Assembly (NCBI GenBank): GCA_019638595.1
Contig: JAHBTJ010000034.1
Span: 1 to 62,295 of the forward strand
DNA: 62,295 nt
Direction: 5' to 3'
DNA from: Chitinophagaceae bacterium
GTDB lineage: Bacteria > Bacteroidota > Bacteroidia > Chitinophagales > Chitinophagaceae
Part shown: piece after piece, positions 1-62,295 of the stretch
Layout of the letters: each line of letters opens with the position of its first letter
Numbering within the stretch: position 1 is the stretch's first letter
Notes under the pieces: generated by a model
Database searches by the model: none
The model's input: only the letters and a program-made list of their open reading frames with translations
What the model was told of the DNA's origin: nothing
Translations under genes and position numbers: made by a program

Positions 1-1
1 A

Positions 2-919
2 CAGGTAGTGCATACCAGGGGTGCTATACTCGAAGAATCGCATTATTATCCGTTCGGACTTACTATGGCGGGGATTAGTTCAAAGGCATTGAATGGAATA
101 GCGGAGAACAAATACAAGTATAACAAGGGTTCTGAATTACAATCGAAAGAATTTAGTGATGGTAGCGGATTGGAGATATATTCGACACAGTTCAGAAGCT
201 TAGACCCGCAGTTGGGCAGATGGTGGCAGATAGACCCTAAAGCGAGCGAAAGTGAAAGCCCATATGCTTCCATGAGTAACAATCCTATAAGATTTAATGA
301 CCCATTAGGAGACACAATAGTCGATGCGCAAATCAAGGCTGACAAAAACTGGAGCAAAGCCTATAACACCTGGCTTAACTCCAAAGCGGGCAAACGATTT
401 GTGAAGTTGTATAGTCCAGGGGGTAAATATGGAAAAACAACGGTTGAGTTTAAAATAGGTAGTACAGATAAGTCTGGGAAAACAACGGCATTCCAGATAA
501 ACCGTAAAGACGGCACTGCGACAAAATTACCGGTTGATACGAAAATTGATGGTATTGACAAAGTCGCAAAGGGAGAGAGCAAAGACAGTTATCTGAAATT
601 TGAAATAAATCTAAGAGCAGGTGAAGATATGAGTACTTCTGTTGCTCAAGTAGAAGGTGGCGAGACTATCCTACACGAAACTCAGCATGTTCGAATAGAC
701 CAACAAACATTAATTACCGACAGAGCAATGAATCATCCTTTCTATCAGCATCGGGATTGGATGAAACCCGGAACTTCCGACTGGTATAGAGAAAGGGCTG
801 ATTTTTACTTGGAGAATAGGCAAATGTGGAAAGCTGATTATGAAAGACAGAAAGCGCAAGGAAAAGTCAAAGATGAATCCGACTACATACGAAGTAAAGT
901 AAATGACTTTTTCAATTAA
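2..919 (+). CDS. Orphan RHS tip with C-terminal HExxH peptidase-like toxin domain (5' end outside window)
   Basis: The frame is open from the window edge, so the gene is partial; the first possible start is a GTG at 8. The N-terminal third is a typical Bacteroidota RHS-repeat-associated core: an EESHYYPFG motif, then GRWWQIDP and a terminal NDPLGD that usually marks the core/toxin junction (about residue 98). The remaining 200 residues are variable and contain HETQH (His223, Glu224, His227), the HExxH zinc-binding pattern of metallopeptidases, in a context (ILHETQHVRID) that looks catalytic. In polymorphic toxin systems the core is shared and the C-terminal domain is the effector, so I infer a peptidase-like toxin. 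The next gene starts 5 bases after the stop and is the immunity candidate. Sure of the RHS core, moderate on the toxin class. Confidence 0.8.
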   Translation, partial: QVVHTRGAILEESHYYPFGLTMAGISSKALNGIAENKYKYNKGSELQSKEFSDGSGLEIYSTQFRSLDPQLGRWWQIDPKASESESPYASMSNNPIRFNDPLGDTIVDAQIKADKNWSKAYNTWLNSKAGKRFVKLYSPGGKYGKTTVEFKIGSTDKSGKTTAFQINRKDGTATKLPVDTKIDGIDKVAKGESKDSYLKFEINLRAGEDMSTSVAQVEGGETILHETQHVRIDQQTLITDRAMNHPFYQHRDWMKPGTSDWYRERADFYLENRQMWKADYERQKAQGKVKDESDYIRSKVNDFFN

Positions 920-924
920 AAATT

Positions 925-1518
925 ATGATTAGAATAATTATACCGTTCTGCTGCATCTTTTTCTATTCATGTGGAGAAAATAAAAGCGATGATAATCTAC
1001 GGAAGCTAAATACATACCACACTGACACTGTAAGATTGTTTTCTGCTATTGAGAAGGATAGTGCATATTTTATCAACTATCAGTTTAAAAAACAAGTTAA
1101 CCAAAGCGGAGTTATTACTTATGTTTACAACAGCAGTGATGTAAGAAATTTTACTATTGTCTGTGATACAGCAAATAAAAAATATGAGATGATAGGCGAT
1201 AAAAAAGATACAACACAACTATACTTTGAAGGAGATAGGTCTTACACTGTAAATGGAGCAGATTATAAAGTATTAAAACTCGTATCGGACAAGGGGGCAA
1301 CGGATGGTGAAGTGTCTTACTTCTTTAATATTGATTTTGGGTTATTGCTTAACACGTCACATACATGGCGGGTAGGGAAGATATTGAATCCGGAAAAGAG
1401 TAATAGCGAGTATTTACAATTGACCGTTTTATTATACAAGATTTTTACTGAGGAAGAATTTTTTACGACCCTGATACCAGAATCAAAAATAAAATTTACT
1501 CCGCCAAAAGTTGAATAA
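925..1518 (+). CDS. Lipoprotein of unknown function, candidate immunity partner of the upstream RHS tip
   Basis: A 197-residue protein with a short hydrophobic N-terminus ending in FFYSC, which fits a lipobox, so the mature protein is probably membrane-anchored outside the cytoplasm. No known domain was recognised; the rest is rich in Lys, Asp and Tyr with beta-strand-like stretches. It starts 5 bases after the RHS tip stop, so the two are almost certainly co-transcribed, and a clear terminator follows its stop. Position directly behind an RHS effector is the usual place of an immunity gene; that role is inference from context only. Confidence 0.7.
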   Translation: MIRIIIPFCCIFFYSCGENKSDDNLRKLNTYHTDTVRLFSAIEKDSAYFINYQFKKQVNQSGVITYVYNSSDVRNFTIVCDTANKKYEMIGDKKDTTQLYFEGDRSYTVNGADYKVLKLVSDKGATDGEVSYFFNIDFGLLLNTSHTWRVGKILNPEKSNSEYLQLTVLLYKIFTEEEFFTTLIPESKIKFTPPKVE

Positions 1519-1522
1519 CAAC

Positions 1523-1546
1523 AAAGCCCCATCCGGGGCTTTTGTA
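1523..1546 (+). terminator. Rho-independent terminator of the first RHS tip/partner pair
   Basis: A 6-bp stem AGCCCC/GGGGCT (1525-1530 with 1535-1540) around a 4-base loop is followed by TTTGT. It begins a few bases after the stop of the lipoprotein gene and also lies at the 3' end of the opposing XRE fragment, so it may work in both directions. Confidence 0.75.
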
Positions 1547-1831
1547 TTATTGAGCAAGTTGTTGTAATTGTCTTTTAGTCAGGAAAGCGTCAATAAAAGT
1601 TTTTACGAGACTTTTATCTTCCGGGTTGAGCAGCTCCACCTGTTTAAATTGTTTAAGCAGTTCCTTATCGGTAAGCTGTGCGGCTACGGCTTCATCTTCG
1701 GTTCCTTTCATTAAAAAATCCGTGGTAGCATCAAGAGCTGCCGCCAGGCGGTGCAGCACATCAGCCGAGGGGCTGGATTTATTTGTTCTCCACAGAGTGA
1801 GGTTCTCCGCAGAGTTTCTCCTCCCGGCCAA
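1547..1831 (-). pseudogene. XRE-family transcriptional regulator, 5'-truncated by repeat R1
   Basis: The reverse-strand frame reads SSPSADVLHRLAAALDATTD, the second half of an XRE/Cro-type helix-turn-helix domain, followed by an acidic helical tail ending at the stop by 1549. The first part of the HTH, including the recognition helix, is missing: upstream of about 1784 the frame runs into the palindromic repeat R1, which contributes the unrelated residues MAGRRNSAENLTLWRTN. The gene is therefore a 3' remnant. A second XRE gene at 7.7-8.0 kb is cut by the same repeat at a different point. The remnant could still be translated, but DNA binding is unlikely. Confidence 0.75.
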
Positions 1832-1887
1832 GTGCGTTAGCAGAACTCTGCGGCAGGCGGATAAATGAGGCTATTCATTACAGATAA
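1784..1887 (+). repeat. Palindromic repeat R, copy R1
   Basis: The unit begins TGTTCTCCACAGAGTGAGG and contains inverted arms CCGCAGAGTT (1807-1816) and AACTCTGCGG (1844-1853) around a 27-base centre, ending GCAGGCGGA. A further 26 bases (ATAAATGAGGCTATTCATTA and on) join it to an RHS fragment that starts at 1888 in the frame ATTTKYINGAVFES. Closely similar units occur at 4791, 8031/10008 (split by an intron) and 20019, with an inverted partner at 10153. Copies R1, R2 and the one at 20019 have the same right junction to RHS sequence, so repeat plus RHS piece have been copied as one block. Confidence 0.75.
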
Positions 1888-2843
1888 GCTACCACCACCA
1901 AATACATCAATGGGGCGGTGTTCGAAAGCCGCACCATCAGCCCGGCAGACCCTGACAGACCGGGTTATCCCGACCGCCTGTTGTTCATCAGCCAGCCGGA
2001 GAGCAGGCTGCGTACAGTATTTGAAGCCGCAGACCCCAATGTGATCAAAGAATTTGTGGATGATTATTTTATTAAAGATCACCTGGGTAATGTAAGGATG
2101 GTATTGACCGATGAAGTAAAACAGGACATTTATCCTGCGGCAACATTGGAGGGTGATATAAACACAGATGGCAGCCCCAATGCGGCGTTTGTTGAAAAGC
2201 AGTACTATACTATAGACCCTACTAAAGTTGTGAACAGTAGTGAAGCAACTGGTATTACAACCTATACCAACAAAAACGGCGGCACCGGCGCAACTGATCC
2301 TCCTGTTAATCCCAACCCCAACAGCAATGTTACTGCTAACAGCGAAAAACTCTACAAGCTTAAAGCCACTGCAACCGAAGGAGTGACCGGGTTGGGCATT
2401 ACCTTAAAAGTAATGGCGGGCGATAAAATAGACATCTGGGGCAAGAGCTATTATTTTACAAATAACACAGGCGGTACTTCAGCCAACAGTGCTATCCCCA
2501 TCATAGATATATTAACAGGGCTGTTGGGCGGACCCACCGGTGGCACTGCAGCGGCTACCCATGGCGGCATTACCGCTTCGCAGCTCAATGGCATAGGTGA
2601 TGTAACAAGCGGCATTAGCAGCCTGCTGACCAATCAAACCACTGATGCAGCAGGAGCCCCCACAGTTCCAAAAGCCTATATCAATTACATTTTTTTCGAT
2701 AGCTTGTCCCGCTTTGCGGGAAGCAGTTCAAGGTAGTAAAAGATGCATCTGGTAATATACAGGCGGCAGGCGATAAGGTAGGTACAAACAGTGTTGTTAA
2801 ATCTCATACCATTACCGGAAAAACGGCATTAAAGAACGGATAT
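1888..2843 (+). pseudogene. RHS-family protein, internal fragment with frameshift
   Basis: The frame reads an RHS segment with VFESRTISPADP, FVDDYFIKDHLGNVRMVLTD (the RHS hallmark DHLGNVR), then a Gly/Thr-rich stretch with GGPTGGTAAATHGG. No start codon suits it: a stop lies directly before 1888, where repeat R1 joins. The frame is broken at 2701-2721, where a short palindrome replaces one base of the expected FFDEQF codons; beyond it the RHS sequence resumes in another frame (DASGNIQAAGDK) and runs into the next tip. Long stretches are nearly identical to 4925-5470, pointing to recent duplication or conversion. Confidence 0.8.
2701..2721 (+). repeat. Short palindromic insertion in RHS sequence
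   Basis: TCCCGCTTTGCGGGA (2707-2721) is a perfect 6-bp-stem hairpin. Compared with the uninterrupted codons for FFDEQF elsewhere in the window, about 21 bases stand in place of one, a net gain of 20 that shifts the RHS frame and produces a stop soon after. Confidence 0.7.
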
Positions 2844-3878
2844 GTGTATATTTATGTGAGCAATGAAAGTCCTGTGAACGTGTTCTTTGACAACCTGCAG
2901 GTTATACATACACGCGGAGCTATACTGGAGGAATCACATTATTATCCGTTCGGACTTACTATGGCGGGGATAAGCTCAAAGGCGCTGAATAATACGCCTG
3001 AAAATAGAAAGAAATTTAACGGCATTGAGCATACGACAGAGTTTGATTTAAATACATACGATGCCTTCTTTAGAAATGCAGATCCTCAGATTGGAAGATG
3101 GTGGCAAACTGATCCGAAGCCTAATATGGCAGAAAGCCCATATGCGATGATGGGAAATAATCCAATCTTAAATATTGATCCATTAGGAGATACGGCGACA
3201 GTACGTTGGAGGACTGGATTTTTAGGCATTTTTGGTAGCCGAAGAGAAGCACGTTATGTTGATGGACAATGGATTGATTCGAAGTCGAGGGCGGCTGTAG
3301 CTATGAAAACTGTTGAACGAAAAGGGGCAGCAAGAGTAATGAACGATTATAATAAATTAAATGGTATTGAGGATTTTAGCCCTGTTACTAGTGCAATTAA
3401 TAAAGCTTCAAATGACGTTAGAATAGGATGGGGTAGTTCTGAGACAAATGCTCCTAAATATTTTAAGGATTTAGCTAAAGGCATATCTAATCCAACCATA
3501 AGCGTATCGGCAGGAAGTTCTGCAAATTTACCAGGTCAGGTTATGGAAGATGGAAAGAGTTCGAAATTGCCATCTCATATCGTATTGGGACATGAGTTAG
3601 GGCATGTGTATAATTTACTTACGTCTGGAGGAAAGCGGGATGATTTCTACCAGATAAAAGGACTGGAAAAAGGAATTTCTAATTCAGAAGTAAATGCAAT
3701 GTATTGGGAAAATGTTCTACGGATAAATGAAGGTATGCCATTAAGGTTGTGGTATCATTATGACAGATCTGCCAATATTCAATATCAACAAGCGGCAGAT
3801 GTTTCAACTTCTGGTATAATGACAACAATAATGGATTTAAATAAAGTGAATTTACTAATGAGATTAAATGGACTATAA
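2844..3878 (+). CDS. RHS tip with C-terminal HELGH metallopeptidase-like toxin domain
   Basis: The first 115 residues are RHS core: [37 protein letters not shown], then NIDPLGD at the junction. The C-terminal 230 residues include GHELGHVYN (His250, Glu251, His254), an HExxH zinc motif, followed by SEVNAMYWENVLR, which could supply the third ligand. This layout recalls M91-type effector peptidases found in RHS and type III effectors. The listed start is a GTG inside older RHS sequence, because the 5' part is out of frame; the true start, if expressed, is uncertain. The stop overlaps the next start as TAATG, so the downstream partner is translationally coupled. Confidence 0.8.
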   Translation: MYIYVSNESPVNVFFDNLQVIHTRGAILEESHYYPFGLTMAGISSKALNNTPENRKKFNGIEHTTEFDLNTYDAFFRNADPQIGRWWQTDPKPNMAESPYAMMGNNPILNIDPLGDTATVRWRTGFLGIFGSRREARYVDGQWIDSKSRAAVAMKTVERKGAARVMNDYNKLNGIEDFSPVTSAINKASNDVRIGWGSSETNAPKYFKDLAKGISNPTISVSAGSSANLPGQVMEDGKSSKLPSHIVLGHELGHVYNLLTSGGKRDDFYQIKGLEKGISNSEVNAMYWENVLRINEGMPLRLWYHYDRSANIQYQQAADVSTSGIMTTIMDLNKVNLLMRLNGL

Positions 3879-4396
3879 TGTTTATGATGAGGAAGGCTAT
3901 TCTTTTATTTATATGTATACATTTCTTAATCTCAGCTTATTCTCAGACAAGAGTAAACAAAGGTGAAATTGTTTTTAATAAACCGCTATTTAAGAACTTT
4001 GCTGTTTTAATGAGAGATACAAGTAGAAATAGATATAATAGTTCTTTTATCGCTCCTGAGAATAGAGAAAAATCTGTTGAATTACCGATAATAATTGTGG
4101 ATAGTTCACTCTTTATTACATGCGAGAATAGATTACTGCACCCTGATAGTTTGGTACATCTTTATTATTATGGTAAGCATCTAAGAAAGGACAGGAAACT
4201 GAAAAAGAATGTAAAAAAATATATTCGTTTATACATTGGCTATGTTGACATACGTCGAGGGGACACAAGTGTAATTGTTCAGTTTGTAACACCAAAAGAG
4301 TTCAGGCGAGATGAAGATATCTTTTCAAATCAATTGTTCTTAGTTGCTGGTCAAAAGAGGCTACGCTTTGGGATCATCGAAAATGTAGATAGATAA
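3878..4396 (+). CDS. Secreted protein of unknown function, candidate immunity partner of the HELGH tip
   Basis: A 172-residue protein with an N-terminal signal peptide (FMMRKAILLFICIHFLISAYSQ, cleavage near SAYSQ) and no recognised domain. The mature part is basic with a Lys/Arg cluster near residues 105-118. Its ATG overlaps the RHS stop in TAATG, a coupling typical of toxin/immunity pairs, and a terminator follows. A periplasmic location would suit protection against an imported peptidase effector. The role is inferred from position only. Confidence 0.7.
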   Translation: MFMMRKAILLFICIHFLISAYSQTRVNKGEIVFNKPLFKNFAVLMRDTSRNRYNSSFIAPENREKSVELPIIIVDSSLFITCENRLLHPDSLVHLYYYGKHLRKDRKLKKNVKKYIRLYIGYVDIRRGDTSVIVQFVTPKEFRRDEDIFSNQLFLVAGQKRLRFGIIENVDR

Positions 4397-4421
4397 TATT
4401 TACATGTTTTAATAAATGCAA

Positions 4422-4456
4422 TAAAAAAAAGTCCGGTGTGTGCCGGTTTTTTCTTT
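4422..4456 (+). terminator. Terminator after the second RHS tip/partner pair
   Basis: A run of A is followed by GTCCGG-TGTGTG-CCGG and TTTTTTCTTTC. The GC stem is short (CCGG at 4433-4436 with 4443-4446) but extends through the pairing A and T tracts, so it may act on both strands. Confidence 0.65.
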
Positions 4457-4542
4457 CTGCACGTGTTGGTGTTCCCGCAGTCCCACCGTTGTTCGGTATG
4501 CAGGGCAGGCAATGTGGGTGGCGTACCAACAACAGCTAGGAA

Positions 4543-4790
4543 AGCTATTATTTTACCAATAACACAGGTGGTGTGGCTACCAACAGCACTATACCGGTGC
4601 TGGACATTTTAACAGGGCTGTTGGGCGGACCCACCGGTGGCACTGCAGCGGCTACTCACGGTGGAGTGACCGCTTCGCAGCTCAATAACTTAACCGGCAC
4701 CACGGGAGGCATCAGCACTCTGCTGGGCAACCAGGCTATCGATGCGGCAGGAGCCCCAACAGTTCCCAAGGCATATATCAATTACATTTT
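4543..4790 (+). pseudogene. RHS-family remnant
   Basis: This 250-base piece encodes SYYFTNNTGG, DILTGLLGGPTGGTAAATHG and KAYINYIF, the same RHS stretch as 2445-2695, with no start and no continuation: it runs straight into repeat R2 at 4791. The 80 bases before it (4457-4542) match nothing recognised. It shows that R2 interrupts or replaces RHS sequence at the IF codons, just before where the palindrome hit the first copy. Confidence 0.75.
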
Positions 4791-4894
4791 TGTTCTCCAC
4801 AGAGTGAGGTTCTCCGCAGCGTTTCTCCTCCCGGCTAAGTGCGTTAGCAGAACTCTGCGGCAGGCGGATAAATGAGGCTATTCATTACAGATAA
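4791..4894 (+). repeat. Palindromic repeat R, copy R2
   Basis: Nearly identical to R1: TGTTCTCCACAGAGTGAGG, arms TCCGCAG and CTGCGG, AGTGCGTTAGCAGAACTCTG and GCAGGCGGATAAATGAGG, then the same junction into RHS codons. The left neighbour differs (RHS remnant here, XRE remnant at R1), so the left edge of the mobile or duplicated unit is at about 4791 (1784 in R1). Confidence 0.75.
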
Positions 4895-5867
4895 ACCACC
4901 ACCACCAAATACATCAATGGAGCGGTGTTCGAAAGCCGCACCATCAGCCCGGCAGACCCCGGCAGACCGGATTATCCCGATCGCCTATTGTTCATCAGCC
5001 AGCCGGAGGGCAGGCTGCGTACAGTATTTGAAGCCGCAGACCCCAACGTGATCAAAGAATTTGTGGATGATTATTTTGTAAAAGACCACCTGGGGAACAT
5101 AAGGATGGTATTGACGGATGAAACAAAACAGGACATTTATCCTGCGGCAACATTGGAGGGCAGTCTTGATACCGATGGTAGTCCCAATGCAGCGTTTATT
5201 GAAAAGCAGTACTATACTATAGATCCTACTAAAGTTGTGAACAGTAGTGAAGCAACTGGTATTACCACCTATACCAACAAAAACGGCGGCACCGGCGCAA
5301 CTGATCCTCCTGTTAATCCCAACCCCAACAGCAATGTTACTGCCAACAGCGAAAAGCTCTACAAGCTTAAAGCCACTGCAACCGAAGGAGTGACCGGGTT
5401 GGGCATTACCTTAAAAGTAATGGCAGGCGATAAAATAGACATATTTGGCAAGAGCTATTATTTTACCGCAGTAACCAATGGGACAACCAATAATAAAAAC
5501 ATTACCACACTCAGCATACTGACCGGTTTACTGGGCGGACCTACCGGCGGCACTGCTGCCGCAGCACATGGAGGAGTGACCGGCACACAGCTCAATGGCA
5601 TAGACAATACAACAGGCGGCATCCTGTCTTTGTTCGATGACCAGTTGGATGAAGTGCCCAACAGCTCCGCCAAACCCAGGGCATTTATCAACTACATATT
5701 CTTTGATGAACAGTTCAAAAGTGTAGGCAGTGGTCTTGACCCGGTAGGTGATAAAGATGTGGTAAAATCACACCAATTATCCGGCATTGCAGCACCCAAA
5801 AGCGGATATGTGTATATTTACGTGAGCAACCAGTGTAGCGCGGGTAGCCTGTCCCGACGAAGGAGGG
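4895..5867 (+). pseudogene. RHS-family protein, internal fragment with disrupted 3' end
   Basis: Reads TTTTKYINGAVFESRTISPA, DHLGNIRMVLTD, GGPTGGTAAAAHGG and FFDEQFKSVGSGLDPVGDKD, continuous as far as VYIYVSN. It lacks a natural start because it follows R2 directly. At 5831-5870 an insertion-like block replaces the expected 18 bases between YVSN and FFDNLQ with 40, so the frame closes in unrelated residues ([15 protein letters not shown]) and the following tip lies in another frame. The site at 5731-5745 (ggcagtggtcttgac) is the empty counterpart of a 30-bp insertion at 18375-18404. Confidence 0.8.
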
Positions 5868-5870
5868 ATG
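5831..5870 (+). repeat. Palindrome-containing insertion at the RHS tip boundary
   Basis: The block contains CGGG-TAGCCTGT-CCCG (5841-5856) and TCCC-GACGAAGGA-GGGA, and ends AAGGAGGGATG. An almost identical block lies at 18522-18561, in the same position of another RHS cassette. It breaks the upstream frame but also supplies an ATG (5868) in frame with the tip, preceded by a purine-rich AAGGAGGG. Confidence 0.65.
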
Positions 5871-6782
5871 TTCTTTGACAACTTGCAGGTAGTGCACACC
5901 AGGGGTGCTATACTTGAAGAATCACACTACTATCCGTTCGGACTCACTATGGCCGGGATAAGTTCTAAGGCATTAGCGTTCGGAGAGCCTGAAAATAAGT
6001 TTAAATATAATGGTAAGGAAGAGCAGAGAAAAGAGTTTAGTGATGGCAGTGGTTTAGAGTGGTATGATTACGGAGCGAGGATGTATGATGCGCAGATCGG
6101 AAGGTGGCATGTAGTGGATCCACTAGCAGATAAATATCCTAATTGGAGTCCTTATACTTATGCTTTGGATAATCCCATATCATTCATTGATGTTGATGGT
6201 AGAGAGCCCGAACGGCCTAAGCCAACTGCTAAGGAGATAAAAGATGCTCTTGGTAAAGCGTATACGTCATACAAAGGAAAAATCAACAGACTATCATTTG
6301 CTGTAAAAGTTGTAAAGAATTATTATGCTACTATAGAATCTTGGAAAAGAGATGAAGCTAAAGAAATATATGATGAGCTTAATCCAAAAAGGCATGGGGA
6401 ATTGTTTGGTGGAGCAGGAGCAGGTGGAAGTTGGGGAGACCCGGTAAAAGAACCTTCAAAAAACAAAAATAATTTTCCGAAATCCGAAAAGGAGTTGAAG
6501 ATGGAGAAATTAGAGAAGGAAGCTGATGCATATCACGAGAAGTATGTTTTTGCAGCAGGTGTTGAGGAGACATTAGGTAATATGACTATAGAGGGGTTGG
6601 CAAAGAACAAAGCAAAAGATTTTGTGCAAGGTGTTATTGAAGATGTGATGGAAAACTATGATCAAACAAAAGACAAAGATAAGTTTGATGTGAAAGAAGC
6701 AACGAAAAAAGCCTTTATAGATAGACTTCAACGAATACTGAATCCTAAACAAGATGAGGAAAACAAAGAAAATAAAAAATAA
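5868..6782 (+). CDS. RHS tip with unrecognised C-terminal toxin domain
   Basis: Residues 1-107 are RHS core ([55 protein letters not shown], ending FIDVDG). The C-terminal 200 residues are highly charged and look helical, with a Gly-rich patch ([12 protein letters not shown]) and repeated Lys/Glu stretches ([20 protein letters not shown]) that could form coiled coil. I do not recognise the domain and see no clear catalytic motif. The ATG is provided by the inserted block just upstream. The stop overlaps the following lipoprotein start as TAATG. Confidence 0.75.
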
Positions 6783-7492
6783 TGTTGAAGAAGCTTGTTT
6801 TCGTCAGTATAATTTTTTTATTTGGTTCATGCCAAAAGGGTCAAAAAAGCTACTTGTATGATAATGCAAATTTATTAACTGACGTACAACGAAATCAGCT
6901 TGATGGAAAGCTTAGAGAGTATAAAAAAAATACGACAGCGGAAATAGTAGTTTTTACCAAAGAGGATTTAAGAAATTATGCTGAGACCCCAGCAGAGTAT
7001 AGCAAATATTTATTGAATGATTTAAAGGTAGGCAAGAAAGGGATCAATAATGGAATATTGATTTTTATTTCCTTGCAAGAAAAAGCAGTTGAATTAAGGG
7101 TTGGGTATGGAGTTGAATGGGTACTTAATAAAAAGGAGATTGAAGATATAGTGTCTCTTTTTTTATTTTACTTTAGGGAAGGTAAATTTTATGAAGGGCT
7201 TGATTCTGGAATAAACAAAATAAAAGAAAAATTATCTGGAATTTCTTGGCAATTGTGCGATCAGGAGGACTACACGGTTGGATGTATCAAAAAGCTACAA
7301 ATCAAGAAAGTCATTAAAGTGGAAGATCAGTATGTAGAAGTTCAAATCGAAGATGGTCGTTTGTATAATATGCTTTATACTGATTTTATGCATTCGCTTA
7401 TGTCGCACATTGTTGATGACCTTGTTGGAAAAGATATATATGTACGCTTGAAAGGCAAAAATGAAATTCTTTTCTTAGGGATTGATCAGTAA
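6782..7492 (+). CDS. TPM-domain lipoprotein, candidate immunity partner of the third RHS tip
   Basis: A 236-residue protein with a lipoprotein signal ([17 protein letters not shown]). Residues 25-150 match the TPM fold: YDNANLLTDVQRNQLDGKL, TAEIVVFT, NNGILIFISLQEKAVELRVG and a closing FREGKFYEGLDSG. TPM domains occur in membrane-tethered proteins linked to photosystem repair, respiratory assembly and unknown envelope roles. The C-terminal 80 residues have no family assignment. The start overlaps the tip stop (TAATG), so it is coupled to the tip; a TPM lipoprotein as immunity protein would be unusual and is only inferred from position. Confidence 0.75.
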   Translation: MLKKLVFVSIIFLFGSCQKGQKSYLYDNANLLTDVQRNQLDGKLREYKKNTTAEIVVFTKEDLRNYAETPAEYSKYLLNDLKVGKKGINNGILIFISLQEKAVELRVGYGVEWVLNKKEIEDIVSLFLFYFREGKFYEGLDSGINKIKEKLSGISWQLCDQEDYTVGCIKKLQIKKVIKVEDQYVEVQIEDGRLYNMLYTDFMHSLMSHIVDDLVGKDIYVRLKGKNEILFLGIDQ

Positions 7493-7725
7493 AAGATTTT
7501 TACTTCTATTACTACTATGACAAACAGGATGACTAATAGCAAGAGTAATTTGTAGGTGTATTTAACATCGTTATCAAAATCTTTCTTGAGGATAGATAAA
7601 ATATTGGGATAAAATATGTAATAAATACTCCGCAAAAAATCCTTTCCCGTTTTAAAAATAATTTTAATGAGGAGTATAAAGATCACAAGGTCAATGGCTG
7701 TTATAACAATAGCTTTTGTAGACAA
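7486..7725 (-). CDS. Small membrane protein of unknown function
   Basis: A 79-residue reverse-strand frame with a hydrophobic segment at each end (IVITAIDLVIFILLIKIIF and LLLLLVILFVIVVIEVKIF) around a polar centre (YPNILSILKKDFDNDVKYTY). It lies 11 bases downstream of the truncated XRE gene on the same strand, as in a two-gene operon, and its 3' end overlaps the TPM gene by 7 bases. The start used is TTG; the frame stays open upstream into the XRE gene, so the real start is uncertain. Function unknown. Confidence 0.45.
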   Translation of the reverse strand: MSTKAIVITAIDLVIFILLIKIIFKTGKDFLRSIYYIFYPNILSILKKDFDNDVKYTYKLLLLLVILFVIVVIEVKIFY

Positions 7726-7736
7726 TGGCTTATAGT

Positions 7737-8030
7737 TTACGCATACGCTTTTCTTGCTTTAGCATCACGTATGTAGGTATCAATTAAATCAAAGAGTGTT
7801 TTCTTTTTATCGTCTTCGAGGTGTTCAAGTTCCTGAAACCGTTTCAATGTTTTTTTATCAAAGCCGTTCAGTAAGCCTTCATCAACCAGGTAATCCATAG
7901 ATACTTCAAAAGCATCCGCGATTTTTTTTGCGGCGTCAATAGAAGGCACGGCTTCGCCGCGTTCATACTTACCGATCATCTCCCGGCTCACGCCGCTGTT
8001 ATCTGCCAGTTGCGCCTGGCTCCAACCTTT
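7737..8030 (-). pseudogene. XRE-family transcriptional regulator, 5'-truncated by repeat R3
   Basis: From 8030 downward the frame reads KGWSQAQLADNSGVSREMIG, then KYERGEAVPSIDAAKKIADAFEVSMDYL: most of an XRE-type HTH including the recognition helix, followed by an acidic/basic helical tail ending KARKAYA. The first dozen residues that normally precede KGWSQ are missing; the coding sequence meets TGTTCTCCACAGAG of repeat R at 8031-8044, and the intron starts after that. An ATG at 7989-7991 could start a shorter product lacking HTH helices 1-2. It resembles regulators of toxin or restriction loci, but no partner is identified. Confidence 0.75.
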
Positions 8031-8044
8031 TGTTCTCCACAGAG
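8031..8044 (+). repeat. Palindromic repeat R, copy R3, part left of the intron
   Basis: TGTTCTCCACAGAG is the same left end as R1 and R2. In those copies TGAGG follows directly; here the group II intron intervenes and TGAGAGTTCTCCG resumes at 10008. Confidence 0.75.
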
Positions 8045-8527
8045 GTGTGTCCCGAAAGTAAGGATAGTTCTTTACAAAACCTGCCTTCGGTAGGTAAACT
8101 GAATAAGAGATGATAGAAGGTCTATCAATAACGGTGTGCAGTCGCAGTTATTAAACCACCTGAAGGTGCTGTATTCAAAAGGTATGGTGCTGAGCGTTCA
8201 GGCAAAAGGTATCGTGAAAAAGACGGTATCAGGTAAGTGTAAAGAAGCTGAATAACATCTGTTAAAACAGGTATGTGAACCGTTGAAGACGTGTCGAAAG
8301 AGATTAGAAGTTGACAAAACTGCCGGACGCTCTGCTCTGGCAGGACAACTGTAACAGAAAGCTGCTTACAGGTTACAGGTCAACCGGCATTAAGACGGCA
8401 GGAGCTTTACACAGGCTTTTATTCGGAACGGGAGAGGCTTCCCTGTTGATGTGCCAAAAGCTTTGCAGGAAGTTTTTTTTTAGAGCGACTGTTCAACAAA
8501 AGTTCTACAGTTCATACTGCAACTCAA

Positions 8528-8544
8528 TCCCGGCGAAGTCGGGA
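8528..8544 (+). repeat. Short palindrome inside the intron
   Basis: TCCCGGCGAAGTCGGGA is a hairpin with TCCCG/CGGGA arms, of the same TCCCG...CGGGA type as others in the window. No empty counterpart is available here, so insertion is not proven. Confidence 0.45.
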
Positions 8545-8647
8545 GAAGCAACAGGAAGCGTCGGACGAAGCCATATTAGCGAAGAAGTCTTTGTAATGAA
8601 GGCGGAGCGAAGGGCTTCGGTTATCTGGTCAAACTATTTTGAAACAA

Positions 8648-8661
8648 CCCGCCCCGGCGGG
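8648..8661 (+). repeat. Short palindrome just before the intron ORF start
   Basis: CCCGCCCCGGCGGG forms a CCCGCC/GGCGGG stem with a 2-base centre. It ends two bases before the likely ATG at 8663 of the maturase gene. Confidence 0.45.
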
Positions 8662-8662
8662 A

Positions 8663-9923
8663 ATGATGACGAAAGAAATGACAAAATCATTACCAATTAG
8701 TAAGCGGATGGTGTATAACAGCTATCTGAAAGTTATGGAAAAAGATGGCAGTGCGGGTATAGATAAGCAAAGCATCGAAATGTTCAATGAGCACTTGTCT
8801 GCCAACCTGTACAAAATCTGGAACCGGATGACATCGGGAAGCTATTTTCCACTCCCGATGAATCGGGATACGAACGGTACTTATTCCCAAGAAGCAAGGC
8901 GGCAAAAGAGCGTTGGGCATACCCACGGTAGGCGATCGCATAGCCCAGGGCGTAGTAAAAGATTACTTAGAACCCTCATTGGAGACGATTTTTCATTCCA
9001 GTTCATTTGGCTACAGACCTGGCAGAAGAGCACATGATGCAATTAAACAATGCCAGACAAACTGTATAAAATATGGATGGGTGATAGATGTGGATATAAA
9101 AGGGTTCTTTGAAAACATCAGCCATAGTATTATGCTGGAATTACTGCAGGAGCATACGCAGGAAAAATGGGTGATGCTGTATGTGGAACGATGGCTAAAG
9201 GCAGAGTGGAACAGGAAGACGGAAGCATTAAGACGAGAGCAAAAGGCACACCACAAGGAGGAGTAGCCAGTCCGCTGCTTGCCAACATTTACCTGCATCA
9301 CGGTTTTGATAAATGGATGGAAGCGGTAAATCTCCAAAAATCCATTTGAAAGGTATGCGGATGATATAGTGATCCATTGCAGCAGTAAAGCAGAAGCGGA
9401 ACAGTTATTGGAAAAGCTGAAAGCACGGATGCAGGAGTACGAACTGGAACTGCATTCTGAAAAGACAAAGATTGTGTATTGCAAGAGCTACCAAAGAAAA
9501 GAGGAATATGAAAAGATCAGCTTTGATTTTCTAAGCTATAGTTTTCAGCCAAGGAAAATGAGAGATAAGTTTGGTCGTGGTAACAAAACCTTCATGGTGT
9601 ACTCTCCTGCCATGAGCAACAAGGCAAAGGTAGGCGTACGAGCCGGTATCAAAGAGTTATTGATAAGGAGGTGGGCAACACAAAGGATAGAATGGTTTGC
9701 AGAGAAGCTGAATCCGAAGATACGGGGCTGGATAAATTACTACGCCCGATTCAATAAACACGAAGCGTTTCAGGTATTTAGTTACCTGAATGGATTACTG
9801 CGCAAGTGGATAAAGAACAAATACAAGCTAAAAAGTGCAAAGGCTGTATATGTGAAATACAAATCAATACAGGAAGGGCAGCCAAATCTGTTTTATCACT
9901 GGCAATTGGGAATAAGATCATGA
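8663..9923 (+). pseudogene. Group II intron reverse transcriptase/maturase, frameshifted
   Basis: Pieces in successive frames give a normal intron protein: LEKDGSAGID-like start (EKDGSAGIDKQS), KRALGIPTVGDRIAQGVVKD, FGYRPGRRAHDAI, VIDVDIKGFFENI (palm Asp), GTPQGGVASPLLANIYL, the catalytic RYADDIV at 9351-9371, and a maturase domain X ending NLFYHWQLGI. No endonuclease domain follows. Three breaks are visible: a 16-base palindrome at 8853-8868, loss of one G near 9204 (the copy at 20.3 kb has GCAGGAGTGG where this has GCAGAGTGG), and a frame change at 9325-9345 shared by both copies. The product is inactive. Confidence 0.85.
8853..8868 (+). repeat. Short palindrome at the maturase frameshift
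   Basis: TCCCGATGAATCGGGA has a 7-bp stem and 2-base loop. It sits where the maturase should read SYFPLP then RTVLIPKKQGGKR; the second part continues in another frame directly after it, so the palindrome explains the frameshift. Confidence 0.65.
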
Positions 9924-9934
9924 TTGGATAACAA

Positions 9935-9969
9935 GAGCCGTATGACGGGAGACTGTCACGTACGGTTCT
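9935..9969 (+). ncRNA. Group II intron domain V (catalytic hairpin)
   Basis: GAGCCGTATGAC...GTCACGTACGGTTC folds into the two-helix, bulged hairpin typical of domain V, with the AGC triad at 9936-9938 and a GAGA tetraloop. It is followed by a GC-rich domain VI-like stem (GGGCTGAAATGCCC, 9981-9994) and the 3' splice site. Confidence 0.8.
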
Positions 9970-10007
9970 GTGAGAGGCTTGGGCTGAAATGCCCTTGTCT
10001 ACTCGAC

Positions 10008-10079
10008 TGAGAGTTCTCCGCAGTGTCTGCCTGCGCTTAGCCATGTGTGTTAGCTGGCGACTCTGCGGCAGGCGGAGAA
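10008..10079 (+). repeat. Palindromic repeat R, copy R3, part right of the intron
   Basis: TGAGAGTTCTCCGCAG ... ACTCTGCGGCAGGCGGAGAA. Outer arms TTCTCCGC and GCGGAGAA pair, so this copy shows the full palindrome better than R1 or R2. The centre (CTGCCTGCGCTTAGCCATGT) differs from R1. Confidence 0.7.
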
Positions 10080-10152
10080 TCAAAGGCTGTAATTAAAACT
10101 TCTGCAATATAAAGATGATGTAGATTTGACGAAACAGAGACGATGATTATGC

Positions 10153-10207
10153 CTCGCAGAGTCCAGCTCACACACAAAAGGCTCTGAGTTGAGACTCTGC
10201 GGAGAAC
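10153..10207 (-). repeat. Palindromic repeat R, inverted copy R4
   Basis: Reads CTCGCAGAGTCC ... GAGACTCTGCGGAGAACC; the right end is the reverse complement of the GGTTCTCCGCAGAGT arm of R1. R3 and R4 thus face each other across about 73 bases (10080-10152) in which nothing else is recognised. Confidence 0.6.
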
Positions 10208-10248
10208 CAAATTAAATCACGTAACAGTCTGTAACAGATGAAAATAGT

Positions 10249-12162
10249 TCACCACCAAATTTGCTTATCTTTTACATAGGTAAAAATCCGTTCTTCTTTT
10301 CCTTTACTATGATCCTTTAGCAAAAGCAGCGAGTTAGTTGGTACATGTTCAAATTTCAATACTTGTTGCCCCAAAGAGTCTCTTTTTTCTCCCAAGGATT
10401 GCCACATCTGATCTTTCCAATAAAACAATTCATATAGATCTATAGAATTGATAAAATTGTCATCATTCCTTCCAATAAACCTAATTTCAGAAATATGTTC
10501 TTTTTTACCGAAATCTATAGCTATCCAATTTTGTTGTTTGGTTTGCTTTGCCTGGAAGTATGTAAGAGCATTATTATCGAATACTTTAGAAACATCATAC
10601 TCAGGATCAGCAGCCTCAGTGCTATAGAAGTTTCCTTGAAGCCGCTTTTTTTTATGGAAAACCATAATTTCAGCTACTTCCCCATAAGATGAATCTGGAG
10701 CCAAATACCTCAGATACCTGAATTTATTTGGCTTATCAATTTGTATACTAAAGAATTTCATCTCGCTCGGATCACGGATTACATAAACATCCTCCCCCTC
10801 CTTAAATGTGGAATCATTAGACAATTGAAATTTACCCCCAATCATATCTAATGTTCTGGAATCCCACCAATCCATAACCGGATATTTTCTTGTTAGTGAA
10901 ACTGTCTCAAGTCTTCTAGTGTTCGGCTGAAGTATTGTTTTATTCCCGCCGGAATCAATCAGGATTGGGTCTGTAACCGCAACAAATTCTCCATCTTTAT
11001 AAAGTGCCGGCAGGTATACAGCATCTTTCCCCAATTTTTCAAATTTTGCTGAATTCACAACAATATTCGCCCAGGCTACAGCTTTCCAATTTTGATTATC
11101 AAAGACACACAGGTATAAAAACCTGTTACTTCCAAATTTTAAGGAATCAAAAGGTACTTCGAGACTAGCTCCTTCAAAATAAGAATCAGAAACGTCCATC
11201 AAATTTGGATTATCAAAAACATACGGAATTTCTTCATTACCGTGGATCATTGCTAAACTGTTCGGCTGGTTTGTGAAGGTTTGCCTATATACCTTTGTTA
11301 ATCGGTTCACTGACGGCAAAATATGACCTCCTACTTGCCCGGCGTTTACACCTTCAAAGTCTATGCTTTTTTTATCATCGAGAATTAAGGCACACCAGGT
11401 GTGACTATTACCTCTATGTGCCCATTGGGGCGTAAAGTCAATTGCTACAGGAATGCCTAATGATCGCATTATATAGGTGGCAAGGCTTGTTGATTCTTTG
11501 CAGGTTCCCGCTCTTAATCTAAGTAAGTTAGATAAAGGGAAATCTGGCACAAAATCCTTGAATTGGACAAGTTCCATTGTACGCTTGGAGGTCTTTGAGA
11601 GTATTGAATCCGCAGCAGTAATGATATCCAAATCATTGATAGAACTGAACCGAAAAGAATCCGAAACACCAGGTCGGAAACCCTCATATTTCTCATTACC
11701 ATTTTTATAAGGCAATACATACTCGCAAAAAGTCTCAAAACTTATTTTCTTTGACCATTTTCTAGATTGAAATTCTTTGAATGCAAAATCGATGTTGGAA
11801 ATTAACAATGACGCGGACAGAGTTTCATTGTCATTGGTGGCAATGGGTGATCCAACGAAGGATTTATGATTTTCATAATAGAAATTAATCGCATTCCGAA
11901 ATTCTGATTGTGTATAATCGAACTTTGAAATTGAATCTGTGTAATTTAAAAATGCTCTCCATTCTTTTCCCTCATACGAAACTTTTCTATCTAAGTTTGA
12001 AATTAAAAACTTAGCAGCCTTTAACTTCAATGAATCTTCCTGATTTTTGCTGTAATATCTTAAGACTTTATTGAACTCATTTACAGCATTCTCTTCTGAG
12101 GTAGGTAACTTATAGTCACAGGCATAAATTAACCACATAAAAATGAATGTTATGTACCTCAT
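10249..12162 (-). CDS. Lipoprotein with transglutaminase-like domain and discoidin-like C-terminus
   Basis: A 637-residue protein with lipoprotein signal (WLIYAC at 13-15). The central region carries a transglutaminase/protease-like triad: Cys in RAGTCKESTS, His in RGNSHTWCAL and Asp in KSIDFEG, as in papain-fold transglutaminase-like enzymes that act on peptides or sugars. The C-terminal 150 residues (VSKVFDNNALTYFQAK, WIAIDFGKKEHISEIRFIGR) look like an F5/8 type C sugar-binding fold. Similar two-domain lipoproteins are common in Bacteroidota; the substrate is unknown. It is the last of five genes reading leftwards from 16.2 kb. Confidence 0.75.
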   Translation of the reverse strand: MRYITFIFMWLIYACDYKLPTSEENAVNEFNKVLRYYSKNQEDSLKLKAAKFLISNLDRKVSYEGKEWRAFLNYTDSISKFDYTQSEFRNAINFYYENHKSFVGSPIATNDNETLSASLLISNIDFAFKEFQSRKWSKKISFETFCEYVLPYKNGNEKYEGFRPGVSDSFRFSSINDLDIITAADSILSKTSKRTMELVQFKDFVPDFPLSNLLRLRAGTCKESTSLATYIMRSLGIPVAIDFTPQWAHRGNSHTWCALILDDKKSIDFEGVNAGQVGGHILPSVNRLTKVYRQTFTNQPNSLAMIHGNEEIPYVFDNPNLMDVSDSYFEGASLEVPFDSLKFGSNRFLYLCVFDNQNWKAVAWANIVVNSAKFEKLGKDAVYLPALYKDGEFVAVTDPILIDSGGNKTILQPNTRRLETVSLTRKYPVMDWWDSRTLDMIGGKFQLSNDSTFKEGEDVYVIRDPSEMKFFSIQIDKPNKFRYLRYLAPDSSYGEVAEIMVFHKKKRLQGNFYSTEAADPEYDVSKVFDNNALTYFQAKQTKQQNWIAIDFGKKEHISEIRFIGRNDDNFINSIDLYELFYWKDQMWQSLGEKRDSLGQQVLKFEHVPTNSLLLLKDHSKGKEERIFTYVKDKQIWW

Positions 12163-12191
12163 ACATAATAGTTGGAAGTAAAATAAAAAGT

Positions 12192-12482
12192 CTATGCTTT
12201 TGTTGATTCCTTTAAACCAGGAGCTTTGATTACATCAATCAAACAAATCAGTCCTATTAATAAATTTAAAAGGAAAGCATACCAAATATTCCCAGGAGGA
12301 ACTTGCCCTTTTATCAGTTTATCAATATTGCTCAATCCCACCAATATGTTTACGAACACAATTATGTTGTAAACAATATTTACAGGTGATTTTATAACTC
12401 TAAATATTCGAAGAAGTATAAACAAAACCCCAATCCCCAAGCCTGCATAGTGCAATCCTACTAATACCATCCAACTAAACAT
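12192..12482 (-). CDS. Small integral membrane protein, probably frameshifted near its N-terminus
   Basis: From the ATG at 12482 the 96-residue product has three membrane segments (VLVGLHYAGLGIGVLFILL, VNIVYNIIVFVNILVG, IWYAFLLNLLIGLICLIDV). Upstream in the same frame the sequence continues as FVALFVALVVFISSSSEGTY, which looks coding, while about 35 bases further a different frame reads SRKYEIIGYAILL up to a stop. The natural protein probably starts near 12590 with an extra membrane helix, and a single-base change in the TACTTTTG stretch near 12530 has split it. Function unknown. Confidence 0.6.
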   Translation of the reverse strand: MFSWMVLVGLHYAGLGIGVLFILLRIFRVIKSPVNIVYNIIVFVNILVGLSNIDKLIKGQVPPGNIWYAFLLNLLIGLICLIDVIKAPGLKESTKA

Positions 12483-12602
12483 CCCAAAATAGGTACCTTC
12501 TGAGCTGGAAGAAATAAATACTACTAATGCAACAAATAGTGCTACAAAAGTATTGCATATCCAATTATTTCATATTTGCGAGAAACTTTCAACCTAACTA
12601 AT

Positions 12603-13010
12603 TTAATCAAACCTTATGGAATTTTTAGAGAAATACTGCAGCCATTGATCTTTAACTTCATCGCTCACTTTATAATACTTTTTTTCTTTATCATCATAAA
12701 AGAAACCTCCGTACATACTAATCTCAAATTTTCGTATTTCTCCGGATTTTAGCTCTGTAGTGACTAGATGCAATCCCATCCAGGAAGGATTTTCCTTAAG
12801 CTCAGTAGCATTTTTTAGAAACACTTTCATTGTATCATCGCTAAGCTTTATGCTACGAAATTTTAAAACGCTGTCTACTGGCAAAGTGAATACTGAAAAA
12901 TCCTGGCTTTCATAAAGAGTCCAATTTTTGGTTGTTTTAAAATCTAGTATTTGAGCATTACTAGAAATAGAAATCAAAACCAAAAAAACGAAGGAAAAGG
13001 TATGTTTCAT
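12603..13010 (-). CDS. Secreted protein of unknown function
   Basis: A 135-residue protein with a clear signal peptide (MKHTFSFVFLVLISISSNAQ, cleavage after SNA). The mature part has Trp/Tyr-rich strands (NWTLYESQDFSVFTLPVD, MYGGFFYDDKEKKYYKVSD) and no recognised domain. It starts 24 bases after the stop of the preceding papain-like lipoprotein gene, so the two are likely one transcript. The pair could be an effector and its partner, but nothing in the sequence proves this. Confidence 0.65.
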   Translation of the reverse strand: MKHTFSFVFLVLISISSNAQILDFKTTKNWTLYESQDFSVFTLPVDSVLKFRSIKLSDDTMKVFLKNATELKENPSWMGLHLVTTELKSGEIRKFEISMYGGFFYDDKEKKYYKVSDEVKDQWLQYFSKNSIRFD

Positions 13011-13034
13011 TGAAATACTTTTATTGCTTTAAAA

Positions 13035-14384
13035 TTAATAGCACTCCCCTCTATTTGTGTGTGAAAAATGATATGGACTCATCGTCATATTGGGTTGAAG
13101 AGTCATTGCCCTAATATCTTCTCCTAAATCCCCGGGATTATAACCGCTTCCGCCTGCCCAGGAGCCGATAGTTGCATTCATGTTAACACCAGCTTGTGCC
13201 ATTACAGCTATACCAAATGTTGTACAATTCATCATATTAAGGTCATAATTGACAGAACCTGTACTATAAGTACTATTGATATAGTTTATAGCATTAAAAA
13301 ACTGGCTGCTGGTCATGGTTACGGACAAAGAGACATCAAAATCACGGTAAGCCTCATTATTATGTAATTCTCCTCCAGAAATGGGACTAGCAGGATTTAC
13401 ATTTCCTGATGGATAAAACCCAACTGTTCTTTGCGTAACAGCACCGGAAGAAGTAGTTTGGGTAAGAATTATGAACGTATGTCCCACATTTGCTGGTACA
13501 CCACCAGAACCAGCAGAAGTAGCAGCTCCAACCGGATTAAATGACCATGCACTACGAGAACCTTTTATTGGCTGATCCACAGCTATGGTTATTTTATAGG
13601 TGTTAGTAGTACCAGGTATGTTGGTGAAGCATTTTAAGTAATTAGCAATATTGGTTAGCTTACTAGGACCTTGAAAAAATGAAATTCTTGTAGGATTTGC
13701 TGTTCCACCACCCATTGAGGGGTTGTTAGGTGTGTATTGAAAATTATAAATAGCGTTTTGCATAGTCGCCCAATACAAGCTGTATAACAAAGCTGAAGTA
13801 CCCATTGAAGTAACATAAGCAGTAACCACAACTGGTTGAAGAGTTACACTTCCTCCTCCTCCAACGTTTCCTGTTTCAGAGGTTTGGACGCCGTTAACTA
13901 CTTGTGTAACGGTAACCTTTCCAGAAACAATAGAATTACCACTTTGATATTTTATAAGCGTCTTTTTTTCTATGCCATTTTCATTCTTAATAATTTTAGT
14001 AGGTCTGCCTTCCACAAACGTAACTTCACTCTTGATTTTTTGGTTAAAACTCCATGTTTTAATAGTTCCGGACTCCTGACTGTCTTCATATTTTAACCAA
14101 TTCCCAGTAAAGCCTTCAGCATTTTTAATTAGAACAGCAGATGCATTACCCAGGGTTTTGGATTGCACAACAAAGCTACCAGTATGATCATTACTATCTT
14201 TAATGATCTGAATCTTATCAAAATTCAAATCAGAAAACTCATCCTTTGAAATTTGAGTCACAAGATATTCCACCCCTTTCTGCACAACTGGATCAGCGAA
14301 AGTCAATTTTAAATCAGCATTAGATTTAACACATGAATAAACTGTTATAATCCCAATAAATAAAACGAGAGATTTGGTGTTCAT
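13035..14384 (-). CDS. Lipoprotein with possible papain-like C-terminal domain
   Basis: 449 residues; the signal ends at IITVYSC. Residues 25-150 form a beta-rich repeat-like N-terminal part, followed by a Gly-rich linker (GNVGGGGSVTLQPVVV). The C-terminal part contains VGHTFIILTQ and later NYDLNMMNCTTFGIAVMAQA. A His near the start of a strand and a Cys at the N-terminus of a helix, in that order, resemble permuted papain-fold (NlpC/P60 or LRAT-like) enzymes; this is a guess from pattern. The protein ends HTNRGECY. It lies between the O-antigen ligase-like gene and a small secreted protein on the same strand. Confidence 0.6.
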   Translation of the reverse strand: MNTKSLVLFIGIITVYSCVKSNADLKLTFADPVVQKGVEYLVTQISKDEFSDLNFDKIQIIKDSNDHTGSFVVQSKTLGNASAVLIKNAEGFTGNWLKYEDSQESGTIKTWSFNQKIKSEVTFVEGRPTKIIKNENGIEKKTLIKYQSGNSIVSGKVTVTQVVNGVQTSETGNVGGGGSVTLQPVVVTAYVTSMGTSALLYSLYWATMQNAIYNFQYTPNNPSMGGGTANPTRISFFQGPSKLTNIANYLKCFTNIPGTTNTYKITIAVDQPIKGSRSAWSFNPVGAATSAGSGGVPANVGHTFIILTQTTSSGAVTQRTVGFYPSGNVNPASPISGGELHNNEAYRDFDVSLSVTMTSSQFFNAINYINSTYSTGSVNYDLNMMNCTTFGIAVMAQAGVNMNATIGSWAGGSGYNPGDLGEDIRAMTLQPNMTMSPYHFSHTNRGECY

Positions 14385-14449
14385 TGTTGGTAATTTTTAT
14401 TAAAAATATAAATATCTATAGCCTAGAAATTTGATAAATATCAAATTTA

Positions 14450-16228
14450 TTAATATTCCTGTATCATGATTTCCGACTTAATTCTATCAATTTCGGGATT
14501 CGCAACTTTAATTGGCATGTCAAGAATCACCTTTGCAATGCGTTTTCCATTAAGGGTGTCTCCGCTAACAAAATACAACTTCATCAAGCTGGCTTTAGGA
14601 ACAATCTTATATGGCACCAGATTACACAGTTTTTCCAAATTATCAATAGCCCTGGAATAATCCTTCATTTGTTCATATGAAGTAGCAGTTGCTAAATAGG
14701 TTCTTTCAGCTATTAGTTTTGATTTACTTTTTTCAAGAACATCTATTGATTCTGAGTAGTAACCATTGTATAATAACCATTCTCCGAAATCCAACAAAAA
14801 TTTTCCATTCTCACAAAGCATTGGATATAGAGAATAGTATTGAATTTTCTTTTTGTCGGGTGAAATATGGAAGTTTTCAGCTAATTCCATCCATGCAGAA
14901 ACAGCCTTTTCCATTTTATAGGTTCTGAAAAGCAAAACTGAATAAATAAAAATTACAGGCGCAATAAATAAATAACTTTTTCCCTTAATTGAAAACAATC
15001 TAATAGAGGAGGTGGATAAAAGTGCGGCTACGCTAACAAAGAAAAGGAACAATAGCGAATTGCTGTGAAAGGGATAAGATGATAAACTAGCCGCTAATAT
15101 TAGAGAAATGGAAATTTTAAGAGTTAAATGAAATGCTTCGAATTGTTTAGCTCTCGCCTTTAATCCAAGCAACACAAACATAAAGTATAAAACACCAATA
15201 AGACCTATTACACCAGTTTCAACAAATAGTTGAATAAATTCATTAAATGCGACCTTGCTATCATCAAGATTAAGAATAGCATCCTGGCTTAATTTATTAT
15301 CTCTCACATATTCCATTTGCCAATAGGAATAGTTGTACGCAAAATTGCCGATTCCCACTCCGGTAAATATATAATCCCGCCAGTTTTCCAGAGTAATTTT
15401 CCAAATTAAAAGTCTACCATTAACGGACTCGAATTTTAAAAAAAGCAATCCGATTGAACTTAGGAGGAAAATACCTGAAGCGAGAAATAGGTACGCAATT
15501 TTAAATTTAATGAGATGATTCAAAAAGGTCAATTTAAGTTTTCTTGTCATGGAGTAAAAATGGCACCCACAAAAAAAAACAGCCAAGAAAATAGCTGTCC
15601 TTGATATTGTTGAACTTAAAATATAAAAAAGTAGGAGGGTTAAACTGAAAGTAATGGTTGCTTTTATTGGACTATTTAAAATAGGAGCATTTGAAATACA
15701 ATAAAGCACAAAAGGAAAGCAAACTACTAGGAAGATGGAATATATTCCAGAGTTCAACAATGTACCAGAAAGCGAAATAGCCAAAGCATCCACACTTGAA
15801 GCAGTGAAGATTTGCTTAATACCCATCCCTAATTCAAATAGAAACAGCGTTGTAACGATAAGAGGAAGGTATTTTACAAGGAGTTTAACATCAACTCCTT
15901 GAGCTATCAAAAAAAGCATAAGACTTGCTAAATAAAAAATCAATACTTCGTTTTCTAACCTATAATTTTTGTAATTCAATTCGATTAAAAGGCTAGAAAT
16001 GATTAGCATGCCAAAGACTATGATGTCACCATACCCCAAAACTAACCTGGTTAGCGAAAACACACTCAAAAAAAGAAATGTCAGAAAGAAACCAATTGCG
16101 ATGAGGAAAAAATTGTGGTGGGTATTAACCTCGACAGTATAATTGTAATTAAACTGATAATACAAAAGTGAAAAAAGGAAATATCCAAAAAGAACTATCA
16201 ATAAGTATGTACTAACCAGTGTCTTCAC
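14450..16228 (-). CDS. O-antigen ligase-like polytopic membrane protein with C-terminal TPR region
   Basis: A 592-residue protein with about twelve membrane helices over residues 1-430. A long periplasmic loop carries the Wzy/WaaL-type signature region (GRLLIWKITLENWRDYIFTG, VGIGNFAYNY and FNEFIQLFVETGVIG). The C-terminal 160 residues (YYSESIDVLEKSKSKL, DYSRAIDNLEKLCNLVPYK) look like two to three TPR repeats. O-antigen ligase family members join polysaccharide or glycan to lipid or protein acceptors at the periplasmic face; no glycosyltransferases sit nearby, so protein glycosylation is possible. The start is GTG at 16228. It is the promoter-proximal gene of the leftward block. Confidence 0.8.
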   Translation of the reverse strand: MKTLVSTYLLIVLFGYFLFSLLYYQFNYNYTVEVNTHHNFFLIAIGFFLTFLFLSVFSLTRLVLGYGDIIVFGMLIISSLLIELNYKNYRLENEVLIFYLASLMLFLIAQGVDVKLLVKYLPLIVTTLFLFELGMGIKQIFTASSVDALAISLSGTLLNSGIYSIFLVVCFPFVLYCISNAPILNSPIKATITFSLTLLLFYILSSTISRTAIFLAVFFCGCHFYSMTRKLKLTFLNHLIKFKIAYLFLASGIFLLSSIGLLFLKFESVNGRLLIWKITLENWRDYIFTGVGIGNFAYNYSYWQMEYVRDNKLSQDAILNLDDSKVAFNEFIQLFVETGVIGLIGVLYFMFVLLGLKARAKQFEAFHLTLKISISLILAASLSSYPFHSNSLLFLFFVSVAALLSTSSIRLFSIKGKSYLFIAPVIFIYSVLLFRTYKMEKAVSAWMELAENFHISPDKKKIQYYSLYPMLCENGKFLLDFGEWLLYNGYYSESIDVLEKSKSKLIAERTYLATATSYEQMKDYSRAIDNLEKLCNLVPYKIVPKASLMKLYFVSGDTLNGKRIAKVILDMPIKVANPEIDRIKSEIMIQEY

Positions 16229-16397
16229 AGAGTTTTGCCAATAATTGGGAGTTATAAAAATAATTAGCTCTAATTTGTAAAAATATATTTAAAAATGCAT
16301 GATTCCACCGAAAATTCCTGATAGCTAGTCAGTGGAAAACAAGAAGTTGAAAATATTGTATTAATTTACTTTTAAAACAAACAGGAGCTAACTACTA

Positions 16398-16955
16398 ATG
16401 CAGGCACTATTCAATATTTTCAATTCAATATGCAAGATCTCCCCGGAGCTAGAAGCTGATTTGCTAAGCCTATTACAGGTTAAATCAATTGCAAAAAAGG
16501 AAATTTTACTAAAAAAAGGGGCGATTTCAAATAAAATATGTTTTATCGAAAAGGGGATGTTCAGGTGCTTTTATGAGTCTCATGAAAAAGAAATTTGTTC
16601 ATGGTTCATGAAAGAAAATGATGTTATTATATCTGTAGAAAGCTTTTTTACGCAAAAGCCAAGCTATGAGAGTATTCAGGCTATTGAGGATTCCATCATT
16701 CATTATATTAGTCATGAGGACCTCCAATTCCTGTATAAGAATCATTTAGAGTTTAATGTAATAGGAAGGATTATTACTGAAAAGTATTACACATTAAGTG
16801 AGCAAAGATTGTACTCCCTTCGTTCGCAAAGAGCCGCTGAGCGCTTCGAATACCTAAGAACCTATCACGCAGAAATTATTAAAAGAGTTCCATCTACATA
16901 CATTGCCTCGTATTTAGGGATTACATTAGAAACTCTCAGCAGGATTAAAAAATAA
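16398..16955 (+). CDS. Crp/Fnr-family transcriptional regulator
   Basis: 185 residues: an N-terminal cyclic-nucleotide-binding-type beta-barrel (residues 20-115, KKEILLKKGAISNKICFIEK, GMFRCFYES) joined by a long dimer helix to a short helix-turn-helix (VPSTYIASYLGITLETLSRI). The barrel lacks the Arg/Ser pocket of true cAMP binders, as in many Bacteroidota Crp-like regulators, so the ligand is unknown. It is divergent from the O-antigen ligase-like gene, with a 169-base AT-rich gap that must hold both promoters, and is followed after 15 bases by the NUMOD4 gene. Confidence 0.8.
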   Translation: MQALFNIFNSICKISPELEADLLSLLQVKSIAKKEILLKKGAISNKICFIEKGMFRCFYESHEKEICSWFMKENDVIISVESFFTQKPSYESIQAIEDSIIHYISHEDLQFLYKNHLEFNVIGRIITEKYYTLSEQRLYSLRSQRAAERFEYLRTYHAEIIKRVPSTYIASYLGITLETLSRIKK

Positions 16956-16970
16956 GAGTTAATTTTTAAA

Positions 16971-18092
16971 ATGAAGTACCCGTATCAGGATACAAAATTG
17001 CGCGACCTTATGGGAGAAATATGGCTTGATCTCCCAGGATACGAAGGTGAATATGAAATATCATCCTATGGAAGGGTAAAGTCATTAAGAAGGTGGAGAA
17101 ATTGCGGAGTTAATTCAGGATACTATACAAAAGAATTAATCAGGAGGCAGTACATCAGAACATCAGCAAATGAAAGGAAAAAAGATTTTACCTATTCTGT
17201 TGGCATTACATTAAAAAAAGGAGGGAAAAACTTTTCTACTAGCACAGCTCGGTTAGTCTATATTACTTTCGTAAAGGAATTTGATTTAAATGATAAAACT
17301 CAAGTAGTTACCTACATAGACAACAACGGCAGAAATATTAGCTACCGAAATCTAGCATTAACGACCCATAGTGGAAAAACCCAAAAAAGTATTGCTTTAA
17401 AGAGAAATAAGCCTTATCTCTTAAACTCAAAAATAAAGGTCAGACAGCTTACTATTGAAGGAAAACTGGTAGCAAGTTACAATTCGATAAAAGAAGCTTC
17501 AAACAAAACAGGACTTTCCGGAAGTGCAATATCAGCATGTATGAGAGGAAAAATATTTCACCATCATCAATTTAGGTGGGAACACAACAAACGAAATTCT
17601 AAACAGTCTGATAAAGTAGAAGGCATAGTATTTAATAATTATCTCTGGAAAAAAATTGGAAGTCCAAAGGTGAATAAAAAGAATCCCCCGGCAGCTTTGA
17701 ACCTTTCCATTCTGTCAATGCCAGGTGAAAAGTGGAAAATTATAAAAACTGCTGAAAATTACTATGTATCTAACTTTGGAAGAATTAAAATAAAGCCTCA
17801 CTTTAAATTCAATTATCAAGTATGGCAAAAGGAAAAAATACTTCGATTAGTCCCTGATGGAAATGCAAATAAAGCTACCAGTTGTTTACTTGCTTCAATC
17901 TCCATAAAAGGGAAGAAGAAGCAAGTATCTGTAGCCAGATTAGTATATAGCAATTTTGTTTCTGCCTTTGATCTGGATAATAAAACCATAAAAGTGAAAT
18001 ATAAAAATGGTTGTTGCTACGACTTAAATGCAAATAATCTATGCTACTCTGGTGTTCAACAAAGAAGTCAAGAAGATATAAATTTACCGTAG
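16971..18092 (+). CDS. NUMOD4/NUMOD1 domain protein, HNH homing-endonuclease-like but lacking HNH residues
   Basis: 373 residues. Near the start EIWLDLPGYEGEYEISSYGR is a NUMOD4 motif; residues 105-125 (VVTYIDNNGRNISYRNLALT) occupy the place of an HNH nuclease but lack its histidines. Residues 162-212 (LTIEGKLVASYNSIKEASNK ... QFRWEH) form a NUMOD1 DNA-binding module, and a second, diverged NUMOD4 (EKWKIIKTAENYYVSNFGRI) with another HNH-like stretch follows. NUMOD domains accompany homing endonucleases of phages and mobile introns. The protein seems to be a duplicated NUMOD4-HNH architecture that kept DNA binding and lost catalysis. AT-rich coding suggests acquisition. Confidence 0.75.
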   Translation: MKYPYQDTKLRDLMGEIWLDLPGYEGEYEISSYGRVKSLRRWRNCGVNSGYYTKELIRRQYIRTSANERKKDFTYSVGITLKKGGKNFSTSTARLVYITFVKEFDLNDKTQVVTYIDNNGRNISYRNLALTTHSGKTQKSIALKRNKPYLLNSKIKVRQLTIEGKLVASYNSIKEASNKTGLSGSAISACMRGKIFHHHQFRWEHNKRNSKQSDKVEGIVFNNYLWKKIGSPKVNKKNPPAALNLSILSMPGEKWKIIKTAENYYVSNFGRIKIKPHFKFNYQVWQKEKILRLVPDGNANKATSCLLASISIKGKKKQVSVARLVYSNFVSAFDLDNKTIKVKYKNGCCYDLNANNLCYSGVQQRSQEDINLP

Positions 18093-18120
18093 CTCTTCAT
18101 TTTTCTCTAATTAAATAAAA

Positions 18121-18156
18121 CCAACTCGCCTCTAAAAAGCTGACGAGTTGATTGTT
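18121..18156 (+). terminator. Probable terminator after the NUMOD gene
   Basis: Arms CAACTCG (18122-18128) and CGAGTTG (18144-18150) with a 15-base loop, followed by ATTGTTTC. The T tract is weak. Confidence 0.5.
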
Positions 18157-18198
18157 TCAGAGTTAAGCAATATGAAGTTATTCCATTTAAAAGCACAA

Positions 18199-18558
18199 CA
18201 GCATATTGACCGGTTTACTGGGTGGACCTACAGGAGGCACAGCAGCGGCTACCCACGGTGGCATTCTGTCTTTGTTCGATGACCAGTTGGATGAAGTGCC
18301 CAACAGTTCCGCCAAACCCAGGGCATTTATCAACTATATCTTTTTCGACGAGCAGTTTAAAAGTGTAGGCAGTGCCCGCCCGACCTGAACGTCGTTCGGG
18401 CGGGGTCTTGACCCCATAGGTGATAAAGATGTGGTAAAATCACACCAATTATCCGGCATTGCAGCACCCAAGAACGGATATATGTATATTGCAGTTTACC
18501 CTGTAAAGCACGATGAGCAACCAGTGTAGCGCGGGTAGCCTGTCCCGACGAAGGAGGG
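18199..18558 (+). pseudogene. RHS-family remnant with internal deletion and insertions
   Basis: Starts abruptly with codons for SILTGLLGGPTGGTAAATHG, then jumps to GILSLFDDQLDEVPNSSAKP, so about 45 bases present at 5575-5620 are missing. After FFDEQFKSVGS a 30-base palindrome ends the frame; the RHS sequence then continues (DPIGDKDVVKSHQLSGIAAP) to another small insert near 18491-18513 (GCAGTTTACCCTGTAAAGCA) and the AAGGAGGGATG block shared with 5831-5870. It leads into the next tip. Confidence 0.8.
18375..18404 (+). repeat. 30-bp palindromic insertion with matching empty site at 5731-5745
   Basis: Perfect outer arms CCCGCCCGA and TCGGGCGGG enclose a 12-base centre. The flanks read ggcagtg and gtcttgacc, which are contiguous (ggcagtggtcttgacc) in the homologous RHS piece near 5740, so an exact gain of 30 bases is visible. 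A stop codon inside it truncates the frame. Confidence 0.75.
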
Positions 18559-19458
18559 ATGTTCTTTGACAACTTACAGGTAGTGCACACCAGGGGTGCT
18601 ATACTCGAAGAATCACACTATTACCCGTTCGGGCTTACCATGGCAGGAATATCCAGCAAGGCACTGGCGTTCGGAAATCCTGAAAATAAATACAAGTATA
18701 ATGGTAAGGAGGAGCAGAGGAAAGAGTTCTCTGATGGTAGCGGGTTGGAGTGGTTGGATTATGGAGCAAGAATGTATGATGCGCAAATCGGGAGGTGGCA
18801 TGCGGTGGATCCAATGGCGGATAAATTTCCCAATTGGAGTCCGTATGTATTTGCATTTGATAATCCGGTGAGGTTCATTGATCTTGACGGAAAGGAGCCA
18901 TTTGAATTTGATTTGGGTAAGATGCGAGAGGTTGCGAGACAATCAAAAACAATACAAAACCTTGAAAGAAAAGCTGGAATCACAGATAAGAACTTCCATG
19001 ATAAAGTCTCAAAGGGAGATTTTTCACAAACTACCATGTCAAAAGATCCTAAAATTTCGCTCAATAAAGACGGTAATATGGAGCAAGCTATTCAAGATTA
19101 TGCTCACGAATTAAATAATGCCGCTAATGCTGAAAATATCGTTCAAATTAACAAAGATGCAAGGTCTGGAAAAATTTCCGAAAATGAATATGCAGACAAA
19201 TTGTTAGCAATTGAGAGCGATGGAATTATTGCTCAAGTAAATGTTGCACTAGATTTAGGGCTAACACAAAATAATGATATTAGTGTTGTTAATGTAGTTC
19301 AAGAATTTAGGAATAACAAAATGTCTGAAAAAGAGATGAAGAGTACTGTACTTGAGATGGCCAAAAACGCAGTGCTTGGTGATCTAAATAATATGAAGGT
19401 TGTGGATTATTATAAACAAATGTATCGGGCAATTCCGAAACCAGAAAAAAAAGAATAA
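18559..19458 (+). CDS. RHS tip with unrecognised C-terminal domain containing HELNN
   Basis: Residues 1-110 are RHS core, close to the tip at 5868 ([40 protein letters not shown], ending FIDLDGKEP). The C-terminal 190 residues include [16 protein letters not shown], then [20 protein letters not shown]. The HELNN resembles an HExxH motif with the second His replaced by Asn, followed by a conserved-looking Glu-containing helix; whether it binds metal is unknown. The ATG comes from the same inserted block as at 5868. The stop TAA is followed directly by the ATG of the next gene. Confidence 0.75.
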
Positions 19459-19893
19459 ATGTACACTACTAAAGTTTCTCTTATTTCCATTATGCTTTTT
19501 TTGTTGACTATTGATTCACAGTCTCAAATCAAGCCAAGTTCTTTCGTTAGAAAAATTTCTAATAACGATCTGGATTTTATCATTTCAAAAGTAGGAGTTA
19601 CAACTTTGGATAATAATAAGTTACAGCTTCCGAAAATGCAAATTTTTATTAAATCTTGTAACGTCGATCGGTTAAAAAAAAGGTATCAAAAAAAAGAATT
19701 GGTGGAGAGCCTTACAAATGTGTTGAGTGATTCTACAAAAGATTGGTATGCAAATGTACTGCTATATGCAATAACTCAAAAGGATGCCACTCCGCTACTG
19801 GGCATTGGTTCCAGGACTGAATGGATTAACTCGACAGGTAAATATAATGATTCTGTTTACTGGCGGCATTATATTAATAATTTTGAAAACTGA
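19459..19893 (+). CDS. Small secreted protein, candidate immunity partner of the fourth RHS tip
   Basis: 144 residues with a signal peptide (MYTTKVSLISIMLFLLTIDS, cleavage near QSQ). The mature part carries DSTKDWYANVLLYAITQKDA and a closing ...YWRHYINNFEN, a pattern that feels familiar from small Bacteroidota envelope proteins but that I cannot name. It begins directly after the tip stop. Immunity function is inferred only from position, as with the partners of the other tips. Confidence 0.7.
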   Translation: MYTTKVSLISIMLFLLTIDSQSQIKPSSFVRKISNNDLDFIISKVGVTTLDNNKLQLPKMQIFIKSCNVDRLKKRYQKKELVESLTNVLSDSTKDWYANVLLYAITQKDATPLLGIGSRTEWINSTGKYNDSVYWRHYINNFEN

Positions 19894-19899
19894 GTTAAC

Positions 19900-20018
19900 G
19901 GACTCTAGCTATCCCCCATATAGTGCAAGGTATGCCGTGGAAGTTGTATAGAAGATGGTAGTAGGTCTACCATAGTCGCTGTGCAAGCGGAGGCTGTAAA
20001 CCACCCCTCGGTGCTTTC
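19900..20018 (+). other. Possible remnant of a second group II intron 5' region
   Basis: GATGGTAGTAGGTCTACCAT, GCTGTGCAAGCGGAGGCTGT and AAACCACCCCTCGGTGCT align in order with GATAGAAGGTCTATCA, GGTGTGCAGTCGCAG and AAACCACCTGAAGGTGCT of the intron at 8.1 kb (domain I region). The sequence is too diverged to be the same copy and stops at repeat R5. Confidence 0.45.
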
Positions 20019-20103
20019 GTTCTCCGCAGTTTTCTCCTCCAGGCCAAGTGCGTTAGCAGAACTCTGCGGCAGGCGGATAAATGAGGCTATTCATTACAGA
20101 TAA
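20019..20103 (+). repeat. Palindromic repeat R, copy R5
   Basis: GTTCTCCGCAG ... AGTGCGTTAGCAGAACTCTG, GCAGGCGGATAAATGAGG and the same right junction into RHS codons at 20104. The left flank is the intron-like remnant, and the first 18 bases present in R1 and R2 (TGTTCTCCACAGAGTGAG) are missing. Confidence 0.7.
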
Positions 20104-20203
20104 GCTACTACCCAATACATCAACGGTGCGGTGTTCGAAAGCCGCAGCATCAGTCCTGCCGACCCGGACAGACCCGATTATCCTGATCGCCTATTGTTCA
20201 TCA
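20104..20203 (+). pseudogene. RHS-family remnant
   Basis: 100 bases encoding ATTQYINGAVFESRSISPAD and PDYPDRLLFI, then a switch to intron sequence at a shared CATCA. Too short to function. Confidence 0.7.
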
Positions 20204-20718
20204 AAACATCAGCCATAGCATTATGCTGGAATTACTGCAAGAGCATACGCAGGAAAAATGAGTGATGCTGTATGTGGAACGATGGCTAAAGGCAGGAGTG
20301 GAACAGGAGGACGGAAGCATTAAGACGAGAACAAAAGGCACACCACAAGGAGGAGTAGCCAGTCCGCTGCTTGCCAACATTTACCTGCATCACGGTTTTG
20401 ATAAATGGATGGAAGCGGTAAATCTCCAAAAATCCATTTGAAAGGTATGCGGATGATATAGTGATCCATTGCAGCAGTAAAGCAGAAGCGGAACAGTTAT
20501 TGGAAAAGCTGAAAGAGCGGATGCAGGAGTATGAACTGGAACTGCATCCTGAAAAGACAAAGATTGTGTATTGCAGGAACTACCAAAGAAAAGAGGAATA
20601 TGAAAATATCAGCTTTGATTTTCTAAGCTATAGTTTTCAGCCAGGGAAAATGAGAGATAAGTTTGGTCGTGGTAACAAAACCTTCATGGTGTACTCTCCT
20701 GCCATGAGCAACAAGGCA
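20203..20718 (+). pseudogene. Truncated second copy of the group II intron reverse transcriptase
   Basis: Nearly identical to 9113-9624: NISHSIMLELLQEHTQEK, GTPQGGVASPLLANIYL, RYADDIV and the FDFLSYSFQP region, with both ends missing. It has a TGA in place of the Trp codon of EKWVMLY, but keeps the frame that the 9.2-kb copy lost (KAGVEQEDGSIKTR). Both copies share the frame change between DKWMEA and NPFERYADD. The right end stops inside AACAAGGCA and joins the sequence upstream of uvrB. Confidence 0.8.
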
Positions 20719-20797
20719 TTGGAAAGAATAAATCAACCTGCGTATAGTAGCTCCACAAGGAGTACGCCTGCCGATATTTTCTTAATTTTACAGTCTT

Positions 20798-22837
20798 ATG
20801 CCTTTTAAAATTCACTCATCATATACACCCGCAGGCGATCAGCCGGAAGCTATCCGTCAACTGACCGAAGGGATACTGCAGGGTGAAAAAGATCAGACGC
20901 TGCTGGGCGTTACCGGCTCCGGTAAAACATTTACCATTGCCAATGTAATACAAAACGTACAACGCCCAACGCTGGTGCTTACGCACAACAAAACCCTGGT
21001 AGCACAACTGTATGGAGAATTTAAGCAATTTTTCCCGGAGAACGCGGTAGGGTATTTTGTTTCGTACTACGATTATTACCAGCCGGAGGCCTACCTGCCG
21101 GTGAGTGATACTTATATAGAAAAAGATCTTGCCATAAACGAAGAGCTCGACAAGCTGCGTTTGCAGGCTACGGCTCAATTGTTAAGCGGCAGGCGCGATA
21201 TTATTGTAGTGGCGTCTGTAAGCTGTATTTATGGTATTGGTAACCCGACTGAATTTGCCAATGGAGTAATTCGCGTTCACCAGGGACAGGTCATCAGCCG
21301 ACAGGGTTTTCTGCATTCTCTTGTCAACTCGCTTTATTCGCGCAGCCAGGGCGATTTTACACGCGGTACTTTTCGTGTAAAAGGCGATACGGTGGATATC
21401 AACCTCCCTTATATGGACTATGGCTACCGGGTGAGTTTTTTTGGAGATGAAATTGAATCTATAGATACACTGGAGATCAGCTCTGGAAAACGAATAGCGC
21501 CGGTTGAGAATGCGGCCATCTTTCCCGCGAATTTATACCTGGCTCCCAAAGATATGCTGCAGCAGGTAATGGCAGAAATACAGGATGAGATGAGCAGGCA
21601 GGTGGAGTATTTTAAAACAACAGGTAAGTATATAGAAGCGCAGCGGCTGAATGAAAGAGTGAATTATGATATGGAGATGATACGGGAGCTTGGTTATTGC
21701 AATGGTATAGAAAACTATTCCAGGTTTTTTGACAGGCGCGAGCCGGGCACGCGCCCGTTTTGTTTGCTTGATTATTTTCCCGGTGATTTTTTGTGTGTAA
21801 TTGATGAAAGCCATCAAACCATTCCGCAGGTAAGCGGCATGTACGGCGGCGACAGGAGCAGGAAACTGATACTCGTAGATTATGGGTTCAGGTTACCTTC
21901 TGCATTGGACAATCGTCCCCTGAATTTTCATGAGTTTGAAACCATGCTCAACCAAACCATTTATGTATCTGCCACCCCGGGCGAATATGAATTGGAAAAG
22001 ACAGGAGGTGTGGTGGTGGAGCAGGTAGTACGGCCTACAGGATTGCTGGATCCGCCGATAGAAATACGGCCCAGCGTGAACCAGATTGACGACCTGCTCG
22101 ACGAAATAGACAGGCGGATCAAAAAAGGCGATCGCGTGCTGGTGACAACCTTAACCAAACGTATGGCCGAAGAAATGGACAAATATCTCCACCGTATCAA
22201 TATCAAATCAAAATATATACACAGCGAAGTAGATACTTTAGAAAGGGTTGAGATACTGCGGCAGTTGCGCCTGGGTGAAATTGACGTGCTGGTGGGAGTG
22301 AACCTGCTGCGGGAAGGACTGGATCTTCCGGAAGTATCGCTGGTGGCTATACTGGATGCGGATAAGGAAGGTTTTTTGCGGAATGAACGTTCGCTTACGC
22401 AAACCGCCGGCCGCGCCGCGAGAAATGTTGACGGGTTGGTTATTTTTTATGCTGATAAAATAACGGAAAGTATGCAGCGCACAATAGATGAGACCAACAG
22501 GCGCAGGGAAAAGCAGATCGCATACAATATTGAGCATAATATTACTCCCCGTACCGTTAAAAAATCAAAAGAGCAGGTATTTGCACAAACATCGGTGCTT
22601 GATATCAAAGGTTATGATACCAGTAAGCCCTATGCGTTGGCGCCGGATGAAGATATGGTAACGGTTGCCGCCGAGGACCAGGAAGAATACCAGACCGTTC
22701 CTAAAATGGAGAAAGCCATTTCAAAAATTAAAAAGGAAATGGAGAAGGCTGCAAGGGATCTTGATTTTATGGAAGCTGCCAGGCTAAGAGATGAAATGTT
22801 TACGATGCAGAAGAAGCTGGAGGAAATGAAAAAATAA
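20798..22837 (+). CDS. uvrB: Excinuclease ABC subunit B
   Basis: Full-length UvrB (679 residues), the helicase-like damage-verification subunit of nucleotide excision repair, which takes DNA from UvrA and positions UvrC. Visible motifs: Walker A GVTGSGKTF, the beta-hairpin region YFVSYYDYYQPEAYLP, DESHQTIPQVSGMYGGDRSR, helicase motifs LREGLDLPEVSLVAILDADK and QTAGRAARN, and a C-terminal UVR motif (EKAARDLDFMEAARLRDEM) that contacts UvrC. It begins about 80 bases after intron debris; TAATTTTA at 20783-20790 could be its -7 promoter element. This gene marks the return to conserved chromosome. Confidence 0.97.
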   Translation: MPFKIHSSYTPAGDQPEAIRQLTEGILQGEKDQTLLGVTGSGKTFTIANVIQNVQRPTLVLTHNKTLVAQLYGEFKQFFPENAVGYFVSYYDYYQPEAYLPVSDTYIEKDLAINEELDKLRLQATAQLLSGRRDIIVVASVSCIYGIGNPTEFANGVIRVHQGQVISRQGFLHSLVNSLYSRSQGDFTRGTFRVKGDTVDINLPYMDYGYRVSFFGDEIESIDTLEISSGKRIAPVENAAIFPANLYLAPKDMLQQVMAEIQDEMSRQVEYFKTTGKYIEAQRLNERVNYDMEMIRELGYCNGIENYSRFFDRREPGTRPFCLLDYFPGDFLCVIDESHQTIPQVSGMYGGDRSRKLILVDYGFRLPSALDNRPLNFHEFETMLNQTIYVSATPGEYELEKTGGVVVEQVVRPTGLLDPPIEIRPSVNQIDDLLDEIDRRIKKGDRVLVTTLTKRMAEEMDKYLHRINIKSKYIHSEVDTLERVEILRQLRLGEIDVLVGVNLLREGLDLPEVSLVAILDADKEGFLRNERSLTQTAGRAARNVDGLVIFYADKITESMQRTIDETNRRREKQIAYNIEHNITPRTVKKSKEQVFAQTSVLDIKGYDTSKPYALAPDEDMVTVAAEDQEEYQTVPKMEKAISKIKKEMEKAARDLDFMEAARLRDEMFTMQKKLEEMKK

Positions 22838-22973
22838 CTGTTATCTACAGGCGGATTGACGGATTCCCGGCAGCAGACTGTCCGGCCCCTGCAGATATAC
22901 AGATCAATCTGCAGCATTTTTGCATGGAATATATAATTCTCCTTCAATAATAAATTATTTATATATTCATTGT

Positions 22974-23717
22974 ATGGTATCAATAGCGCTATACAATTTG
23001 AAAGGCGGGGTGGGAAAAACAGCCTCCTGCGTAAATTTTGCTTACCTGGCTGCAAAAGACGGGTACAAGACATTGTTATGGGATATTGATCCGCAGGGTT
23101 CAGCCAGTTTTTATTACCAGGTAAAGGCCAAACCCAAAGGCGGTATAAGGAAGCTGATTGAAAAAGGCGCAGATATAGAGGAGGCGGTAATGTCAACCGG
23201 CTATGAAAATCTTGATATTATTCCTGCCGATGTTTCCGCTAAAAGCTTCGATATTATGGTGGAGGAAATGAAATCTTCAAAAAAGAGGATCAAAACCATT
23301 ATCAGCGCCTTTGCGGCGGAGTATGATTTTATATTTATGGATTGCCCGCCGGGGTTTTCCGTGCTTTCAGAAAATGTATTTCATGCGGCCGATATCGTTT
23401 TAATGCCGGTAATACCTACCACGCTTTCCATTCGTACTTACAATATGGTGAAAGATTATTTTAAAGAGAAGGAGCTGGATGCGTCGAAGATGATGTGCTT
23501 TTTTACAATGGCCGATCTGCGTAAAAATATGCACAACGAAATAATGGAAACTTTGTACAAAGACAAAAAGTTTTTTGGCAACTATATACCTTATCTTTCC
23601 GATGTAGAGAAGATGGGCGTACATCGCGCACCGCTGGAGGCATTTGCGCCGGGCAGCTATGCCGCTCAATGCTACAGGGATCTGTGGGGCGAGATAAAGG
23701 AGGGGATGCTGGAGTAA
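22974..23717 (+). CDS. ParA/MinD-family ATPase
   Basis: 248 residues from the ATG at 22974; an earlier in-frame ATG at 22920 would add an unlikely 18-residue leader. Deviant Walker A is YNLKGGVGKTASCVNFA, switch I WDIDPQGSASFY, switch II FMDCPPGFSV. ParA-like ATPases move chromosomes, plasmids or protein arrays over the nucleoid. No parB gene follows, so this is an orphan family member rather than a chromosome partition pair; cargo unknown. The next gene is an unrelated esterase. Confidence 0.9.
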   Translation: MVSIALYNLKGGVGKTASCVNFAYLAAKDGYKTLLWDIDPQGSASFYYQVKAKPKGGIRKLIEKGADIEEAVMSTGYENLDIIPADVSAKSFDIMVEEMKSSKKRIKTIISAFAAEYDFIFMDCPPGFSVLSENVFHAADIVLMPVIPTTLSIRTYNMVKDYFKEKELDASKMMCFFTMADLRKNMHNEIMETLYKDKKFFGNYIPYLSDVEKMGVHRAPLEAFAPGSYAAQCYRDLWGEIKEGMLE

Positions 23718-23813
23718 TAATTTGAAAACTAATTAATTTGAAAATTTGAAAATGAAGGGAAAGGTTATAATTTAATAATCACTCTTTGAAAAGCTGGCCT
23801 TATGCATAGGTCA

Positions 23814-23838
23814 CCTCTCCTTTGGAGAGGCCGGGAGA
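23814..23838 (+). repeat. Short palindromic intergenic repeat
   Basis: CCTCTCCTTTGGAGAGG (23814-23830) is a 7-bp-stem palindrome followed by CCGGGAGAGG. A related string (CCTCGGGGAGAGGCTAGGAT) lies at 60574-60593. This type of intergenic palindrome is frequent in Bacteroidota; no role is evident. Confidence 0.5.
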
Positions 23839-23861
23839 GGCTGCTCTAATTTAATTTTTTT

Positions 23862-24590
23862 ATGGAACGACACATCACTTCATGGCACAGCCCGGCTTTG
23901 GAAAAGGAAATGCCTATAGTAACTTACGGGCATTACGGCTTTGCATTGCTGCTGGTACCAACCGCTGCAGCGGATTATCTGGAGTACGAGCGGTTTCAGC
24001 TTATTGATTCACTGGCGCCTTTTATTGAAGAAGGGAAGATAAAAGTTTTCTCCATCAACAGCATCAATACCGAAAGCTGGATGAATAATAACATGGAAGG
24101 AGCCCATAAAGCCATCCGGCAAAACCAGTTTAACGAATATGTTTTTAACGAAGTCATTCCTTTTATTAAAAACAGTACGTCGTGGGATACACCTGTCATT
24201 ATCAGCGGTGCGTCATTCGGCGCGTTGCATTCCATGAATTTATTTTTGAAACGCCCGGATCTGTTGAATGGTGTTATTGCCATGAGCGGCGTGTATGATC
24301 TTACAGAATATACAAAGGGTTATTATGATGAGCAGGTATACTACAACTCACCTGTTCATTATATTCCCAACCTTACAGATGAATGGTATTTAAACCATAT
24401 CCGCAATGGAAAAATAATTATTGCTACGGGTAGCGGAGCATATGAAGACCCTCAGGCCAACCGAAGATTTTCTGAAGTGTTATGGAATAAGGGCATCTGG
24501 CATGAACTGGATGTTTGGGGAGAAGATATAACACACGATTGGCCTACCTGGAGAAAAATGTTGCCTCATTTTATCGGGAACAGGTTTTAA
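23862..24590 (+). CDS. Putative esterase (alpha/beta hydrolase, EstA/esterase-D type)
   Basis: 242 residues, no signal peptide. The nucleophile elbow GASFGALHSMNLFLKRPD (Ser in GASFG) is followed by an Asp-rich strand region (GSGAYEDPQANRRFS) and a C-terminal His in ITHDWPTWRKMLP, the order expected of a Ser-Asp-His triad. The set of aromatic residues WHELDVWGEDITHDWPTW matches a cytosolic putative-esterase family common in Bacteroidota. Substrate not predictable. It stands alone between the ParA gene and a secreted hydrolase. Confidence 0.85.
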   Translation: MERHITSWHSPALEKEMPIVTYGHYGFALLLVPTAAADYLEYERFQLIDSLAPFIEEGKIKVFSINSINTESWMNNNMEGAHKAIRQNQFNEYVFNEVIPFIKNSTSWDTPVIISGASFGALHSMNLFLKRPDLLNGVIAMSGVYDLTEYTKGYYDEQVYYNSPVHYIPNLTDEWYLNHIRNGKIIIATGSGAYEDPQANRRFSEVLWNKGIWHELDVWGEDITHDWPTWRKMLPHFIGNRF

Positions 24591-24806
24591 CAGATGTTTT
24601 TAGCGTAACCCCGAGGAGAATTTGATCGTGCTGAAATTTTGCTGAAGGCGCTCCCATTACCGGCAAGTGATCAGATATTGGAAAGAATCTTGAAGGTTGC
24701 CAATATTGCGACAGATAGCCAATATTATGTAATTTCACCATTTATATAAAATCTGTTTAAATAGTTCGTGTCAGGCAGTCATACCATTTTAAAATCATTC
24801 AATACA

Positions 24807-25808
24807 ATGTCGGGGAATAAAAGTACTACTCAGGTTAACGCTCATGGTCAGGTTACAAGAAAAGCTTTTTTAAAACAATCCTCTTTATCCCTTCTTGGGC
24901 TGGGCTTACTTCCTTTTGATGTGTCTTCGTTGTATGCCGGTAACAGCCAGGCTGGACGGGCTGAGAAGGAGAATGGTGGTAGTGATGAAAAAAGGGTAAG
25001 GTCAATTACGTACAATATTTTTAATGGCTGTATAGGCTATAAGGGCATTAATGGAAGGGAGTTGCCTCCGGGTGAAAATAGTGATTTAGTTAAAGCCGCC
25101 AGGGATATGGGACAAATTCCTCAGCGGATCATGCTGGAGCTGGCATTGTATAAACCCAATATTATTAACTTTTCCGAAGGTCCGGGTGAGGAGGTAGTAG
25201 CGAAAATGGCAAAAATGCTGGATTTGAACTATGCCTATTTTCCCGGAGGTTTTCCGGGCGCTGTTTTAACTACTTATGAAATTATAAGTGCTGAAAACAG
25301 GCCTTTCCAAAATAAGGACCGCAATGATCCTAAAGAATTATTTACGCGGCATTGGGGTAAAGCGAAGCTGCGATTGCCTGATGGAAAAGTGATCACTGTT
25401 CATTCTGCCCATCTTTGGCCTTTCACCAAAGAAGAGAATGATACCCGCCTGAGATTGGCGGAGATCAAAGAGATCATAGCTTCTGTAAAATATGATCTCG
25501 CAAACGGTTCCGATTCTGTTTTGCTTCAGGGGGATTTGAATCATACGCCTGGCACGCAGGAGTATAAAAATTTAAATAATGCCGGGTTAGTTGACACATT
25601 TAATGTAAAAGGCACAGGCAATGGATACACCTGCGATTCAATTAAACCCCGCGAGCGGATTGACTATATATATGCGATGGGAACGCTTTCTAAACAAATA
25701 AAAAGTCACATGCCTTTGTTTGAAGGTAATTTCCGTGTAAATAATGAAGACCCTAAGGGCTTTGCCTTAAGCGACCATATTCCGGTATTGGCAGACTTTG
25801 CATTATAA
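24807..25808 (+). CDS. Exported endonuclease/exonuclease/phosphatase family hydrolase
   Basis: From the ATG at 24807 (a GTG at 24768 is less likely) the protein is 333 residues with a Tat-like or Sec leader (TRKAFLKQSSLSLLGLGLLP). EEP-fold signatures: ITYNIFNGC at the start of the domain, NFSEGPGEE (metal-binding Glu), TVHSAHLWP, LLQGDLNHTPG (Asp and Asn of GDLN), and C-terminal ALSDHIPVLADF (SDH). EEP enzymes cut phosphodiesters in DNA, lipids or inositol phosphates; an exported one could be a sphingomyelinase-like or nuclease enzyme, undetermined. Confidence 0.85.
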   Translation: MSGNKSTTQVNAHGQVTRKAFLKQSSLSLLGLGLLPFDVSSLYAGNSQAGRAEKENGGSDEKRVRSITYNIFNGCIGYKGINGRELPPGENSDLVKAARDMGQIPQRIMLELALYKPNIINFSEGPGEEVVAKMAKMLDLNYAYFPGGFPGAVLTTYEIISAENRPFQNKDRNDPKELFTRHWGKAKLRLPDGKVITVHSAHLWPFTKEENDTRLRLAEIKEIIASVKYDLANGSDSVLLQGDLNHTPGTQEYKNLNNAGLVDTFNVKGTGNGYTCDSIKPRERIDYIYAMGTLSKQIKSHMPLFEGNFRVNNEDPKGFALSDHIPVLADFAL

Positions 25809-25881
25809 GCAGAACCTTTCAAGGCAAATTATAACTGCATAAAGCTTATGCTGTTCCTGTCAAATACCTACCTTAGCGGCT

Positions 25882-28746
25882 ATGGATAAAAGACTTTTTT
25901 TGCTGGATGCGATGGCGTTGGTTTTCCGCGCTTACTACGCATTGATACGCAATCCCAGGATCACATCAAAAGGATATAATACCAACGCGCAGTTTGGCTT
26001 TACCAATACTTTGGTGGAGTTGATGAATAACCAGAAGCCTTCTCACATGGCTGTATGCTTCGATACGGCCGCACCCACCGAAAGACATACGGATTTTGCC
26101 GACTATAAAGCCAACCGCCAGGAGGCGCCTGAAGACCTGTTAAGCGCGCTGCCCGATATTAAAAAGATCATCAAAGGGTTTAATATTCCGGTTATTGAAA
26201 TGGATGGGTATGAGGCGGATGATATTATTGGAACATTAAGTAAAAAAGCGGCGGTGGAAGGATATGAAGTGTTTATGGTGACACCGGATAAAGATTATGG
26301 GCAATTGGTAAGCGACACTATTAAAATATACAAGCCCGGCTACCAGGGCGGAGATGTAGAAATAATGGGCCCCGAGGAAGTATGTGCCAAATGGAATATT
26401 AAAAGTGTAGACCAGGTAATAGATGTATTGGGGCTGATGGGAGATGCGGTGGATAACATCCCGGGTATAGCGGGAGTAGGCGAAAAAACGGCGGCCAAAC
26501 TGTTGGCGGAATATGGAACGCTTGAAAATATTTTGGAAAAAGCGGATGGTATTAAAGGGGCATTAGGTGAAAAAATAAGGAATGGCAGAGAAACTGCTGT
26601 GATGAGCAAAAAATTGGCTACCATCATTACGAATGTGCCTGTTGAATTTCATGAAGAGGATTTTAAGCTGAAAGAATGGAACAAAGAATTATTGAAGGAA
26701 ATTTTTACTGAGCTTGAATTCAGGACCATTGCACAACGCCTGCTGGGTGAAGCCATTTCCGTAGCGGCAAGAAATACGGCAGAAAAAACAGCAGGTACCG
26801 TAATACAGACTGATTTGTTCGGCAATACGGTGGTGCAGCCGGCGCCTAAAAAGCAATCAAGACCTGTGGCGGAACAGGCAGGTGAACCGGTTGAAGAAGC
26901 AGAAGCGGCCGCCGTTGTATCTGCCGCGAGAAACATTCATAATACACCACATACTTATAAAGCCATTACTGAAGAAAAGGACCTGGTAACGTTCGTGCAG
27001 CAATTGAAAGCGCAGAAAGAAATTTGCTTTGATACGGAAACAACGGGGCTGGATGCCAACGACACAGAACTGGTGGGAATGAGTTTTGCGTGGGTGCCCG
27101 GCGAAGCGTACTATATTCCCTGCCCGCCTGAAAAAGACAAAACGCTCCGCATCCTGCAACAATTAATCCCGGTATTTAATGATCCTTCTGTAACATGGGT
27201 TGGACAGAACATAAAGTTTGACATGCTGGTGCTGAAATGGTATGGCGTTGAAATAGCGGGCGGGTTGTTTGATACCATGCTGGCTCATTATGTGGTGGAG
27301 CCCGATGGAAAAAGAGGAATGGATATGCTGAGCGCCCAGTATCTTGGTTATGAGCCTGTGCATATTGAGGAGCTTATTGGCAAAAAGGGAAAGACGCAGG
27401 GCAATATGCGTGATGTAGAGCTGGATAAAATCACGGAATATGCTGCGGAAGATGCGGATATAACATTACAGCTAAAGCATATATTGTTGCCGGAGCTAAA
27501 AGCAAAATCGGTAGAGCAGGTTTTTTATGAAGTAGAGAATCCGCTGGTAAAGGTATTAGCCGATATGGAATATGAAGGAGTGAGAGTAGATACAGATTTC
27601 CTGAAGCAATACTCGCTGGAACTGGAGAAAGAAGCCAAAGAGGCGGAGGAGAATGTATATAAGCAGGCAGGTGTGCGTTTCAACCTGGCATCACCCAAAC
27701 AATTGGGTGAAGTGTTATTTGAAAAATTGCAGTTAGACCCCAAAGCTAAAAAAACAAAAACCGGGCAATACGCTACCGGTGAGGATGTATTGCTAAAGCT
27801 TTCGCATCAAAATAAAATAGTGGAAGATATTCTCACTTTCCGGGAGCTTACCAAGCTGAAGTCTACCTACATAGATGCTTTACCGTTAATGGTAAACAAA
27901 AAAACAGGACGGGTACATACCACTTACGGGCAGGCAGTGGCCGTAACCGGGAGGTTAGCGAGTAACAATCCAAACCTGCAGAATATCCCGGTAAGAACGG
28001 CAAAAGGTCGCGAGATACGAAAAGCATTTATACCCCGGGATAAAGACCATATTTTGTTGTCGGCCGACTATTCGCAGATTGAGCTGAGAATTGTTGCCGC
28101 CATCAGTGGCGACCCGGCTATGTGCGATGCCTTCAGGCATGGTAAAGACATTCATGCAGCTACGGCGGCTAAAGTATATAACATAGCCGAAGCGGATGTT
28201 ACCAAAGAGCAACGGTATAAGGCCAAAAGCGTAAACTTTGGTATCATATACGGGCAAGGGGCATTTGGTTTGGCTGATAACCTGGGAATAAGCCGTACAG
28301 AGGCTAAGGAGATTATTGACAATTACAAAAAGGAATTCGCTTCTATTTCGCGTTATATGGACAATACGATCAACTTTGCCCGTGAGCACGGGTATGTGCA
28401 AACGTTGATGGGACGGAAGCGCTGGCTGCGGGATATTAATTCATCCAATTTTACCGTGCGCGGATTTGCTGAACGAAACGCCATCAATTCACCCATACAG
28501 GGCAGCGCCGCCGATATGATCAAGCTGGCTATGCGTAAGGTGCATACGGCAATGAGAAAAGCGAACATGCAAAGCAAAATGATACTGCAGGTACATGATG
28601 AGTTGATATTTGATGCGCTTAAAGCCGAAGCTGAAGAATTGAAAGCTTTAATTATAGAGAGTATGCAAACCGCCATGCCTTTGCCCAGTGAGGTGCCGGT
28701 TGTTGCGGAAGTAGGGGAGGGTGAGAACTGGCTGGAAGCGCATTAG
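25882..28746 (+). CDS. polA: DNA polymerase I
   Basis: 954 residues, full three-domain enzyme for Okazaki fragment maturation and repair. N-terminal 5' nuclease (residues 1-290: LLDAMALVFRAYYAL, MVTPDKDYGQLV, GLMGDAVDNIPGIAGVGEKT); a variable Ala/Glu linker; a 3'-5' exonuclease with intact CFDTETTGLDAND and AAEDADIT motifs, so proofreading is likely active; and the polymerase domain with LSADYSQIELRIVAAISGD, KSVNFGIIYGQGAFGLADN and VHDELIFD. TACCTTAG at 25869-25876, five bases before the ATG, resembles a -7 element, so the leader may be very short. Confidence 0.97.
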   Translation: MDKRLFLLDAMALVFRAYYALIRNPRITSKGYNTNAQFGFTNTLVELMNNQKPSHMAVCFDTAAPTERHTDFADYKANRQEAPEDLLSALPDIKKIIKGFNIPVIEMDGYEADDIIGTLSKKAAVEGYEVFMVTPDKDYGQLVSDTIKIYKPGYQGGDVEIMGPEEVCAKWNIKSVDQVIDVLGLMGDAVDNIPGIAGVGEKTAAKLLAEYGTLENILEKADGIKGALGEKIRNGRETAVMSKKLATIITNVPVEFHEEDFKLKEWNKELLKEIFTELEFRTIAQRLLGEAISVAARNTAEKTAGTVIQTDLFGNTVVQPAPKKQSRPVAEQAGEPVEEAEAAAVVSAARNIHNTPHTYKAITEEKDLVTFVQQLKAQKEICFDTETTGLDANDTELVGMSFAWVPGEAYYIPCPPEKDKTLRILQQLIPVFNDPSVTWVGQNIKFDMLVLKWYGVEIAGGLFDTMLAHYVVEPDGKRGMDMLSAQYLGYEPVHIEELIGKKGKTQGNMRDVELDKITEYAAEDADITLQLKHILLPELKAKSVEQVFYEVENPLVKVLADMEYEGVRVDTDFLKQYSLELEKEAKEAEENVYKQAGVRFNLASPKQLGEVLFEKLQLDPKAKKTKTGQYATGEDVLLKLSHQNKIVEDILTFRELTKLKSTYIDALPLMVNKKTGRVHTTYGQAVAVTGRLASNNPNLQNIPVRTAKGREIRKAFIPRDKDHILLSADYSQIELRIVAAISGDPAMCDAFRHGKDIHAATAAKVYNIAEADVTKEQRYKAKSVNFGIIYGQGAFGLADNLGISRTEAKEIIDNYKKEFASISRYMDNTINFAREHGYVQTLMGRKRWLRDINSSNFTVRGFAERNAINSPIQGSAADMIKLAMRKVHTAMRKANMQSKMILQVHDELIFDALKAEAEELKALIIESMQTAMPLPSEVPVVAEVGEGENWLEAH

Positions 28747-28788
28747 CATTAATAAACCGGCGAAGGTAACCTGTTCGTATGATGCTGC

Positions 28789-29115
28789 TTATTCCTCTTC
28801 CCCCCTTATCTTAAACACAGCCTCATGCATGGCATCGTTGATGCGCAACTGGCAGGCAAGCCTGCTGTCCGGGCCGGCATCGGGTAAAGTATCCAGCATA
28901 TCCAGTTCCGCATCAGACATAGAGCCCAGCTTTTCGCCTCCTTCCAGCACTTCCACATGACAGGTTGCGCAGAGCGCCATGCCACCGCAGGTAGCCAGTA
29001 TATTGTATTCGCTCGCCTTTAATGCTTCCATAAGGCTTAGCCCCATATCTGTAGGCAGCTCCAGTTGCTGCCTGTCGCCATTCCTGTTTTCAACTGTTAT
29101 ATTAATAAAGTCCAT
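28789..29115 (-). CDS. 2Fe-2S ferredoxin
   Basis: 108 residues with the adrenodoxin-type cluster pattern: Cys43-x5-Cys49-x2-Cys52 (TCGGMALCATCHVEV) and a fourth Cys in RLACQLR about 35 residues on. Such ferredoxins carry one electron to oxygenases or Fe-S assembly. The neighbour on the same strand, 84 bases upstream, is a ferredoxin-NADP reductase, its likely electron donor. The 84-base spacer is a simple AT-rich repeat-like string; a shared transcript is probable. It converges with polA. Confidence 0.92.
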   Translation of the reverse strand: MDFINITVENRNGDRQQLELPTDMGLSLMEALKASEYNILATCGGMALCATCHVEVLEGGEKLGSMSDAELDMLDTLPDAGPDSRLACQLRINDAMHEAVFKIRGEEE

Positions 29116-29199
29116 TCGCAGATTTGAAATTTGAAGTTTATAGTTTGACGTTTGATGTTAAGGCAAAAATCATAAACAACAAACAATAAACCACAAACT

Positions 29200-30204
29200 T
29201 TAAAAAGCATTCACCCCATTCACCGTAGTATACTTAAAGCTCAGGTGTTTATCGGGATAAATGTATTTAAACGCGCTGTGCGCCATTAAAGCCGCCTCGT
29301 GAAAGCCGCAAAGAATCAGTTTCAGCTTGCCGGGATAGGTATTGATGTCGCCTATGGCATAAATGCCTTCTATATTGGTGGAGTAGTCATAAGTATTTAC
29401 CTCAATAGCAGATTTATCAATATTCAACCCCCAGTTGGCTATAGGGCCAAGCTTAGGACTCAAGCCGAACAGCGGTATCAGGTGATCTGCATGAATGGAG
29501 TTCGTTATTTTATCATGACCGGTAACCAGTACTTCTTTCAAATGTCCGTTGCCGTCAATTTTTGTAATGTTTGATTTAAGCAACAGGTTAATTTTACCCT
29601 CTTCAGCCATGCGCACCACTTTTTCAGCAGAATCAGGAGCGCCCCTGAAGCTGTCTCCCCGGTGTATCAATGTTACTTTTTCGGCAATATTGGCCAGGTA
29701 CAATGTCCAGTCTAATGCAGAATCGCCCCCACCTGCTAATACTACTTTTTTATTCCTGAAATGTTCCGGGTTTTTTACCATATACGAAACGCCCCTGCCT
29801 TCAAAATCCTCCAGTCTTTCAATGGCCGGTTTACGTGGTTCAAAGCAACCCAGTCCGGCCGCAATTACTACCGCCTTACAATGAACTTTTGTTCCTTCAT
29901 TGGTAGTTACTATGAAGGAGCCATCATCCAGGCGATCAAGCTCTTCCACCCTTTCACCCAGTGTAAATTCAGGTTTAAAGGGAGAGATTTGCTGCATCAG
30001 GTTATTCACCAGTTCCTGGGCGTTCACGCTCGGAAAGCCAGGAATATCATATATAGGCTTTTGCGGGTATATTTCAGAAAGCTGGCCGCCTACCTGTGGC
30101 AGTACGTCCATAACATGACAGCGGAGCTTTAGCAGCCCGGCTTCAAAAACTGCGAACAACCCAACCGGGCCGGCGCCTATAATACAAATATCTGTAGTAT
30201 GCAT
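29200..30204 (-). CDS. Ferredoxin-NADP reductase, thioredoxin-reductase-like (YumC type)
   Basis: 334 residues, two Rossmann folds: FAD-binding CIIGAGPVGLFAVFEA at the N-terminus and NADPH-binding KVVLAGGGDSALDWTLYLAN near 150, with a closing FAD motif YAIGDINTYPGKLKLI. There is no CxxC redox pair, which separates it from thioredoxin reductase and fits the type 2 ferredoxin-NADP reductases of Firmicutes and Bacteroidota. It passes electrons between NADPH and ferredoxin; the 2Fe-2S ferredoxin gene just downstream is the natural partner. Confidence 0.92.
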   Translation of the reverse strand: MHTTDICIIGAGPVGLFAVFEAGLLKLRCHVMDVLPQVGGQLSEIYPQKPIYDIPGFPSVNAQELVNNLMQQISPFKPEFTLGERVEELDRLDDGSFIVTTNEGTKVHCKAVVIAAGLGCFEPRKPAIERLEDFEGRGVSYMVKNPEHFRNKKVVLAGGGDSALDWTLYLANIAEKVTLIHRGDSFRGAPDSAEKVVRMAEEGKINLLLKSNITKIDGNGHLKEVLVTGHDKITNSIHADHLIPLFGLSPKLGPIANWGLNIDKSAIEVNTYDYSTNIEGIYAIGDINTYPGKLKLILCGFHEAALMAHSAFKYIYPDKHLSFKYTTVNGVNAF

Positions 30205-30482
30205 TTTTTATATTTTAAACATAACTCACTTATAACCAATATGTTTATGGCAATAAACGGGTCGTTTCCTTAAATATTGTTGGAAAAATTCTATGGCAGG
30301 CGATCAATTCGGCTGCAAAGATACACCATAGTAAAACGATTTTATTATCGCAGAAAGGAATTGCATTTACGAAAGCCGAAAACTGACAGAGAAATGACGG
30401 AAAGCTTTTAGCCGTCAGCCACCAGTCTATCAGCCGTCAGCAAATCTCAAATCTCGAATCTCAAATTTCCTATCTTCGTCGC

Positions 30483-31130
30483 ATGCCAATTATAGCCCCT
30501 TCTTTATTAGCCAGTAATTTTCTCCGTTTGCAGGATGAGTGTGATATGCTGAACGCAAGTGAGGCAGACTGGTATCACCTGGATGTGATGGACGGACGTT
30601 TTGTTCCCAATATCAGCTTTGGTTTACCTGTAATTGCCAAATTGAGAGAAGCCAGTCAAAAGCCTTTTGACGTTCACCTGATGATAGAAGAACCCGGCAA
30701 ATATGCAGCGGATTTTAAGCTGGCCGGAGCCGACCATCTTACGGTACATTATGAAGCTTGTCCGCACCTGCACCGCAATATTCAGCAAATTAAAAACCTG
30801 GGCATGAAAGCGGGTGTAGCCATTAATCCCCACACGCCTGTACAGGTGCTGCAGGACGTACTGGCCGACCTGGATATTGTGCTGATCATGACTGTTAATC
30901 CCGGTTTTGGTGGTCAGGATTTTATTCCTCACTCATTGGTTAAAATACAAGCCTTACGGCAACGTATAGATCAGTTGAAGCTCAATACGATTATTGAGGT
31001 AGATGGCGGCATCACTGAAGCGAACGCGCCTGTTGTAGTACAGGCGGGCGCACATGCATTGGTTACCGGCACTACTATTTTTAAAGCGGCTGATCCCATC
31101 CAGGTCATCCACCGCCTGAAGCAGGTATAA
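30483..31130 (+). CDS. rpe: Ribulose-phosphate 3-epimerase
   Basis: 215 residues, the usual length. TIM-barrel enzyme of the pentose phosphate pathway that interconverts ribulose-5-P and xylulose-5-P. Signatures: PSLLASNFLRLQDE, WYHLDVMDGRFVPNISFG, FDVHLMIEEP, MTVNPGFGGQDFIP and IEVDGGI, containing the catalytic Asp pair and metal-binding His residues. TATCTTCG at 30471-30478, four bases before ATG, looks like a -7 element. Upstream spacer has tandem CTCAAATCTCGAATCTCAAA of no known role. Confidence 0.96.
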   Translation: MPIIAPSLLASNFLRLQDECDMLNASEADWYHLDVMDGRFVPNISFGLPVIAKLREASQKPFDVHLMIEEPGKYAADFKLAGADHLTVHYEACPHLHRNIQQIKNLGMKAGVAINPHTPVQVLQDVLADLDIVLIMTVNPGFGGQDFIPHSLVKIQALRQRIDQLKLNTIIEVDGGITEANAPVVVQAGAHALVTGTTIFKAADPIQVIHRLKQV

Positions 31131-31376
31131 GCTGCTGTATCTCAAATCATATTTCATATTAATTTTTCCTATCCCTAATTGCCTCATCATCTTGTTATTA
31201 GATGCGGGAAAGCCATGTATTGAAACTTTTCGATTAGCATACGGTAAACCACGACCAAAAAACAATAAACTTATAATAATAGGTCTGGTAACCCGTTTAA
31301 TGTATGATAATTCAAAATTTTATCGAAAATAATTTCTACCCACGTGAAAAAACTATCATTAATTGAACCCCAAACA

Positions 31377-31994
31377 ATGGAGAAGGTAATATCCATTTGC
31401 CAGCAGTATGCACCGTTAGATGAAACCAGTGCACAGGCGCTGCAGGGTATTATTACATTAAGGGAGTACAGGAAGAATGAGCATGTATTTGAACAGGACC
31501 AGTTTTGCGGAGACATTTTTGTGATCGTGAAAGGCGCTTTCAGGCTTTTTCACAAAACCACGCAAAAAGAGCACACCACCTGGCTTGGTTACGATGATCA
31601 TATCATTTCTTCGCTGCACAGCATTTTGTTTAATACTCCGGCAAAAGAAACGATGCACATCCTGGAAGAGTCTGTTATTGGTGTAATACCCTATAACGAT
31701 CTTTTGCAACTGAGCCGCGAATATGCTGCTATAGACAAGCTGCATCGCACCATTATGAGCGTGTTCATCATGGAAATGCAGGAAAACCTGTTTGCCACAC
31801 GTTTTATGGAAGCTGCAGACCGGTACCATTATTTCACGCAAAAGCAGCCGGAAGCGTTACAGCGTATTCCTTTAACGTACCTCGCTTCGTTCCTCGGCAT
31901 AACCAAAGAAAGCCTCAGCCGTATCCGCTCGGGCTTCAGGAACAGGGATAATAGTTTTGGATTAAATAATTCGTATTTACGCACAGCGTCTTAA
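31377..31994 (+). CDS. Crp/Fnr-family transcriptional regulator
   Basis: 205 residues from ATG 31377 (a GTG at 31344 would add eleven). N-terminal cNMP-type barrel (REYRKNEHVFEQDQFCGDIF, VIVKGAFRLFHKTTQ), long dimer helix, and a C-terminal helix-turn-helix (IPLTYLASFLGITKESLSRI). No cAMP-pocket Arg/Ser or Fe-S cysteines of FNR are seen, so the signal is unknown. It resembles the regulator at 16398 in layout but is not a close copy. A strong terminator follows. Confidence 0.88.
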   Translation: MEKVISICQQYAPLDETSAQALQGIITLREYRKNEHVFEQDQFCGDIFVIVKGAFRLFHKTTQKEHTTWLGYDDHIISSLHSILFNTPAKETMHILEESVIGVIPYNDLLQLSREYAAIDKLHRTIMSVFIMEMQENLFATRFMEAADRYHYFTQKQPEALQRIPLTYLASFLGITKESLSRIRSGFRNRDNSFGLNNSYLRTAS

Positions 31995-32037
31995 TTAATT
32001 CTTCGTGTAGGTTTATCATTATATTTTTCTTATAAAA

Positions 32038-32075
32038 CAAATTGCCGGGCTGTAAAAGACCGGCAATTTGTTTTT
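32038..32075 (+). terminator. Rho-independent terminator
   Basis: Perfect 11-bp arms CAAATTGCCGG (32038-32048) and CCGGCAATTTG (32060-32070) with an 11-base loop, followed by TTTTT. It follows the Crp/Fnr gene. Confidence 0.9.
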
Positions 32076-32159
32076 AGGGAGATATCCCAAGAACCTATGA
32101 AGCGAAAATTGGGAATATGCCCTGAACGTTTCACGCTTCTTTTCCGCGTAAACGTTTCT

Positions 32160-32167
32160 TATTTTTG
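32160..32167 (+). promoter_or_regulatory. Predicted -7 promoter element of the CCA-adding enzyme gene
   Basis: TATTTTTG matches the Bacteroidota -7 consensus TAnnTTTG and ends six bases before the ATG at 32174, so the transcript would have almost no leader. Confidence 0.5.
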
Positions 32168-32173
32168 CCGCCT

Positions 32174-33592
32174 ATGTTTATTGATTGTTCAGAAAAGGAG
32201 CGTTTTATTTTTGCAAAAATTGCCCATGCCGCGGCGCAACTGGAAACAGAATGCTACATTATAGGAGGTTTTGTAAGAGATAAGATACTTGGGCGCGAAA
32301 CCGCCGATGTGGATATTGTTTGTTTGGGCGATGGTATTGAGCTGGCACATGCTACCGCCCGCTTGTTCCATCCGCAACCCAGGGTTTCTTTTTTTAAAAA
32401 TTTTGGTACAGCACATATAAAGGTGGATGATCTTGATATTGAATTTGTGGGCGCCCGCAAAGAAAGCTATCGCTATCACTCCCGTAAGCCGGAGGTAACG
32501 CCCGGCACTTTAGAAGATGACCAGCAACGAAGGGATTTTACCATCAACGCCCTGGCCATCAGCCTTAACCCCAACAACTATGGAGCGCTGATAGATCCGT
32601 TTGAAGGTATACAGGCGCTGGAAGCGAAGATGATACGTACCCCGCTGGATCCTGACCAAACATTCAGCGACGATCCTTTAAGAATGATGCGCGCCATCCG
32701 GTTTGCCTCGCAGCTCCGTTTTTTTATTGAAGAGCATACATGGCAGGGCATTCAAAACAATATCGAACGGATACACATCATCTCGCAGGAGCGTATAACC
32801 GATGAATTGAATAAGATACTGCTCAGTAAAAAGCCGTCTGTCGGGCTCGACCTGCTGTACCAGTCGGGCTTGCTACATATCATCTTTCCGCAAATGATTG
32901 ACCTGGCAGGGGCTGAATATAAAGACGGAATGGGGCATAAAGATAATTTCTATCACACCCTGCAGGTGGTGGATAACATTGCTGAAAATACAGACGATCT
33001 GTGGCTGCGCTGGGCAGCCCTGTTGCACGATATTGGCAAGCCCGCTACCAAACGTTTTGAAGAAGGGCATGGATGGACGTTTCACGGGCATGAAGTAGTA
33101 GGAGGGCGGATGGTGCCTAAAATATTTGCCCGCTTCCGCTTACCAATGGATCATAAAATGCGGTTTGTAAAAAAGCTGGTAGAGCTTCATTTACGCCCCA
33201 TCAGCCTCACAAAAGAAAATATTACCGATTCCGCCATCCGCAGGTTATTATTTGATGCAGGAGATGATATTGATGCATTGATGACCCTGTGTAAGGCCGA
33301 TATAACCTCAAAGAATAAGCAAAAAGTTAAACGTTACCTCGATAATTTCGAAATGGTTCGCTATCGCCTGGAGGCTGTTGAAGAAAGCGACCGGATACGG
33401 AACTGGCAACCTCCTGTTACAGGCGAAATGATCATGGAGATATTTGGGTTGCCTCCATGTAAACAGGTGGGCGATATAAAAAATGCGATCAGAGATGCGA
33501 TACTGGACGGCGAAATAGAGAACAATTATGACGCAGCTTACGACTTTATGCTCAAAACCGCCAAAGCGTTCAATCTTGAACCTGTTAAATAA
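32174..33592 (+). CDS. CCA tRNA nucleotidyltransferase / poly(A) polymerase family protein with HD domain
   Basis: 472 residues from the ATG at 32174. Class II nucleotidyltransferase head: IIGGFVRDKILGRETADVDI with the metal-binding DVD, RRDFTINALA, and a DDPLRMMRAIRFASQL segment for nucleotide selection. A C-terminal HD domain follows (ALLHDIGKPATKRF, FHGHEVVG), seen in many bacterial CCA enzymes with phosphohydrolase activity. It adds or repairs the CCA end of tRNA. It sits two genes before miaA, another tRNA maturation enzyme. Confidence 0.93.
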   Translation: MFIDCSEKERFIFAKIAHAAAQLETECYIIGGFVRDKILGRETADVDIVCLGDGIELAHATARLFHPQPRVSFFKNFGTAHIKVDDLDIEFVGARKESYRYHSRKPEVTPGTLEDDQQRRDFTINALAISLNPNNYGALIDPFEGIQALEAKMIRTPLDPDQTFSDDPLRMMRAIRFASQLRFFIEEHTWQGIQNNIERIHIISQERITDELNKILLSKKPSVGLDLLYQSGLLHIIFPQMIDLAGAEYKDGMGHKDNFYHTLQVVDNIAENTDDLWLRWAALLHDIGKPATKRFEEGHGWTFHGHEVVGGRMVPKIFARFRLPMDHKMRFVKKLVELHLRPISLTKENITDSAIRRLLFDAGDDIDALMTLCKADITSKNKQKVKRYLDNFEMVRYRLEAVEESDRIRNWQPPVTGEMIMEIFGLPPCKQVGDIKNAIRDAILDGEIENNYDAAYDFMLKTAKAFNLEPVK

Positions 33593-33682
33593 ATTGATGT
33601 GTAAGCATTTGCATATATAACTGCCGGAATTATATTAAATTTGAAAAATTTTTCAGGAATTTTCAACTTTTAAACGATACAC

Positions 33683-34252
33683 ATGGCCATTTTAAAGTTC
33701 AGGGTATATTTTGAGGAGGACGACAGCATATACCGGGATATAGCTATAAAGCATACGCAATCGTTTTTTGATCTGCACCTGGCAATTTTAAAAAGCTTTG
33801 AGTTCGACAGTAAGCACCAGGCTACTTTTTATCGCAGTAACGATAACTGGGCGCGGGGAAGAGAGATCAGTGTGGAAAAATACAATAAAGTGTATAAGGC
33901 GGAGCCGTTGATAATGGCTGATACCAGCATTGGGTCGGAGATAAGAAATCCCAATGAAAAGTTCATCTATACGTACGATTTTGTAAAAGGCTGGACCTTC
34001 CTGGTAGAGCTTATTAATGTTTCCAAAGAGGAAAATTCAAAATTGACTTATCCTGCAACTATACGCAGCGAAGGTATCGCCCCAAGCCAGTATGGCACTA
34101 AAAGTATGCTGGGAGACCGTTTTGTAGACGTGGAGGAAAAATATGATCTTACAAAAGGGGTGGAAGGCTTTAGTACCGAGGGAGGCGATAAAGAGAGCGA
34201 TGAAGGGCTGGAAGACGAGGTTTCACCGGGCGATGGAAATGAAGAAGAGTAA
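33683..34252 (+). CDS. pRiA4b ORF-3-like (IS1096 passenger TnpR-like) domain protein
   Basis: 189 residues. Residues 1-130 match the pRiA4b ORF-3-like fold: LKFRVYFEEDDSIYRDIAIK, FFDLHLAILKSFEFD, FYRSNDNW, and FIYTYDFVKGWTFLVELINV. The tail from 150 is strongly acidic (GGDKESDEGLEDEVSPGDGN). Despite the plasmid/IS-derived name, the family is a steady chromosomal gene in Bacteroidota, often beside miaA as here. Molecular role unknown. Confidence 0.85.
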   Translation: MAILKFRVYFEEDDSIYRDIAIKHTQSFFDLHLAILKSFEFDSKHQATFYRSNDNWARGREISVEKYNKVYKAEPLIMADTSIGSEIRNPNEKFIYTYDFVKGWTFLVELINVSKEENSKLTYPATIRSEGIAPSQYGTKSMLGDRFVDVEEKYDLTKGVEGFSTEGGDKESDEGLEDEVSPGDGNEEE

Positions 34253-34308
34253 CCGGGGTAAGCTTTCCCTTTTTTAGTGTACAACCAAGTTATCATACAT
34301 TATATCCA

Positions 34309-35226
34309 ATGCCTGGCTTTAAAACCTGTATTGTAATAGTTGGTCCTACTGCATCAGGCAAAACAAATTTATCGTTAAAGCTTGCGGAATACTATAATAC
34401 TGCAATTATTTCCGCCGATTCCCGTCAATGCTATAAAGAGCTGAATATTGGCGTGGCAAAACCCCCGGATGAAGACTTACAAAGGATCAGGCATTATTTT
34501 ATAAGTACCCATTCCATACACAGCGAGGTGAACGCCGGTGTATTTGAAACATACGCGCTGAATGCCGCGAAGGAAATTTTTTTGGAACGGGATATAGTGG
34601 TAATGGCAGGAGGCACAGGGTTATATGTAAAAGCTTTTTGCGATGGAATAGACAGCATACCCGAAGTGGATGAAGAGATAAGGACCGGTATAAGAAAAGA
34701 GTATGAAAACAAAGGAATGCAGTGGCTGGCACAAATGATAGAAGAACATGATCCTGTATTTCACCAAAAAGGTGAAACCCAAAATCCCCAACGGATGCTG
34801 CGCGCGCTGGAAGTTAAGCTGTCATCGGGCAAATCAATACTGGAACTGCACTCTTCCCCTAAACAGAACCGGGATTTTGATATTATTAAGATCGGCATTG
34901 AGCTGCCGCGAGAAGAAGTGTACCTTAATATCAATAACAGGGTAGACGGCATGATGCGATCGGGTTTGCCGGACGAAGCGAAGCGTTTATACGAATACCG
35001 TCATTTGAATGCGTTGCAAACCGTGGGCTATACGGAAATTTTTAATTACATCAATGGTAACTTTACACTGAACAAAGCGGTAGAAGAAATCAAAAAGAAC
35101 AGCAGGCGGTACGCCAAAAGGCAATTGACCTGGTTCAGGCGCGACGAAAATATAAAATGGTTTTCTCCGTTGAATATAGCCGCTGTGCTGGATTATATTA
35201 ACAGTAAAATAAAGCAGCGCGTGTAG
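34309..35226 (+). CDS. miaA: tRNA dimethylallyltransferase
   Basis: 305 residues, normal length. It transfers dimethylallyl to A37 of tRNAs reading U-starting codons. Visible: P-loop VGPTASGKTNLSLKLAE, ISADSRQCYKELNIGVAKP (substrate-binding DSRQ), a Thr/Gly stretch MAGGTGLYVKAFCDGID, and C-terminal RRYAKRQLTWFRRDENIKWF that contacts tRNA. Encoded 57 bases after the pRiA4b-like gene and 37 before a kinase-RapZ fusion. Confidence 0.96.
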   Translation: MPGFKTCIVIVGPTASGKTNLSLKLAEYYNTAIISADSRQCYKELNIGVAKPPDEDLQRIRHYFISTHSIHSEVNAGVFETYALNAAKEIFLERDIVVMAGGTGLYVKAFCDGIDSIPEVDEEIRTGIRKEYENKGMQWLAQMIEEHDPVFHQKGETQNPQRMLRALEVKLSSGKSILELHSSPKQNRDFDIIKIGIELPREEVYLNINNRVDGMMRSGLPDEAKRLYEYRHLNALQTVGYTEIFNYINGNFTLNKAVEEIKKNSRRYAKRQLTWFRRDENIKWFSPLNIAAVLDYINSKIKQRV

Positions 35227-35262
35227 AACGTAAGTAAAAAAAATCATAGCAAAAATGCTTTT

Positions 35263-36714
35263 ATGGCAGATACACTAAAGGAAATAAAACACTTTTTTGA
35301 GGACTGGTCGGCAAAACCTTTGCTGGATGTGGTTACGCTCCGGCAGGCGGGCAGCAACCGGCAGTATTTCCGCGCGCATACAAAAGATTCTTCTTTTATA
35401 ATTACATACAACCCTAATAACGTTCCCGAAAACAACGCGTTTATTGAGTTTGCCAGGCATTTTTACAGCAAAAAGCTGGCTGTGCCGGAAATATTGGTTG
35501 CCGATAAGGAAAAGACCATGTACCTGCAGACGGATTTTGGAGATGTATCGCTTTTTGATATCATTAAAGAAGAAGGGTACACCGAAAGGGTTAAACAATT
35601 ATACTGCAAAGCATTTGAGCAGTTGGCAAAATTACAGGTAAAGGGCGGTGAGGGACTGGACTATAATAACTGCATCGCCACAAAATCTTTCGACAAGCAG
35701 GCTATTTATTCAGACCTGTTGTACTTCCTGTATTATTTTATCCGCGCGCTGGATTTGCCGTACGATAAAAATCTCTTGCTAAATGACTTTGAGCTGCTGA
35801 GCAGTTATTTAATGCAGGAAGAAGCCCGTTATTTTATGCACCGCGACTGCCAGAGCCGTAACATAATGGTGAAAGACGAAGAAGTTTATTTTATAGACTT
35901 CCAGGGAGGAATGCAGGGCGCGTTGCAGTACGATGTTGCTTCCATGCTGTGGCAGGCGCGTGCCGCGCTGCCGCACGAATGGAAAGAAGAGCTCGTGAAT
36001 TTTTATTTCGATACGGTGAACGATCTGCTGGCTGGCAGGCTTAACAGGAAAGATTTCCTGGACAGCTATGACGGGTTTGTACTGATACGCATGCTACAAA
36101 CGCTGGGAGCATACGGCTTCAGGGGATTGTTTGAAAGAAAGCCGCATTTTATTGCCAGCATCCCCTTTGCGTTAAAACAATTGCGCTGGTTCCTTGAAAA
36201 TAAAAAGATACCTATACGCCTGCCTGAATTGCAAAAGGTATTGTGGCAGATCGTAGATAATTCCATCATTGCCAGGTACGAAACCGTAAAAGCCGGGCCC
36301 GATTCTCCTTTGGTAGTAAGCGTTAACAGCTTTTCATATCGCAAAGGCATACCCGAAGACAAAGGAAGCAATGGCGGCGGCTTTGTTTTTGATTGCAGGG
36401 GCGTTTTTAACCCCGGCCGTTTTGAAGCGTATAAAAAGCTGACGGGGCGCGATAAAGAGGTACAGGAATTTTTGTTGCATAAAAGCGAAATGCCATCTTT
36501 TTTGCAGTATGTATACGGGCTGGTGGATATATCGGTGGCAGATTATATCAGGCGTGGCTTTGATAGCTTGTCGGTTAACTTTGGATGTACCGGCGGGCAG
36601 CATCGGAGTGTATTTGCAGCCGATAGCCTTGCCAAACACCTGCAGGAAAAATTTGGAGTTAAAGTAATAGTGCATCACCTGGAGCAGGAGGCAAAGCAGT
36701 GGGTGAACGGGTAA
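35263..36714 (+). CDS. Aminoglycoside-phosphotransferase-like sugar kinase fused to RapZ C-terminal domain
   Basis: 483 residues. Residues 1-330 are an APH-fold kinase: catalytic YFMHRDCQSRNIMVKDEEVY (HxDxxxxN) and metal-binding FIDFQGGMQGALQYDVASML, as in the anomeric MurNAc/GlcNAc kinase AmgK. Residues 350-480 match the C-terminal domain of RapZ (VSVNSFSYRKGIPED, FDCRGVFNPGR, and VNFGCTGGQHRSVFAADSLA), which in E. coli binds glucosamine-6-P. The P-loop N-terminal half of RapZ is absent. A MurU-like nucleotidyltransferase follows 52 bases on, so I infer amino-sugar phosphorylation in peptidoglycan recycling with an attached sensor domain. Confidence 0.87.
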   Translation: MADTLKEIKHFFEDWSAKPLLDVVTLRQAGSNRQYFRAHTKDSSFIITYNPNNVPENNAFIEFARHFYSKKLAVPEILVADKEKTMYLQTDFGDVSLFDIIKEEGYTERVKQLYCKAFEQLAKLQVKGGEGLDYNNCIATKSFDKQAIYSDLLYFLYYFIRALDLPYDKNLLLNDFELLSSYLMQEEARYFMHRDCQSRNIMVKDEEVYFIDFQGGMQGALQYDVASMLWQARAALPHEWKEELVNFYFDTVNDLLAGRLNRKDFLDSYDGFVLIRMLQTLGAYGFRGLFERKPHFIASIPFALKQLRWFLENKKIPIRLPELQKVLWQIVDNSIIARYETVKAGPDSPLVVSVNSFSYRKGIPEDKGSNGGGFVFDCRGVFNPGRFEAYKKLTGRDKEVQEFLLHKSEMPSFLQYVYGLVDISVADYIRRGFDSLSVNFGCTGGQHRSVFAADSLAKHLQEKFGVKVIVHHLEQEAKQWVNG

Positions 36715-36766
36715 TACCTTGCTAAAAAATATATAGAATTTGGAAAACAGGCATACTATAAAAGCA

Positions 36767-37471
36767 ATGATCTTCGCAGCGGGACTGGGCACACGCCTCA
36801 AACCCTGGACCGATCATCATCCTAAAGCATTGGCGCCGGTAAACGGAAAGCCTTTATTGCAAAGGAATATTGAGTACCTGAAAAAAAATGGTATCACCGA
36901 TCTTGTGATCAATGTGCATCATTTTGCTGAGCAGGTAATAACCTTTTTAGAGCAACAACAATTTGGCTGCAATATTGCCATTTCTCACGAAGTGGGTGAG
37001 CCGCTGGAAACAGGAGGAGGATTGAAAAACGCGGCTGCATTCCTGGCGGGCAGTAATCCTTTTGTAGTAATAAATGCAGATATTCTTACAGATCTTAACC
37101 TGGAGGAAATGCTGACGTTTCACAGGCAGCATGCACCTTTGGTTACACTGGCTGTAACCAACAGGCAAAGTTCCCGGGCCTTTTTGTTCAATAACGAACA
37201 CGCTTTGTGTGGCTGGAAGAATGTGCAAACCGGCGCTGAAAGAATATCAGTGCCTGCTGCACATATGGTTGCCAGGGCGTTCAGTGGTATCCATATTATG
37301 GATGCTGCCATATTTCCATTGTTGACCGAAGAAGGAAAGTTCTCGCTGGTAGATGTATACCTTCGCCTGGCAAAAGAATACAGGATATTAGGGTATGATC
37401 ATTCGGGCGGTGTTTTGATAGATGTGGGAAAGCCCGAATCCATTGCTGTTGCCGAACAATATTTTCATTAA
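36767..37471 (+). CDS. Nucleotidyltransferase, MurU-like sugar-1-phosphate uridylyltransferase
   Basis: 234 residues from ATG 36767 (a TTG at 36740 is possible). NTP_transferase fold: FAAGLGTRLKPWTDHHPKAL (nucleotide loop and Lys), GEPLETGGGLKNAA and VVINADIL (metal Asp), closing GVLIDVGKPESIAVAEQYF. It resembles MurU, which makes UDP-MurNAc from MurNAc-1-P, and glucose-1-P or mannose-1-P transferases. Adjacent to an AmgK-like kinase, so the two would form the anomeric recycling route to UDP-MurNAc without going through glucosamine-6-P. Confidence 0.85.
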   Translation: MIFAAGLGTRLKPWTDHHPKALAPVNGKPLLQRNIEYLKKNGITDLVINVHHFAEQVITFLEQQQFGCNIAISHEVGEPLETGGGLKNAAAFLAGSNPFVVINADILTDLNLEEMLTFHRQHAPLVTLAVTNRQSSRAFLFNNEHALCGWKNVQTGAERISVPAAHMVARAFSGIHIMDAAIFPLLTEEGKFSLVDVYLRLAKEYRILGYDHSGGVLIDVGKPESIAVAEQYFH

Positions 37472-37489
37472 TTTTTTGCTGACGATAGT

Positions 37490-38149
37490 ATGCAGCCTCC
37501 TGTAAAACATATCATTGCCGGTAATACATTTTGGCTTTCCGCGCACAGGGCTGTTTACTGGGAGGAAGACAGGTCGCTGATCGTGGCCGATCTGCATTTG
37601 GGTAAATCGGGTCACTTCCGGAAATCAGGAATAGGAATTCCTCAAACGGTATTTAAGGAAGATATGTTGAGGCTGGTAAATTTGCTGCAGTTCTTCAAAC
37701 CGGCCAGGCTGATAGTAGTGGGAGATATGTTCCATAGTCATGCCAATAAGGAAATGGATCTCTTTAGCCGTTGGAGGAATGATTTTCCCAACCTGCAGGT
37801 ACAACTGGTAAAAGGCAATCATGATATACTCAATCCCGGATGGTATACAGCAACCGGTATTGAAGTACATCACGAAACACTGGAGATAGGCGGTTTTGTT
37901 TTCCGGCACGAAGATGAGCCGGTTGTTGGAAAAACGTTAGCAGGAAAATATTTATTTACGGGACATATACACCCCGGTGTTCGTGTAAGCGGGCCGGGGA
38001 AACAAAAGCTATCTTTTCCCTGCTTCCATTTCAGCCACCGTTCGTGTATACTTCCGGCTTTCAGCCGTTTTACAGGCCTGGTAAGCATACACCGCAACAG
38101 GACGGATAAAATATTTGCCATAGTAGAGGACAAGGTATTGCTGCTGTAA
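37490..38149 (+). CDS. pdeM: Ligase-associated DNA damage response endonuclease PdeM
   Basis: 219 residues, calcineurin-type metallophosphoesterase: LIVADLHLGKSGHFRKSG (DLHLGK), VVGDMFHSHANKEMDLFSRW, VKGNHDILN, FRHEDEP and FTGHIHPGV. The DLHLGK...F+K pattern and length identify the PdeM family usually clustered with an ATP-dependent DNA ligase, exonuclease and helicase. None of those partners is in this window, so the gene is away from the usual cluster. A strong terminator follows. Confidence 0.88.
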   Translation: MQPPVKHIIAGNTFWLSAHRAVYWEEDRSLIVADLHLGKSGHFRKSGIGIPQTVFKEDMLRLVNLLQFFKPARLIVVGDMFHSHANKEMDLFSRWRNDFPNLQVQLVKGNHDILNPGWYTATGIEVHHETLEIGGFVFRHEDEPVVGKTLAGKYLFTGHIHPGVRVSGPGKQKLSFPCFHFSHRSCILPAFSRFTGLVSIHRNRTDKIFAIVEDKVLLL

Positions 38150-38181
38150 CAGGGCCAGGCGGTGGTGAATTCAACCAACAT

Positions 38182-38212
38182 AAAAAAGCCACGCTGGGTG
38201 CGTGGCTTAATA
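38182..38212 (+). terminator. Rho-independent terminator after pdeM
   Basis: Perfect 9-bp stem AAGCCACGC (38186-38194) / GCGTGGCTT (38200-38208), 5-base loop, A-rich before and AATAATTT after. Confidence 0.85.
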
Positions 38213-38645
38213 ATTTGAAATCTTGTCAGAGGTTAGTGACTCAGGATTATAGAGGGGTACTAAAGGAGGGTACTGACCGATCTCGTGTTTCGTGCTTTCA
38301 TGGCTATTTTTTTCAATGGTATTGGATGGGTTGGTTTTTTCAAGGTTATTGCTGTAATGGCTTTTTAAGGATTGGATTGCATCAGGCGTTTGTTTTTCAA
38401 TGGTATAGGGTCGGGTTGATCAGGAATGATGGATCATTGTTTTTCGTAGAATGGATATTATCAATGATGACAGTACAAAGATGCAACGTATTTCCGCTCA
38501 CGGGAACTTAATTCGCCGGGAGTTGGATATTCTTCGATTTCCGGCATCATTCAGCCGGTGAATGAAAAATGAATGGAAGATGGGTGCGTGGCAGAGTTAT
38601 CTTATGATAACAACAAAGCTATAAAATGCTGCTTAAAGCCGCGTT
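38213..38645. other. Intergenic region without a convincing gene
   Basis: 433 bases between the pdeM terminator and the stop of the LytTR regulator. An open frame at 38215-38511 has an odd Trp/Phe/Gly-rich composition, no family match and internal near-repeats (TTTTTCAATGGTAT occurs at 38308 and 38394), so I do not call it a gene. No promoter, RNA or mobile element recognised. Confidence 0.5.
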
Positions 38646-39335
38646 CTAAAGAATGTTTATCTTTTGCATAACCCCCGATTTATGAGTCTTGCTGATGGGG
38701 ATCATGTTACCATTAATGAAAAGCACATTTTCCTGTATGTCGTTTATTTTGGTAAAATTTACGATATAGGAACGGTGCACTTTCATAAAAACCTGCGGAT
38801 TCACCTTGGTCTCCAGGTTTTTAATGGTGTTGTGTGTAATGTATTTTTTGACAGGGGTAATGAATTTCACATAGTCGCCCATGCTTTCAATGAACAAAAT
38901 ATCGTCGTTGTGCAGGCGTATCAGCTTCCCGTCCGATTTAATGAACATATGATCCTGGTCGGAGTTGCCGTTCTGCTGCTCTGTTTTTTTACTTACTTTC
39001 TGGATCGCTTCCAGGAAGCGTTGGTAGGTAAAAGGTTTTTTAAGATAGTCGGTAACGTTATACTGGAACGCGCTATACGCGTATTCTGTTTTAGAAGTAG
39101 TAAGAATTACCTGTGGGGTATACAGCAGTTGATCAAGCAGCTCGAAGCCGCTGGCGCCGGGCATTTCAACATCAAGGAAAATCAGGTCAACCACATTGTC
39201 TTTCAGGAACAGCAATGCATCTTCAGCGTTCAAAAAATGATGAACAACATCAACTACACCTGATTTTTCACAAAATCTTTTAAGGAAGTCCGCAGCTACC
39301 TGCAGGTCTTCAACAATAATGCTCTGATACTTCAT
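38646..39335 (-). CDS. LytTR-family response regulator
   Basis: 229 residues. Receiver domain 1-120 with acid pair IIVEDLQVAA, phosphoacceptor in LIFLDVEMPGASG, Thr in ILTTSKTEYA and Lys in DYLKKPF. LytTR DNA-binding domain 135-229: MFIKSDGKLIRLHNDDILFI, ESMGDYVKF, FMKVHRSYIVNFTKI. It is the output of the phosphorelay: its start overlaps the stop of the Hpt gene upstream, and a hybrid kinase is divergent from both. LytTR regulators often control envelope or surface functions; targets here unknown. Confidence 0.93.
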   Translation of the reverse strand: MKYQSIIVEDLQVAADFLKRFCEKSGVVDVVHHFLNAEDALLFLKDNVVDLIFLDVEMPGASGFELLDQLLYTPQVILTTSKTEYAYSAFQYNVTDYLKKPFTYQRFLEAIQKVSKKTEQQNGNSDQDHMFIKSDGKLIRLHNDDILFIESMGDYVKFITPVKKYITHNTIKNLETKVNPQVFMKVHRSYIVNFTKINDIQENVLFINGNMIPISKTHKSGVMQKINIL

Positions 39336-39736
39336 AGATATTGGGTATTGAATTGTTTCAGGCGCCTGATCTCTTTCTCAATTTTCTGTATCGCCTGCTC
39401 TGTTATGGTTGTTATATCATTAAATCCTTTTTCAGCTTCCGAAATATGGGTTGCCTTCATGCACACTTCCTCAAACGCTGCAAACTCCGGTATTATTTCA
39501 TTCAGCCCTATATACCCGAACAGCGGCTTCATTTTATGAACCACTTTTTTCAACCCTGCGGTATCACCGTCATGAAAACGGGCCCCGGCTAATACAAGCT
39601 CATTGCGCAATTGCTGAACCGACGACTCAAATACCATTTCCGCCTGCTGCAAATCTTCTCCATATAAATCTTTCAGAAAATCACTGTCCAGCTCAGGAGA
39701 ATAAGCGAATAATATTTTAGGTTGTTCGTTATGCAT
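39332..39736 (-). CDS. Histidine phosphotransfer (Hpt) protein
   Basis: 134 residues, all helical. The Hpt signature is VHKMKPLFGYIGL with the phospho-His in VHKMKP, between helices LQQAEMVFESSVQQLRNEL and EIIPEFAAFEEVCMKA. As a free-standing Hpt protein it would shuttle phosphate from the hybrid kinase receiver to the LytTR regulator, whose gene overlaps it by four bases. Divergent from the kinase with an 82-base intergenic region. Confidence 0.88.
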   Translation of the reverse strand: MHNEQPKILFAYSPELDSDFLKDLYGEDLQQAEMVFESSVQQLRNELVLAGARFHDGDTAGLKKVVHKMKPLFGYIGLNEIIPEFAAFEEVCMKATHISEAEKGFNDITTITEQAIQKIEKEIRRLKQFNTQYL

Positions 39737-39818
39737 ATCACAATTTGTATATCAATAAGGCGTTATATAATCTGCATTCTATAGGCGTTTCAAGGACTAA
39801 AACATTTCATCCCGGGTT

Positions 39819-41975
39819 ATGAAAACGAACATATTAGACAAATTAGTATCTTTTTGTTATGGTATTTTAAATAATGGGATTGATCCAAGCAAGGGACACG
39901 AGGAGAACAAAAACATACAAAGGCTGATTATATTTATTTTTTTTGGAATAGGTGTAAACCTTATTTCAGCCTTGCTTAACTGTTTACATGGTTTGTATCT
40001 AAGTGTTTCAATTAACCTTACCTCTATTCTTCTTCTTTCAGTCAGTTACTTTTTGAATAAAGACGGCAGGCTGTTTTTTGCAAAAGTGCTGGGTATAATT
40101 ACCATAAACCTTTATTTGTTTGCCATCAGCTATGCGGAAGGGTTGCGCGCGGGTGAGCATATGTTTTATTTCCCTTTTCTGCTTGCTTTGATTTTCGTAA
40201 TTGATATTCGTAATAGTTATGACGAGCTGATAATGACTGCCGTTGTTACATTTATTACAGCGGCTATGATCTTTATTATGGCTCCCTATGTTAGCAATGT
40301 ACAAAATATAAGTACGGAGCTGTATAGCGCGTTGTTCAGCTCTAACCTTAGCCTTTCGCTGGTAATAACCGCTTTGTTTACCTACTATATTTTGAAAACG
40401 CTGGAGAGAAATGAAGATAAGATACTGGAAGAAAAAAAATATAAGGATACCATTTACGACACCTCGCTCGATGCCGTGTTTATTGTGGATACCAGTAGCC
40501 TGATGGTAACAGATTGTAACAGGCGGGCGCTTGAAATATTTGGTATTAATGGTAAGGATGCTGTTATAAAGCTTTCTGCAAGGCAGTTGTTGGGCGAAAA
40601 AATGGAAGAGCATATTGTGGTGCAGGGTAAGCAGTCGTTTGAAAAGAAATCTCCGTGGTATGGCAACATGGATTTTGTAAAAAAGGATGATACTCCTTTT
40701 TACGCGTATGTAAATATTGTACCTTTTTTACATAGCGATATCAGCTATTGTAAAATCAGCATACTGGATATTACCGAAATTAAAATTGCTGAATTTGAAA
40801 TTATAAACGCTAAAGAAAAAGCAGAAAAAGCAGCGCAGGTAAAATCAAGATTCCTGTCTAATATGAGCCATGAGCTCAGAACTCCTTTGAACGCTATCAT
40901 CGGAACCACCAATATTATATTGCACGAAGAATACCTGCCCACCCAGCGGCAAAGCTTTGAAGTGCTTAAGTATTCTTCGGAACACATGATGCAACTGGTA
41001 AATGATATCCTCGACTTCAGTAAAATCGAAGCTGGAAAAATGGAGCTGGAAAATACTCCGTTCAATATGAAGGCTTTTTTGCAGAAAGTGGTTACCTCGT
41101 TTACAGCGCCTGTGGCAGCCAAAAACCTGTCGCTTAAAATTGCTATTGAAGATAGTACCGATATGGAGGTATTTGGAGATGAAACACGCCTGAACCAGGT
41201 GATGAATAACCTGCTTGCCAACGCTATTAAGTTTACGGAAAGCGGCACTATATCCCTGGAAGTAAAAATAGTGAAGCGTAAAAGCAACAGTACCGATATA
41301 CGGTTTGCAGTATCTGATACCGGCATCGGTATTCCGCCAAATAAAATAAGACAGATATTTGAAAGCTTTACACAGGCGGATATTGAAACCACCCGCAAGT
41401 TCGGAGGCACCGGTTTGGGGCTGGCTATCAGTAAGAGGATCATTGAGCAAATGGGGGGGAACCTGCAGGTTGAAAGTACAGTAGGATCCGGCAGTAATTT
41501 TTATTTTACCCTGAACTTTGAAATTACAAAGCAGCAAAAGTCGTATGTAGATGAAGATAAATTGAAACAGCTCACAGAGCTGGATGGTGTGAAGATATTG
41601 CTGGCGGAGGATAACCCGATAAACATGATTGTTGCAAAACGGTTTTTGCAAAAATGGAATATACAGGTACTGGAAGCCGAAAACGGGTTAAAGGCGGTTG
41701 AATTATTTTACCTGCACAAGCCAGACCTGTTACTGATAGATCTTGAAATGCCTGAAATGGATGGCGCTCAAACTGTAGAAGCTATACGCAAAACCCACAA
41801 GGATATTCCTATTATAGCTTTTACGGCAGCTACCTACGAAAACATACGCCAGGACTTATTGAGCAAGGGCTTTAATGATTATGTGCCCAAGCCATTTAAG
41901 CCTGAAGAGTTGCATAAGAAGATCATGTTTTACACATCAACACCCGGTTTCCTGGAACACAGGCAGGCTTCTTAA
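39819..41975 (+). CDS. Hybrid sensor histidine kinase with C-terminal receiver
   Basis: 718 residues. Residues 28-200 contain about six membrane helices (LIIFIFFGIGVNLISALL, LSVSINLTSILLLSVSYFL, FPFLLALIFVIDI); a PAS domain at 210-320 (YDTSLDAVFIVDTSSLMVTD); HisKA with FLSNMSHELRTPLNAIIG; HATPase with MNNLLANAIKFTESG, AVSDTGIGIPPNKI, GGTGLGLAISKRII; and a receiver at 590-710 (ILLAEDNPINMIVAKRFL, LLLIDLEMPEMDG, DYVPKPFKPEEL). With the divergent Hpt and LytTR genes it makes a complete His-Asp-His-Asp relay. The signal sensed by the membrane part is unknown. Confidence 0.93.
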   Translation: MKTNILDKLVSFCYGILNNGIDPSKGHEENKNIQRLIIFIFFGIGVNLISALLNCLHGLYLSVSINLTSILLLSVSYFLNKDGRLFFAKVLGIITINLYLFAISYAEGLRAGEHMFYFPFLLALIFVIDIRNSYDELIMTAVVTFITAAMIFIMAPYVSNVQNISTELYSALFSSNLSLSLVITALFTYYILKTLERNEDKILEEKKYKDTIYDTSLDAVFIVDTSSLMVTDCNRRALEIFGINGKDAVIKLSARQLLGEKMEEHIVVQGKQSFEKKSPWYGNMDFVKKDDTPFYAYVNIVPFLHSDISYCKISILDITEIKIAEFEIINAKEKAEKAAQVKSRFLSNMSHELRTPLNAIIGTTNIILHEEYLPTQRQSFEVLKYSSEHMMQLVNDILDFSKIEAGKMELENTPFNMKAFLQKVVTSFTAPVAAKNLSLKIAIEDSTDMEVFGDETRLNQVMNNLLANAIKFTESGTISLEVKIVKRKSNSTDIRFAVSDTGIGIPPNKIRQIFESFTQADIETTRKFGGTGLGLAISKRIIEQMGGNLQVESTVGSGSNFYFTLNFEITKQQKSYVDEDKLKQLTELDGVKILLAEDNPINMIVAKRFLQKWNIQVLEAENGLKAVELFYLHKPDLLLIDLEMPEMDGAQTVEAIRKTHKDIPIIAFTAATYENIRQDLLSKGFNDYVPKPFKPEELHKKIMFYTSTPGFLEHRQAS

Positions 41976-42022
41976 GAAAACCAGGATTACCCGGTTATTT
42001 CCAGGAAAACAAAATCATTCGC

Positions 42023-42112
42023 GTGCATTTAAGATTGCCGCGTTGAAGCGGACGGTGAGACACCGTTCAAGGGGGATGGTATCTCACCAGCCAGCTACAA
42101 TTTTAAATGCAC
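42023..42112. repeat. Structured inverted repeat between convergent genes
   Basis: Outer arms GTGCATTTAA (42023-42032) and TTAAATGCAC (42103-42112) enclose a core with CGGTG-AGA-CACCG (42053-42065), whose left part GGTGAGA can alternatively pair with TCTCACC at 42082-42088. It lies after the hybrid kinase stop and before the stop of the opposing phosphoesterase. It may be a terminator pair, a small RNA or a MITE-like repeat; no poly-T tract is present. Confidence 0.45.
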
Positions 42113-42182
42113 CCAATCATCCTGCTTAAACCATAAGCCCGGTTTTCTACCCGCAGGTAGTAAGTTCACTCAATGCTATTTA

Positions 42183-43370
42183 TTACTGAACGACCCATTC
42201 ATCCACCAGCTTGCCCGCGGTATCGAAAATGCGGAAACGAGCTTCCTTTTCCGAAATGCTTGCTTTAATAATATTATTATTTGAGTTGACTATAACAGGA
42301 AATTGTATTGCACCGGAGGACTTTTGTATCCGGTGGCGATGCTCGTGTGCGGCAATGAAAATATTTATACCCGCTTTATTTAAAACCGGCACCCATTTCT
42401 TTTTGATCTCCTGGTTGCCATGCCATCCGTCGGCAGGAGGTATATGGCAAATGGCTATTTTATATTTTGCGTTTTTAAACGCATCTGTTTGCACTACTTT
42501 GGCCAACCAGTTTGCCTGTTCTGTCCTGTAGTTATCCATATCTGTAATGCCGGAATACTCAATGTCAGAATCGGGCTTGTCTTCTCCTCCGTCCAGCACA
42601 ATAAAGCAGGCATTTCCTTTGGTGAACATATAATATAAGTTACCGCCGATCCCGGGAAAATACCTGGCAAATTCAGAGGCGAATGGGCCACGGGTTTCAT
42701 GATTTCCTCTTGCATAATACATGGGCGTTTCGCTCGCGAATAAAGCGGTTGCCGTATCCATAAAGCCGCCAAATACCTGCTCTTCATTCATGGAAGCGTT
42801 GATCATATCTCCGTTAAAAACAATAAAGCCGGCATTGGCTAAGTCAACCTGGCTTAGCAGTTGCTTCAATACATTATTCCGTTCATGAATATCGTTTACC
42901 ACAGCAAATTCAAACGGGCCCGGTCTTCCGTGTGTAGTGAATGTAAGTGGCTTTTTCCTGTATACTCCTGTTGCAGCTACATTGCCATAATGGACGTATA
43001 CAAATTCATGCTTTAATACTTCCTGGCTGTACACACGATAACGGTAACGGGTATTGGGTAATAAATTTTTAAGGTGTACCTGGTGAATGGTGCCCACATT
43101 TTTCAGCCCGTTAGCGGTACAAAAAAATTGGGGTCGTTCAGACTGGTAAAAATGACTGCTGTCATCCGGGGCCAGTTCTACCCATCCGGTTGCGGGCTTA
43201 TTCGTTGTCCATATTATGGAAACACCTGAATCGGTCATTGCCTGCAAATAGGGTCCGTGTGAGATTTTTATCTGTTCCTGCGCATTGCCGCTGAAAGCGC
43301 CTGCAAAAAGAAATAAACAAAATGTTATGCAAAACAGGGAAAGATGTTTTTGTAATTGTGCTGTTTTCAT
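42183..43370 (-). CDS. Secreted calcineurin-like metallophosphoesterase with purple-acid-phosphatase-type N-terminal domain
   Basis: 395 residues from the ATG at 43370; an in-frame start 90 bases further up is unlikely since the signal peptide (MKTAQLQKHLSLFCITFCLF, cleavage near GNAQEQ) begins here. Residues 28-150 form a fibronectin-like domain (ISHGPYLQAMTDSGVSIIWT). The catalytic part has FAVVNDIHERNNVL (DxH), FNGDMINASM (GD), ARGNHETRG (GNHE), CHIPPADGWHG and AAHEHRH (normally GHxH). It would cleave phosphoesters in the periplasm or outside; substrate unknown. Expressed alone. Confidence 0.87.
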   Translation of the reverse strand: MKTAQLQKHLSLFCITFCLFLFAGAFSGNAQEQIKISHGPYLQAMTDSGVSIIWTTNKPATGWVELAPDDSSHFYQSERPQFFCTANGLKNVGTIHQVHLKNLLPNTRYRYRVYSQEVLKHEFVYVHYGNVAATGVYRKKPLTFTTHGRPGPFEFAVVNDIHERNNVLKQLLSQVDLANAGFIVFNGDMINASMNEEQVFGGFMDTATALFASETPMYYARGNHETRGPFASEFARYFPGIGGNLYYMFTKGNACFIVLDGGEDKPDSDIEYSGITDMDNYRTEQANWLAKVVQTDAFKNAKYKIAICHIPPADGWHGNQEIKKKWVPVLNKAGINIFIAAHEHRHRIQKSSGAIQFPVIVNSNNNIIKASISEKEARFRIFDTAGKLVDEWVVQ

Positions 43371-43666
43371 ATTTTTCTTCGTTGATGGCATCAAAATTAT
43401 TACAATCATTTTGTTTCGGGCTGTAAATAAGAAGAAGTTTTGGATTGGAAAAGTTCCCATCCTTAATATTTTAATTGGCAGTATCCTCTAACTTTATAAG
43501 GAAATTGAAGATAATTGCCCAATAGAGATAGGAACGATGAACGGATTGCGACGCAACAGGCGATGAACAGAGAGCAGGAAGTTGGTATCCGGCTTCGGCC
43601 CTATAAAACCCGGCGCAATAACCCATGATAATTCTAATATTGGATACTATAAGCGCTGTGGCAATA

Positions 43667-43685
43667 TTCAGAATTTCTTCGAAAT
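43667..43685 (+). promoter_or_regulatory. Putative OmpR-type operator, site 1 (locus A regulator)
   Basis: TTCAGAATTTCTTCGAAAT: two half-sites TTCnnAAT/TTCnAAAT separated by TTC, an 11-bp period. It ends 7 bases before a -7 element TAAATTTG (43693-43700). The same arrangement recurs at 45704, 54880 and 55666. Confidence 0.65.
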
Positions 43686-43692
43686 AGGATTT

Positions 43693-43700
43693 TAAATTTG
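43693..43700 (+). promoter_or_regulatory. Predicted -7 promoter element of the locus A regulator
   Basis: TAAATTTG matches TAnnTTTG exactly, four bases before the ATG at 43705, so the mRNA is probably leaderless or nearly so. The 334 bases from 43371 to 43704 otherwise show nothing recognised. Confidence 0.55.
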
Positions 43701-43704
43701 TAGT

Positions 43705-44379
43705 ATGAAAATCCTGCTAATAGAAGATGAAAAAGAGCTTGCCCTAAGTATTGTAGAATACCTTTCAAGGGAAAGCTACTTATGTGAGGTGGCTTCTACC
43801 TTTACTGAAGCGATGAAAAAAATAGAAGTATTTGATTATGATTGTATTTTGCTGGATATAACGCTTCCGGATGGTAATGGTTTAAAAATTTTAGAAGAAC
43901 TAAAGAAAGAAAATAAGCAGGACGGTGTTATTATTATTTCTGCCCGGAACTCGTTGGATGATAAGATTAAAGGATTGCAGATCGGCGCAGATGACTATCT
44001 TACGAAGCCATTTCACCTGTCGGAATTAACCGCCCGCATATACTCCCTGATAAGAAGAAGGCAATTTAATAATTCCAATATTGTACGGCAGGGCGAATTG
44101 GAAATAGACCTTCTGGCAAAAAAGGTTTCAGTAAATAAGACTATGGTTGCACTTACAAAAAAAGAATTTGGCTTGCTTATATACTTCATTGGTAATAAAA
44201 ACAGGGTGCTTTCCAAAAGTACCCTGGCTGAACACCTGTCGGGAGATTTCGCGGATATGCTCGACAATCATGACTTTGTATACGCGCACGTAAAGAACCT
44301 GAAGAAGAAGCTGAATGAAGCAGGATGCGAACAATTTTTGAAAACTGTTTACGGTACCGGCTACAAATGGGAAGGATGA
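43705..44379 (+). CDS. OmpR-family response regulator (locus A)
   Basis: 224 residues. Receiver with acid pair LLIEDEKELALS, phosphoacceptor in CILLDITLPDGNG, Ser in IIISARNS and Lys in DDYLTKPFHLSEL, all canonical. Winged-helix DNA-binding domain 128-224 (LTKKEFGLLIYFI, VYAHVKNLKKKLNEAG, VYGTGYKWEG). The gene for its kinase overlaps the stop (ATGA). Operator site 1 sits over its own promoter, suggesting autoregulation. Downstream PAP2 and phosphoethanolamine transferase genes make it the likely analogue of PmrA/BasR-type regulators of lipid A modification, though the sequences are not close enough to claim orthology. Confidence 0.93.
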   Translation: MKILLIEDEKELALSIVEYLSRESYLCEVASTFTEAMKKIEVFDYDCILLDITLPDGNGLKILEELKKENKQDGVIIISARNSLDDKIKGLQIGADDYLTKPFHLSELTARIYSLIRRRQFNNSNIVRQGELEIDLLAKKVSVNKTMVALTKKEFGLLIYFIGNKNRVLSKSTLAEHLSGDFADMLDNHDFVYAHVKNLKKKLNEAGCEQFLKTVYGTGYKWEG

Positions 44380-45659
44380 AAAACCTGTTACAAAAATCAC
44401 TTAAGCAGCTCACGGTATTTGCATTTATTGTTTTTGCGCTGAGTATTCCCTCGTATTTCCTATTGGTAGACTGGATATGGCTGAAAGAATTAGATGAAAA
44501 CAACGAACTTATTGCGGAGAGGATAGAAAATGAATTTAATGAACAAAAGATCAGCAACGAAAAATTAGCTCAAAGCATTCAGTTCTGGAATGAAATACAA
44601 CCTGTAAGTAAGATAGAGCTTATTTACCAGCCGTTATCAAAGGATAGCTTGTATACGGTCATGCGGCCAAATCCATATTCTACAAAAGAAGCTATTGACC
44701 GCTTTCGTGGTTTAAAGACCAGTATTAAGATCAATGATCAGGATTATTCGCTTGTTGTTGAAACGAATGTTGAAGAAACCGAAGAAACCGTTGCTTATAT
44801 TGCTATGGTTACGTTGCTGTTTTTCCTGATTTTGGTAATTGGTTTCTGGATATTGAATAGAAGGTTTTCAAAAAAATTATGGCAACCCTTTCAGGATACT
44901 TTGCAGCAATTAAAATCATTTCAGCTAAACAGCCAAAAGCCAATTCAGTTTCAGGATACCGATACTATAGAATTTGCTGAATTGAATGCAACGCTGGACA
45001 AGCTTCTTCAACATAGTATTACTACTTACAGAAATCAAAAGGAATTTACGGAAAATGCTTCCCATGAGCTGCAGACACCGTTAGCGATCCTGAAAAATAA
45101 GCTGGATATTTTACTGCAAAGTGATGACCTGACCGAAAGGCAATATCATATTGCAGAAGAAATGAACAAGGCCCTGGTAAGAAGTTCGCGGATAAACAAA
45201 AACCTCTTGTTGCTTGTAAAAATTGAGAACAGCCAGTTCGATCGTTCAGAACTTATCGGGTTTGATACCATAGTGCTTCAAAGTATAGATGCTTTACAGG
45301 AGCATTTTAAGGAGAAAAAAATAGATGTAAGCACTGATATTCATTCAAATATTGAAGTAAAAGGCAATAGTAGCTTAACCGAGGTTTTGATCAGCAATCT
45401 TTTGATCAATGCCATCCGTCATACTCTTCCGGAAGGTTCTATAAGGATAACTGTATCAAAATTTGCTTTTGAAGTTTCCAATTCAGGAGAACAACCTCTT
45501 AGTCCGGATTTATTGTTCAAGAGATTTTCAAGAATGTCTGCGGATAACCGGGGCAGTGGCTTAGGGCTTTCAATCGTTCAGGAAATATGCAAGCTTCATG
45601 GCTGGACAGTGAAATATGACTTCGGAAATAATGCGCATCTCTTTTCCGTAAAATTTTAG
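44376..45659 (+). CDS. Sensor histidine kinase (locus A)
   Basis: 427 residues from ATG 44376, which overlaps the regulator stop in ATGA; an upstream in-frame ATG at 44325 is unlikely. Membrane helices at about 12-32 (VFAFIVFALSIPSYFLLVDW) and 145-165 (MVTLLFFLILVIGFWIL) enclose a periplasmic sensor of 110 residues. HisKA: FTENASHELQTPLAILKNKL. HATPase: ISNLLINAIRHTLPEG and RGSGLGLSIVQEICKLHGW; the G1 box reads NSGEQPL rather than DxGxG. It should phosphorylate the adjacent regulator. Similar sensors respond to envelope stress or cationic peptides, which is inference. Confidence 0.92.
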   Translation: MKNLLQKSLKQLTVFAFIVFALSIPSYFLLVDWIWLKELDENNELIAERIENEFNEQKISNEKLAQSIQFWNEIQPVSKIELIYQPLSKDSLYTVMRPNPYSTKEAIDRFRGLKTSIKINDQDYSLVVETNVEETEETVAYIAMVTLLFFLILVIGFWILNRRFSKKLWQPFQDTLQQLKSFQLNSQKPIQFQDTDTIEFAELNATLDKLLQHSITTYRNQKEFTENASHELQTPLAILKNKLDILLQSDDLTERQYHIAEEMNKALVRSSRINKNLLLLVKIENSQFDRSELIGFDTIVLQSIDALQEHFKEKKIDVSTDIHSNIEVKGNSSLTEVLISNLLINAIRHTLPEGSIRITVSKFAFEVSNSGEQPLSPDLLFKRFSRMSADNRGSGLGLSIVQEICKLHGWTVKYDFGNNAHLFSVKF

Positions 45660-45703
45660 ACGGACTGCAAAACAGCTATTTTGTTGTTTTAAGAAAATCT
45701 AGC

Positions 45704-45722
45704 TTCAAAATTTCTTCTAAAT
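45704..45722 (+). promoter_or_regulatory. Putative OmpR-type operator, site 2 (lipid A module of locus A)
   Basis: TTCAAAATTTCTTCTAAAT, followed after 8 bases by TACTTTAC (45731-45738), a near match to the -7 element, then the small membrane gene at 45761. It gives the PAP2/transferase genes their own regulated promoter after the kinase. Confidence 0.65.
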
Positions 45723-45760
45723 TGACCCGGTACTTTACCTCGTTTTTTAACGGGTAAAAT

Positions 45761-46018
45761 ATGCTTATCAGGAAGAGATTACTTAATCTTATTAACAGCA
45801 GGTTTTCTACATTGTCTATAATTGTAGGATTGTATGTAACGATTTCACTTCTCACAAGATTACCTCTTACTGTTTCCCAAAGTTGGATTGGTTCATTGGC
45901 AGATAAGATTCATATGTGCTGCTATCTTTCACTTGTCCTAATCATTATCTCTTTTGCCGTACCGGCAGAGCGATATTTTAACCTGTCAAGCACGCAGGAA
46001 CCCAAATTAAAACTATAA
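45761..46018 (+). CDS. Small membrane protein, unknown
   Basis: 85 residues with two membrane segments (TLSIIVGLYVTISLLTRLPL and CYLSLVLIIISFAVPAERYF). The first segment with LLTR resembles the N-terminus of LTA-synthase-like or phosphoethanolamine-transferase membrane enzymes, so it may be a small accessory protein or an N-terminal remnant of such an enzyme. It is the first gene after operator site 2 and is followed after 48 bases by the PAP2 phosphatase. Confidence 0.6.
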   Translation: MLIRKRLLNLINSRFSTLSIIVGLYVTISLLTRLPLTVSQSWIGSLADKIHMCCYLSLVLIIISFAVPAERYFNLSSTQEPKLKL

Positions 46019-46066
46019 AAACAATTGCACTTGTTAAATAAGTAAACCCGAAAACCCAAAGATATA

Positions 46067-46903
46067 ATGAACAAAAATATTGTTAGCAATTATTCAAGGC
46101 TCAGGGCAATTCTGTTTTCTTTACCCATATTTTTGTTAATTACAATTGCTTTATTTCTGTATAGCCAGGATGCTTTATGTGTTGATAGATATGTACAAGT
46201 TCAAAAGGATAGCTTCTTTTCTATCAATCATTATTTAGGGCAGTATCCCAATCTCCAGCTTAATCTTACCCAATTGGGAGATTGCATGCTTCTTTTATCG
46301 TTTTTAAGTATATTTATTGTGTATGCCCCAAAACTCTGGGAGGCTTTAATTTCAGCTTTACTGGTTTCTGTTCTGTTTTCCAGTTCACTGAAGAGAATAT
46401 TTGGAATACCAAGGCCCGCAGAACTGTTGGATAATAACAGTTTTATAATCGTCGGAAAAAAAGTATCTGGATTCAGCAGCTTGCCTTCCGGGCACTCCAT
46501 TACGGTTTTTACTGTATTTACAGTGCTGCTGTTTGCATTTATGCCTCAAAGGTTGAAATATAAAATTTCATGGTTTTTTTTCATAATCACTATGGGGTTG
46601 ATACTTGCCTTTACGAGAGTAGGCGTGGGAGCGCATTATCCTATAGATGTTATAGTAGGCTGTATTATAGGATATATTTCAGGGCTTGTAGGTATTTTTA
46701 TTAGCCGGGAATATAATATCTGGGCTTGGGTTAGCAACAGGAAAACCTATCCTTTTTTTATTTTATTGTTTCTGATTTGTTGTGTTTTATTAATCCACAA
46801 AATAATTAATGAAAACCTGATAATATTTTATTTGTCATTTATCAGCCTGGTTATTTCGCTATATAAAATCATTAGAGTGTATGCTAAAAATATTAAAAAC
46901 TGA
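46067..46903 (+). CDS. PAP2-family membrane phosphatase (locus A)
   Basis: 278 residues, about seven membrane helices. The three PAP2 motifs are in order: KRIFGIPRPAELL (KxxxxxxRP), FSSLPSGHSITVF (PSGH) and TRVGVGAHYPIDVIVG (SRx5HxxxD variant). The family removes phosphate from lipids such as undecaprenyl-PP or lipid A (LpxE/LpxF type). Its 3' end overlaps the phosphoethanolamine transferase gene by 23 bases, so both act in one pathway; dephosphorylation of lipid A before or together with ethanolamine addition is the simplest reading. Confidence 0.88.
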   Translation: MNKNIVSNYSRLRAILFSLPIFLLITIALFLYSQDALCVDRYVQVQKDSFFSINHYLGQYPNLQLNLTQLGDCMLLLSFLSIFIVYAPKLWEALISALLVSVLFSSSLKRIFGIPRPAELLDNNSFIIVGKKVSGFSSLPSGHSITVFTVFTVLLFAFMPQRLKYKISWFFFIITMGLILAFTRVGVGAHYPIDVIVGCIIGYISGLVGIFISREYNIWAWVSNRKTYPFFILLFLICCVLLIHKIINENLIIFYLSFISLVISLYKIIRVYAKNIKN

Positions 46904-48410
46904 CTTTCAGATAACTCATTTTGTTTTATTAATGAGTTTTCTGAATTTTTTATTTTTTCATTTTCCGTTTTATGCTTTTGTCTTTAATAACCTTGATTAT
47001 AAAAGTTTGAGCGGCATTATTGCAATTATAAGTTTAATGATTTTAATGCTGGTTGTAAATGCTTTTGTTTTTTGCCTGATATTTTTTCTCTCTCGTTTTG
47101 TTGGAAAATTTTTACTGGCCTTATTTTTTATTATCAATTCGATTTCGGTTTACTTTATTAATACTTACAATGTTATAATAGATGAAAGTATGATTGGTAA
47201 CGTGATCAACAGCAATTATGAAGAGGCCAGCAGCTTCTTTTCAATTAAATTGATTGTATACATAATGCTGCTGGGTGTTATTCCCGGTATTTACATCATT
47301 AAAGCGAAAATAATAAACATAACATGGAAGAGGTTTTTGGTCACTTCTTCTCTTACCTTATTATTTATAGCCATCCTGGCATTTGCTAATTCGAGCCACT
47401 GGCTATGGATTGATAAAAATTCAAAACAACTGGGAGGGCTTGCAATGCCCTGGTCTTATTCCGTAAACACTTCGCTTTATTATATTCATCAGCATCAAAA
47501 AAATAAAAAAGAAATTGTATTACCGGATGCCACTATAAAAGACAATGAGAAGTCGGTTATTGTTTTAGTTATAGGAGAATCTGCAAGAAAACAAAATTTT
47601 TCTTTGTATGGTTACGGGAGAAACACGAATCCGCTGCTTTCCCAAACGCGGAATGTATTTCATTTTGACGCTACTTCCTGTGCTACATACACCACCGCGG
47701 GCGTAAAATGTATATTGGAGCATACTAATACCGATGATCTATATGAAATTTTACCCAATTATTTATACAGGAATAATGTAGAAGTTATTTGGAGAACCAC
47801 AAACAGGGGAGAACCCCCCGTTCATATAGAAAGCTATCAAACAAGGGAGGCTTTAATGCTGAATTGTAAAGGCGAAGCATGTAATTACGATGAAATCCTT
47901 TTAACGGGATTAAAAGAACAAATACTAGCCAGTAAAAAGAATAAAATATTGATAATACTGCACACAAGCACCAGTCATGGCCCTACATATAGTAAGAAAT
48001 ATCCACCTCAATTTGAAACTTTCAAGCCCGTTTGTAATAGTGTTGAATTGGGAAATTGTTCTCAAAATGAACTGATCAACGCATATGATAATACTATTGT
48101 TTATACTGATTATATCCTGTATACTGTAATTGAAGATTTAAAACAATTAACGGACTATAAAAGCGCGATGCTTTTTGTTGCAGACCACGGAGAATCTTTA
48201 GGAGAAAAAAACCTGTATATGCATGGAATGCCTATAAGTATTGCTCCTAAAGAGCAATATGAGATCCCTTTTATTGTTTGGACATCCGATAGTTCAAAAC
48301 AACTCAAGCCTGATAAAACATTGTCGCAAAACCACGTGTTTCATAGTGTTCTAAATTTTTTAAGCGTACAAAGTCCTGTTTATGATGAGGAGATGAACAT
48401 TTTTAAATAG
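46881..48410 (+). CDS. Phosphoethanolamine transferase, EptA/MCR-like sulfatase family
   Basis: 509 residues. Five N-terminal membrane helices (1-175), then a periplasmic sulfatase-fold domain: VIVLVIGESARKQNFSLYGY (metal Glu), a nucleophile region TSCATYTTAGVKCILE where a Thr replaces the Ser/Cys of sulfatases, ILHTSTSHGPTYSKKYPP, and FVADHGESLGEKNLYMHG (metal Asp-His). The Cys pairs (SC..KC, CKGEAC, C..C) fit disulfides of EptA. The enzyme moves phosphoethanolamine from phosphatidylethanolamine to lipid A phosphates, lowering surface negative charge; together with the PAP2 gene and two-component pair it makes a polymyxin-response-like module. Confidence 0.9.
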   Translation: MLKILKTDFQITHFVLLMSFLNFLFFHFPFYAFVFNNLDYKSLSGIIAIISLMILMLVVNAFVFCLIFFLSRFVGKFLLALFFIINSISVYFINTYNVIIDESMIGNVINSNYEEASSFFSIKLIVYIMLLGVIPGIYIIKAKIINITWKRFLVTSSLTLLFIAILAFANSSHWLWIDKNSKQLGGLAMPWSYSVNTSLYYIHQHQKNKKEIVLPDATIKDNEKSVIVLVIGESARKQNFSLYGYGRNTNPLLSQTRNVFHFDATSCATYTTAGVKCILEHTNTDDLYEILPNYLYRNNVEVIWRTTNRGEPPVHIESYQTREALMLNCKGEACNYDEILLTGLKEQILASKKNKILIILHTSTSHGPTYSKKYPPQFETFKPVCNSVELGNCSQNELINAYDNTIVYTDYILYTVIEDLKQLTDYKSAMLFVADHGESLGEKNLYMHGMPISIAPKEQYEIPFIVWTSDSSKQLKPDKTLSQNHVFHSVLNFLSVQSPVYDEEMNIFK

Positions 48411-48459
48411 CGGGCTAAAGAATAGCGCCTTTTAACTTGGGGATAGATAGCTTGAAAAA

Positions 48460-50901
48460 TTATAATTTGAATTGAAGCGTTACATAAAGATTACGCTTAT
48501 CTGACGGCAAAATTCCAGGCCCGGGATAGCCATCGGCACGCCTCGTAAAATAGCGCCCGTTCGTAAGATTATTAACTCCTCCAAAAATGGTGAACGCCCT
48601 CCAGTTATACCTTACACTAATATCCATTACATGAAATGCCGGGATGGCGCCGTCTACCGCCGTAGGCGTTTCTTCCGTATTGGTGGCATCTGAATATTGT
48701 TTAGCCTGGTAAGCATATTGAAAAGAAATATTAAAACGATTGTTACCAAATGATGTGCCGGTGCGAAAAGTGAACGGCGGTACATTCTCAACCAGTTTAT
48801 CAGCAATCGCCGTATTCTTCGTGTTTACGTACCTGGCATCTATCACTGCCAAAGCTGTATACAGATTCAGCTTGTACCTGGCTCTGCCACCGGAAATGGC
48901 TTTCAGGATATCGCCATCCAATAATATTTCAGTACCTATATTCCGGCTGTCGGATACATTGGTGCGCAAACGATAAGTCATAAAATCCTGGTCTCTTGTA
49001 AATATAGAGCCGATCCTGTCATTATACTTCAGATAAAATCCGCTGATGTCAACGTATAACCAATTACTGACGGTTCCTCTGAAGCCGAGATCAATATTAT
49101 AGCCTGTTTCATCTCTCAACGTAGAGTCCACCCGTGCGTTCTGATTGATGACTCTTATATCGTTAAAATTAATGGAACGATAGTTTTGTGAAATATTAGC
49201 ATATAGTTCCTTATTACCGGTAAATTTCCAGGCAGTGCCGATACCCAAAAGGATAAATGATCTTGGATTTGATCTGTGTTCAACGATTTTATCATCGTCT
49301 ACGAATATATTTTTTTTGTAGTAGTACCCGTTTGCCTTTGTATCAATATATTCAAAACGCATTCCCGGCGTAACAGTCCAGCGCCGGTTGATCTGGAACA
49401 CATTTTCGGCAAAAGCTGCAATATTGGTTCCCGGGAACCGGTAGCTGGATTTATTCGGTTCTTCGCCGGTAAACTCAAAATCAGGACCGTCGCCATTATT
49501 ACCATCTCCCTGCTTTCTGTTGGTAAGCCCTTTGTAAACACGTGTGCCTATTAGAAAAGTACTTGCTGTTGTTTTAAACAATTTGTACTGGTGAATAAAC
49601 CGCAACTCAGAGCCGGAATTGCTGTACACATCCGACATAAAATCCCTGTTACCGCCATCATCCGGGCGATTAATATAACTAAGGTTTCCAAGCGCATCCC
49701 TCCCTCCCTGAAGAGTATAATTCCGCCAGTTCAGCTTTGTATGATCGTTAAACTGATAGTCAAAAGACAGGCTGATCAAATTCCAGTTCACCCTAAACCA
49801 GTTCCTTGCTCTTACGGATACGGATGGATCTTCCCTGAACTGGGCATCTGTAAGCCCGCCGGGCTGTTTGGCCAGGTATTGCATTAATGTATATTCGCCG
49901 GTTATTTTAAACTTGTTGCTTACATTATAGGCAACATGCGCATACCCGCTGTGCTGGTTATAATGACTGTTGGGTCGCCAGTCATCCCCTAACTTATATT
50001 GATAAAATCCGTAATAGTTTAGTCTTCCTTTTGCAACGGTTCCGCCAATGCTGTTAAAGCTGTTGAAAAAGCCGTAGCTGCCGATTGTTTGTCGTGAAGT
50101 AAGTTCAAATGGTTTCTCTTTAGGACCTTCTTTCATAACAAAATTAACAAGGCCTCCAAATTGAGGTCCGTATTGCAAACTGGCCGCGCCACGCACAATT
50201 TCTATTCTGTCAACTGCTTCAGACGACGGGGTATAATAGCTTTCAGGATAACCAAGCGCGTCGGCGCTGATATCGTAACCATTCTGCCGGATGTTGAAGT
50301 TAGATGAGCGATTTGGACTAAGCCCTCTACCTCCAATACCTAACTGCAGGCCACCGCGGTCATATTCCCATATATTCAGTCCGGGGATGCGTGCGTAGAT
50401 CTGCCGGGTATTATTAGAAGCCAGGTTTGCATTCAGGTTCTTTACATTAATTAATTCGGTTTTCTTTCCCGCGTAAATACTGGTTCCAACAACATCTTTT
50501 AATCTGCCGGATACTGCTTCATTTTGATTAGATGAAACAATTACAGCATCAAGCTCTTTTATTTCCAGATCACTATTCGTAAATCTAAAATCAACTACAA
50601 TATTCCCGTTTTTCAATTCAACCTGCTCCTGTTTTGGCCTGTACCCGGTAATCGTAGCGGTTATTTCATAAACGGCAGGCGATAGTTTACTTATACGGAA
50701 GAAACCATTTTCATTCGTTAACTTTTGCTCGTTCAGCGGCATAATTTTGATCGTGGCATATTGAACGGGTTCATCTGAAGCCGTTACTGTTCCGCTGATG
50801 CTGTACTGGGCGTGCAGCAGGCAAGGGGAAGTCATTAATGCAACAACGTATAGCCATTGTAGTAATGTTGTATATTTTATATATTTAAACTGGTAAGTCA
50901 T
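48460..50901 (-). CDS. TonB-dependent outer-membrane receptor, FecA-like
   Basis: 813 residues with signal peptide (LLQWLYVVALMTSPCLLHAQ). Residues 32-118 are a CarboxypepD_reg-like domain (YSISGTVTASDEPVQYATIK), then a plug (VVGTSIYAGKKTELINVKNL, GIGGRGLSPNRSSNFNIRQN, IEIVRGAASLQYGPQFGGLV) and a 22-strand-type barrel ending in GILPSDKRNLYVTLQFKL with terminal aromatic/Leu as needed for insertion. The plug style resembles FecA-type iron(III)-chelate receptors. It is the last gene of a leftward operon with HTTM, imelysin and DUF4856 genes, a set linked to iron. Confidence 0.93.
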   Translation of the reverse strand: MTYQFKYIKYTTLLQWLYVVALMTSPCLLHAQYSISGTVTASDEPVQYATIKIMPLNEQKLTNENGFFRISKLSPAVYEITATITGYRPKQEQVELKNGNIVVDFRFTNSDLEIKELDAVIVSSNQNEAVSGRLKDVVGTSIYAGKKTELINVKNLNANLASNNTRQIYARIPGLNIWEYDRGGLQLGIGGRGLSPNRSSNFNIRQNGYDISADALGYPESYYTPSSEAVDRIEIVRGAASLQYGPQFGGLVNFVMKEGPKEKPFELTSRQTIGSYGFFNSFNSIGGTVAKGRLNYYGFYQYKLGDDWRPNSHYNQHSGYAHVAYNVSNKFKITGEYTLMQYLAKQPGGLTDAQFREDPSVSVRARNWFRVNWNLISLSFDYQFNDHTKLNWRNYTLQGGRDALGNLSYINRPDDGGNRDFMSDVYSNSGSELRFIHQYKLFKTTASTFLIGTRVYKGLTNRKQGDGNNGDGPDFEFTGEEPNKSSYRFPGTNIAAFAENVFQINRRWTVTPGMRFEYIDTKANGYYYKKNIFVDDDKIVEHRSNPRSFILLGIGTAWKFTGNKELYANISQNYRSINFNDIRVINQNARVDSTLRDETGYNIDLGFRGTVSNWLYVDISGFYLKYNDRIGSIFTRDQDFMTYRLRTNVSDSRNIGTEILLDGDILKAISGGRARYKLNLYTALAVIDARYVNTKNTAIADKLVENVPPFTFRTGTSFGNNRFNISFQYAYQAKQYSDATNTEETPTAVDGAIPAFHVMDISVRYNWRAFTIFGGVNNLTNGRYFTRRADGYPGPGILPSDKRNLYVTLQFKL

Positions 50902-50913
50902 AAATTATTTTCT

Positions 50914-52311
50914 TTATCGTGTATAGGGAAGTATCCAATTGTAATGTTTCCAGCTCAATTGCCGCTGCGCAAGATTGACCGTGCTGTCAATAAACAATTG
51001 AGATGGTGTTCCATTGAGCGTAACATAAATCTCACCATACACTTCAGGTTTTTTTATATCACGTTTCTTATATTCATCTGCTAAATGATGCGCATACTTT
51101 AAAATCAGATCCGGCTGTGTACTCATCATTTTCTCCTGCAACGGCGTTAAAAACTGAGCGTTATTCACTTCGTATATCTTATCAGCATCTTTTACCCTAA
51201 AAATGGCATTCCCTGCCTTTTCCATTAACATTACCCGCCAGGAAAACCTGTATCCTTCCTCGCTCCAAAACAAATGATCGGGATAGAACAGAAAACGAAG
51301 TGGTATAATGATCTGAAGGAAAATGTAGATGCTCATCCCGATGTATAGCGGTTTATAAAACCGAAAGCGATGCATGTTGGTTGAGTTAGGTGCCGAAATC
51401 AATAGCGTATCCCCTGTTAACCGAAACAATAACTTCTTATGAAAATCGCTTGAAAAGAAGATAAGGGTTGATGCAATCATTACATAAGGAAACATACCAA
51501 TACCAGGAAAGAAGATTGCTGTAGCAACGTGGAAGATAAGCACGAATACATAGGCGAAGGATCTGGTTTTTCGATTAAGCAAAAAGAAAACGATGAGCGA
51601 ATCGTATATCGCTCCAAACCAGGAGAAAAGATAGGCGACCCATTCTTCATACATATACTTACCAACAACGGGTAAATGCGATTTTGCAGGCAGCCAGGTA
51701 CGCATAGGTTCTGCAAGTATCAGCCAGTCGTAATTGAGCTTTGCCAGTCCGGCAAAAATGTACACTATCGCGAGCTGGAAACGTAGCATACCTACCGTAA
51801 ATAAGGAGACATGTGCTTTTTTAATGGAAGGTCTGAGGTATGCATCAAGTGAAAAAAAACGATTGGCGGGCAACCATATCATAATAAAAGCAACAAGGCT
51901 GATAAAATAATAGTGGTTGAGATAGGTGGTTACATCAATCAGTTCAACATACGTGAACCCCAGGAAGAAAGTAATGGCTGCTATGCGGTAAAAAAGACCT
52001 AATGTAATGAGGATGGTTGAAATAACAATTATGGCGAACAGGATATACATACCAGGGTTCCCGAGCGGCGTTACCCACTCAAAGCCCCAGTAATTAAAAT
52101 GAAATTTGGGAAGTATATAAACGGCTTCAATCCATCCCCGCCACCAGAAACGTATAAGACTGAAACACATGAGCAAACCAAAAATGATGCGAAAACTAAC
52201 TAACGGCGCTATAGAAATCTGTTGATTCCATTTAATGCTGCAACACTTAAACAACGACGGCTTGCCAGGGTTGCACACTTCTTCTGTTTTAAAGCGCTGA
52301 TTAATCTCCAT
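50914..52311 (-). CDS. HTTM-domain membrane protein (vitamin K gamma-carboxylase-like)
   Basis: 465 residues with the HTTM architecture: multiple helices from residue 30 (ISIAPLVSFRIIFGLLMCFS), a DVTTYLNHYYFISLVAFIMI segment with the conserved NHYY, ANRFFSLDAYLRP, and a C-terminal soluble part. Related to vitamin K-dependent gamma-carboxylase, but bacterial HTTM proteins have no proven activity. Its start overlaps the imelysin stop by 11 bases and it lies 12 bases before the TonB receptor, so it belongs to the iron-type operon. Confidence 0.88.
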   Translation of the reverse strand: MEINQRFKTEEVCNPGKPSLFKCCSIKWNQQISIAPLVSFRIIFGLLMCFSLIRFWWRGWIEAVYILPKFHFNYWGFEWVTPLGNPGMYILFAIIVISTILITLGLFYRIAAITFFLGFTYVELIDVTTYLNHYYFISLVAFIMIWLPANRFFSLDAYLRPSIKKAHVSLFTVGMLRFQLAIVYIFAGLAKLNYDWLILAEPMRTWLPAKSHLPVVGKYMYEEWVAYLFSWFGAIYDSLIVFFLLNRKTRSFAYVFVLIFHVATAIFFPGIGMFPYVMIASTLIFFSSDFHKKLLFRLTGDTLLISAPNSTNMHRFRFYKPLYIGMSIYIFLQIIIPLRFLFYPDHLFWSEEGYRFSWRVMLMEKAGNAIFRVKDADKIYEVNNAQFLTPLQEKMMSTQPDLILKYAHHLADEYKKRDIKKPEVYGEIYVTLNGTPSQLFIDSTVNLAQRQLSWKHYNWILPYTR

Positions 52312-53428
52312 CGTTATCCATAAAACTAATTTGAACCCCGGTTGCAGATGCCATATCTGTTTTTATAAGTGTAAGGAGCTTTTGAATTTCTCCATATGCT
52401 GTATTTACGGCGGTAGCTTCTGCCGTAAGGCTGTTTGACAATGGATCAGGAATAGCCTCCAGCTTAGCCAGGGTGATATCGAACTGGGAAGTGATCAGGC
52501 TGTTCAGGTTTTGTTTACCTAATGTATTAAGGTAATCCGAAAACCCCTTCCTGCTGCCGCCTGCCGTATACACCAGCTTCAGGTTTTTTAAGTTGGCAAC
52601 AGCCAGGGCAATAGAGTTATCGGTAAAATATCCTTCTACTTTAGTTGAAAATACTTGCCCGTTGGATTGCTTTCCGAAAGGCCAGCCTATTCTCGGGCCT
52701 TTAAGAACGTCCATTTCGTAAGCCATTTGATTTACCAGGTTGCCGATAGGGCTACCTACATTGCTCTGGGTATTGCTAATAAAGGTGGTCCTGTATATTC
52801 CCCAATCGCTAACTACCTGGTCTGTTAATGCTTTTATGCGTTTCGCTACATCATTAATATATATTACTCTGTTAGCGGTATTGGTGGTAAATTTTGCAAT
52901 TGCATTCGGACCTGTAATTAAATAGCCCAGCGCTGGAAATCCCTGTGAATAAAACGACTTATTGGAGTATTCGCTGAGATTATAAACGCCTGTGCTGATA
53001 TTGTTTTCGATGGTAACACTATCTACGCTAAAACCGTTCAATAATAAGTCGGTATTGGTAAGACCTCCACAAAAGTTAACACTATATTCAAGGGTAGCCG
53101 AAGTTGCAGGAGTGAGATTATTAAAGGCTTCTATATACTGGTATTGCAAGTGCGCCGTTTTCAAAGCAGTAATGGCTTCGGTTTGTGTAGCAGGCGATGG
53201 CGCGTTTGCAAAAGCAGTAGTTGCTGCTTGTAGCGCATTAATCTTTTGTTGGAAAGCGGTGTATCCAGGGATAATCATTTTATCAGCATAGTAAGTAAGC
53301 ATAGCGGTTTTGTCAAAATTTTCGTTACCCCCTTGGTCAGGAGCATCCTTACTTCCCTTGCTGCAGGCCAGGAAGATAACCGAGATTACTGCTATGTTCC
53401 CCATAAGGGCCATAATTGATTTCTTCAT
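52301..53428 (-). CDS. Imelysin-family lipoprotein
   Basis: 375 residues; lipoprotein signal ends IFLACSKGSK. The imelysin fold is seen in two helical-bundle halves: residues 45-130 (YYADKMIIPGYTAFQQKINA, AHLQYQYIEAFNNL) and GFPALGYLITGPNAIAKF at about 167, the place of the GxHxxE motif of imelysin peptidases; here His and Glu are replaced, so peptidase activity is unlikely. Imelysin-like lipoproteins bind iron or take part in iron uptake. It precedes the HTTM gene with an 11-base overlap. Confidence 0.88.
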   Translation of the reverse strand: MKKSIMALMGNIAVISVIFLACSKGSKDAPDQGGNENFDKTAMLTYYADKMIIPGYTAFQQKINALQAATTAFANAPSPATQTEAITALKTAHLQYQYIEAFNNLTPATSATLEYSVNFCGGLTNTDLLLNGFSVDSVTIENNISTGVYNLSEYSNKSFYSQGFPALGYLITGPNAIAKFTTNTANRVIYINDVAKRIKALTDQVVSDWGIYRTTFISNTQSNVGSPIGNLVNQMAYEMDVLKGPRIGWPFGKQSNGQVFSTKVEGYFTDNSIALAVANLKNLKLVYTAGGSRKGFSDYLNTLGKQNLNSLITSQFDITLAKLEAIPDPLSNSLTAEATAVNTAYGEIQKLLTLIKTDMASATGVQISFMDNDGD

Positions 53429-53531
53429 AAAACCCTCTTTTTACATGCATGTCTTATAGCACTACGGCAGGTACACTACTTATATAGAATACCTGCCGCG
53501 GCACATATTTAATTGCCGATTAGATTATTAG

Positions 53532-54644
53532 TTAAAAATCAAAGCCATAGGTGGTTTTAAAAATGCTTATTGCTTCATCTACCTTGGTCGCATTTTCCGT
53601 TTTCTTTAGCTCCCAGTAATCCATTTTTAAAATATCAACCAGCTTTTGATAATTAGCCGCGGTAAGTTTACTGTTTGCTGCACGATACTCCAATGCAATT
53701 GTAAAGCCATAAGCTTCAGAGTAATCGTGGAATCTTGCTGCGTCATCGCCTCTTGTTTTGGAAAGGCTCAGATATGTGTAAGCTGAAACGGCTAATGTTT
53801 TTTCCAGATATTCCTTAATAGTGGTAATAGCTGCATCGCGTGCGCTGTAATCTTTATTATCAATTGCAGCACGTCCTTTCAGGAAGGCGGCAAATACCGT
53901 ACCTCCAGCCCCAATCGGCCTGGCCCTTTCCCTGAAATAACCGCCAATAGCAAGAGGCCTTGAAGTTTCCGTATTGGCATAGGCCTTAGATGAGTCATAA
54001 TCTTTGGGAATCCCAACATATCCAAAAGCAAGATCCCAGGCGTGTTGCATGGCTGTGTAGCTGTTACCGGAAACATTAGCGTTGTTATCTGCACTTGCAG
54101 ACTTATCCAGGTTTTCAAAAACCTTATTCAATTGAAGCGCGCCCATTAATCCTTTCGCAACAAGCTGGTTAAATTCGAGTCCGCTAAAATTAACCAACCT
54201 GCTACCTACCTTCCCTGGCTTTCCCTGCTCTGCCACATCGTTACGATAAGTGCTTATTTTAACCATTGAATCGGCATATTTCTTAAAAGCCTCTGCATTT
54301 TTTGCAAGCCCGGAAAGTTTTACGCCCGTGAATGTGTTTAACTGATCGGGGCTATAAGTGAGGTTAGATACATAATCTTCTTTGAAAGCACCATTGGTAT
54401 TGTTCCATAAATAGTTTACTGTATCCTGGCTTAATTCCCGTGAAGTTGCTTTTGACAGATAGCTCTGAAAGCCAATCAACATGTTAACAGCCTGTGTAGT
54501 CTCTTCAAAAGAAGCATTTCCAAAATTGTAACTTGTAGGCACAACGTACTCGCGGGGTTTGTCATTGTCATTATCTTTTTTACAGGAAGTAAGATATCCT
54601 CCAAGTATCAGTAAGGCAGCAACTTTCAGGAGTTTAACTTTCAT
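53532..54644 (-). CDS. DUF4856 lipoprotein
   Basis: 370 residues from the ATG at 54644; an in-frame ATG 33 bases earlier adds a charged leader before the signal and is less likely. Signal ends GGYLTSCKKD. The body fits DUF4856: VPTSYNFGNASFEETTQAVN, AMQHAWDLAFGYVGIPKDY, FAAFLKGRAAIDNKDYSARD and a helical C-terminus. The family commonly leads operons with imelysin, HTTM and TonB receptor genes as here, and is thought to be imelysin-related. A weak operator-like site overlaps its promoter region at 54662. Confidence 0.85.
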   Translation of the reverse strand: MKVKLLKVAALLILGGYLTSCKKDNDNDKPREYVVPTSYNFGNASFEETTQAVNMLIGFQSYLSKATSRELSQDTVNYLWNNTNGAFKEDYVSNLTYSPDQLNTFTGVKLSGLAKNAEAFKKYADSMVKISTYRNDVAEQGKPGKVGSRLVNFSGLEFNQLVAKGLMGALQLNKVFENLDKSASADNNANVSGNSYTAMQHAWDLAFGYVGIPKDYDSSKAYANTETSRPLAIGGYFRERARPIGAGGTVFAAFLKGRAAIDNKDYSARDAAITTIKEYLEKTLAVSAYTYLSLSKTRGDDAARFHDYSEAYGFTIALEYRAANSKLTAANYQKLVDILKMDYWELKKTENATKVDEAISIFKTTYGFDF

Positions 54645-54661
54645 GATAGTAATATTTCTTT

Positions 54662-54680
54662 TTAAAAATTTCTGCAAAAT
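54662..54680. promoter_or_regulatory. Weak operator-like site before the DUF4856 operon
   Basis: TTAAAAATTTCTGCAAAAT keeps the 11-bp layout and the TTC spacer of the four strong sites with one mismatch in each half-site (TTaAAAAT, TgCAAAAT). The area is AT-rich, so chance similarity is possible. Read on the top strand it faces away from the operon. Confidence 0.3.
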
Positions 54681-54879
54681 TAAAATGATGTCAAAGTGAT
54701 TCGTTTACGGCTTCGGGAAAACAAAAATGAAAATGACATTATATTGATATCCTCTGAAACATTGTACAGTTAAGGGTTTCATCAATTTTAAATATTAAAT
54801 CTTCAGAATCACTTCAATATTTAAAGAGCATGGGTATCCCGTTTATCCGGATCAGGCTTCCCAGCTCGGTTATTTCCTC

Positions 54880-54898
54880 TTCAAAATTTCTTCGAAAT
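54880..54898 (+). promoter_or_regulatory. Putative OmpR-type operator, site 3 (locus B regulator)
   Basis: TTCAAAATTTCTTCGAAAT, ending 7 bases before AACATTTG (54906-54913), a 5/6 match to the fixed bases of TAnnTTTG. Same spacing as site 1. Confidence 0.65.
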
Positions 54899-54932
54899 CC
54901 CTTTCAACATTTGGCAAAATGAATTGCCTGTA

Positions 54933-55601
54933 ATGAGAGTGCTAATTATAAGCCAGGAAACAAAACTAGCCCAGAGTATCTATCGGCATTTAGTGCATGA
55001 AAATTACATATGCAAAATAGTTTACAATGTTGAGGACGGGAAACACATGATCGGGAATTTCAATTTCGAATGTATTTTATTAGATATTAGTATTTCTAAG
55101 GACGATGGATTAAACTTCTTACAAGAAGCAAGAAAAAGCAAAAAAAAGGAAGGCATAATTGTCCTGTCCGGAAAAAAAACTACAGACGAAGCGATACATT
55201 CATTAAAACTTGGCGCGGACGATTATATGGCGGAACCACTCCATTTGGGAGAATTGAGCGCCAGAATTGAAGCTGTCATAAAGAGGAAATACCTAAACAA
55301 CGATACGGAGATCAGATTTAAAGATATGGCAGTAAATACCTTATCAAGAAAAGTTACTATTGGCAATAATAAAATCGGTTTAACAAAGGCGGAGTATGAC
55401 ATATTGTTGCTCCTGCTTATTAACAGCGGTCGCGTAATCAGCAAGGAAGAAATAGCAGAGCGTCTTACCGGTCAAACAGATATTTACCTTTACAATTTTG
55501 ATATTTTATACACACATATTAAGAATCTGAAAAAAAAACTATCATTGCTGGGGCAATATATTAAGACAATTTATGGGATTGGGTATTGCATCATGGAATG
55601 A
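54933..55601 (+). CDS. OmpR-like regulator with degenerate receiver domain (locus B)
   Basis: 222 residues from the ATG at 54933; a TTG at 54924 would add three. Layout is that of an OmpR-family regulator and similar to the one at 43705. The Asp of CILLDISISKDDG is kept and Ser in IIVLSGKK is present, but the metal-binding acid pair is gone (LIISQETKLAQ instead of IEDE) and the essential Lys is Glu (DDYMAEPLHLGEL instead of TKPF). Standard phosphorylation is therefore unlikely. The winged helix (LTKAEYDILLLLL, YTHIKNLKKKLSLLG, IYGIGYCI) looks intact. No kinase gene is adjacent. Operator site 3 lies over its promoter. Confidence 0.9.
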   Translation: MRVLIISQETKLAQSIYRHLVHENYICKIVYNVEDGKHMIGNFNFECILLDISISKDDGLNFLQEARKSKKKEGIIVLSGKKTTDEAIHSLKLGADDYMAEPLHLGELSARIEAVIKRKYLNNDTEIRFKDMAVNTLSRKVTIGNNKIGLTKAEYDILLLLLINSGRVISKEEIAERLTGQTDIYLYNFDILYTHIKNLKKKLSLLGQYIKTIYGIGYCIME

Positions 55602-55665
55602 CGTTGTTTTGGCTTGAATAATAAATACATATTGCACTATTATAGCGCAGCAACTGATAGATCAT

Positions 55666-55684
55666 TTCAAAATTTCTTCTAAAT
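55666..55684 (+). promoter_or_regulatory. Putative OmpR-type operator, site 4 (outer-membrane protein of locus B)
   Basis: TTCAAAATTTCTTCTAAAT, identical to site 2. CAATTTCG at 55692-55699, seven bases on, is a weaker -7 match. The ATG of the TonB-linked gene is at 55725. Confidence 0.65.
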
Positions 55685-55724
55685 CAGGTTGCAATTTCGC
55701 TTAATATACTTCAATGCTTAAAGC

Positions 55725-58136
55725 ATGCTCAATAAACATTTCATTTTCCTGTTACTTTCCATACTGCCTGTAACTTATTCTTTAGCTCAGGTATCAGTTG
55801 TTACCATTTCCGGTATTGTAAAAAATAAAGCTGATAAGTCCGCTATATCTTATGCAAATATTGTTGTTAAAAACGAAAAAGACAGCGCTTTTGTTACCGG
55901 AACTGTTACCAGCGAAGAAGGAAGGTTTGCTATTGAAAATATCAAACCGGGCAACTATCTTTTAGCCGTTTCATTTACAGGATTTGAAGCCAGGGAGCAG
56001 CCTTTGTTTGTAGGCAGCCTTTCGGCATTTTTAGATATTCCCGTAATTGAGCTGGATGAGAAATCAACGGTTTTAGAAGGCGTTACCGTTACGGCAAAAA
56101 TAAGTGATATAAGCGGCAAACTGGATAAGAAAACCTATTCCGTTGCGGATAATATCAGCCAGGGTGGAGGTTCTGTTTTGCAAAGCATGCAAAATCTTCC
56201 GGGCATTACCATGCAGGATGGTAAAGTGCAGTTAAGGGGTAATGATAAGGTGACTATATTAATAGATGGAAAGCAAACCGCGTTAACAGGCTTTGGCAGT
56301 CAAACAGGTTTGGATAACATTCCTGCATCAGCTATTGATAAAATAGAGATCATCAACAATCCGTCTTCAAAGTATGATGCTAACGGCAATGCAGGTATCA
56401 TCAATATCATAATGAGGAAGAACAGGCAAAACGGATTTAACGGTAAGGTTGGTTTTTCGGCAGGGTTGGGCTCGCTATGGGTAAGGAAAGAAAACCTGCC
56501 CACCATTAGACAGCAATATACATTCACGCCTAAGATCAATCCTTCCTTATTACTTAACTATAGAAAGGATAAGGTGAATATATTTCTGCAGGCGGATAAT
56601 CTATATACGCATACATTAAACAAAAACGAGTTTGTGACCCGGAGCTATGACGATGGAGGTGTTATAAACTCCCAGTTAAAGAGGAACAGGAATACCAATT
56701 TCCTTACCACTAAAGCAGGCGTTGATTGGAATATTGATCAGCAAAGCACTTTAACCGTGTCGGGAATGTACGGAAGTGAAAAGATCATTGATCGTGGCGA
56801 TCAGCCTTTTTTCAATGGAGACATAACACACCGGCTTCGGCTTTGGCAGTTTTTGGAAGATGAATTAAAGACTACAGTAATGGCAACGGCTGCCTACCAG
56901 CATAAATTCAAAGAGGCAGGGCATTTGCTGAATATTGGTTTTAATTACACTTTTCACAGGGAAGATGAGCAATATTTTTACGACAACTACCTGCCATCAT
57001 CAACAGGTACGGATGCCTTTAAATTGCTATCTGACGAACAGGTATATGATTTTAATATAGATTATATAAGGCCATTAAAATATGGACGGGTTGAAACCGG
57101 CATTAAACTTCGCGACAGACGCATACCTACCGATATGAACTTTATCCCGGGCGAAAATTCGGTATTGGATACCGACGCAGGCGGCTGGGCCACTTATAAA
57201 GAGCTGATACCTGCACTATATGGTAATTATGTTTTTGAAAATGAAAAATGGGAGGCTGAGCTGGGTTTGCGTTTGGAGTATGTAAAAATCCGGTATAATG
57301 TCAACCCCGGCCATAGTACTTACAAAAGTGATGGATACAGTTACACCCAGCCCTTCCCTAATTTGAGGGTAGCCTATAAGCTAAACGATAACAACAAGCT
57401 TTCCGTATTCTATAACCGCAGGGTAGACAGACCCAATGAAGTGGACATCCGTATCTTCCCTAAATACGATGATGCTGAAATTATCAAAGTCGGAAATCCG
57501 GCATTACGTCCACAGTTTACCAACTCCATTGAGTTAGGATATAAAAACACCTGGAACAACGGCTATTTCTATTCTGCATTGTACCATCGTTTTGCGAATG
57601 GCACGATCACAAGGATTTCAAGCATTGTTCCCGGCAGTACATTGATATATGCCATATTTCAAAATGCAGGCAAGAGTTATAATGCAGGTATAGAAGCCAT
57701 TTTGAACCAAAAGGTTTCTGATGTTTATTCCTTTAATATTAATGGGAATATGTACAGGAACCAGATAAATGCTTTCACTGTAAAGAATTTGTACCCGGAA
57801 CCTAATTCCTTTTCCGCAGAAAAGCAAACGGCAATTTCGGGTAACCTGAAGCTGAACAATACTTTCCGTTTTGCAAAGGGCTGGGATGCACAACTGGCAG
57901 CAGTTTATTTAGCGCCCGACATTATACCGCAGGGGAAAATTTTATCAAGATTTTCAATAGATGCCGGCTTGAAGAAATCCGTTCAGAAAGGTAAAGGAGA
58001 AATTTTCTTCAATGCTACTGATTTGCTGAATACAATGGTTATTAGAAGACAGGTTCGGGGTATGGGATTTAGCTATACCAGTGACGATTATTACGAAACA
58101 CAGGTGATCCGGCTGGGATATAGCTATAAGTTGTGA
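55725..58136 (+). CDS. TonB-dependent receptor-type outer-membrane beta-barrel protein (locus B)
   Basis: 803 residues with signal peptide (FLLLSILPVTYSLAQ). A CarboxypepD_reg-like domain (29-115: ISGIVKNKADKSAISYANIV, GRFAIENIKPGNYLLAVSF), a plug (SVLQSMQNLPGITMQDGKVQ, IDKIEIINNPSSKYDANGNA, GIINIIMRKN) and a large barrel of the OMP_b-brl_3 type ending YETQVIRLGYSYKL. The absence of a clear TonB box is normal for this group. Placement behind operator site 4, after the degenerate regulator and before a PAP2 phosphatase, suggests a role in envelope remodelling rather than nutrient uptake, but that is inference. Confidence 0.92.
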   Translation: MLNKHFIFLLLSILPVTYSLAQVSVVTISGIVKNKADKSAISYANIVVKNEKDSAFVTGTVTSEEGRFAIENIKPGNYLLAVSFTGFEAREQPLFVGSLSAFLDIPVIELDEKSTVLEGVTVTAKISDISGKLDKKTYSVADNISQGGGSVLQSMQNLPGITMQDGKVQLRGNDKVTILIDGKQTALTGFGSQTGLDNIPASAIDKIEIINNPSSKYDANGNAGIINIIMRKNRQNGFNGKVGFSAGLGSLWVRKENLPTIRQQYTFTPKINPSLLLNYRKDKVNIFLQADNLYTHTLNKNEFVTRSYDDGGVINSQLKRNRNTNFLTTKAGVDWNIDQQSTLTVSGMYGSEKIIDRGDQPFFNGDITHRLRLWQFLEDELKTTVMATAAYQHKFKEAGHLLNIGFNYTFHREDEQYFYDNYLPSSTGTDAFKLLSDEQVYDFNIDYIRPLKYGRVETGIKLRDRRIPTDMNFIPGENSVLDTDAGGWATYKELIPALYGNYVFENEKWEAELGLRLEYVKIRYNVNPGHSTYKSDGYSYTQPFPNLRVAYKLNDNNKLSVFYNRRVDRPNEVDIRIFPKYDDAEIIKVGNPALRPQFTNSIELGYKNTWNNGYFYSALYHRFANGTITRISSIVPGSTLIYAIFQNAGKSYNAGIEAILNQKVSDVYSFNINGNMYRNQINAFTVKNLYPEPNSFSAEKQTAISGNLKLNNTFRFAKGWDAQLAAVYLAPDIIPQGKILSRFSIDAGLKKSVQKGKGEIFFNATDLLNTMVIRRQVRGMGFSYTSDDYYETQVIRLGYSYKL

Positions 58137-58145
58137 GGAAGGTAT

Positions 58146-58224
58146 CAGGTTTCAGCTATCAGCCGTAAATGATTACTGTTAGCTTCCAAAAACCTGAAAC
58201 CTGATTGCTGATAGCTGAAACCTG
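58146..58224. repeat. Long intergenic inverted repeat
   Basis: Perfect 18-bp arms, 58146-58163 (CAGGTTTCAGCTATCAGC) and 58207-58224 (GCTGATAGCTGAAACCTG), with a 43-base spacer that repeats AACCTGAAACCTGA. It sits between the outer-membrane protein and the PAP2 gene; it could be a terminator/attenuator or a dispersed repeat. Confidence 0.65.
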
Positions 58225-58244
58225 ACAGCTCAAAGCTCAAAAAA

Positions 58245-59027
58245 ATGACCAACAGATATTTATTTTCAGCAGTAATATTTTTCTTCCTTTCCTGTTTTCA
58301 AAAACTAAACGGACAGGACAGTATTAACACGATAGCTGAACCCAATAGTGCTTTTGTTGTAAAAAATAGTCCTCGCAGGCTGAATTACGAAAAGCTGATC
58401 ATCCCTTCCTTGTTTATAAGCTATGGTGTAGCTGGCTTGAGGATTGACGAGCTGAGGGAGCTTGATCATTCTACCAGGCACGAGATATGGGAGCATCAAC
58501 CTGACCATATAAGGTTAGACAATTATACACAATATGCACCGGCCTTAATGGTATATGGTTTAAATGCTGCCGGGGTGAAGGGCAAACATAATTTTAAGGA
58601 AAGGACGATCATTTACGCTGCTTCCCAGTTAATATCAACTGCGTTTGTAGTTCCTTTAAAACATATTGTAAAAGAAGAAAGACCGGACGGATCTAATAAA
58701 CTTTCTTTTCCCTCGGGGCATACTGCAACAGCTTTCGCATCTGCGCAGTTTATGTTCAGGGAATATAAGGACACCCATTTCTGGTTAAGTATTTCCGGTT
58801 ATTCTTTTGCTTTATTTACGGGCGTTTATCGTACATTGAATGACAAACACTGGGTAAGCGATGTGGTGGCAGGTGCAGGCTTCGGTATTTTGTCAACAGA
58901 ACTGGCGTATTGCTTATATCCTAAGATCAATACTTTGTTCACTGGCAAAAACAAAAAAACGGCAACGCTGATCATACCTGTGTATCAAAACAAAAATTTT
59001 GGTATTGGGCTGGTAAAAAATTTTTAA
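58245..59027 (+). CDS. PAP2-family phosphatase with signal peptide (locus B)
   Basis: 260 residues; signal or membrane anchor at 5-24 (LFSAVIFFFLSCFQKLNGQ). PAP2 motifs: KHIVKEERPDGSN, LSFPSGHTATAFA and YRTLNDKHWVSDVVAG (Arg...His...Asp). Fewer membrane helices than the PAP2 protein at 46067, so it may be a soluble or few-pass periplasmic enzyme, as with some lipid A 1-phosphatases. Co-orientation after the TonB-linked gene fits a shared role. Confidence 0.88.
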   Translation: MTNRYLFSAVIFFFLSCFQKLNGQDSINTIAEPNSAFVVKNSPRRLNYEKLIIPSLFISYGVAGLRIDELRELDHSTRHEIWEHQPDHIRLDNYTQYAPALMVYGLNAAGVKGKHNFKERTIIYAASQLISTAFVVPLKHIVKEERPDGSNKLSFPSGHTATAFASAQFMFREYKDTHFWLSISGYSFALFTGVYRTLNDKHWVSDVVAGAGFGILSTELAYCLYPKINTLFTGKNKKTATLIIPVYQNKNFGIGLVKNF

Positions 59028-59043
59028 TCCAATCGTTTGAGCA

Positions 59044-59460
59044 ATGTGGTTTTATTATGCTTTGTTATCCGCGTTATTTGCCGCACTGACTGCCATTTTT
59101 GCCAAGATCGGTGTGGCCAATATCAATTCCAATCTGGCTACAGGCATCAGGACTGTTGTTATTCTTATAATGATATGGAGCATTGTGTTAATAAAGAACG
59201 AAGCAAAGGGTATTGGTTCATTAACAAAGCAAAATATCATATTCCTTATTTTATCAGGATTGGCAACCGGGTTATCCTGGTTGTTTTATTTCAAAGCGTT
59301 GCAAGTAGGTAAAGTATCCCAGGTAGCGCCTGTGGATAAACTGAGCGTGGCAATTGCTATTGGCTTATCAGCGCTATTTTTAAAAGAAAGCATATCCTTC
59401 AAAGAAATGGTGGGCGCAGGATTAATTATTACAGGAGCCATAGTGCTGGCAGTAAAATGA
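59044..59460 (+). CDS. Single-domain EamA-family transporter
   Basis: 138 residues with four to five membrane helices: YYALLSALFAALTAIFAKIG, AIGLSALFLKESISF and a closing MVGAGLIITGAIVLAVK. It has one EamA repeat, half of the usual ten-helix transporter, so would act as a homodimer; such small members export amino acids or lipid-linked amino sugars (ArnE/F-like). Starts 16 bases after the PAP2 stop, so it may belong to locus B. Substrate unknown. The 284 bases after it hold only a small hairpin (GCAGCAGGGTTGCTGC). Confidence 0.85.
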   Translation: MWFYYALLSALFAALTAIFAKIGVANINSNLATGIRTVVILIMIWSIVLIKNEAKGIGSLTKQNIIFLILSGLATGLSWLFYFKALQVGKVSQVAPVDKLSVAIAIGLSALFLKESISFKEMVGAGLIITGAIVLAVK

Positions 59461-59744
59461 CAGGTGTTCATTTTTACAACGGCGTAAAGACAGGGTTTTA
59501 AAAAATTGTTAAAGAAGTATTCAGAATTTTTGAATCGCATTCCCCCAACATTATATTGCACCCTGTTCCGGTATTTTTAAGCCGCAAAAGATCCTGGAAA
59601 AGATACAAAAGCCCGCCGGATTATCCCCCCTGAGTTATTATTTTCATTAAAGTTCAGCCTGCCGGAGTTAGAAATGATTTCTTAATAAATGTTATTGCAT
59701 GCAGCAGGGTTGCTGCTCAACTTTACTGAATCAAACTTTTAATT

Positions 59745-60569
59745 ATGAAAAAAACAGTATTAATTACAGGGGCGTCGTCAGGTATTGGCAGGGCGACCGC
59801 TAAAAAATTTGCAGAAAAGGGTTGGAATGTAATAGCCACTATGCGTAATCCCGACAAGGAAAAAGAATTGAATGCTATAAACAATGTATGGGTTACTACG
59901 CTTGATGTGGAGAAAGCGGATACGATCGGTACAGCCATTAAAAATGGAATCCGTCAATTTGGTAAAATTGATGTATTGATCAACAACGCAGGCCAGGGCA
60001 TTTTCGGTGTTTTTGAAACTACGCCGGAAGAAAACATACGCAAGCTGTTTGAAGTGAATTTTTTTGGAGTACTGCAAGTAACCAGGGCAATTCTTCCGTA
60101 TTTCCGGGAACAGAAAAACGGAATGATCGTAAATATAAGTTCAGGCACCGGGCGGTTTACGCTTCCCCTTATGTCCATTTATTCTGCATCAAAATACGGG
60201 CTGGAAGGATTTTCAGAGTCCTTGTCTTTTGAGTTGGCAGCACAGAACATTAAAGTAAAAATAATAGAGCCTGGCATGGTGGATACCAATTTTGACGAGG
60301 CTACCAGGAACAACTATGTTGCAGACCCTAATATACCGGCATATAATGATTACATAAATAAAATGATCGGGATATTTTCCGGCGGTGATGCAGGAGAAAG
60401 AAAAGTTACTGCAGGGGAAGCAGCCGGGGCCATCTATGATGCCGTAACTGATGGATCGGATACATTGCGTTATATTATCGGTGAAGATGTTAAAGCCATG
60501 ATAGCTGCACGATCTGCTATGTCAGACCAGGAGTATATGGAAATGATGCAACAGAGATTTGCTGTCTGA
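59745..60569 (+). CDS. Short-chain dehydrogenase/reductase
   Basis: 274 residues, classical SDR: cofactor site TGASSGIGRATAKKFAEKGW, DVLINNAGQGIFG, active-site Ser in VNISSGTGRF and YSASKYGLEGFSESL (Tyr-x3-Lys). The Arg-rich ATMRNPDK after strand 2 favours NADP(H). Oxidoreductase of unknown substrate; this subtype is usually annotated SDR family oxidoreductase. Separate transcription is likely given 284 bases upstream. Confidence 0.92.
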   Translation: MKKTVLITGASSGIGRATAKKFAEKGWNVIATMRNPDKEKELNAINNVWVTTLDVEKADTIGTAIKNGIRQFGKIDVLINNAGQGIFGVFETTPEENIRKLFEVNFFGVLQVTRAILPYFREQKNGMIVNISSGTGRFTLPLMSIYSASKYGLEGFSESLSFELAAQNIKVKIIEPGMVDTNFDEATRNNYVADPNIPAYNDYINKMIGIFSGGDAGERKVTAGEAAGAIYDAVTDGSDTLRYIIGEDVKAMIAARSAMSDQEYMEMMQQRFAV

Positions 60570-60650
60570 TCCTTCCTCGGGGAGAGGCTAGGATGAGGAG
60601 GTTAACTGCATGCTGCGGGACTGGTGAACAAGACAGAAAAGTAAAATAAA

Positions 60651-61670
60651 ATGACAAAAATCATTTCAATACTTGTATTTATTATAACAGGGCCCTGGTC
60701 GTATAGCCAGGATCGAAGTATAAATGTTCAGGAGAAATCAGAGCTGGGTGGAGTAAAGCAGCAAATATTTTTACGGGGAAAAGACAGCACAAATCCCATT
60801 TTGCTCATACTGCACGGCGGCCCGGGATTCTCAGAATTTGCTTATTTCAGAACGTTTAACAGGGAGCTGGAAAATAAGTTTGTGGTTGTTAACTGGGATC
60901 AGCGTGGCACGCATCTTTCCTACAATGATTCCATTGAGGGAAAATCAATGACGTTCGACCAGATTGTAAGCGACACGCATGAACTGGTAAGTAAATTAAA
61001 AACAAGATTCGGGCAAAATAAGGTTTTCCTTTTGGCTCATTCTGCCGGTACAATTACAGGCGTTAAGTATGCATTGCGCTACCCCGAAGATCTGTACGCA
61101 TATATCGGGGTAGGGCAAGTGGTAAATGGTATGAAAAATGAAATGGAATCGCTTTCCTATGCTTTAAAAATGGCAAAGAGAAATAATAATAAAGAAGCGG
61201 TCGCTGAACTCAGTGAAGTACAAAAGAACTATCCTTCATTACCCCTAATATCATTAGAGTATGTTTATACAGAAAGAAAATGGCTTGAGAAATTTGGCGG
61301 CGTTTACCACGCAAAGAGCTTTTCAGATTTATTTGAAAGCCTCGCCGGGGAAGAAAGCGCCTTAATAAATAACAGCTTAGCCAATAAAGGCGGGGAATTC
61401 TCTATGCAACATTTATGGAAGGAATTGTTAAGTGTAGACTTCCTTTCTGCTGACACTGCATTCAACGTACCGGTTTTTTTCATTTGTGGCAAGTATGACC
61501 ACAATACACCTACGGATCTCGCAAAGCAATATTTTAATAACATAAAAGCGCCGCTGAAGCAATTCTTTATTTTTGAGAATTCCGGGCATTTAATTCCATT
61601 TGAAGAACCCGATAAATTCAACAAGCTGCTAACACAAACTATATTTAATACAGGAATGAGGACAAAGTAA
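60651..61670 (+). CDS. Exported alpha/beta hydrolase, proline-iminopeptidase-like
   Basis: 339 residues with an N-terminal signal (ISILVFIITGPWSYSQ). Oxyanion motif LILHGGPGFSEFAYFRTFNR and VVVNWDQRGTHLS; nucleophile Ser in LLAHSAGTITGVKYALRYP; acid in VFFICGKYDHNTP; His in FENSGHLIPFEEPDKF. HGGPG and DQRG are typical of proline iminopeptidase/tricorn-interacting hydrolases, so peptide or ester cleavage outside the cytoplasm is likely; specificity unknown. Confidence 0.9.
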   Translation: MTKIISILVFIITGPWSYSQDRSINVQEKSELGGVKQQIFLRGKDSTNPILLILHGGPGFSEFAYFRTFNRELENKFVVVNWDQRGTHLSYNDSIEGKSMTFDQIVSDTHELVSKLKTRFGQNKVFLLAHSAGTITGVKYALRYPEDLYAYIGVGQVVNGMKNEMESLSYALKMAKRNNNKEAVAELSEVQKNYPSLPLISLEYVYTERKWLEKFGGVYHAKSFSDLFESLAGEESALINNSLANKGGEFSMQHLWKELLSVDFLSADTAFNVPVFFICGKYDHNTPTDLAKQYFNNIKAPLKQFFIFENSGHLIPFEEPDKFNKLLTQTIFNTGMRTK

Positions 61671-61728
61671 CTCCGGTACTTTTTAATAAAATGGGCTTGT
61701 TATAATTAAAAAAAAATAGTGACAGGAT

Positions 61729-61932
61729 ATGGATAGCAGCTACGCGGTATGTGGGCTGGATCTTTCCGCTTATCCTATCCATGAAAAAGTAAGGGATGAA
61801 CTTGTTCTCGGATGCCTTACAGGTTTTCGCTTTAGTGATTACTCAACAGTGAAGCCAGAAGAAATTCGGGATGGCATGTTGTTCGTTAACAAGGCTAAAA
61901 CAGGCGACCGGGTTGTTGTTCCTATCCTGTAG
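61729..61932 (+). pseudogene. Tyrosine recombinase (phage-type integrase), fragment
   Basis: 67 residues matching the start of the catalytic domain: VRDELVLGCLTGFRFSDYST has the first active-site Arg (TGFRFSD), then MLFVNKAKTGDRVVVPIL, after which the frame stops where IS21-like sequence begins. The N-terminal arm-binding region and the His-x-x-Arg and Tyr motifs are missing. Probably a remnant of an integrase cut by the IS; whether its other half lies beyond the element cannot be seen here. Confidence 0.75.
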
Positions 61933-61935
61933 ATT

Positions 61936-62295
61936 CTGTTGCATGTTGACCCAGTATTCTGTTTTATGTTGACCCACCCGTTGCCGGCATATAGTAAGGC
62001 TTTTTAGAAGTCAGTTGCTCCTTAAAAAAATCAAGGAGTATGGCACAAAAGCCGATAGCAATGGAGCAATTAAAGCAAATTCTGCAACTTCAAAAAGATG
62101 GTGTTGGCGTTCGGGAGATGGCCCGCCGCACAGGCATCAGCCGCAACAGCGTTCGTAAGTACCTTTCTCTGCTTGCTACTGCTTCTCCAGATAGTCAACA
62201 GGAGCCAAACGATAAAACACTTGCTGATAAAGCTTACGGCAATGATAGTGTAGCTCATGATGCAGGCAGGTTGCAGCAGTTGATTGATCATTTCA
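61936..62295 (+). mobile_element. IS21-family insertion sequence, left end (continues past the window)
   Basis: Left-end region has two direct copies of TGTTGACCCA (61944-61953 and 61967-61976), 23 bases apart, as in the multiple terminal repeats of IS21 elements, then a leader and the istA gene. The exact outermost base is uncertain (61930-61942). It adjoins the end of the integrase fragment. Confidence 0.75.
62040..62295 (+). CDS. istA: IS21-family transposase IstA, N-terminal part
   Basis: Starts at ATG 62040, just after AAGGAG, and is open to the window end. The product reads KPIAMEQLKQILQLQKDGVG then VREMARRTGISRNSVRKYLS, the N-terminal helix-turn-helix that recognises the IS ends. The DDE catalytic domain and the istB helper would lie outside the window. 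Confidence 0.85.
   Translation, partial: MAQKPIAMEQLKQILQLQKDGVGVREMARRTGISRNSVRKYLSLLATASPDSQQEPNDKTLADKAYGNDSVAHDAGRLQQLIDHF

Follow-up and report, generated by a model that had tools for sequence, protein, structure and literature searches.

Four promoters in an envelope gene cluster of a Chitinophagaceae bacterium share a 19-bp direct repeat, TTCnAAAT-TTC-TTCnAAAT (TTCNAAATTTCTTCNAAAT), which is genuine and far above chance, and which is very probably the operator of the cluster's OmpR-type response regulator RR1: judged from sequence, the sensor kinase HK1 and RR1 would activate a linked envelope regulon of PmrAB-like kind. The window, i.e. the whole stretch of DNA that we analysed, comprises 62,295 nucleotides; its relevant features are collected in Table 1.

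Table 1. Operator sites, promoter elements and genes of the envelope cluster in the window.
Feature	Position	Strand	Basis or remark
Operator site, 1 mismatch, TTCAGAATTTCTTCGAAAT, upstream of RR1	43667..43685	+	motif scan
-7-like element TAAATTTG, upstream of RR1	43693-43700	+	start codon 4 nt downstream
RR1, OmpR-type response regulator, intact receiver pocket	43705..44379	+	Pfam Response_reg and Trans_reg_C
HK1, sensor histidine kinase, PorY family by NCBIfam	44376..45659	+	NF052314, 421.4 bits (cut-off 350)
Operator site, exact, upstream of relic/PAP2/EptA unit	45704..45722	+	motif scan
-7-like element GTACTTTA	45730-45737	+	same spacing in 86/88 non-RR1 sites of relatives
Relic (85 aa, shortened) of a presumably LtaS/MdoB-like Sulfatase-family transferase, N-terminal membrane part	45761..46018	+	alignment to L010 protein
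PAP2a, PAP2-superfamily membrane phosphatase	46067..46903	+	Pfam PAP2, 78.5 bits
EptA-type phosphoethanolamine-lipid A transferase	46881..48410	+	NCBIfam NF007160, 733.5 bits (cut-off 561); EptA_B_N and Sulfatase
Operator site, exact, upstream of RR2	54880..54898	+	motif scan
-7-like element AACATTTG, upstream of RR2	54906-54913	+	read from sequence
Mini-ORF, 4 codons (M-N-C-L-stop), stop overlaps RR2 start (TAATG)	54919..54933	+	read from sequence
RR2, RR1 paralogue (40% identical), degenerate receiver	54933..55601	+	ISQE for IEDE, AEPL for TKPF; helix THIKNLKKKL
Operator site, exact, upstream of outer-membrane barrel	55666..55684	+	motif scan; also upstream of part of barrel orthologues
-7-like element CAATTTCG, upstream of outer-membrane barrel	55692-55699	+	read from sequence
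803-aa outer-membrane beta-barrel, TonB-receptor-like	55725..58136	+	OMP_b-brl_3, carboxypeptidase-regulatory-like and plug domains
PAP2b, PAP2-superfamily protein, weakly LpxE-like	58245..59027	+	Pfam PAP2, 58.5 bits
138-aa EamA-like small transporter	59044..59460	+	74% to L011 EamA (Pfam); after PAP2b in several related clusters

The exact motif is confined to the envelope cluster

The initial annotation had placed the motif at four positions, always on the strand of the downstream gene. All four sites are present and co-directional with the next gene; three are exact, whereas the copy at 43667 carries one mismatch to TTCNAAATTTCTTCNAAAT, a G at position 5. Across the 7.06-Mb genome the exact motif occurs at 3 places only, all within the envelope cluster, and the reversed pattern at none. 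With up to 2 mismatches, 10 places match the motif and 7 the reversed pattern, and the best four of these 10 are the four window sites; a fifth window site, at 54662, has 2 mismatches. Scanning the window with up to 3 mismatches yielded 6 matches, against a mean of 1.22 and a maximum of 5 in shuffled sequences. Leaving the linker free and allowing 2 mismatches makes the pattern uninformative (158 matches in the whole genome, 152 in the control). The claim that the motif had not been described holds for open-access full text: we found no published description there, nor any paper containing one of four 14-base strings, half of them cut from the motif and half intended as their reverse complements.

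Spacing between the motif and the -7 element is fixed

All four -7-like 8-mers start 8 nt past the motif end; the elements had been placed 7-8 bases away, and one of them, given as TACTTTAC, was off by one. In relatives, the -7 core ends at +15 nt from the motif in 86/88 non-RR1 sites and at +15/+16 in 47/50 RR1 sites; sites identical to another were removed before counting, as were 3 belonging to downstream-ORF clusters 10, 11 and 16 and a further 4 that no ORF follows, and the counts are biased toward finding a core, as the script chose the best TTTG-like core at 10-19 nt from the motif. The -7 element begins with TA in 43/50 RR1 promoters as compared to 8/88 other promoters. Estimated from the -7 core, the operator spans approximately -37 to -19 and covers the zone of the missing -33 element. 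Since its start codon follows only 4 nt after the -7 element, the RR1 mRNA is predicted to be leaderless; at RR2, the 4-codon mini-ORF may couple translation of the regulator.

Regulators and target genes of the cluster

RR1 and RR2 both score above the Pfam cut-offs for the receiver domain and the Trans_reg_C winged helix, and in that sense the two OmpR-type regulators named as targets are confirmed. RR1 has the canonical receiver residues – acidic pair, Asp and Lys – in the segments IEDE, LLDIT and DYLTKPFH. RR2, however, has kept the Asp with both the acidic pair and the Lys changed, and this degenerate receiver makes it doubtful that the two regulators act alike; its recognition helix resembles that of RR1. 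RR2 as a widespread second regulator was rejected: RR-family matches occur in 15/58 genomes, none above 48% except RR2 itself. The recognition helix HDFVYAH[VI]KNLK[KN]KL is near-constant among the response regulators of motif-bearing loci, and a tandem direct repeat with a period of about 11 bp is an OmpR/PhoB-family trait; together, the strict period and the conservation of the RR1 helix support the OmpR-like tandem binding layout proposed initially. The regulators of loci L081 and L082 have the helix LRNLRKK, and a TTAAG-type pair occupies the motif position there. The other 22 HK1 orthologues aligned all match the PorY-family model NF052314 at E <= 1e-50 (E-values, not bit scores).

The operator at 45704 heads the unit that contains the EptA-type gene, a kind of target found in the PmrA regulon. 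PAP2a and EptA are as the initial annotation had them, while its 'small membrane protein' turned out to be a shortened relic, which aligns with residues 1-112 of a 657-aa protein that replaces it in the sister genome L010 (39% over 112 columns including a gap of 42 aa; E 4e-18 when the two sequences are compared with each other). Pfam itself assigns this full-length relative to Sulfatase (139.4 bits), and we take its function to be LtaS/MdoB-like. In the second unit the PAP2 protein is likewise present, and the outer-membrane protein can be specified as the OMP_b-brl_3/TonB-receptor-like barrel. Neither PAP2 protein reaches any curated lipid A phosphatase cut-off: for LpxE (NCBIfam NF007159, cut-off 177 bits), PAP2b scores 30.7 bits and PAP2a gives no match.

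The two halves of the cluster are separated by a minus-strand iron-type block (48460-54644; TonB receptor, HTTM, imelysin, DUF4856), upstream of which the window holds no minus-strand site within 2 mismatches; as a target here it was rejected on this ground. Locus L074 has a comparable iron-type block behind a lipid-kinase ORF that is preceded by a site with 1 mismatch, and there the block and the kinase ORF could form one unit.

The motif accompanies RR1 in relatives

In 80 named loci with the outer-membrane gene, we counted 101 half-site pairs with the 3-bp linker, all in the orientation of that gene, as compared to no occurrence of the reversed pattern and 2 pairs with any other linker of 0-15 bp; many of these loci come from close Chryseobacterium relatives and are not independent. 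The exact pair is absent from 28/80 loci, 10 of which have an RR1 of 60-79%. Upstream of RR1 orthologues (73 distinct regions, last 70 nt, linker left free), the pair is found in 40 regions without mismatch, in 57 with at most 1 mismatch and in 65 with at most 2; the respective figures for permuted motifs are 0, 0.04 and 0.37 on average, with maxima of 0, 7 and 26. The site lies 19-21 nt ahead of the RR1 start codon in 56 of the 65 site-bearing regions. The remaining 8/73 regions have no site within 2 mismatches; L148, L084 and L169 have weaker pairs in place.

Surveying 396 genomes of this class, ours among them, without recourse to any protein, we found the exact motif in 17: in 12/23 genomes with an RR1 of at least 61% identity and in 5/373 others (Fisher p 2.8e-13), with the 61% line set after inspection of the list. 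It is missing from the other 11/23 genomes with such an RR1. RR1-type loci lie at 15/20 of the sites found outside the window. Across the 15 searched genomes with named loci, picked because most of these loci displayed the motif, 33/34 exact sites lie inside the cluster, with none for the reversed control. Among 58 relatives, 8 motif places in 4 genomes compare with 6 reversed-pattern matches, all in genome G026. The motif is thus not common at random positions, as judged by the exact form genome-wide and by the 396-genome and 80-locus scans, and it is present upstream of orthologues across several families; both expectations of the initial annotation hold.

By Pfam assignment of one representative per cluster, the targets in this genome and its relatives taken together are RR1, EptA with PAP2, LtaS-like transferase and diacylglycerol kinases, as well as PepSY-like proteins, outer-membrane barrels, Omp85 and efflux proteins. 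In loci L015 and L089 the two blocks are adjacent; the proposal of one regulon joining two loci is therefore borne out as to the regulon, while the loci look like one split cluster.

A proposed activator and its alternatives

We propose that the PorY-family HK1 phosphorylates RR1, and that a phospho-RR1 dimer would bind the operator head-to-tail, with its two wHTH domains placed one to each half-site, on one face of the helix. From there RR1 would recruit RNA polymerase to weak -7 promoters, driving its own gene, whose transcript is predicted to begin at the start codon or right beside it, and the linked envelope genes: EptA, LtaS-like transferases, PAP2 phosphatases, PepSY-like periplasmic proteins and outer-membrane barrels, with diacylglycerol kinases, Omp85 and efflux as presumed further targets in relatives. 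The likely output is a less negative surface charge and recycling of the diacylglycerol freed by head-group transferases; lipid A may be the PAP2 substrate, and cationic peptides are a candidate signal. The regulon probably retunes the outer membrane, in a way comparable to PmrA in unrelated gut bacteria. RR2, whose receiver is disabled but whose recognition helix is similar, probably occupies these operators as well, independently of phosphorylation.

Classical OmpR/PhoB activator sites sit farther from the -7 element than this operator does, and because of this proximity RR1 might instead be mainly a repressor that blocks RNA polymerase at the core promoter until a signal relieves it. While coverage of the promoter core is indeed common for repressor sites, the -7 elements of the targets are poorer than RR1's own, and a motif filling the -33 zone ahead of poor -7 elements is the pattern expected of activator-dependent promoters; we consider repression rather unlikely. 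The nearly invariant distance to the -7 core would also suit the upstream half of an alternative-sigma-factor promoter. This we regard as extremely unlikely given that the repeats have an 11-bp period and hardly tolerate other linkers, that the -7 core has the TTTG form of house-keeping promoters, that the element tracks an OmpR-type regulator gene, and that no sigma-factor gene was noticed in nine mapped clusters, in which only part of the ORFs are named.

Were RR2 or another OmpR-type regulator the real binder, RR1 would be only a target. The similar helix of RR2 and the exact site at its own promoter are compatible with this, but the closest non-RR2 protein in 58 genomes (own included) is 48% identical (G029) and has no motif upstream, and the motif is conserved in relatives that have RR1 and where no RR2 was found, which leaves this reading very unlikely. 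Finally, a chance likeness of AT-rich promoters has a negligible probability: the relaxed pattern with a free linker does match about as often as its control, yet the exact form is confined to the cluster here, nearly so in 15 other genomes, and is conserved across families at fixed spacing. Chance AT-richness is excluded by the genome-wide exact counts and the 80-locus linker counts, and so are a random distribution of the motif and linkers of other length.

To our knowledge, few response-regulator operators are known in Bacteroidota. The exact motif alone, with no protein search, leads to the locus in 12 of the 23 genomes of the survey that have a close RR1; it accounts for several unnamed neighbour genes as one regulon, and offers a testable handle on how Bacteroidota control phosphoethanolamine addition to lipid A and other surface changes. 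RR1 and its operator look like a transferable control system of Bacteroidota. A broader, tentative reading, about which we are doubtful, is that of a self-contained, horizontally transferable regulon with a self-induced leaderless regulator, in which the PorY-family kinase would ordinarily be OmpR-paired, PorY-PorX would be a derived rewiring, and the receiver-dead RR2 would compete at the operators, making the response partly signal-independent.

Comparison with known systems

PhoPR of Riemerella anatipestifer, from Flavobacteriia, is likewise a two-component system of OmpR type and has a motif of its own, described as having the DAP-seq core TTTAACA and 583 peaks (PMC9603813). That core differs from ours, which rules out identity of the two motifs, and the targets described are others; the systems are set apart here by description rather than by protein comparison.

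PorY of Porphyromonas gingivalis is described as an orphan kinase whose substrate is PorX, a response regulator with a PglZ domain, and which controls T9SS genes (PMC4800418); SigP belongs to the same system. HK1 passes the NCBIfam PorY-family cut-off, but is paired with an OmpR-type regulator and envelope-modification genes rather than with PorX and T9SS, and the motif targets with a Pfam name include no recognisable T9SS gene. This suggests that a kinase annotated as PorY from a model match may in many cases work with an OmpR-type regulator rather than in type IX secretion.

A close likeness is to PmrA/PmrB (BasR/BasS). The PmrA box of Enterobacteriaceae is given as CTTAAT-N5-CCTAAG (PMC3973317), and here CTAAAT-N5-CTAAAT lies inside TTCTAAATTTCTTCTAAAT: both systems have an OmpR-type regulator, two head-to-tail half-sites with an 11-bp period and a target gene of EptA type. 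Among the NCBIfam models, PmrA gives RR1 its third-best score (166.2 bits), and a PDB sequence search with RR1 returned DrrD, then BasR. The scores nevertheless stay far below the PmrA equivalog cut-off (NF007928, 330 bits; RR2 132.8) and below the PmrB cut-off (314; HK1 91.6). Our half-site starts with TTC in place of TTA/CTT, the promoter is of the Bacteroidota -7 type, the regulator is predicted to be leaderless, the targets include an outer-membrane barrel, PepSY-like and LtaS-like proteins, and exact sites are few and bound to the cluster. Taken together, the system is best read as a Bacteroidota regulon of PmrAB-like kind that has an operator of its own and uses a PorY-family kinase.

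Predicted tandem operator in the window and its host genome

The initial annotation had assigned the 19-bp tandem motif TTCnAAAT-TTC-TTCnAAAT to four promoters, on the same strand as the following gene and at a near-fixed distance from a -7-like element. All three statements hold for the four window sites: TTCNAAATTTCTTCNAAAT is exact at three and carries one mismatch at the fourth, the strand always agrees, and the -7-like 8-mer invariably starts 8 nt past the motif end. In the 7.06-Mb genome as a whole, exact matches are limited to these three places, with none for the reversed control. Allowing up to two mismatches yields 10 places versus 7 for the control, the best four being the four window sites. 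The fixed TTC linker matters in this genome, since a free-linker search with two mismatches returns only background (158 versus 152). A search of open-access full text found no published description of the motif.

Coordinates of the cluster features in the window
Feature	Position	Strand	Remark
Motif site	43667		one mismatch
RR1 promoter, -7 to start codon	43693-43705
RR1, OmpR-type response regulator	43705-44379	+
HK1, sensor kinase	44376-45659	+	PorY family by NCBIfam
Motif site	45704		exact
EptA, phosphoethanolamine transferase	46881-48410	+
Motif site	54880		exact
Mini-ORF	54919-54933		overlaps RR2 start
RR2, RR1 paralogue	54933-55601	+
Motif site	55666		exact
OMP, 803-aa outer-membrane barrel	55725-58136	+
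EamA, small transporter	59044-59460	+

The motif accompanies RR1-type regulators across families

A set of 58 relatives (with the host genome counted among them) has exact matches at 8 places in 4 genomes, and the reversed pattern gives 6 matches, all in one genome (G026). We then scanned named genomes using OMP as the query, recovering loci from Terrimonas, Chryseobacterium, Elizabethkingia, Flavobacterium, Sphingobacterium, Pedobacter, Niabella, Edaphocola, Moheibacter, Runella and others. The best 80 of 111 loci (1.60 Mb) include many close Chryseobacterium relatives and so do not amount to 80 independent events. They contain 101 copies of the half-site pair TTCNAAAT-N3-TTCNAAAT, spread over 52 loci and without exception on the gene strand, as compared to 0 for the reversed pair, a mean of 0.05 (largest 2) for 100 permuted patterns and 2 in total for any other linker of 0-15 bp. 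Of the 28 pair-less loci among these best 80 of 111, 18 have only a regulator of at most 54% identity, or none, on the fetched DNA; the remaining 10 hold an RR1 of 60-79%.

A protein-free survey of 396 genomes of one class (presumably Bacteroidia; own genome counted) detected the exact motif in 17 genomes and the reversed pattern 6 times in 6 genomes. Fifteen of the 20 survey sites outside the window lie in RR1-type loci and 5 elsewhere. An RR1 of at least 61% identity, a line set after the list was seen, is present in 23 genomes, own genome counted, and the motif is found in 12 of these versus 5 of the 373 others (Fisher p 2.8e-13). In the searched genomes with named loci, a set selected for the presence of the motif in most of its loci, the cluster accounts for 33 of 34 exact sites, across 15 of 15 genomes; the one-mismatch motif in 13 genomes gives 45 places versus 8 reversed, some outside the cluster.

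Gene maps place the motif before RR1 orthologues and again before the next transcription units. We collected distinct upstream regions of orthologues of at least 58% identity (n=73; last 70 nt, free linker): an exact site is present in 40, one within 1 mismatch in 57 and one within 2 mismatches in 65, and permuted motifs at these three levels average 0, 0.04 and 0.37 (largest 0, 7 and 26). Eight of the 73 have no site within two mismatches in the last 70 nt. The DNA-recognition helix in motif-bearing loci, HDFVYAH[VI]KNLK[KN]KL, is nearly invariant.

No TTC-type pair was found near the regulator start in five loci with more distant regulators (L079, L080, L083, L063 and L020); the first three have the order OMP-RR-HK, with a related TTTAAAnT-TTC-TTTAAAAT pair before OMP. 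TTCAG-type pairs stand at roughly this upstream distance before other, paralogous OmpR-type regulators of the genus (L174, L175, L179), an example from L174 being TTCAGATTCTGTTCAGAAT, which hints that related operators may form a family.

Promoter architecture and predicted leaderless regulator mRNA

Taking the best -7 core between 10 and 19 nt, a TTTG-like core ends 15 nt past the motif at 86 of 88 distinct non-RR1 sites, and 15 or 16 nt past it at 47 of 50 RR1 sites. The -7 element starts with TA in 43 of the 50 RR1 promoters versus 8 of the 88 others. The sigma-ABfr consensus, as quoted in PMC7366714, is TAnnTTTG at -7 and TTTG near -33, and the motif occupies the expected place of the -33 element. 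As an indirect argument, this layout would suit targets that depend on an activator and a regulator that is leaky and induces itself.

In 55 of 65 RR1 promoters with a site, 4-5 nt separate the -7 core from the start codon downstream, and a leaderless RR1 mRNA, kept across families, is therefore predicted; in B. thetaiotaomicron, 5' UTRs under 10 nt make up about 3.7% (PMC7366714). Mini-ORFs of 4-6 codons begin just past the -7 core and run into the start of the regulator gene, overlapping it through TAATG at RR2 in the window and ATGA upstream of RR1 in L011, L012 and L015, the latter three encoding M-K-[VA]-P-K-[EK]. Perhaps these serve as a leaderless coupling device.

Predicted targets

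As targets we took the ORFs directly downstream of sites with 0-1 mismatch in L009-L111, naming one representative per cluster by Pfam: RR1, PepSY_like, the outer-membrane barrel, PAP2 (a membrane phosphatase) with EptA, a 657-aa Sulfatase-family protein (which we take to be LtaS/MdoB-like), prokaryotic diacylglycerol kinase, DAGK_cat lipid kinase, Omp85 with DUF5982, an outer-membrane efflux protein followed by putative efflux-pump ORFs by appearance (L039), TauE, DUF347, PEMT methyltransferase and an AraC regulator. EptA uses phosphatidylethanolamine and releases diacylglycerol. What the predicted targets have in common is the transfer of phospholipid head groups to envelope molecules, recycling of the diacylglycerol that this frees, PAP2 phosphatases and outer-membrane proteins.

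Cluster arrangement and probable mobility

The halves of the cluster lie side by side in L089 (HK1, PAP2, EptA, motif, OMP) and L015 (RR1, HK1, PAP2, EptA, OMP), and are separated in the window by RR2 and by a block of genes on the minus strand for a TonB receptor, HTTM, imelysin and DUF4856; we infer that the joined order is ancestral. The 85-aa ORF initially annotated as a small membrane protein is a truncated N-terminal piece of the 657-aa Sulfatase-family protein, which occupies its place in L010. RR2, 40% identical to RR1, has a degenerate receiver (ISQE for IEDE, AEPL for TKPF); its phospho-acceptor aspartate and the KNLKKKL core of its helix are retained. The nearest relative of RR2 among the 58 genomes (own included) is a 48% match in G029, whose pocket is intact and whose upstream region lacks the motif.

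The RR1 of Chryseobacterium mucoviscidosis matches that of Edaphocola at 92% versus 83% for C. indologenes, and the F. microcysteis RR1 matches C. mucoviscidosis at 94% versus 61% for F. poyangense. RR1-EptA has a G+C content of 35.1% and RR2-EamA one of 38.6%, versus 41.1% for window positions 1-39000. No mobile element was traced in the window; horizontal transfer of the cluster is likely. RteC and a large N6-methylase/helicase follow the cluster in L011 (12426-21000), and a similar large methylase/helicase in L012 (15863-20608). Conjugative elements of Bacteroidota contain genes of this kind, and an integrative element likely carries the cluster in these two loci.

Likeness to PorY and PmrA

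HK1 and 22 aligned orthologues all match the NCBIfam PorY family (E <= 1e-50), and each has an adjoining OmpR-type regulator gene; the T9SS-based PorY name may mislead annotation of such kinases.

In L081 and L082, whose regulators are more distant (helix LRNLRKK), a TTAAG-type pair stands at the same upstream place; TTAAGAATCTCTTAAGATT-like pairs precede the regulator in both. TTAAG is a known PmrA-box form, CTTAAT-N5-CCTAAG being one proven case (PMC3973317), and the L081/L082 pairs are possibly an evolutionary bridge between the predicted RR1 operator and the PmrA box. The best PDB sequence matches of RR1 are DrrD and BasR/PmrA, yet RR1 stays below the PmrA equivalog cut-off (166 versus 330 bits) and HK1 does not reach that of PmrB. 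RR1 thus appears to work like PmrA but is not classed as PmrA.
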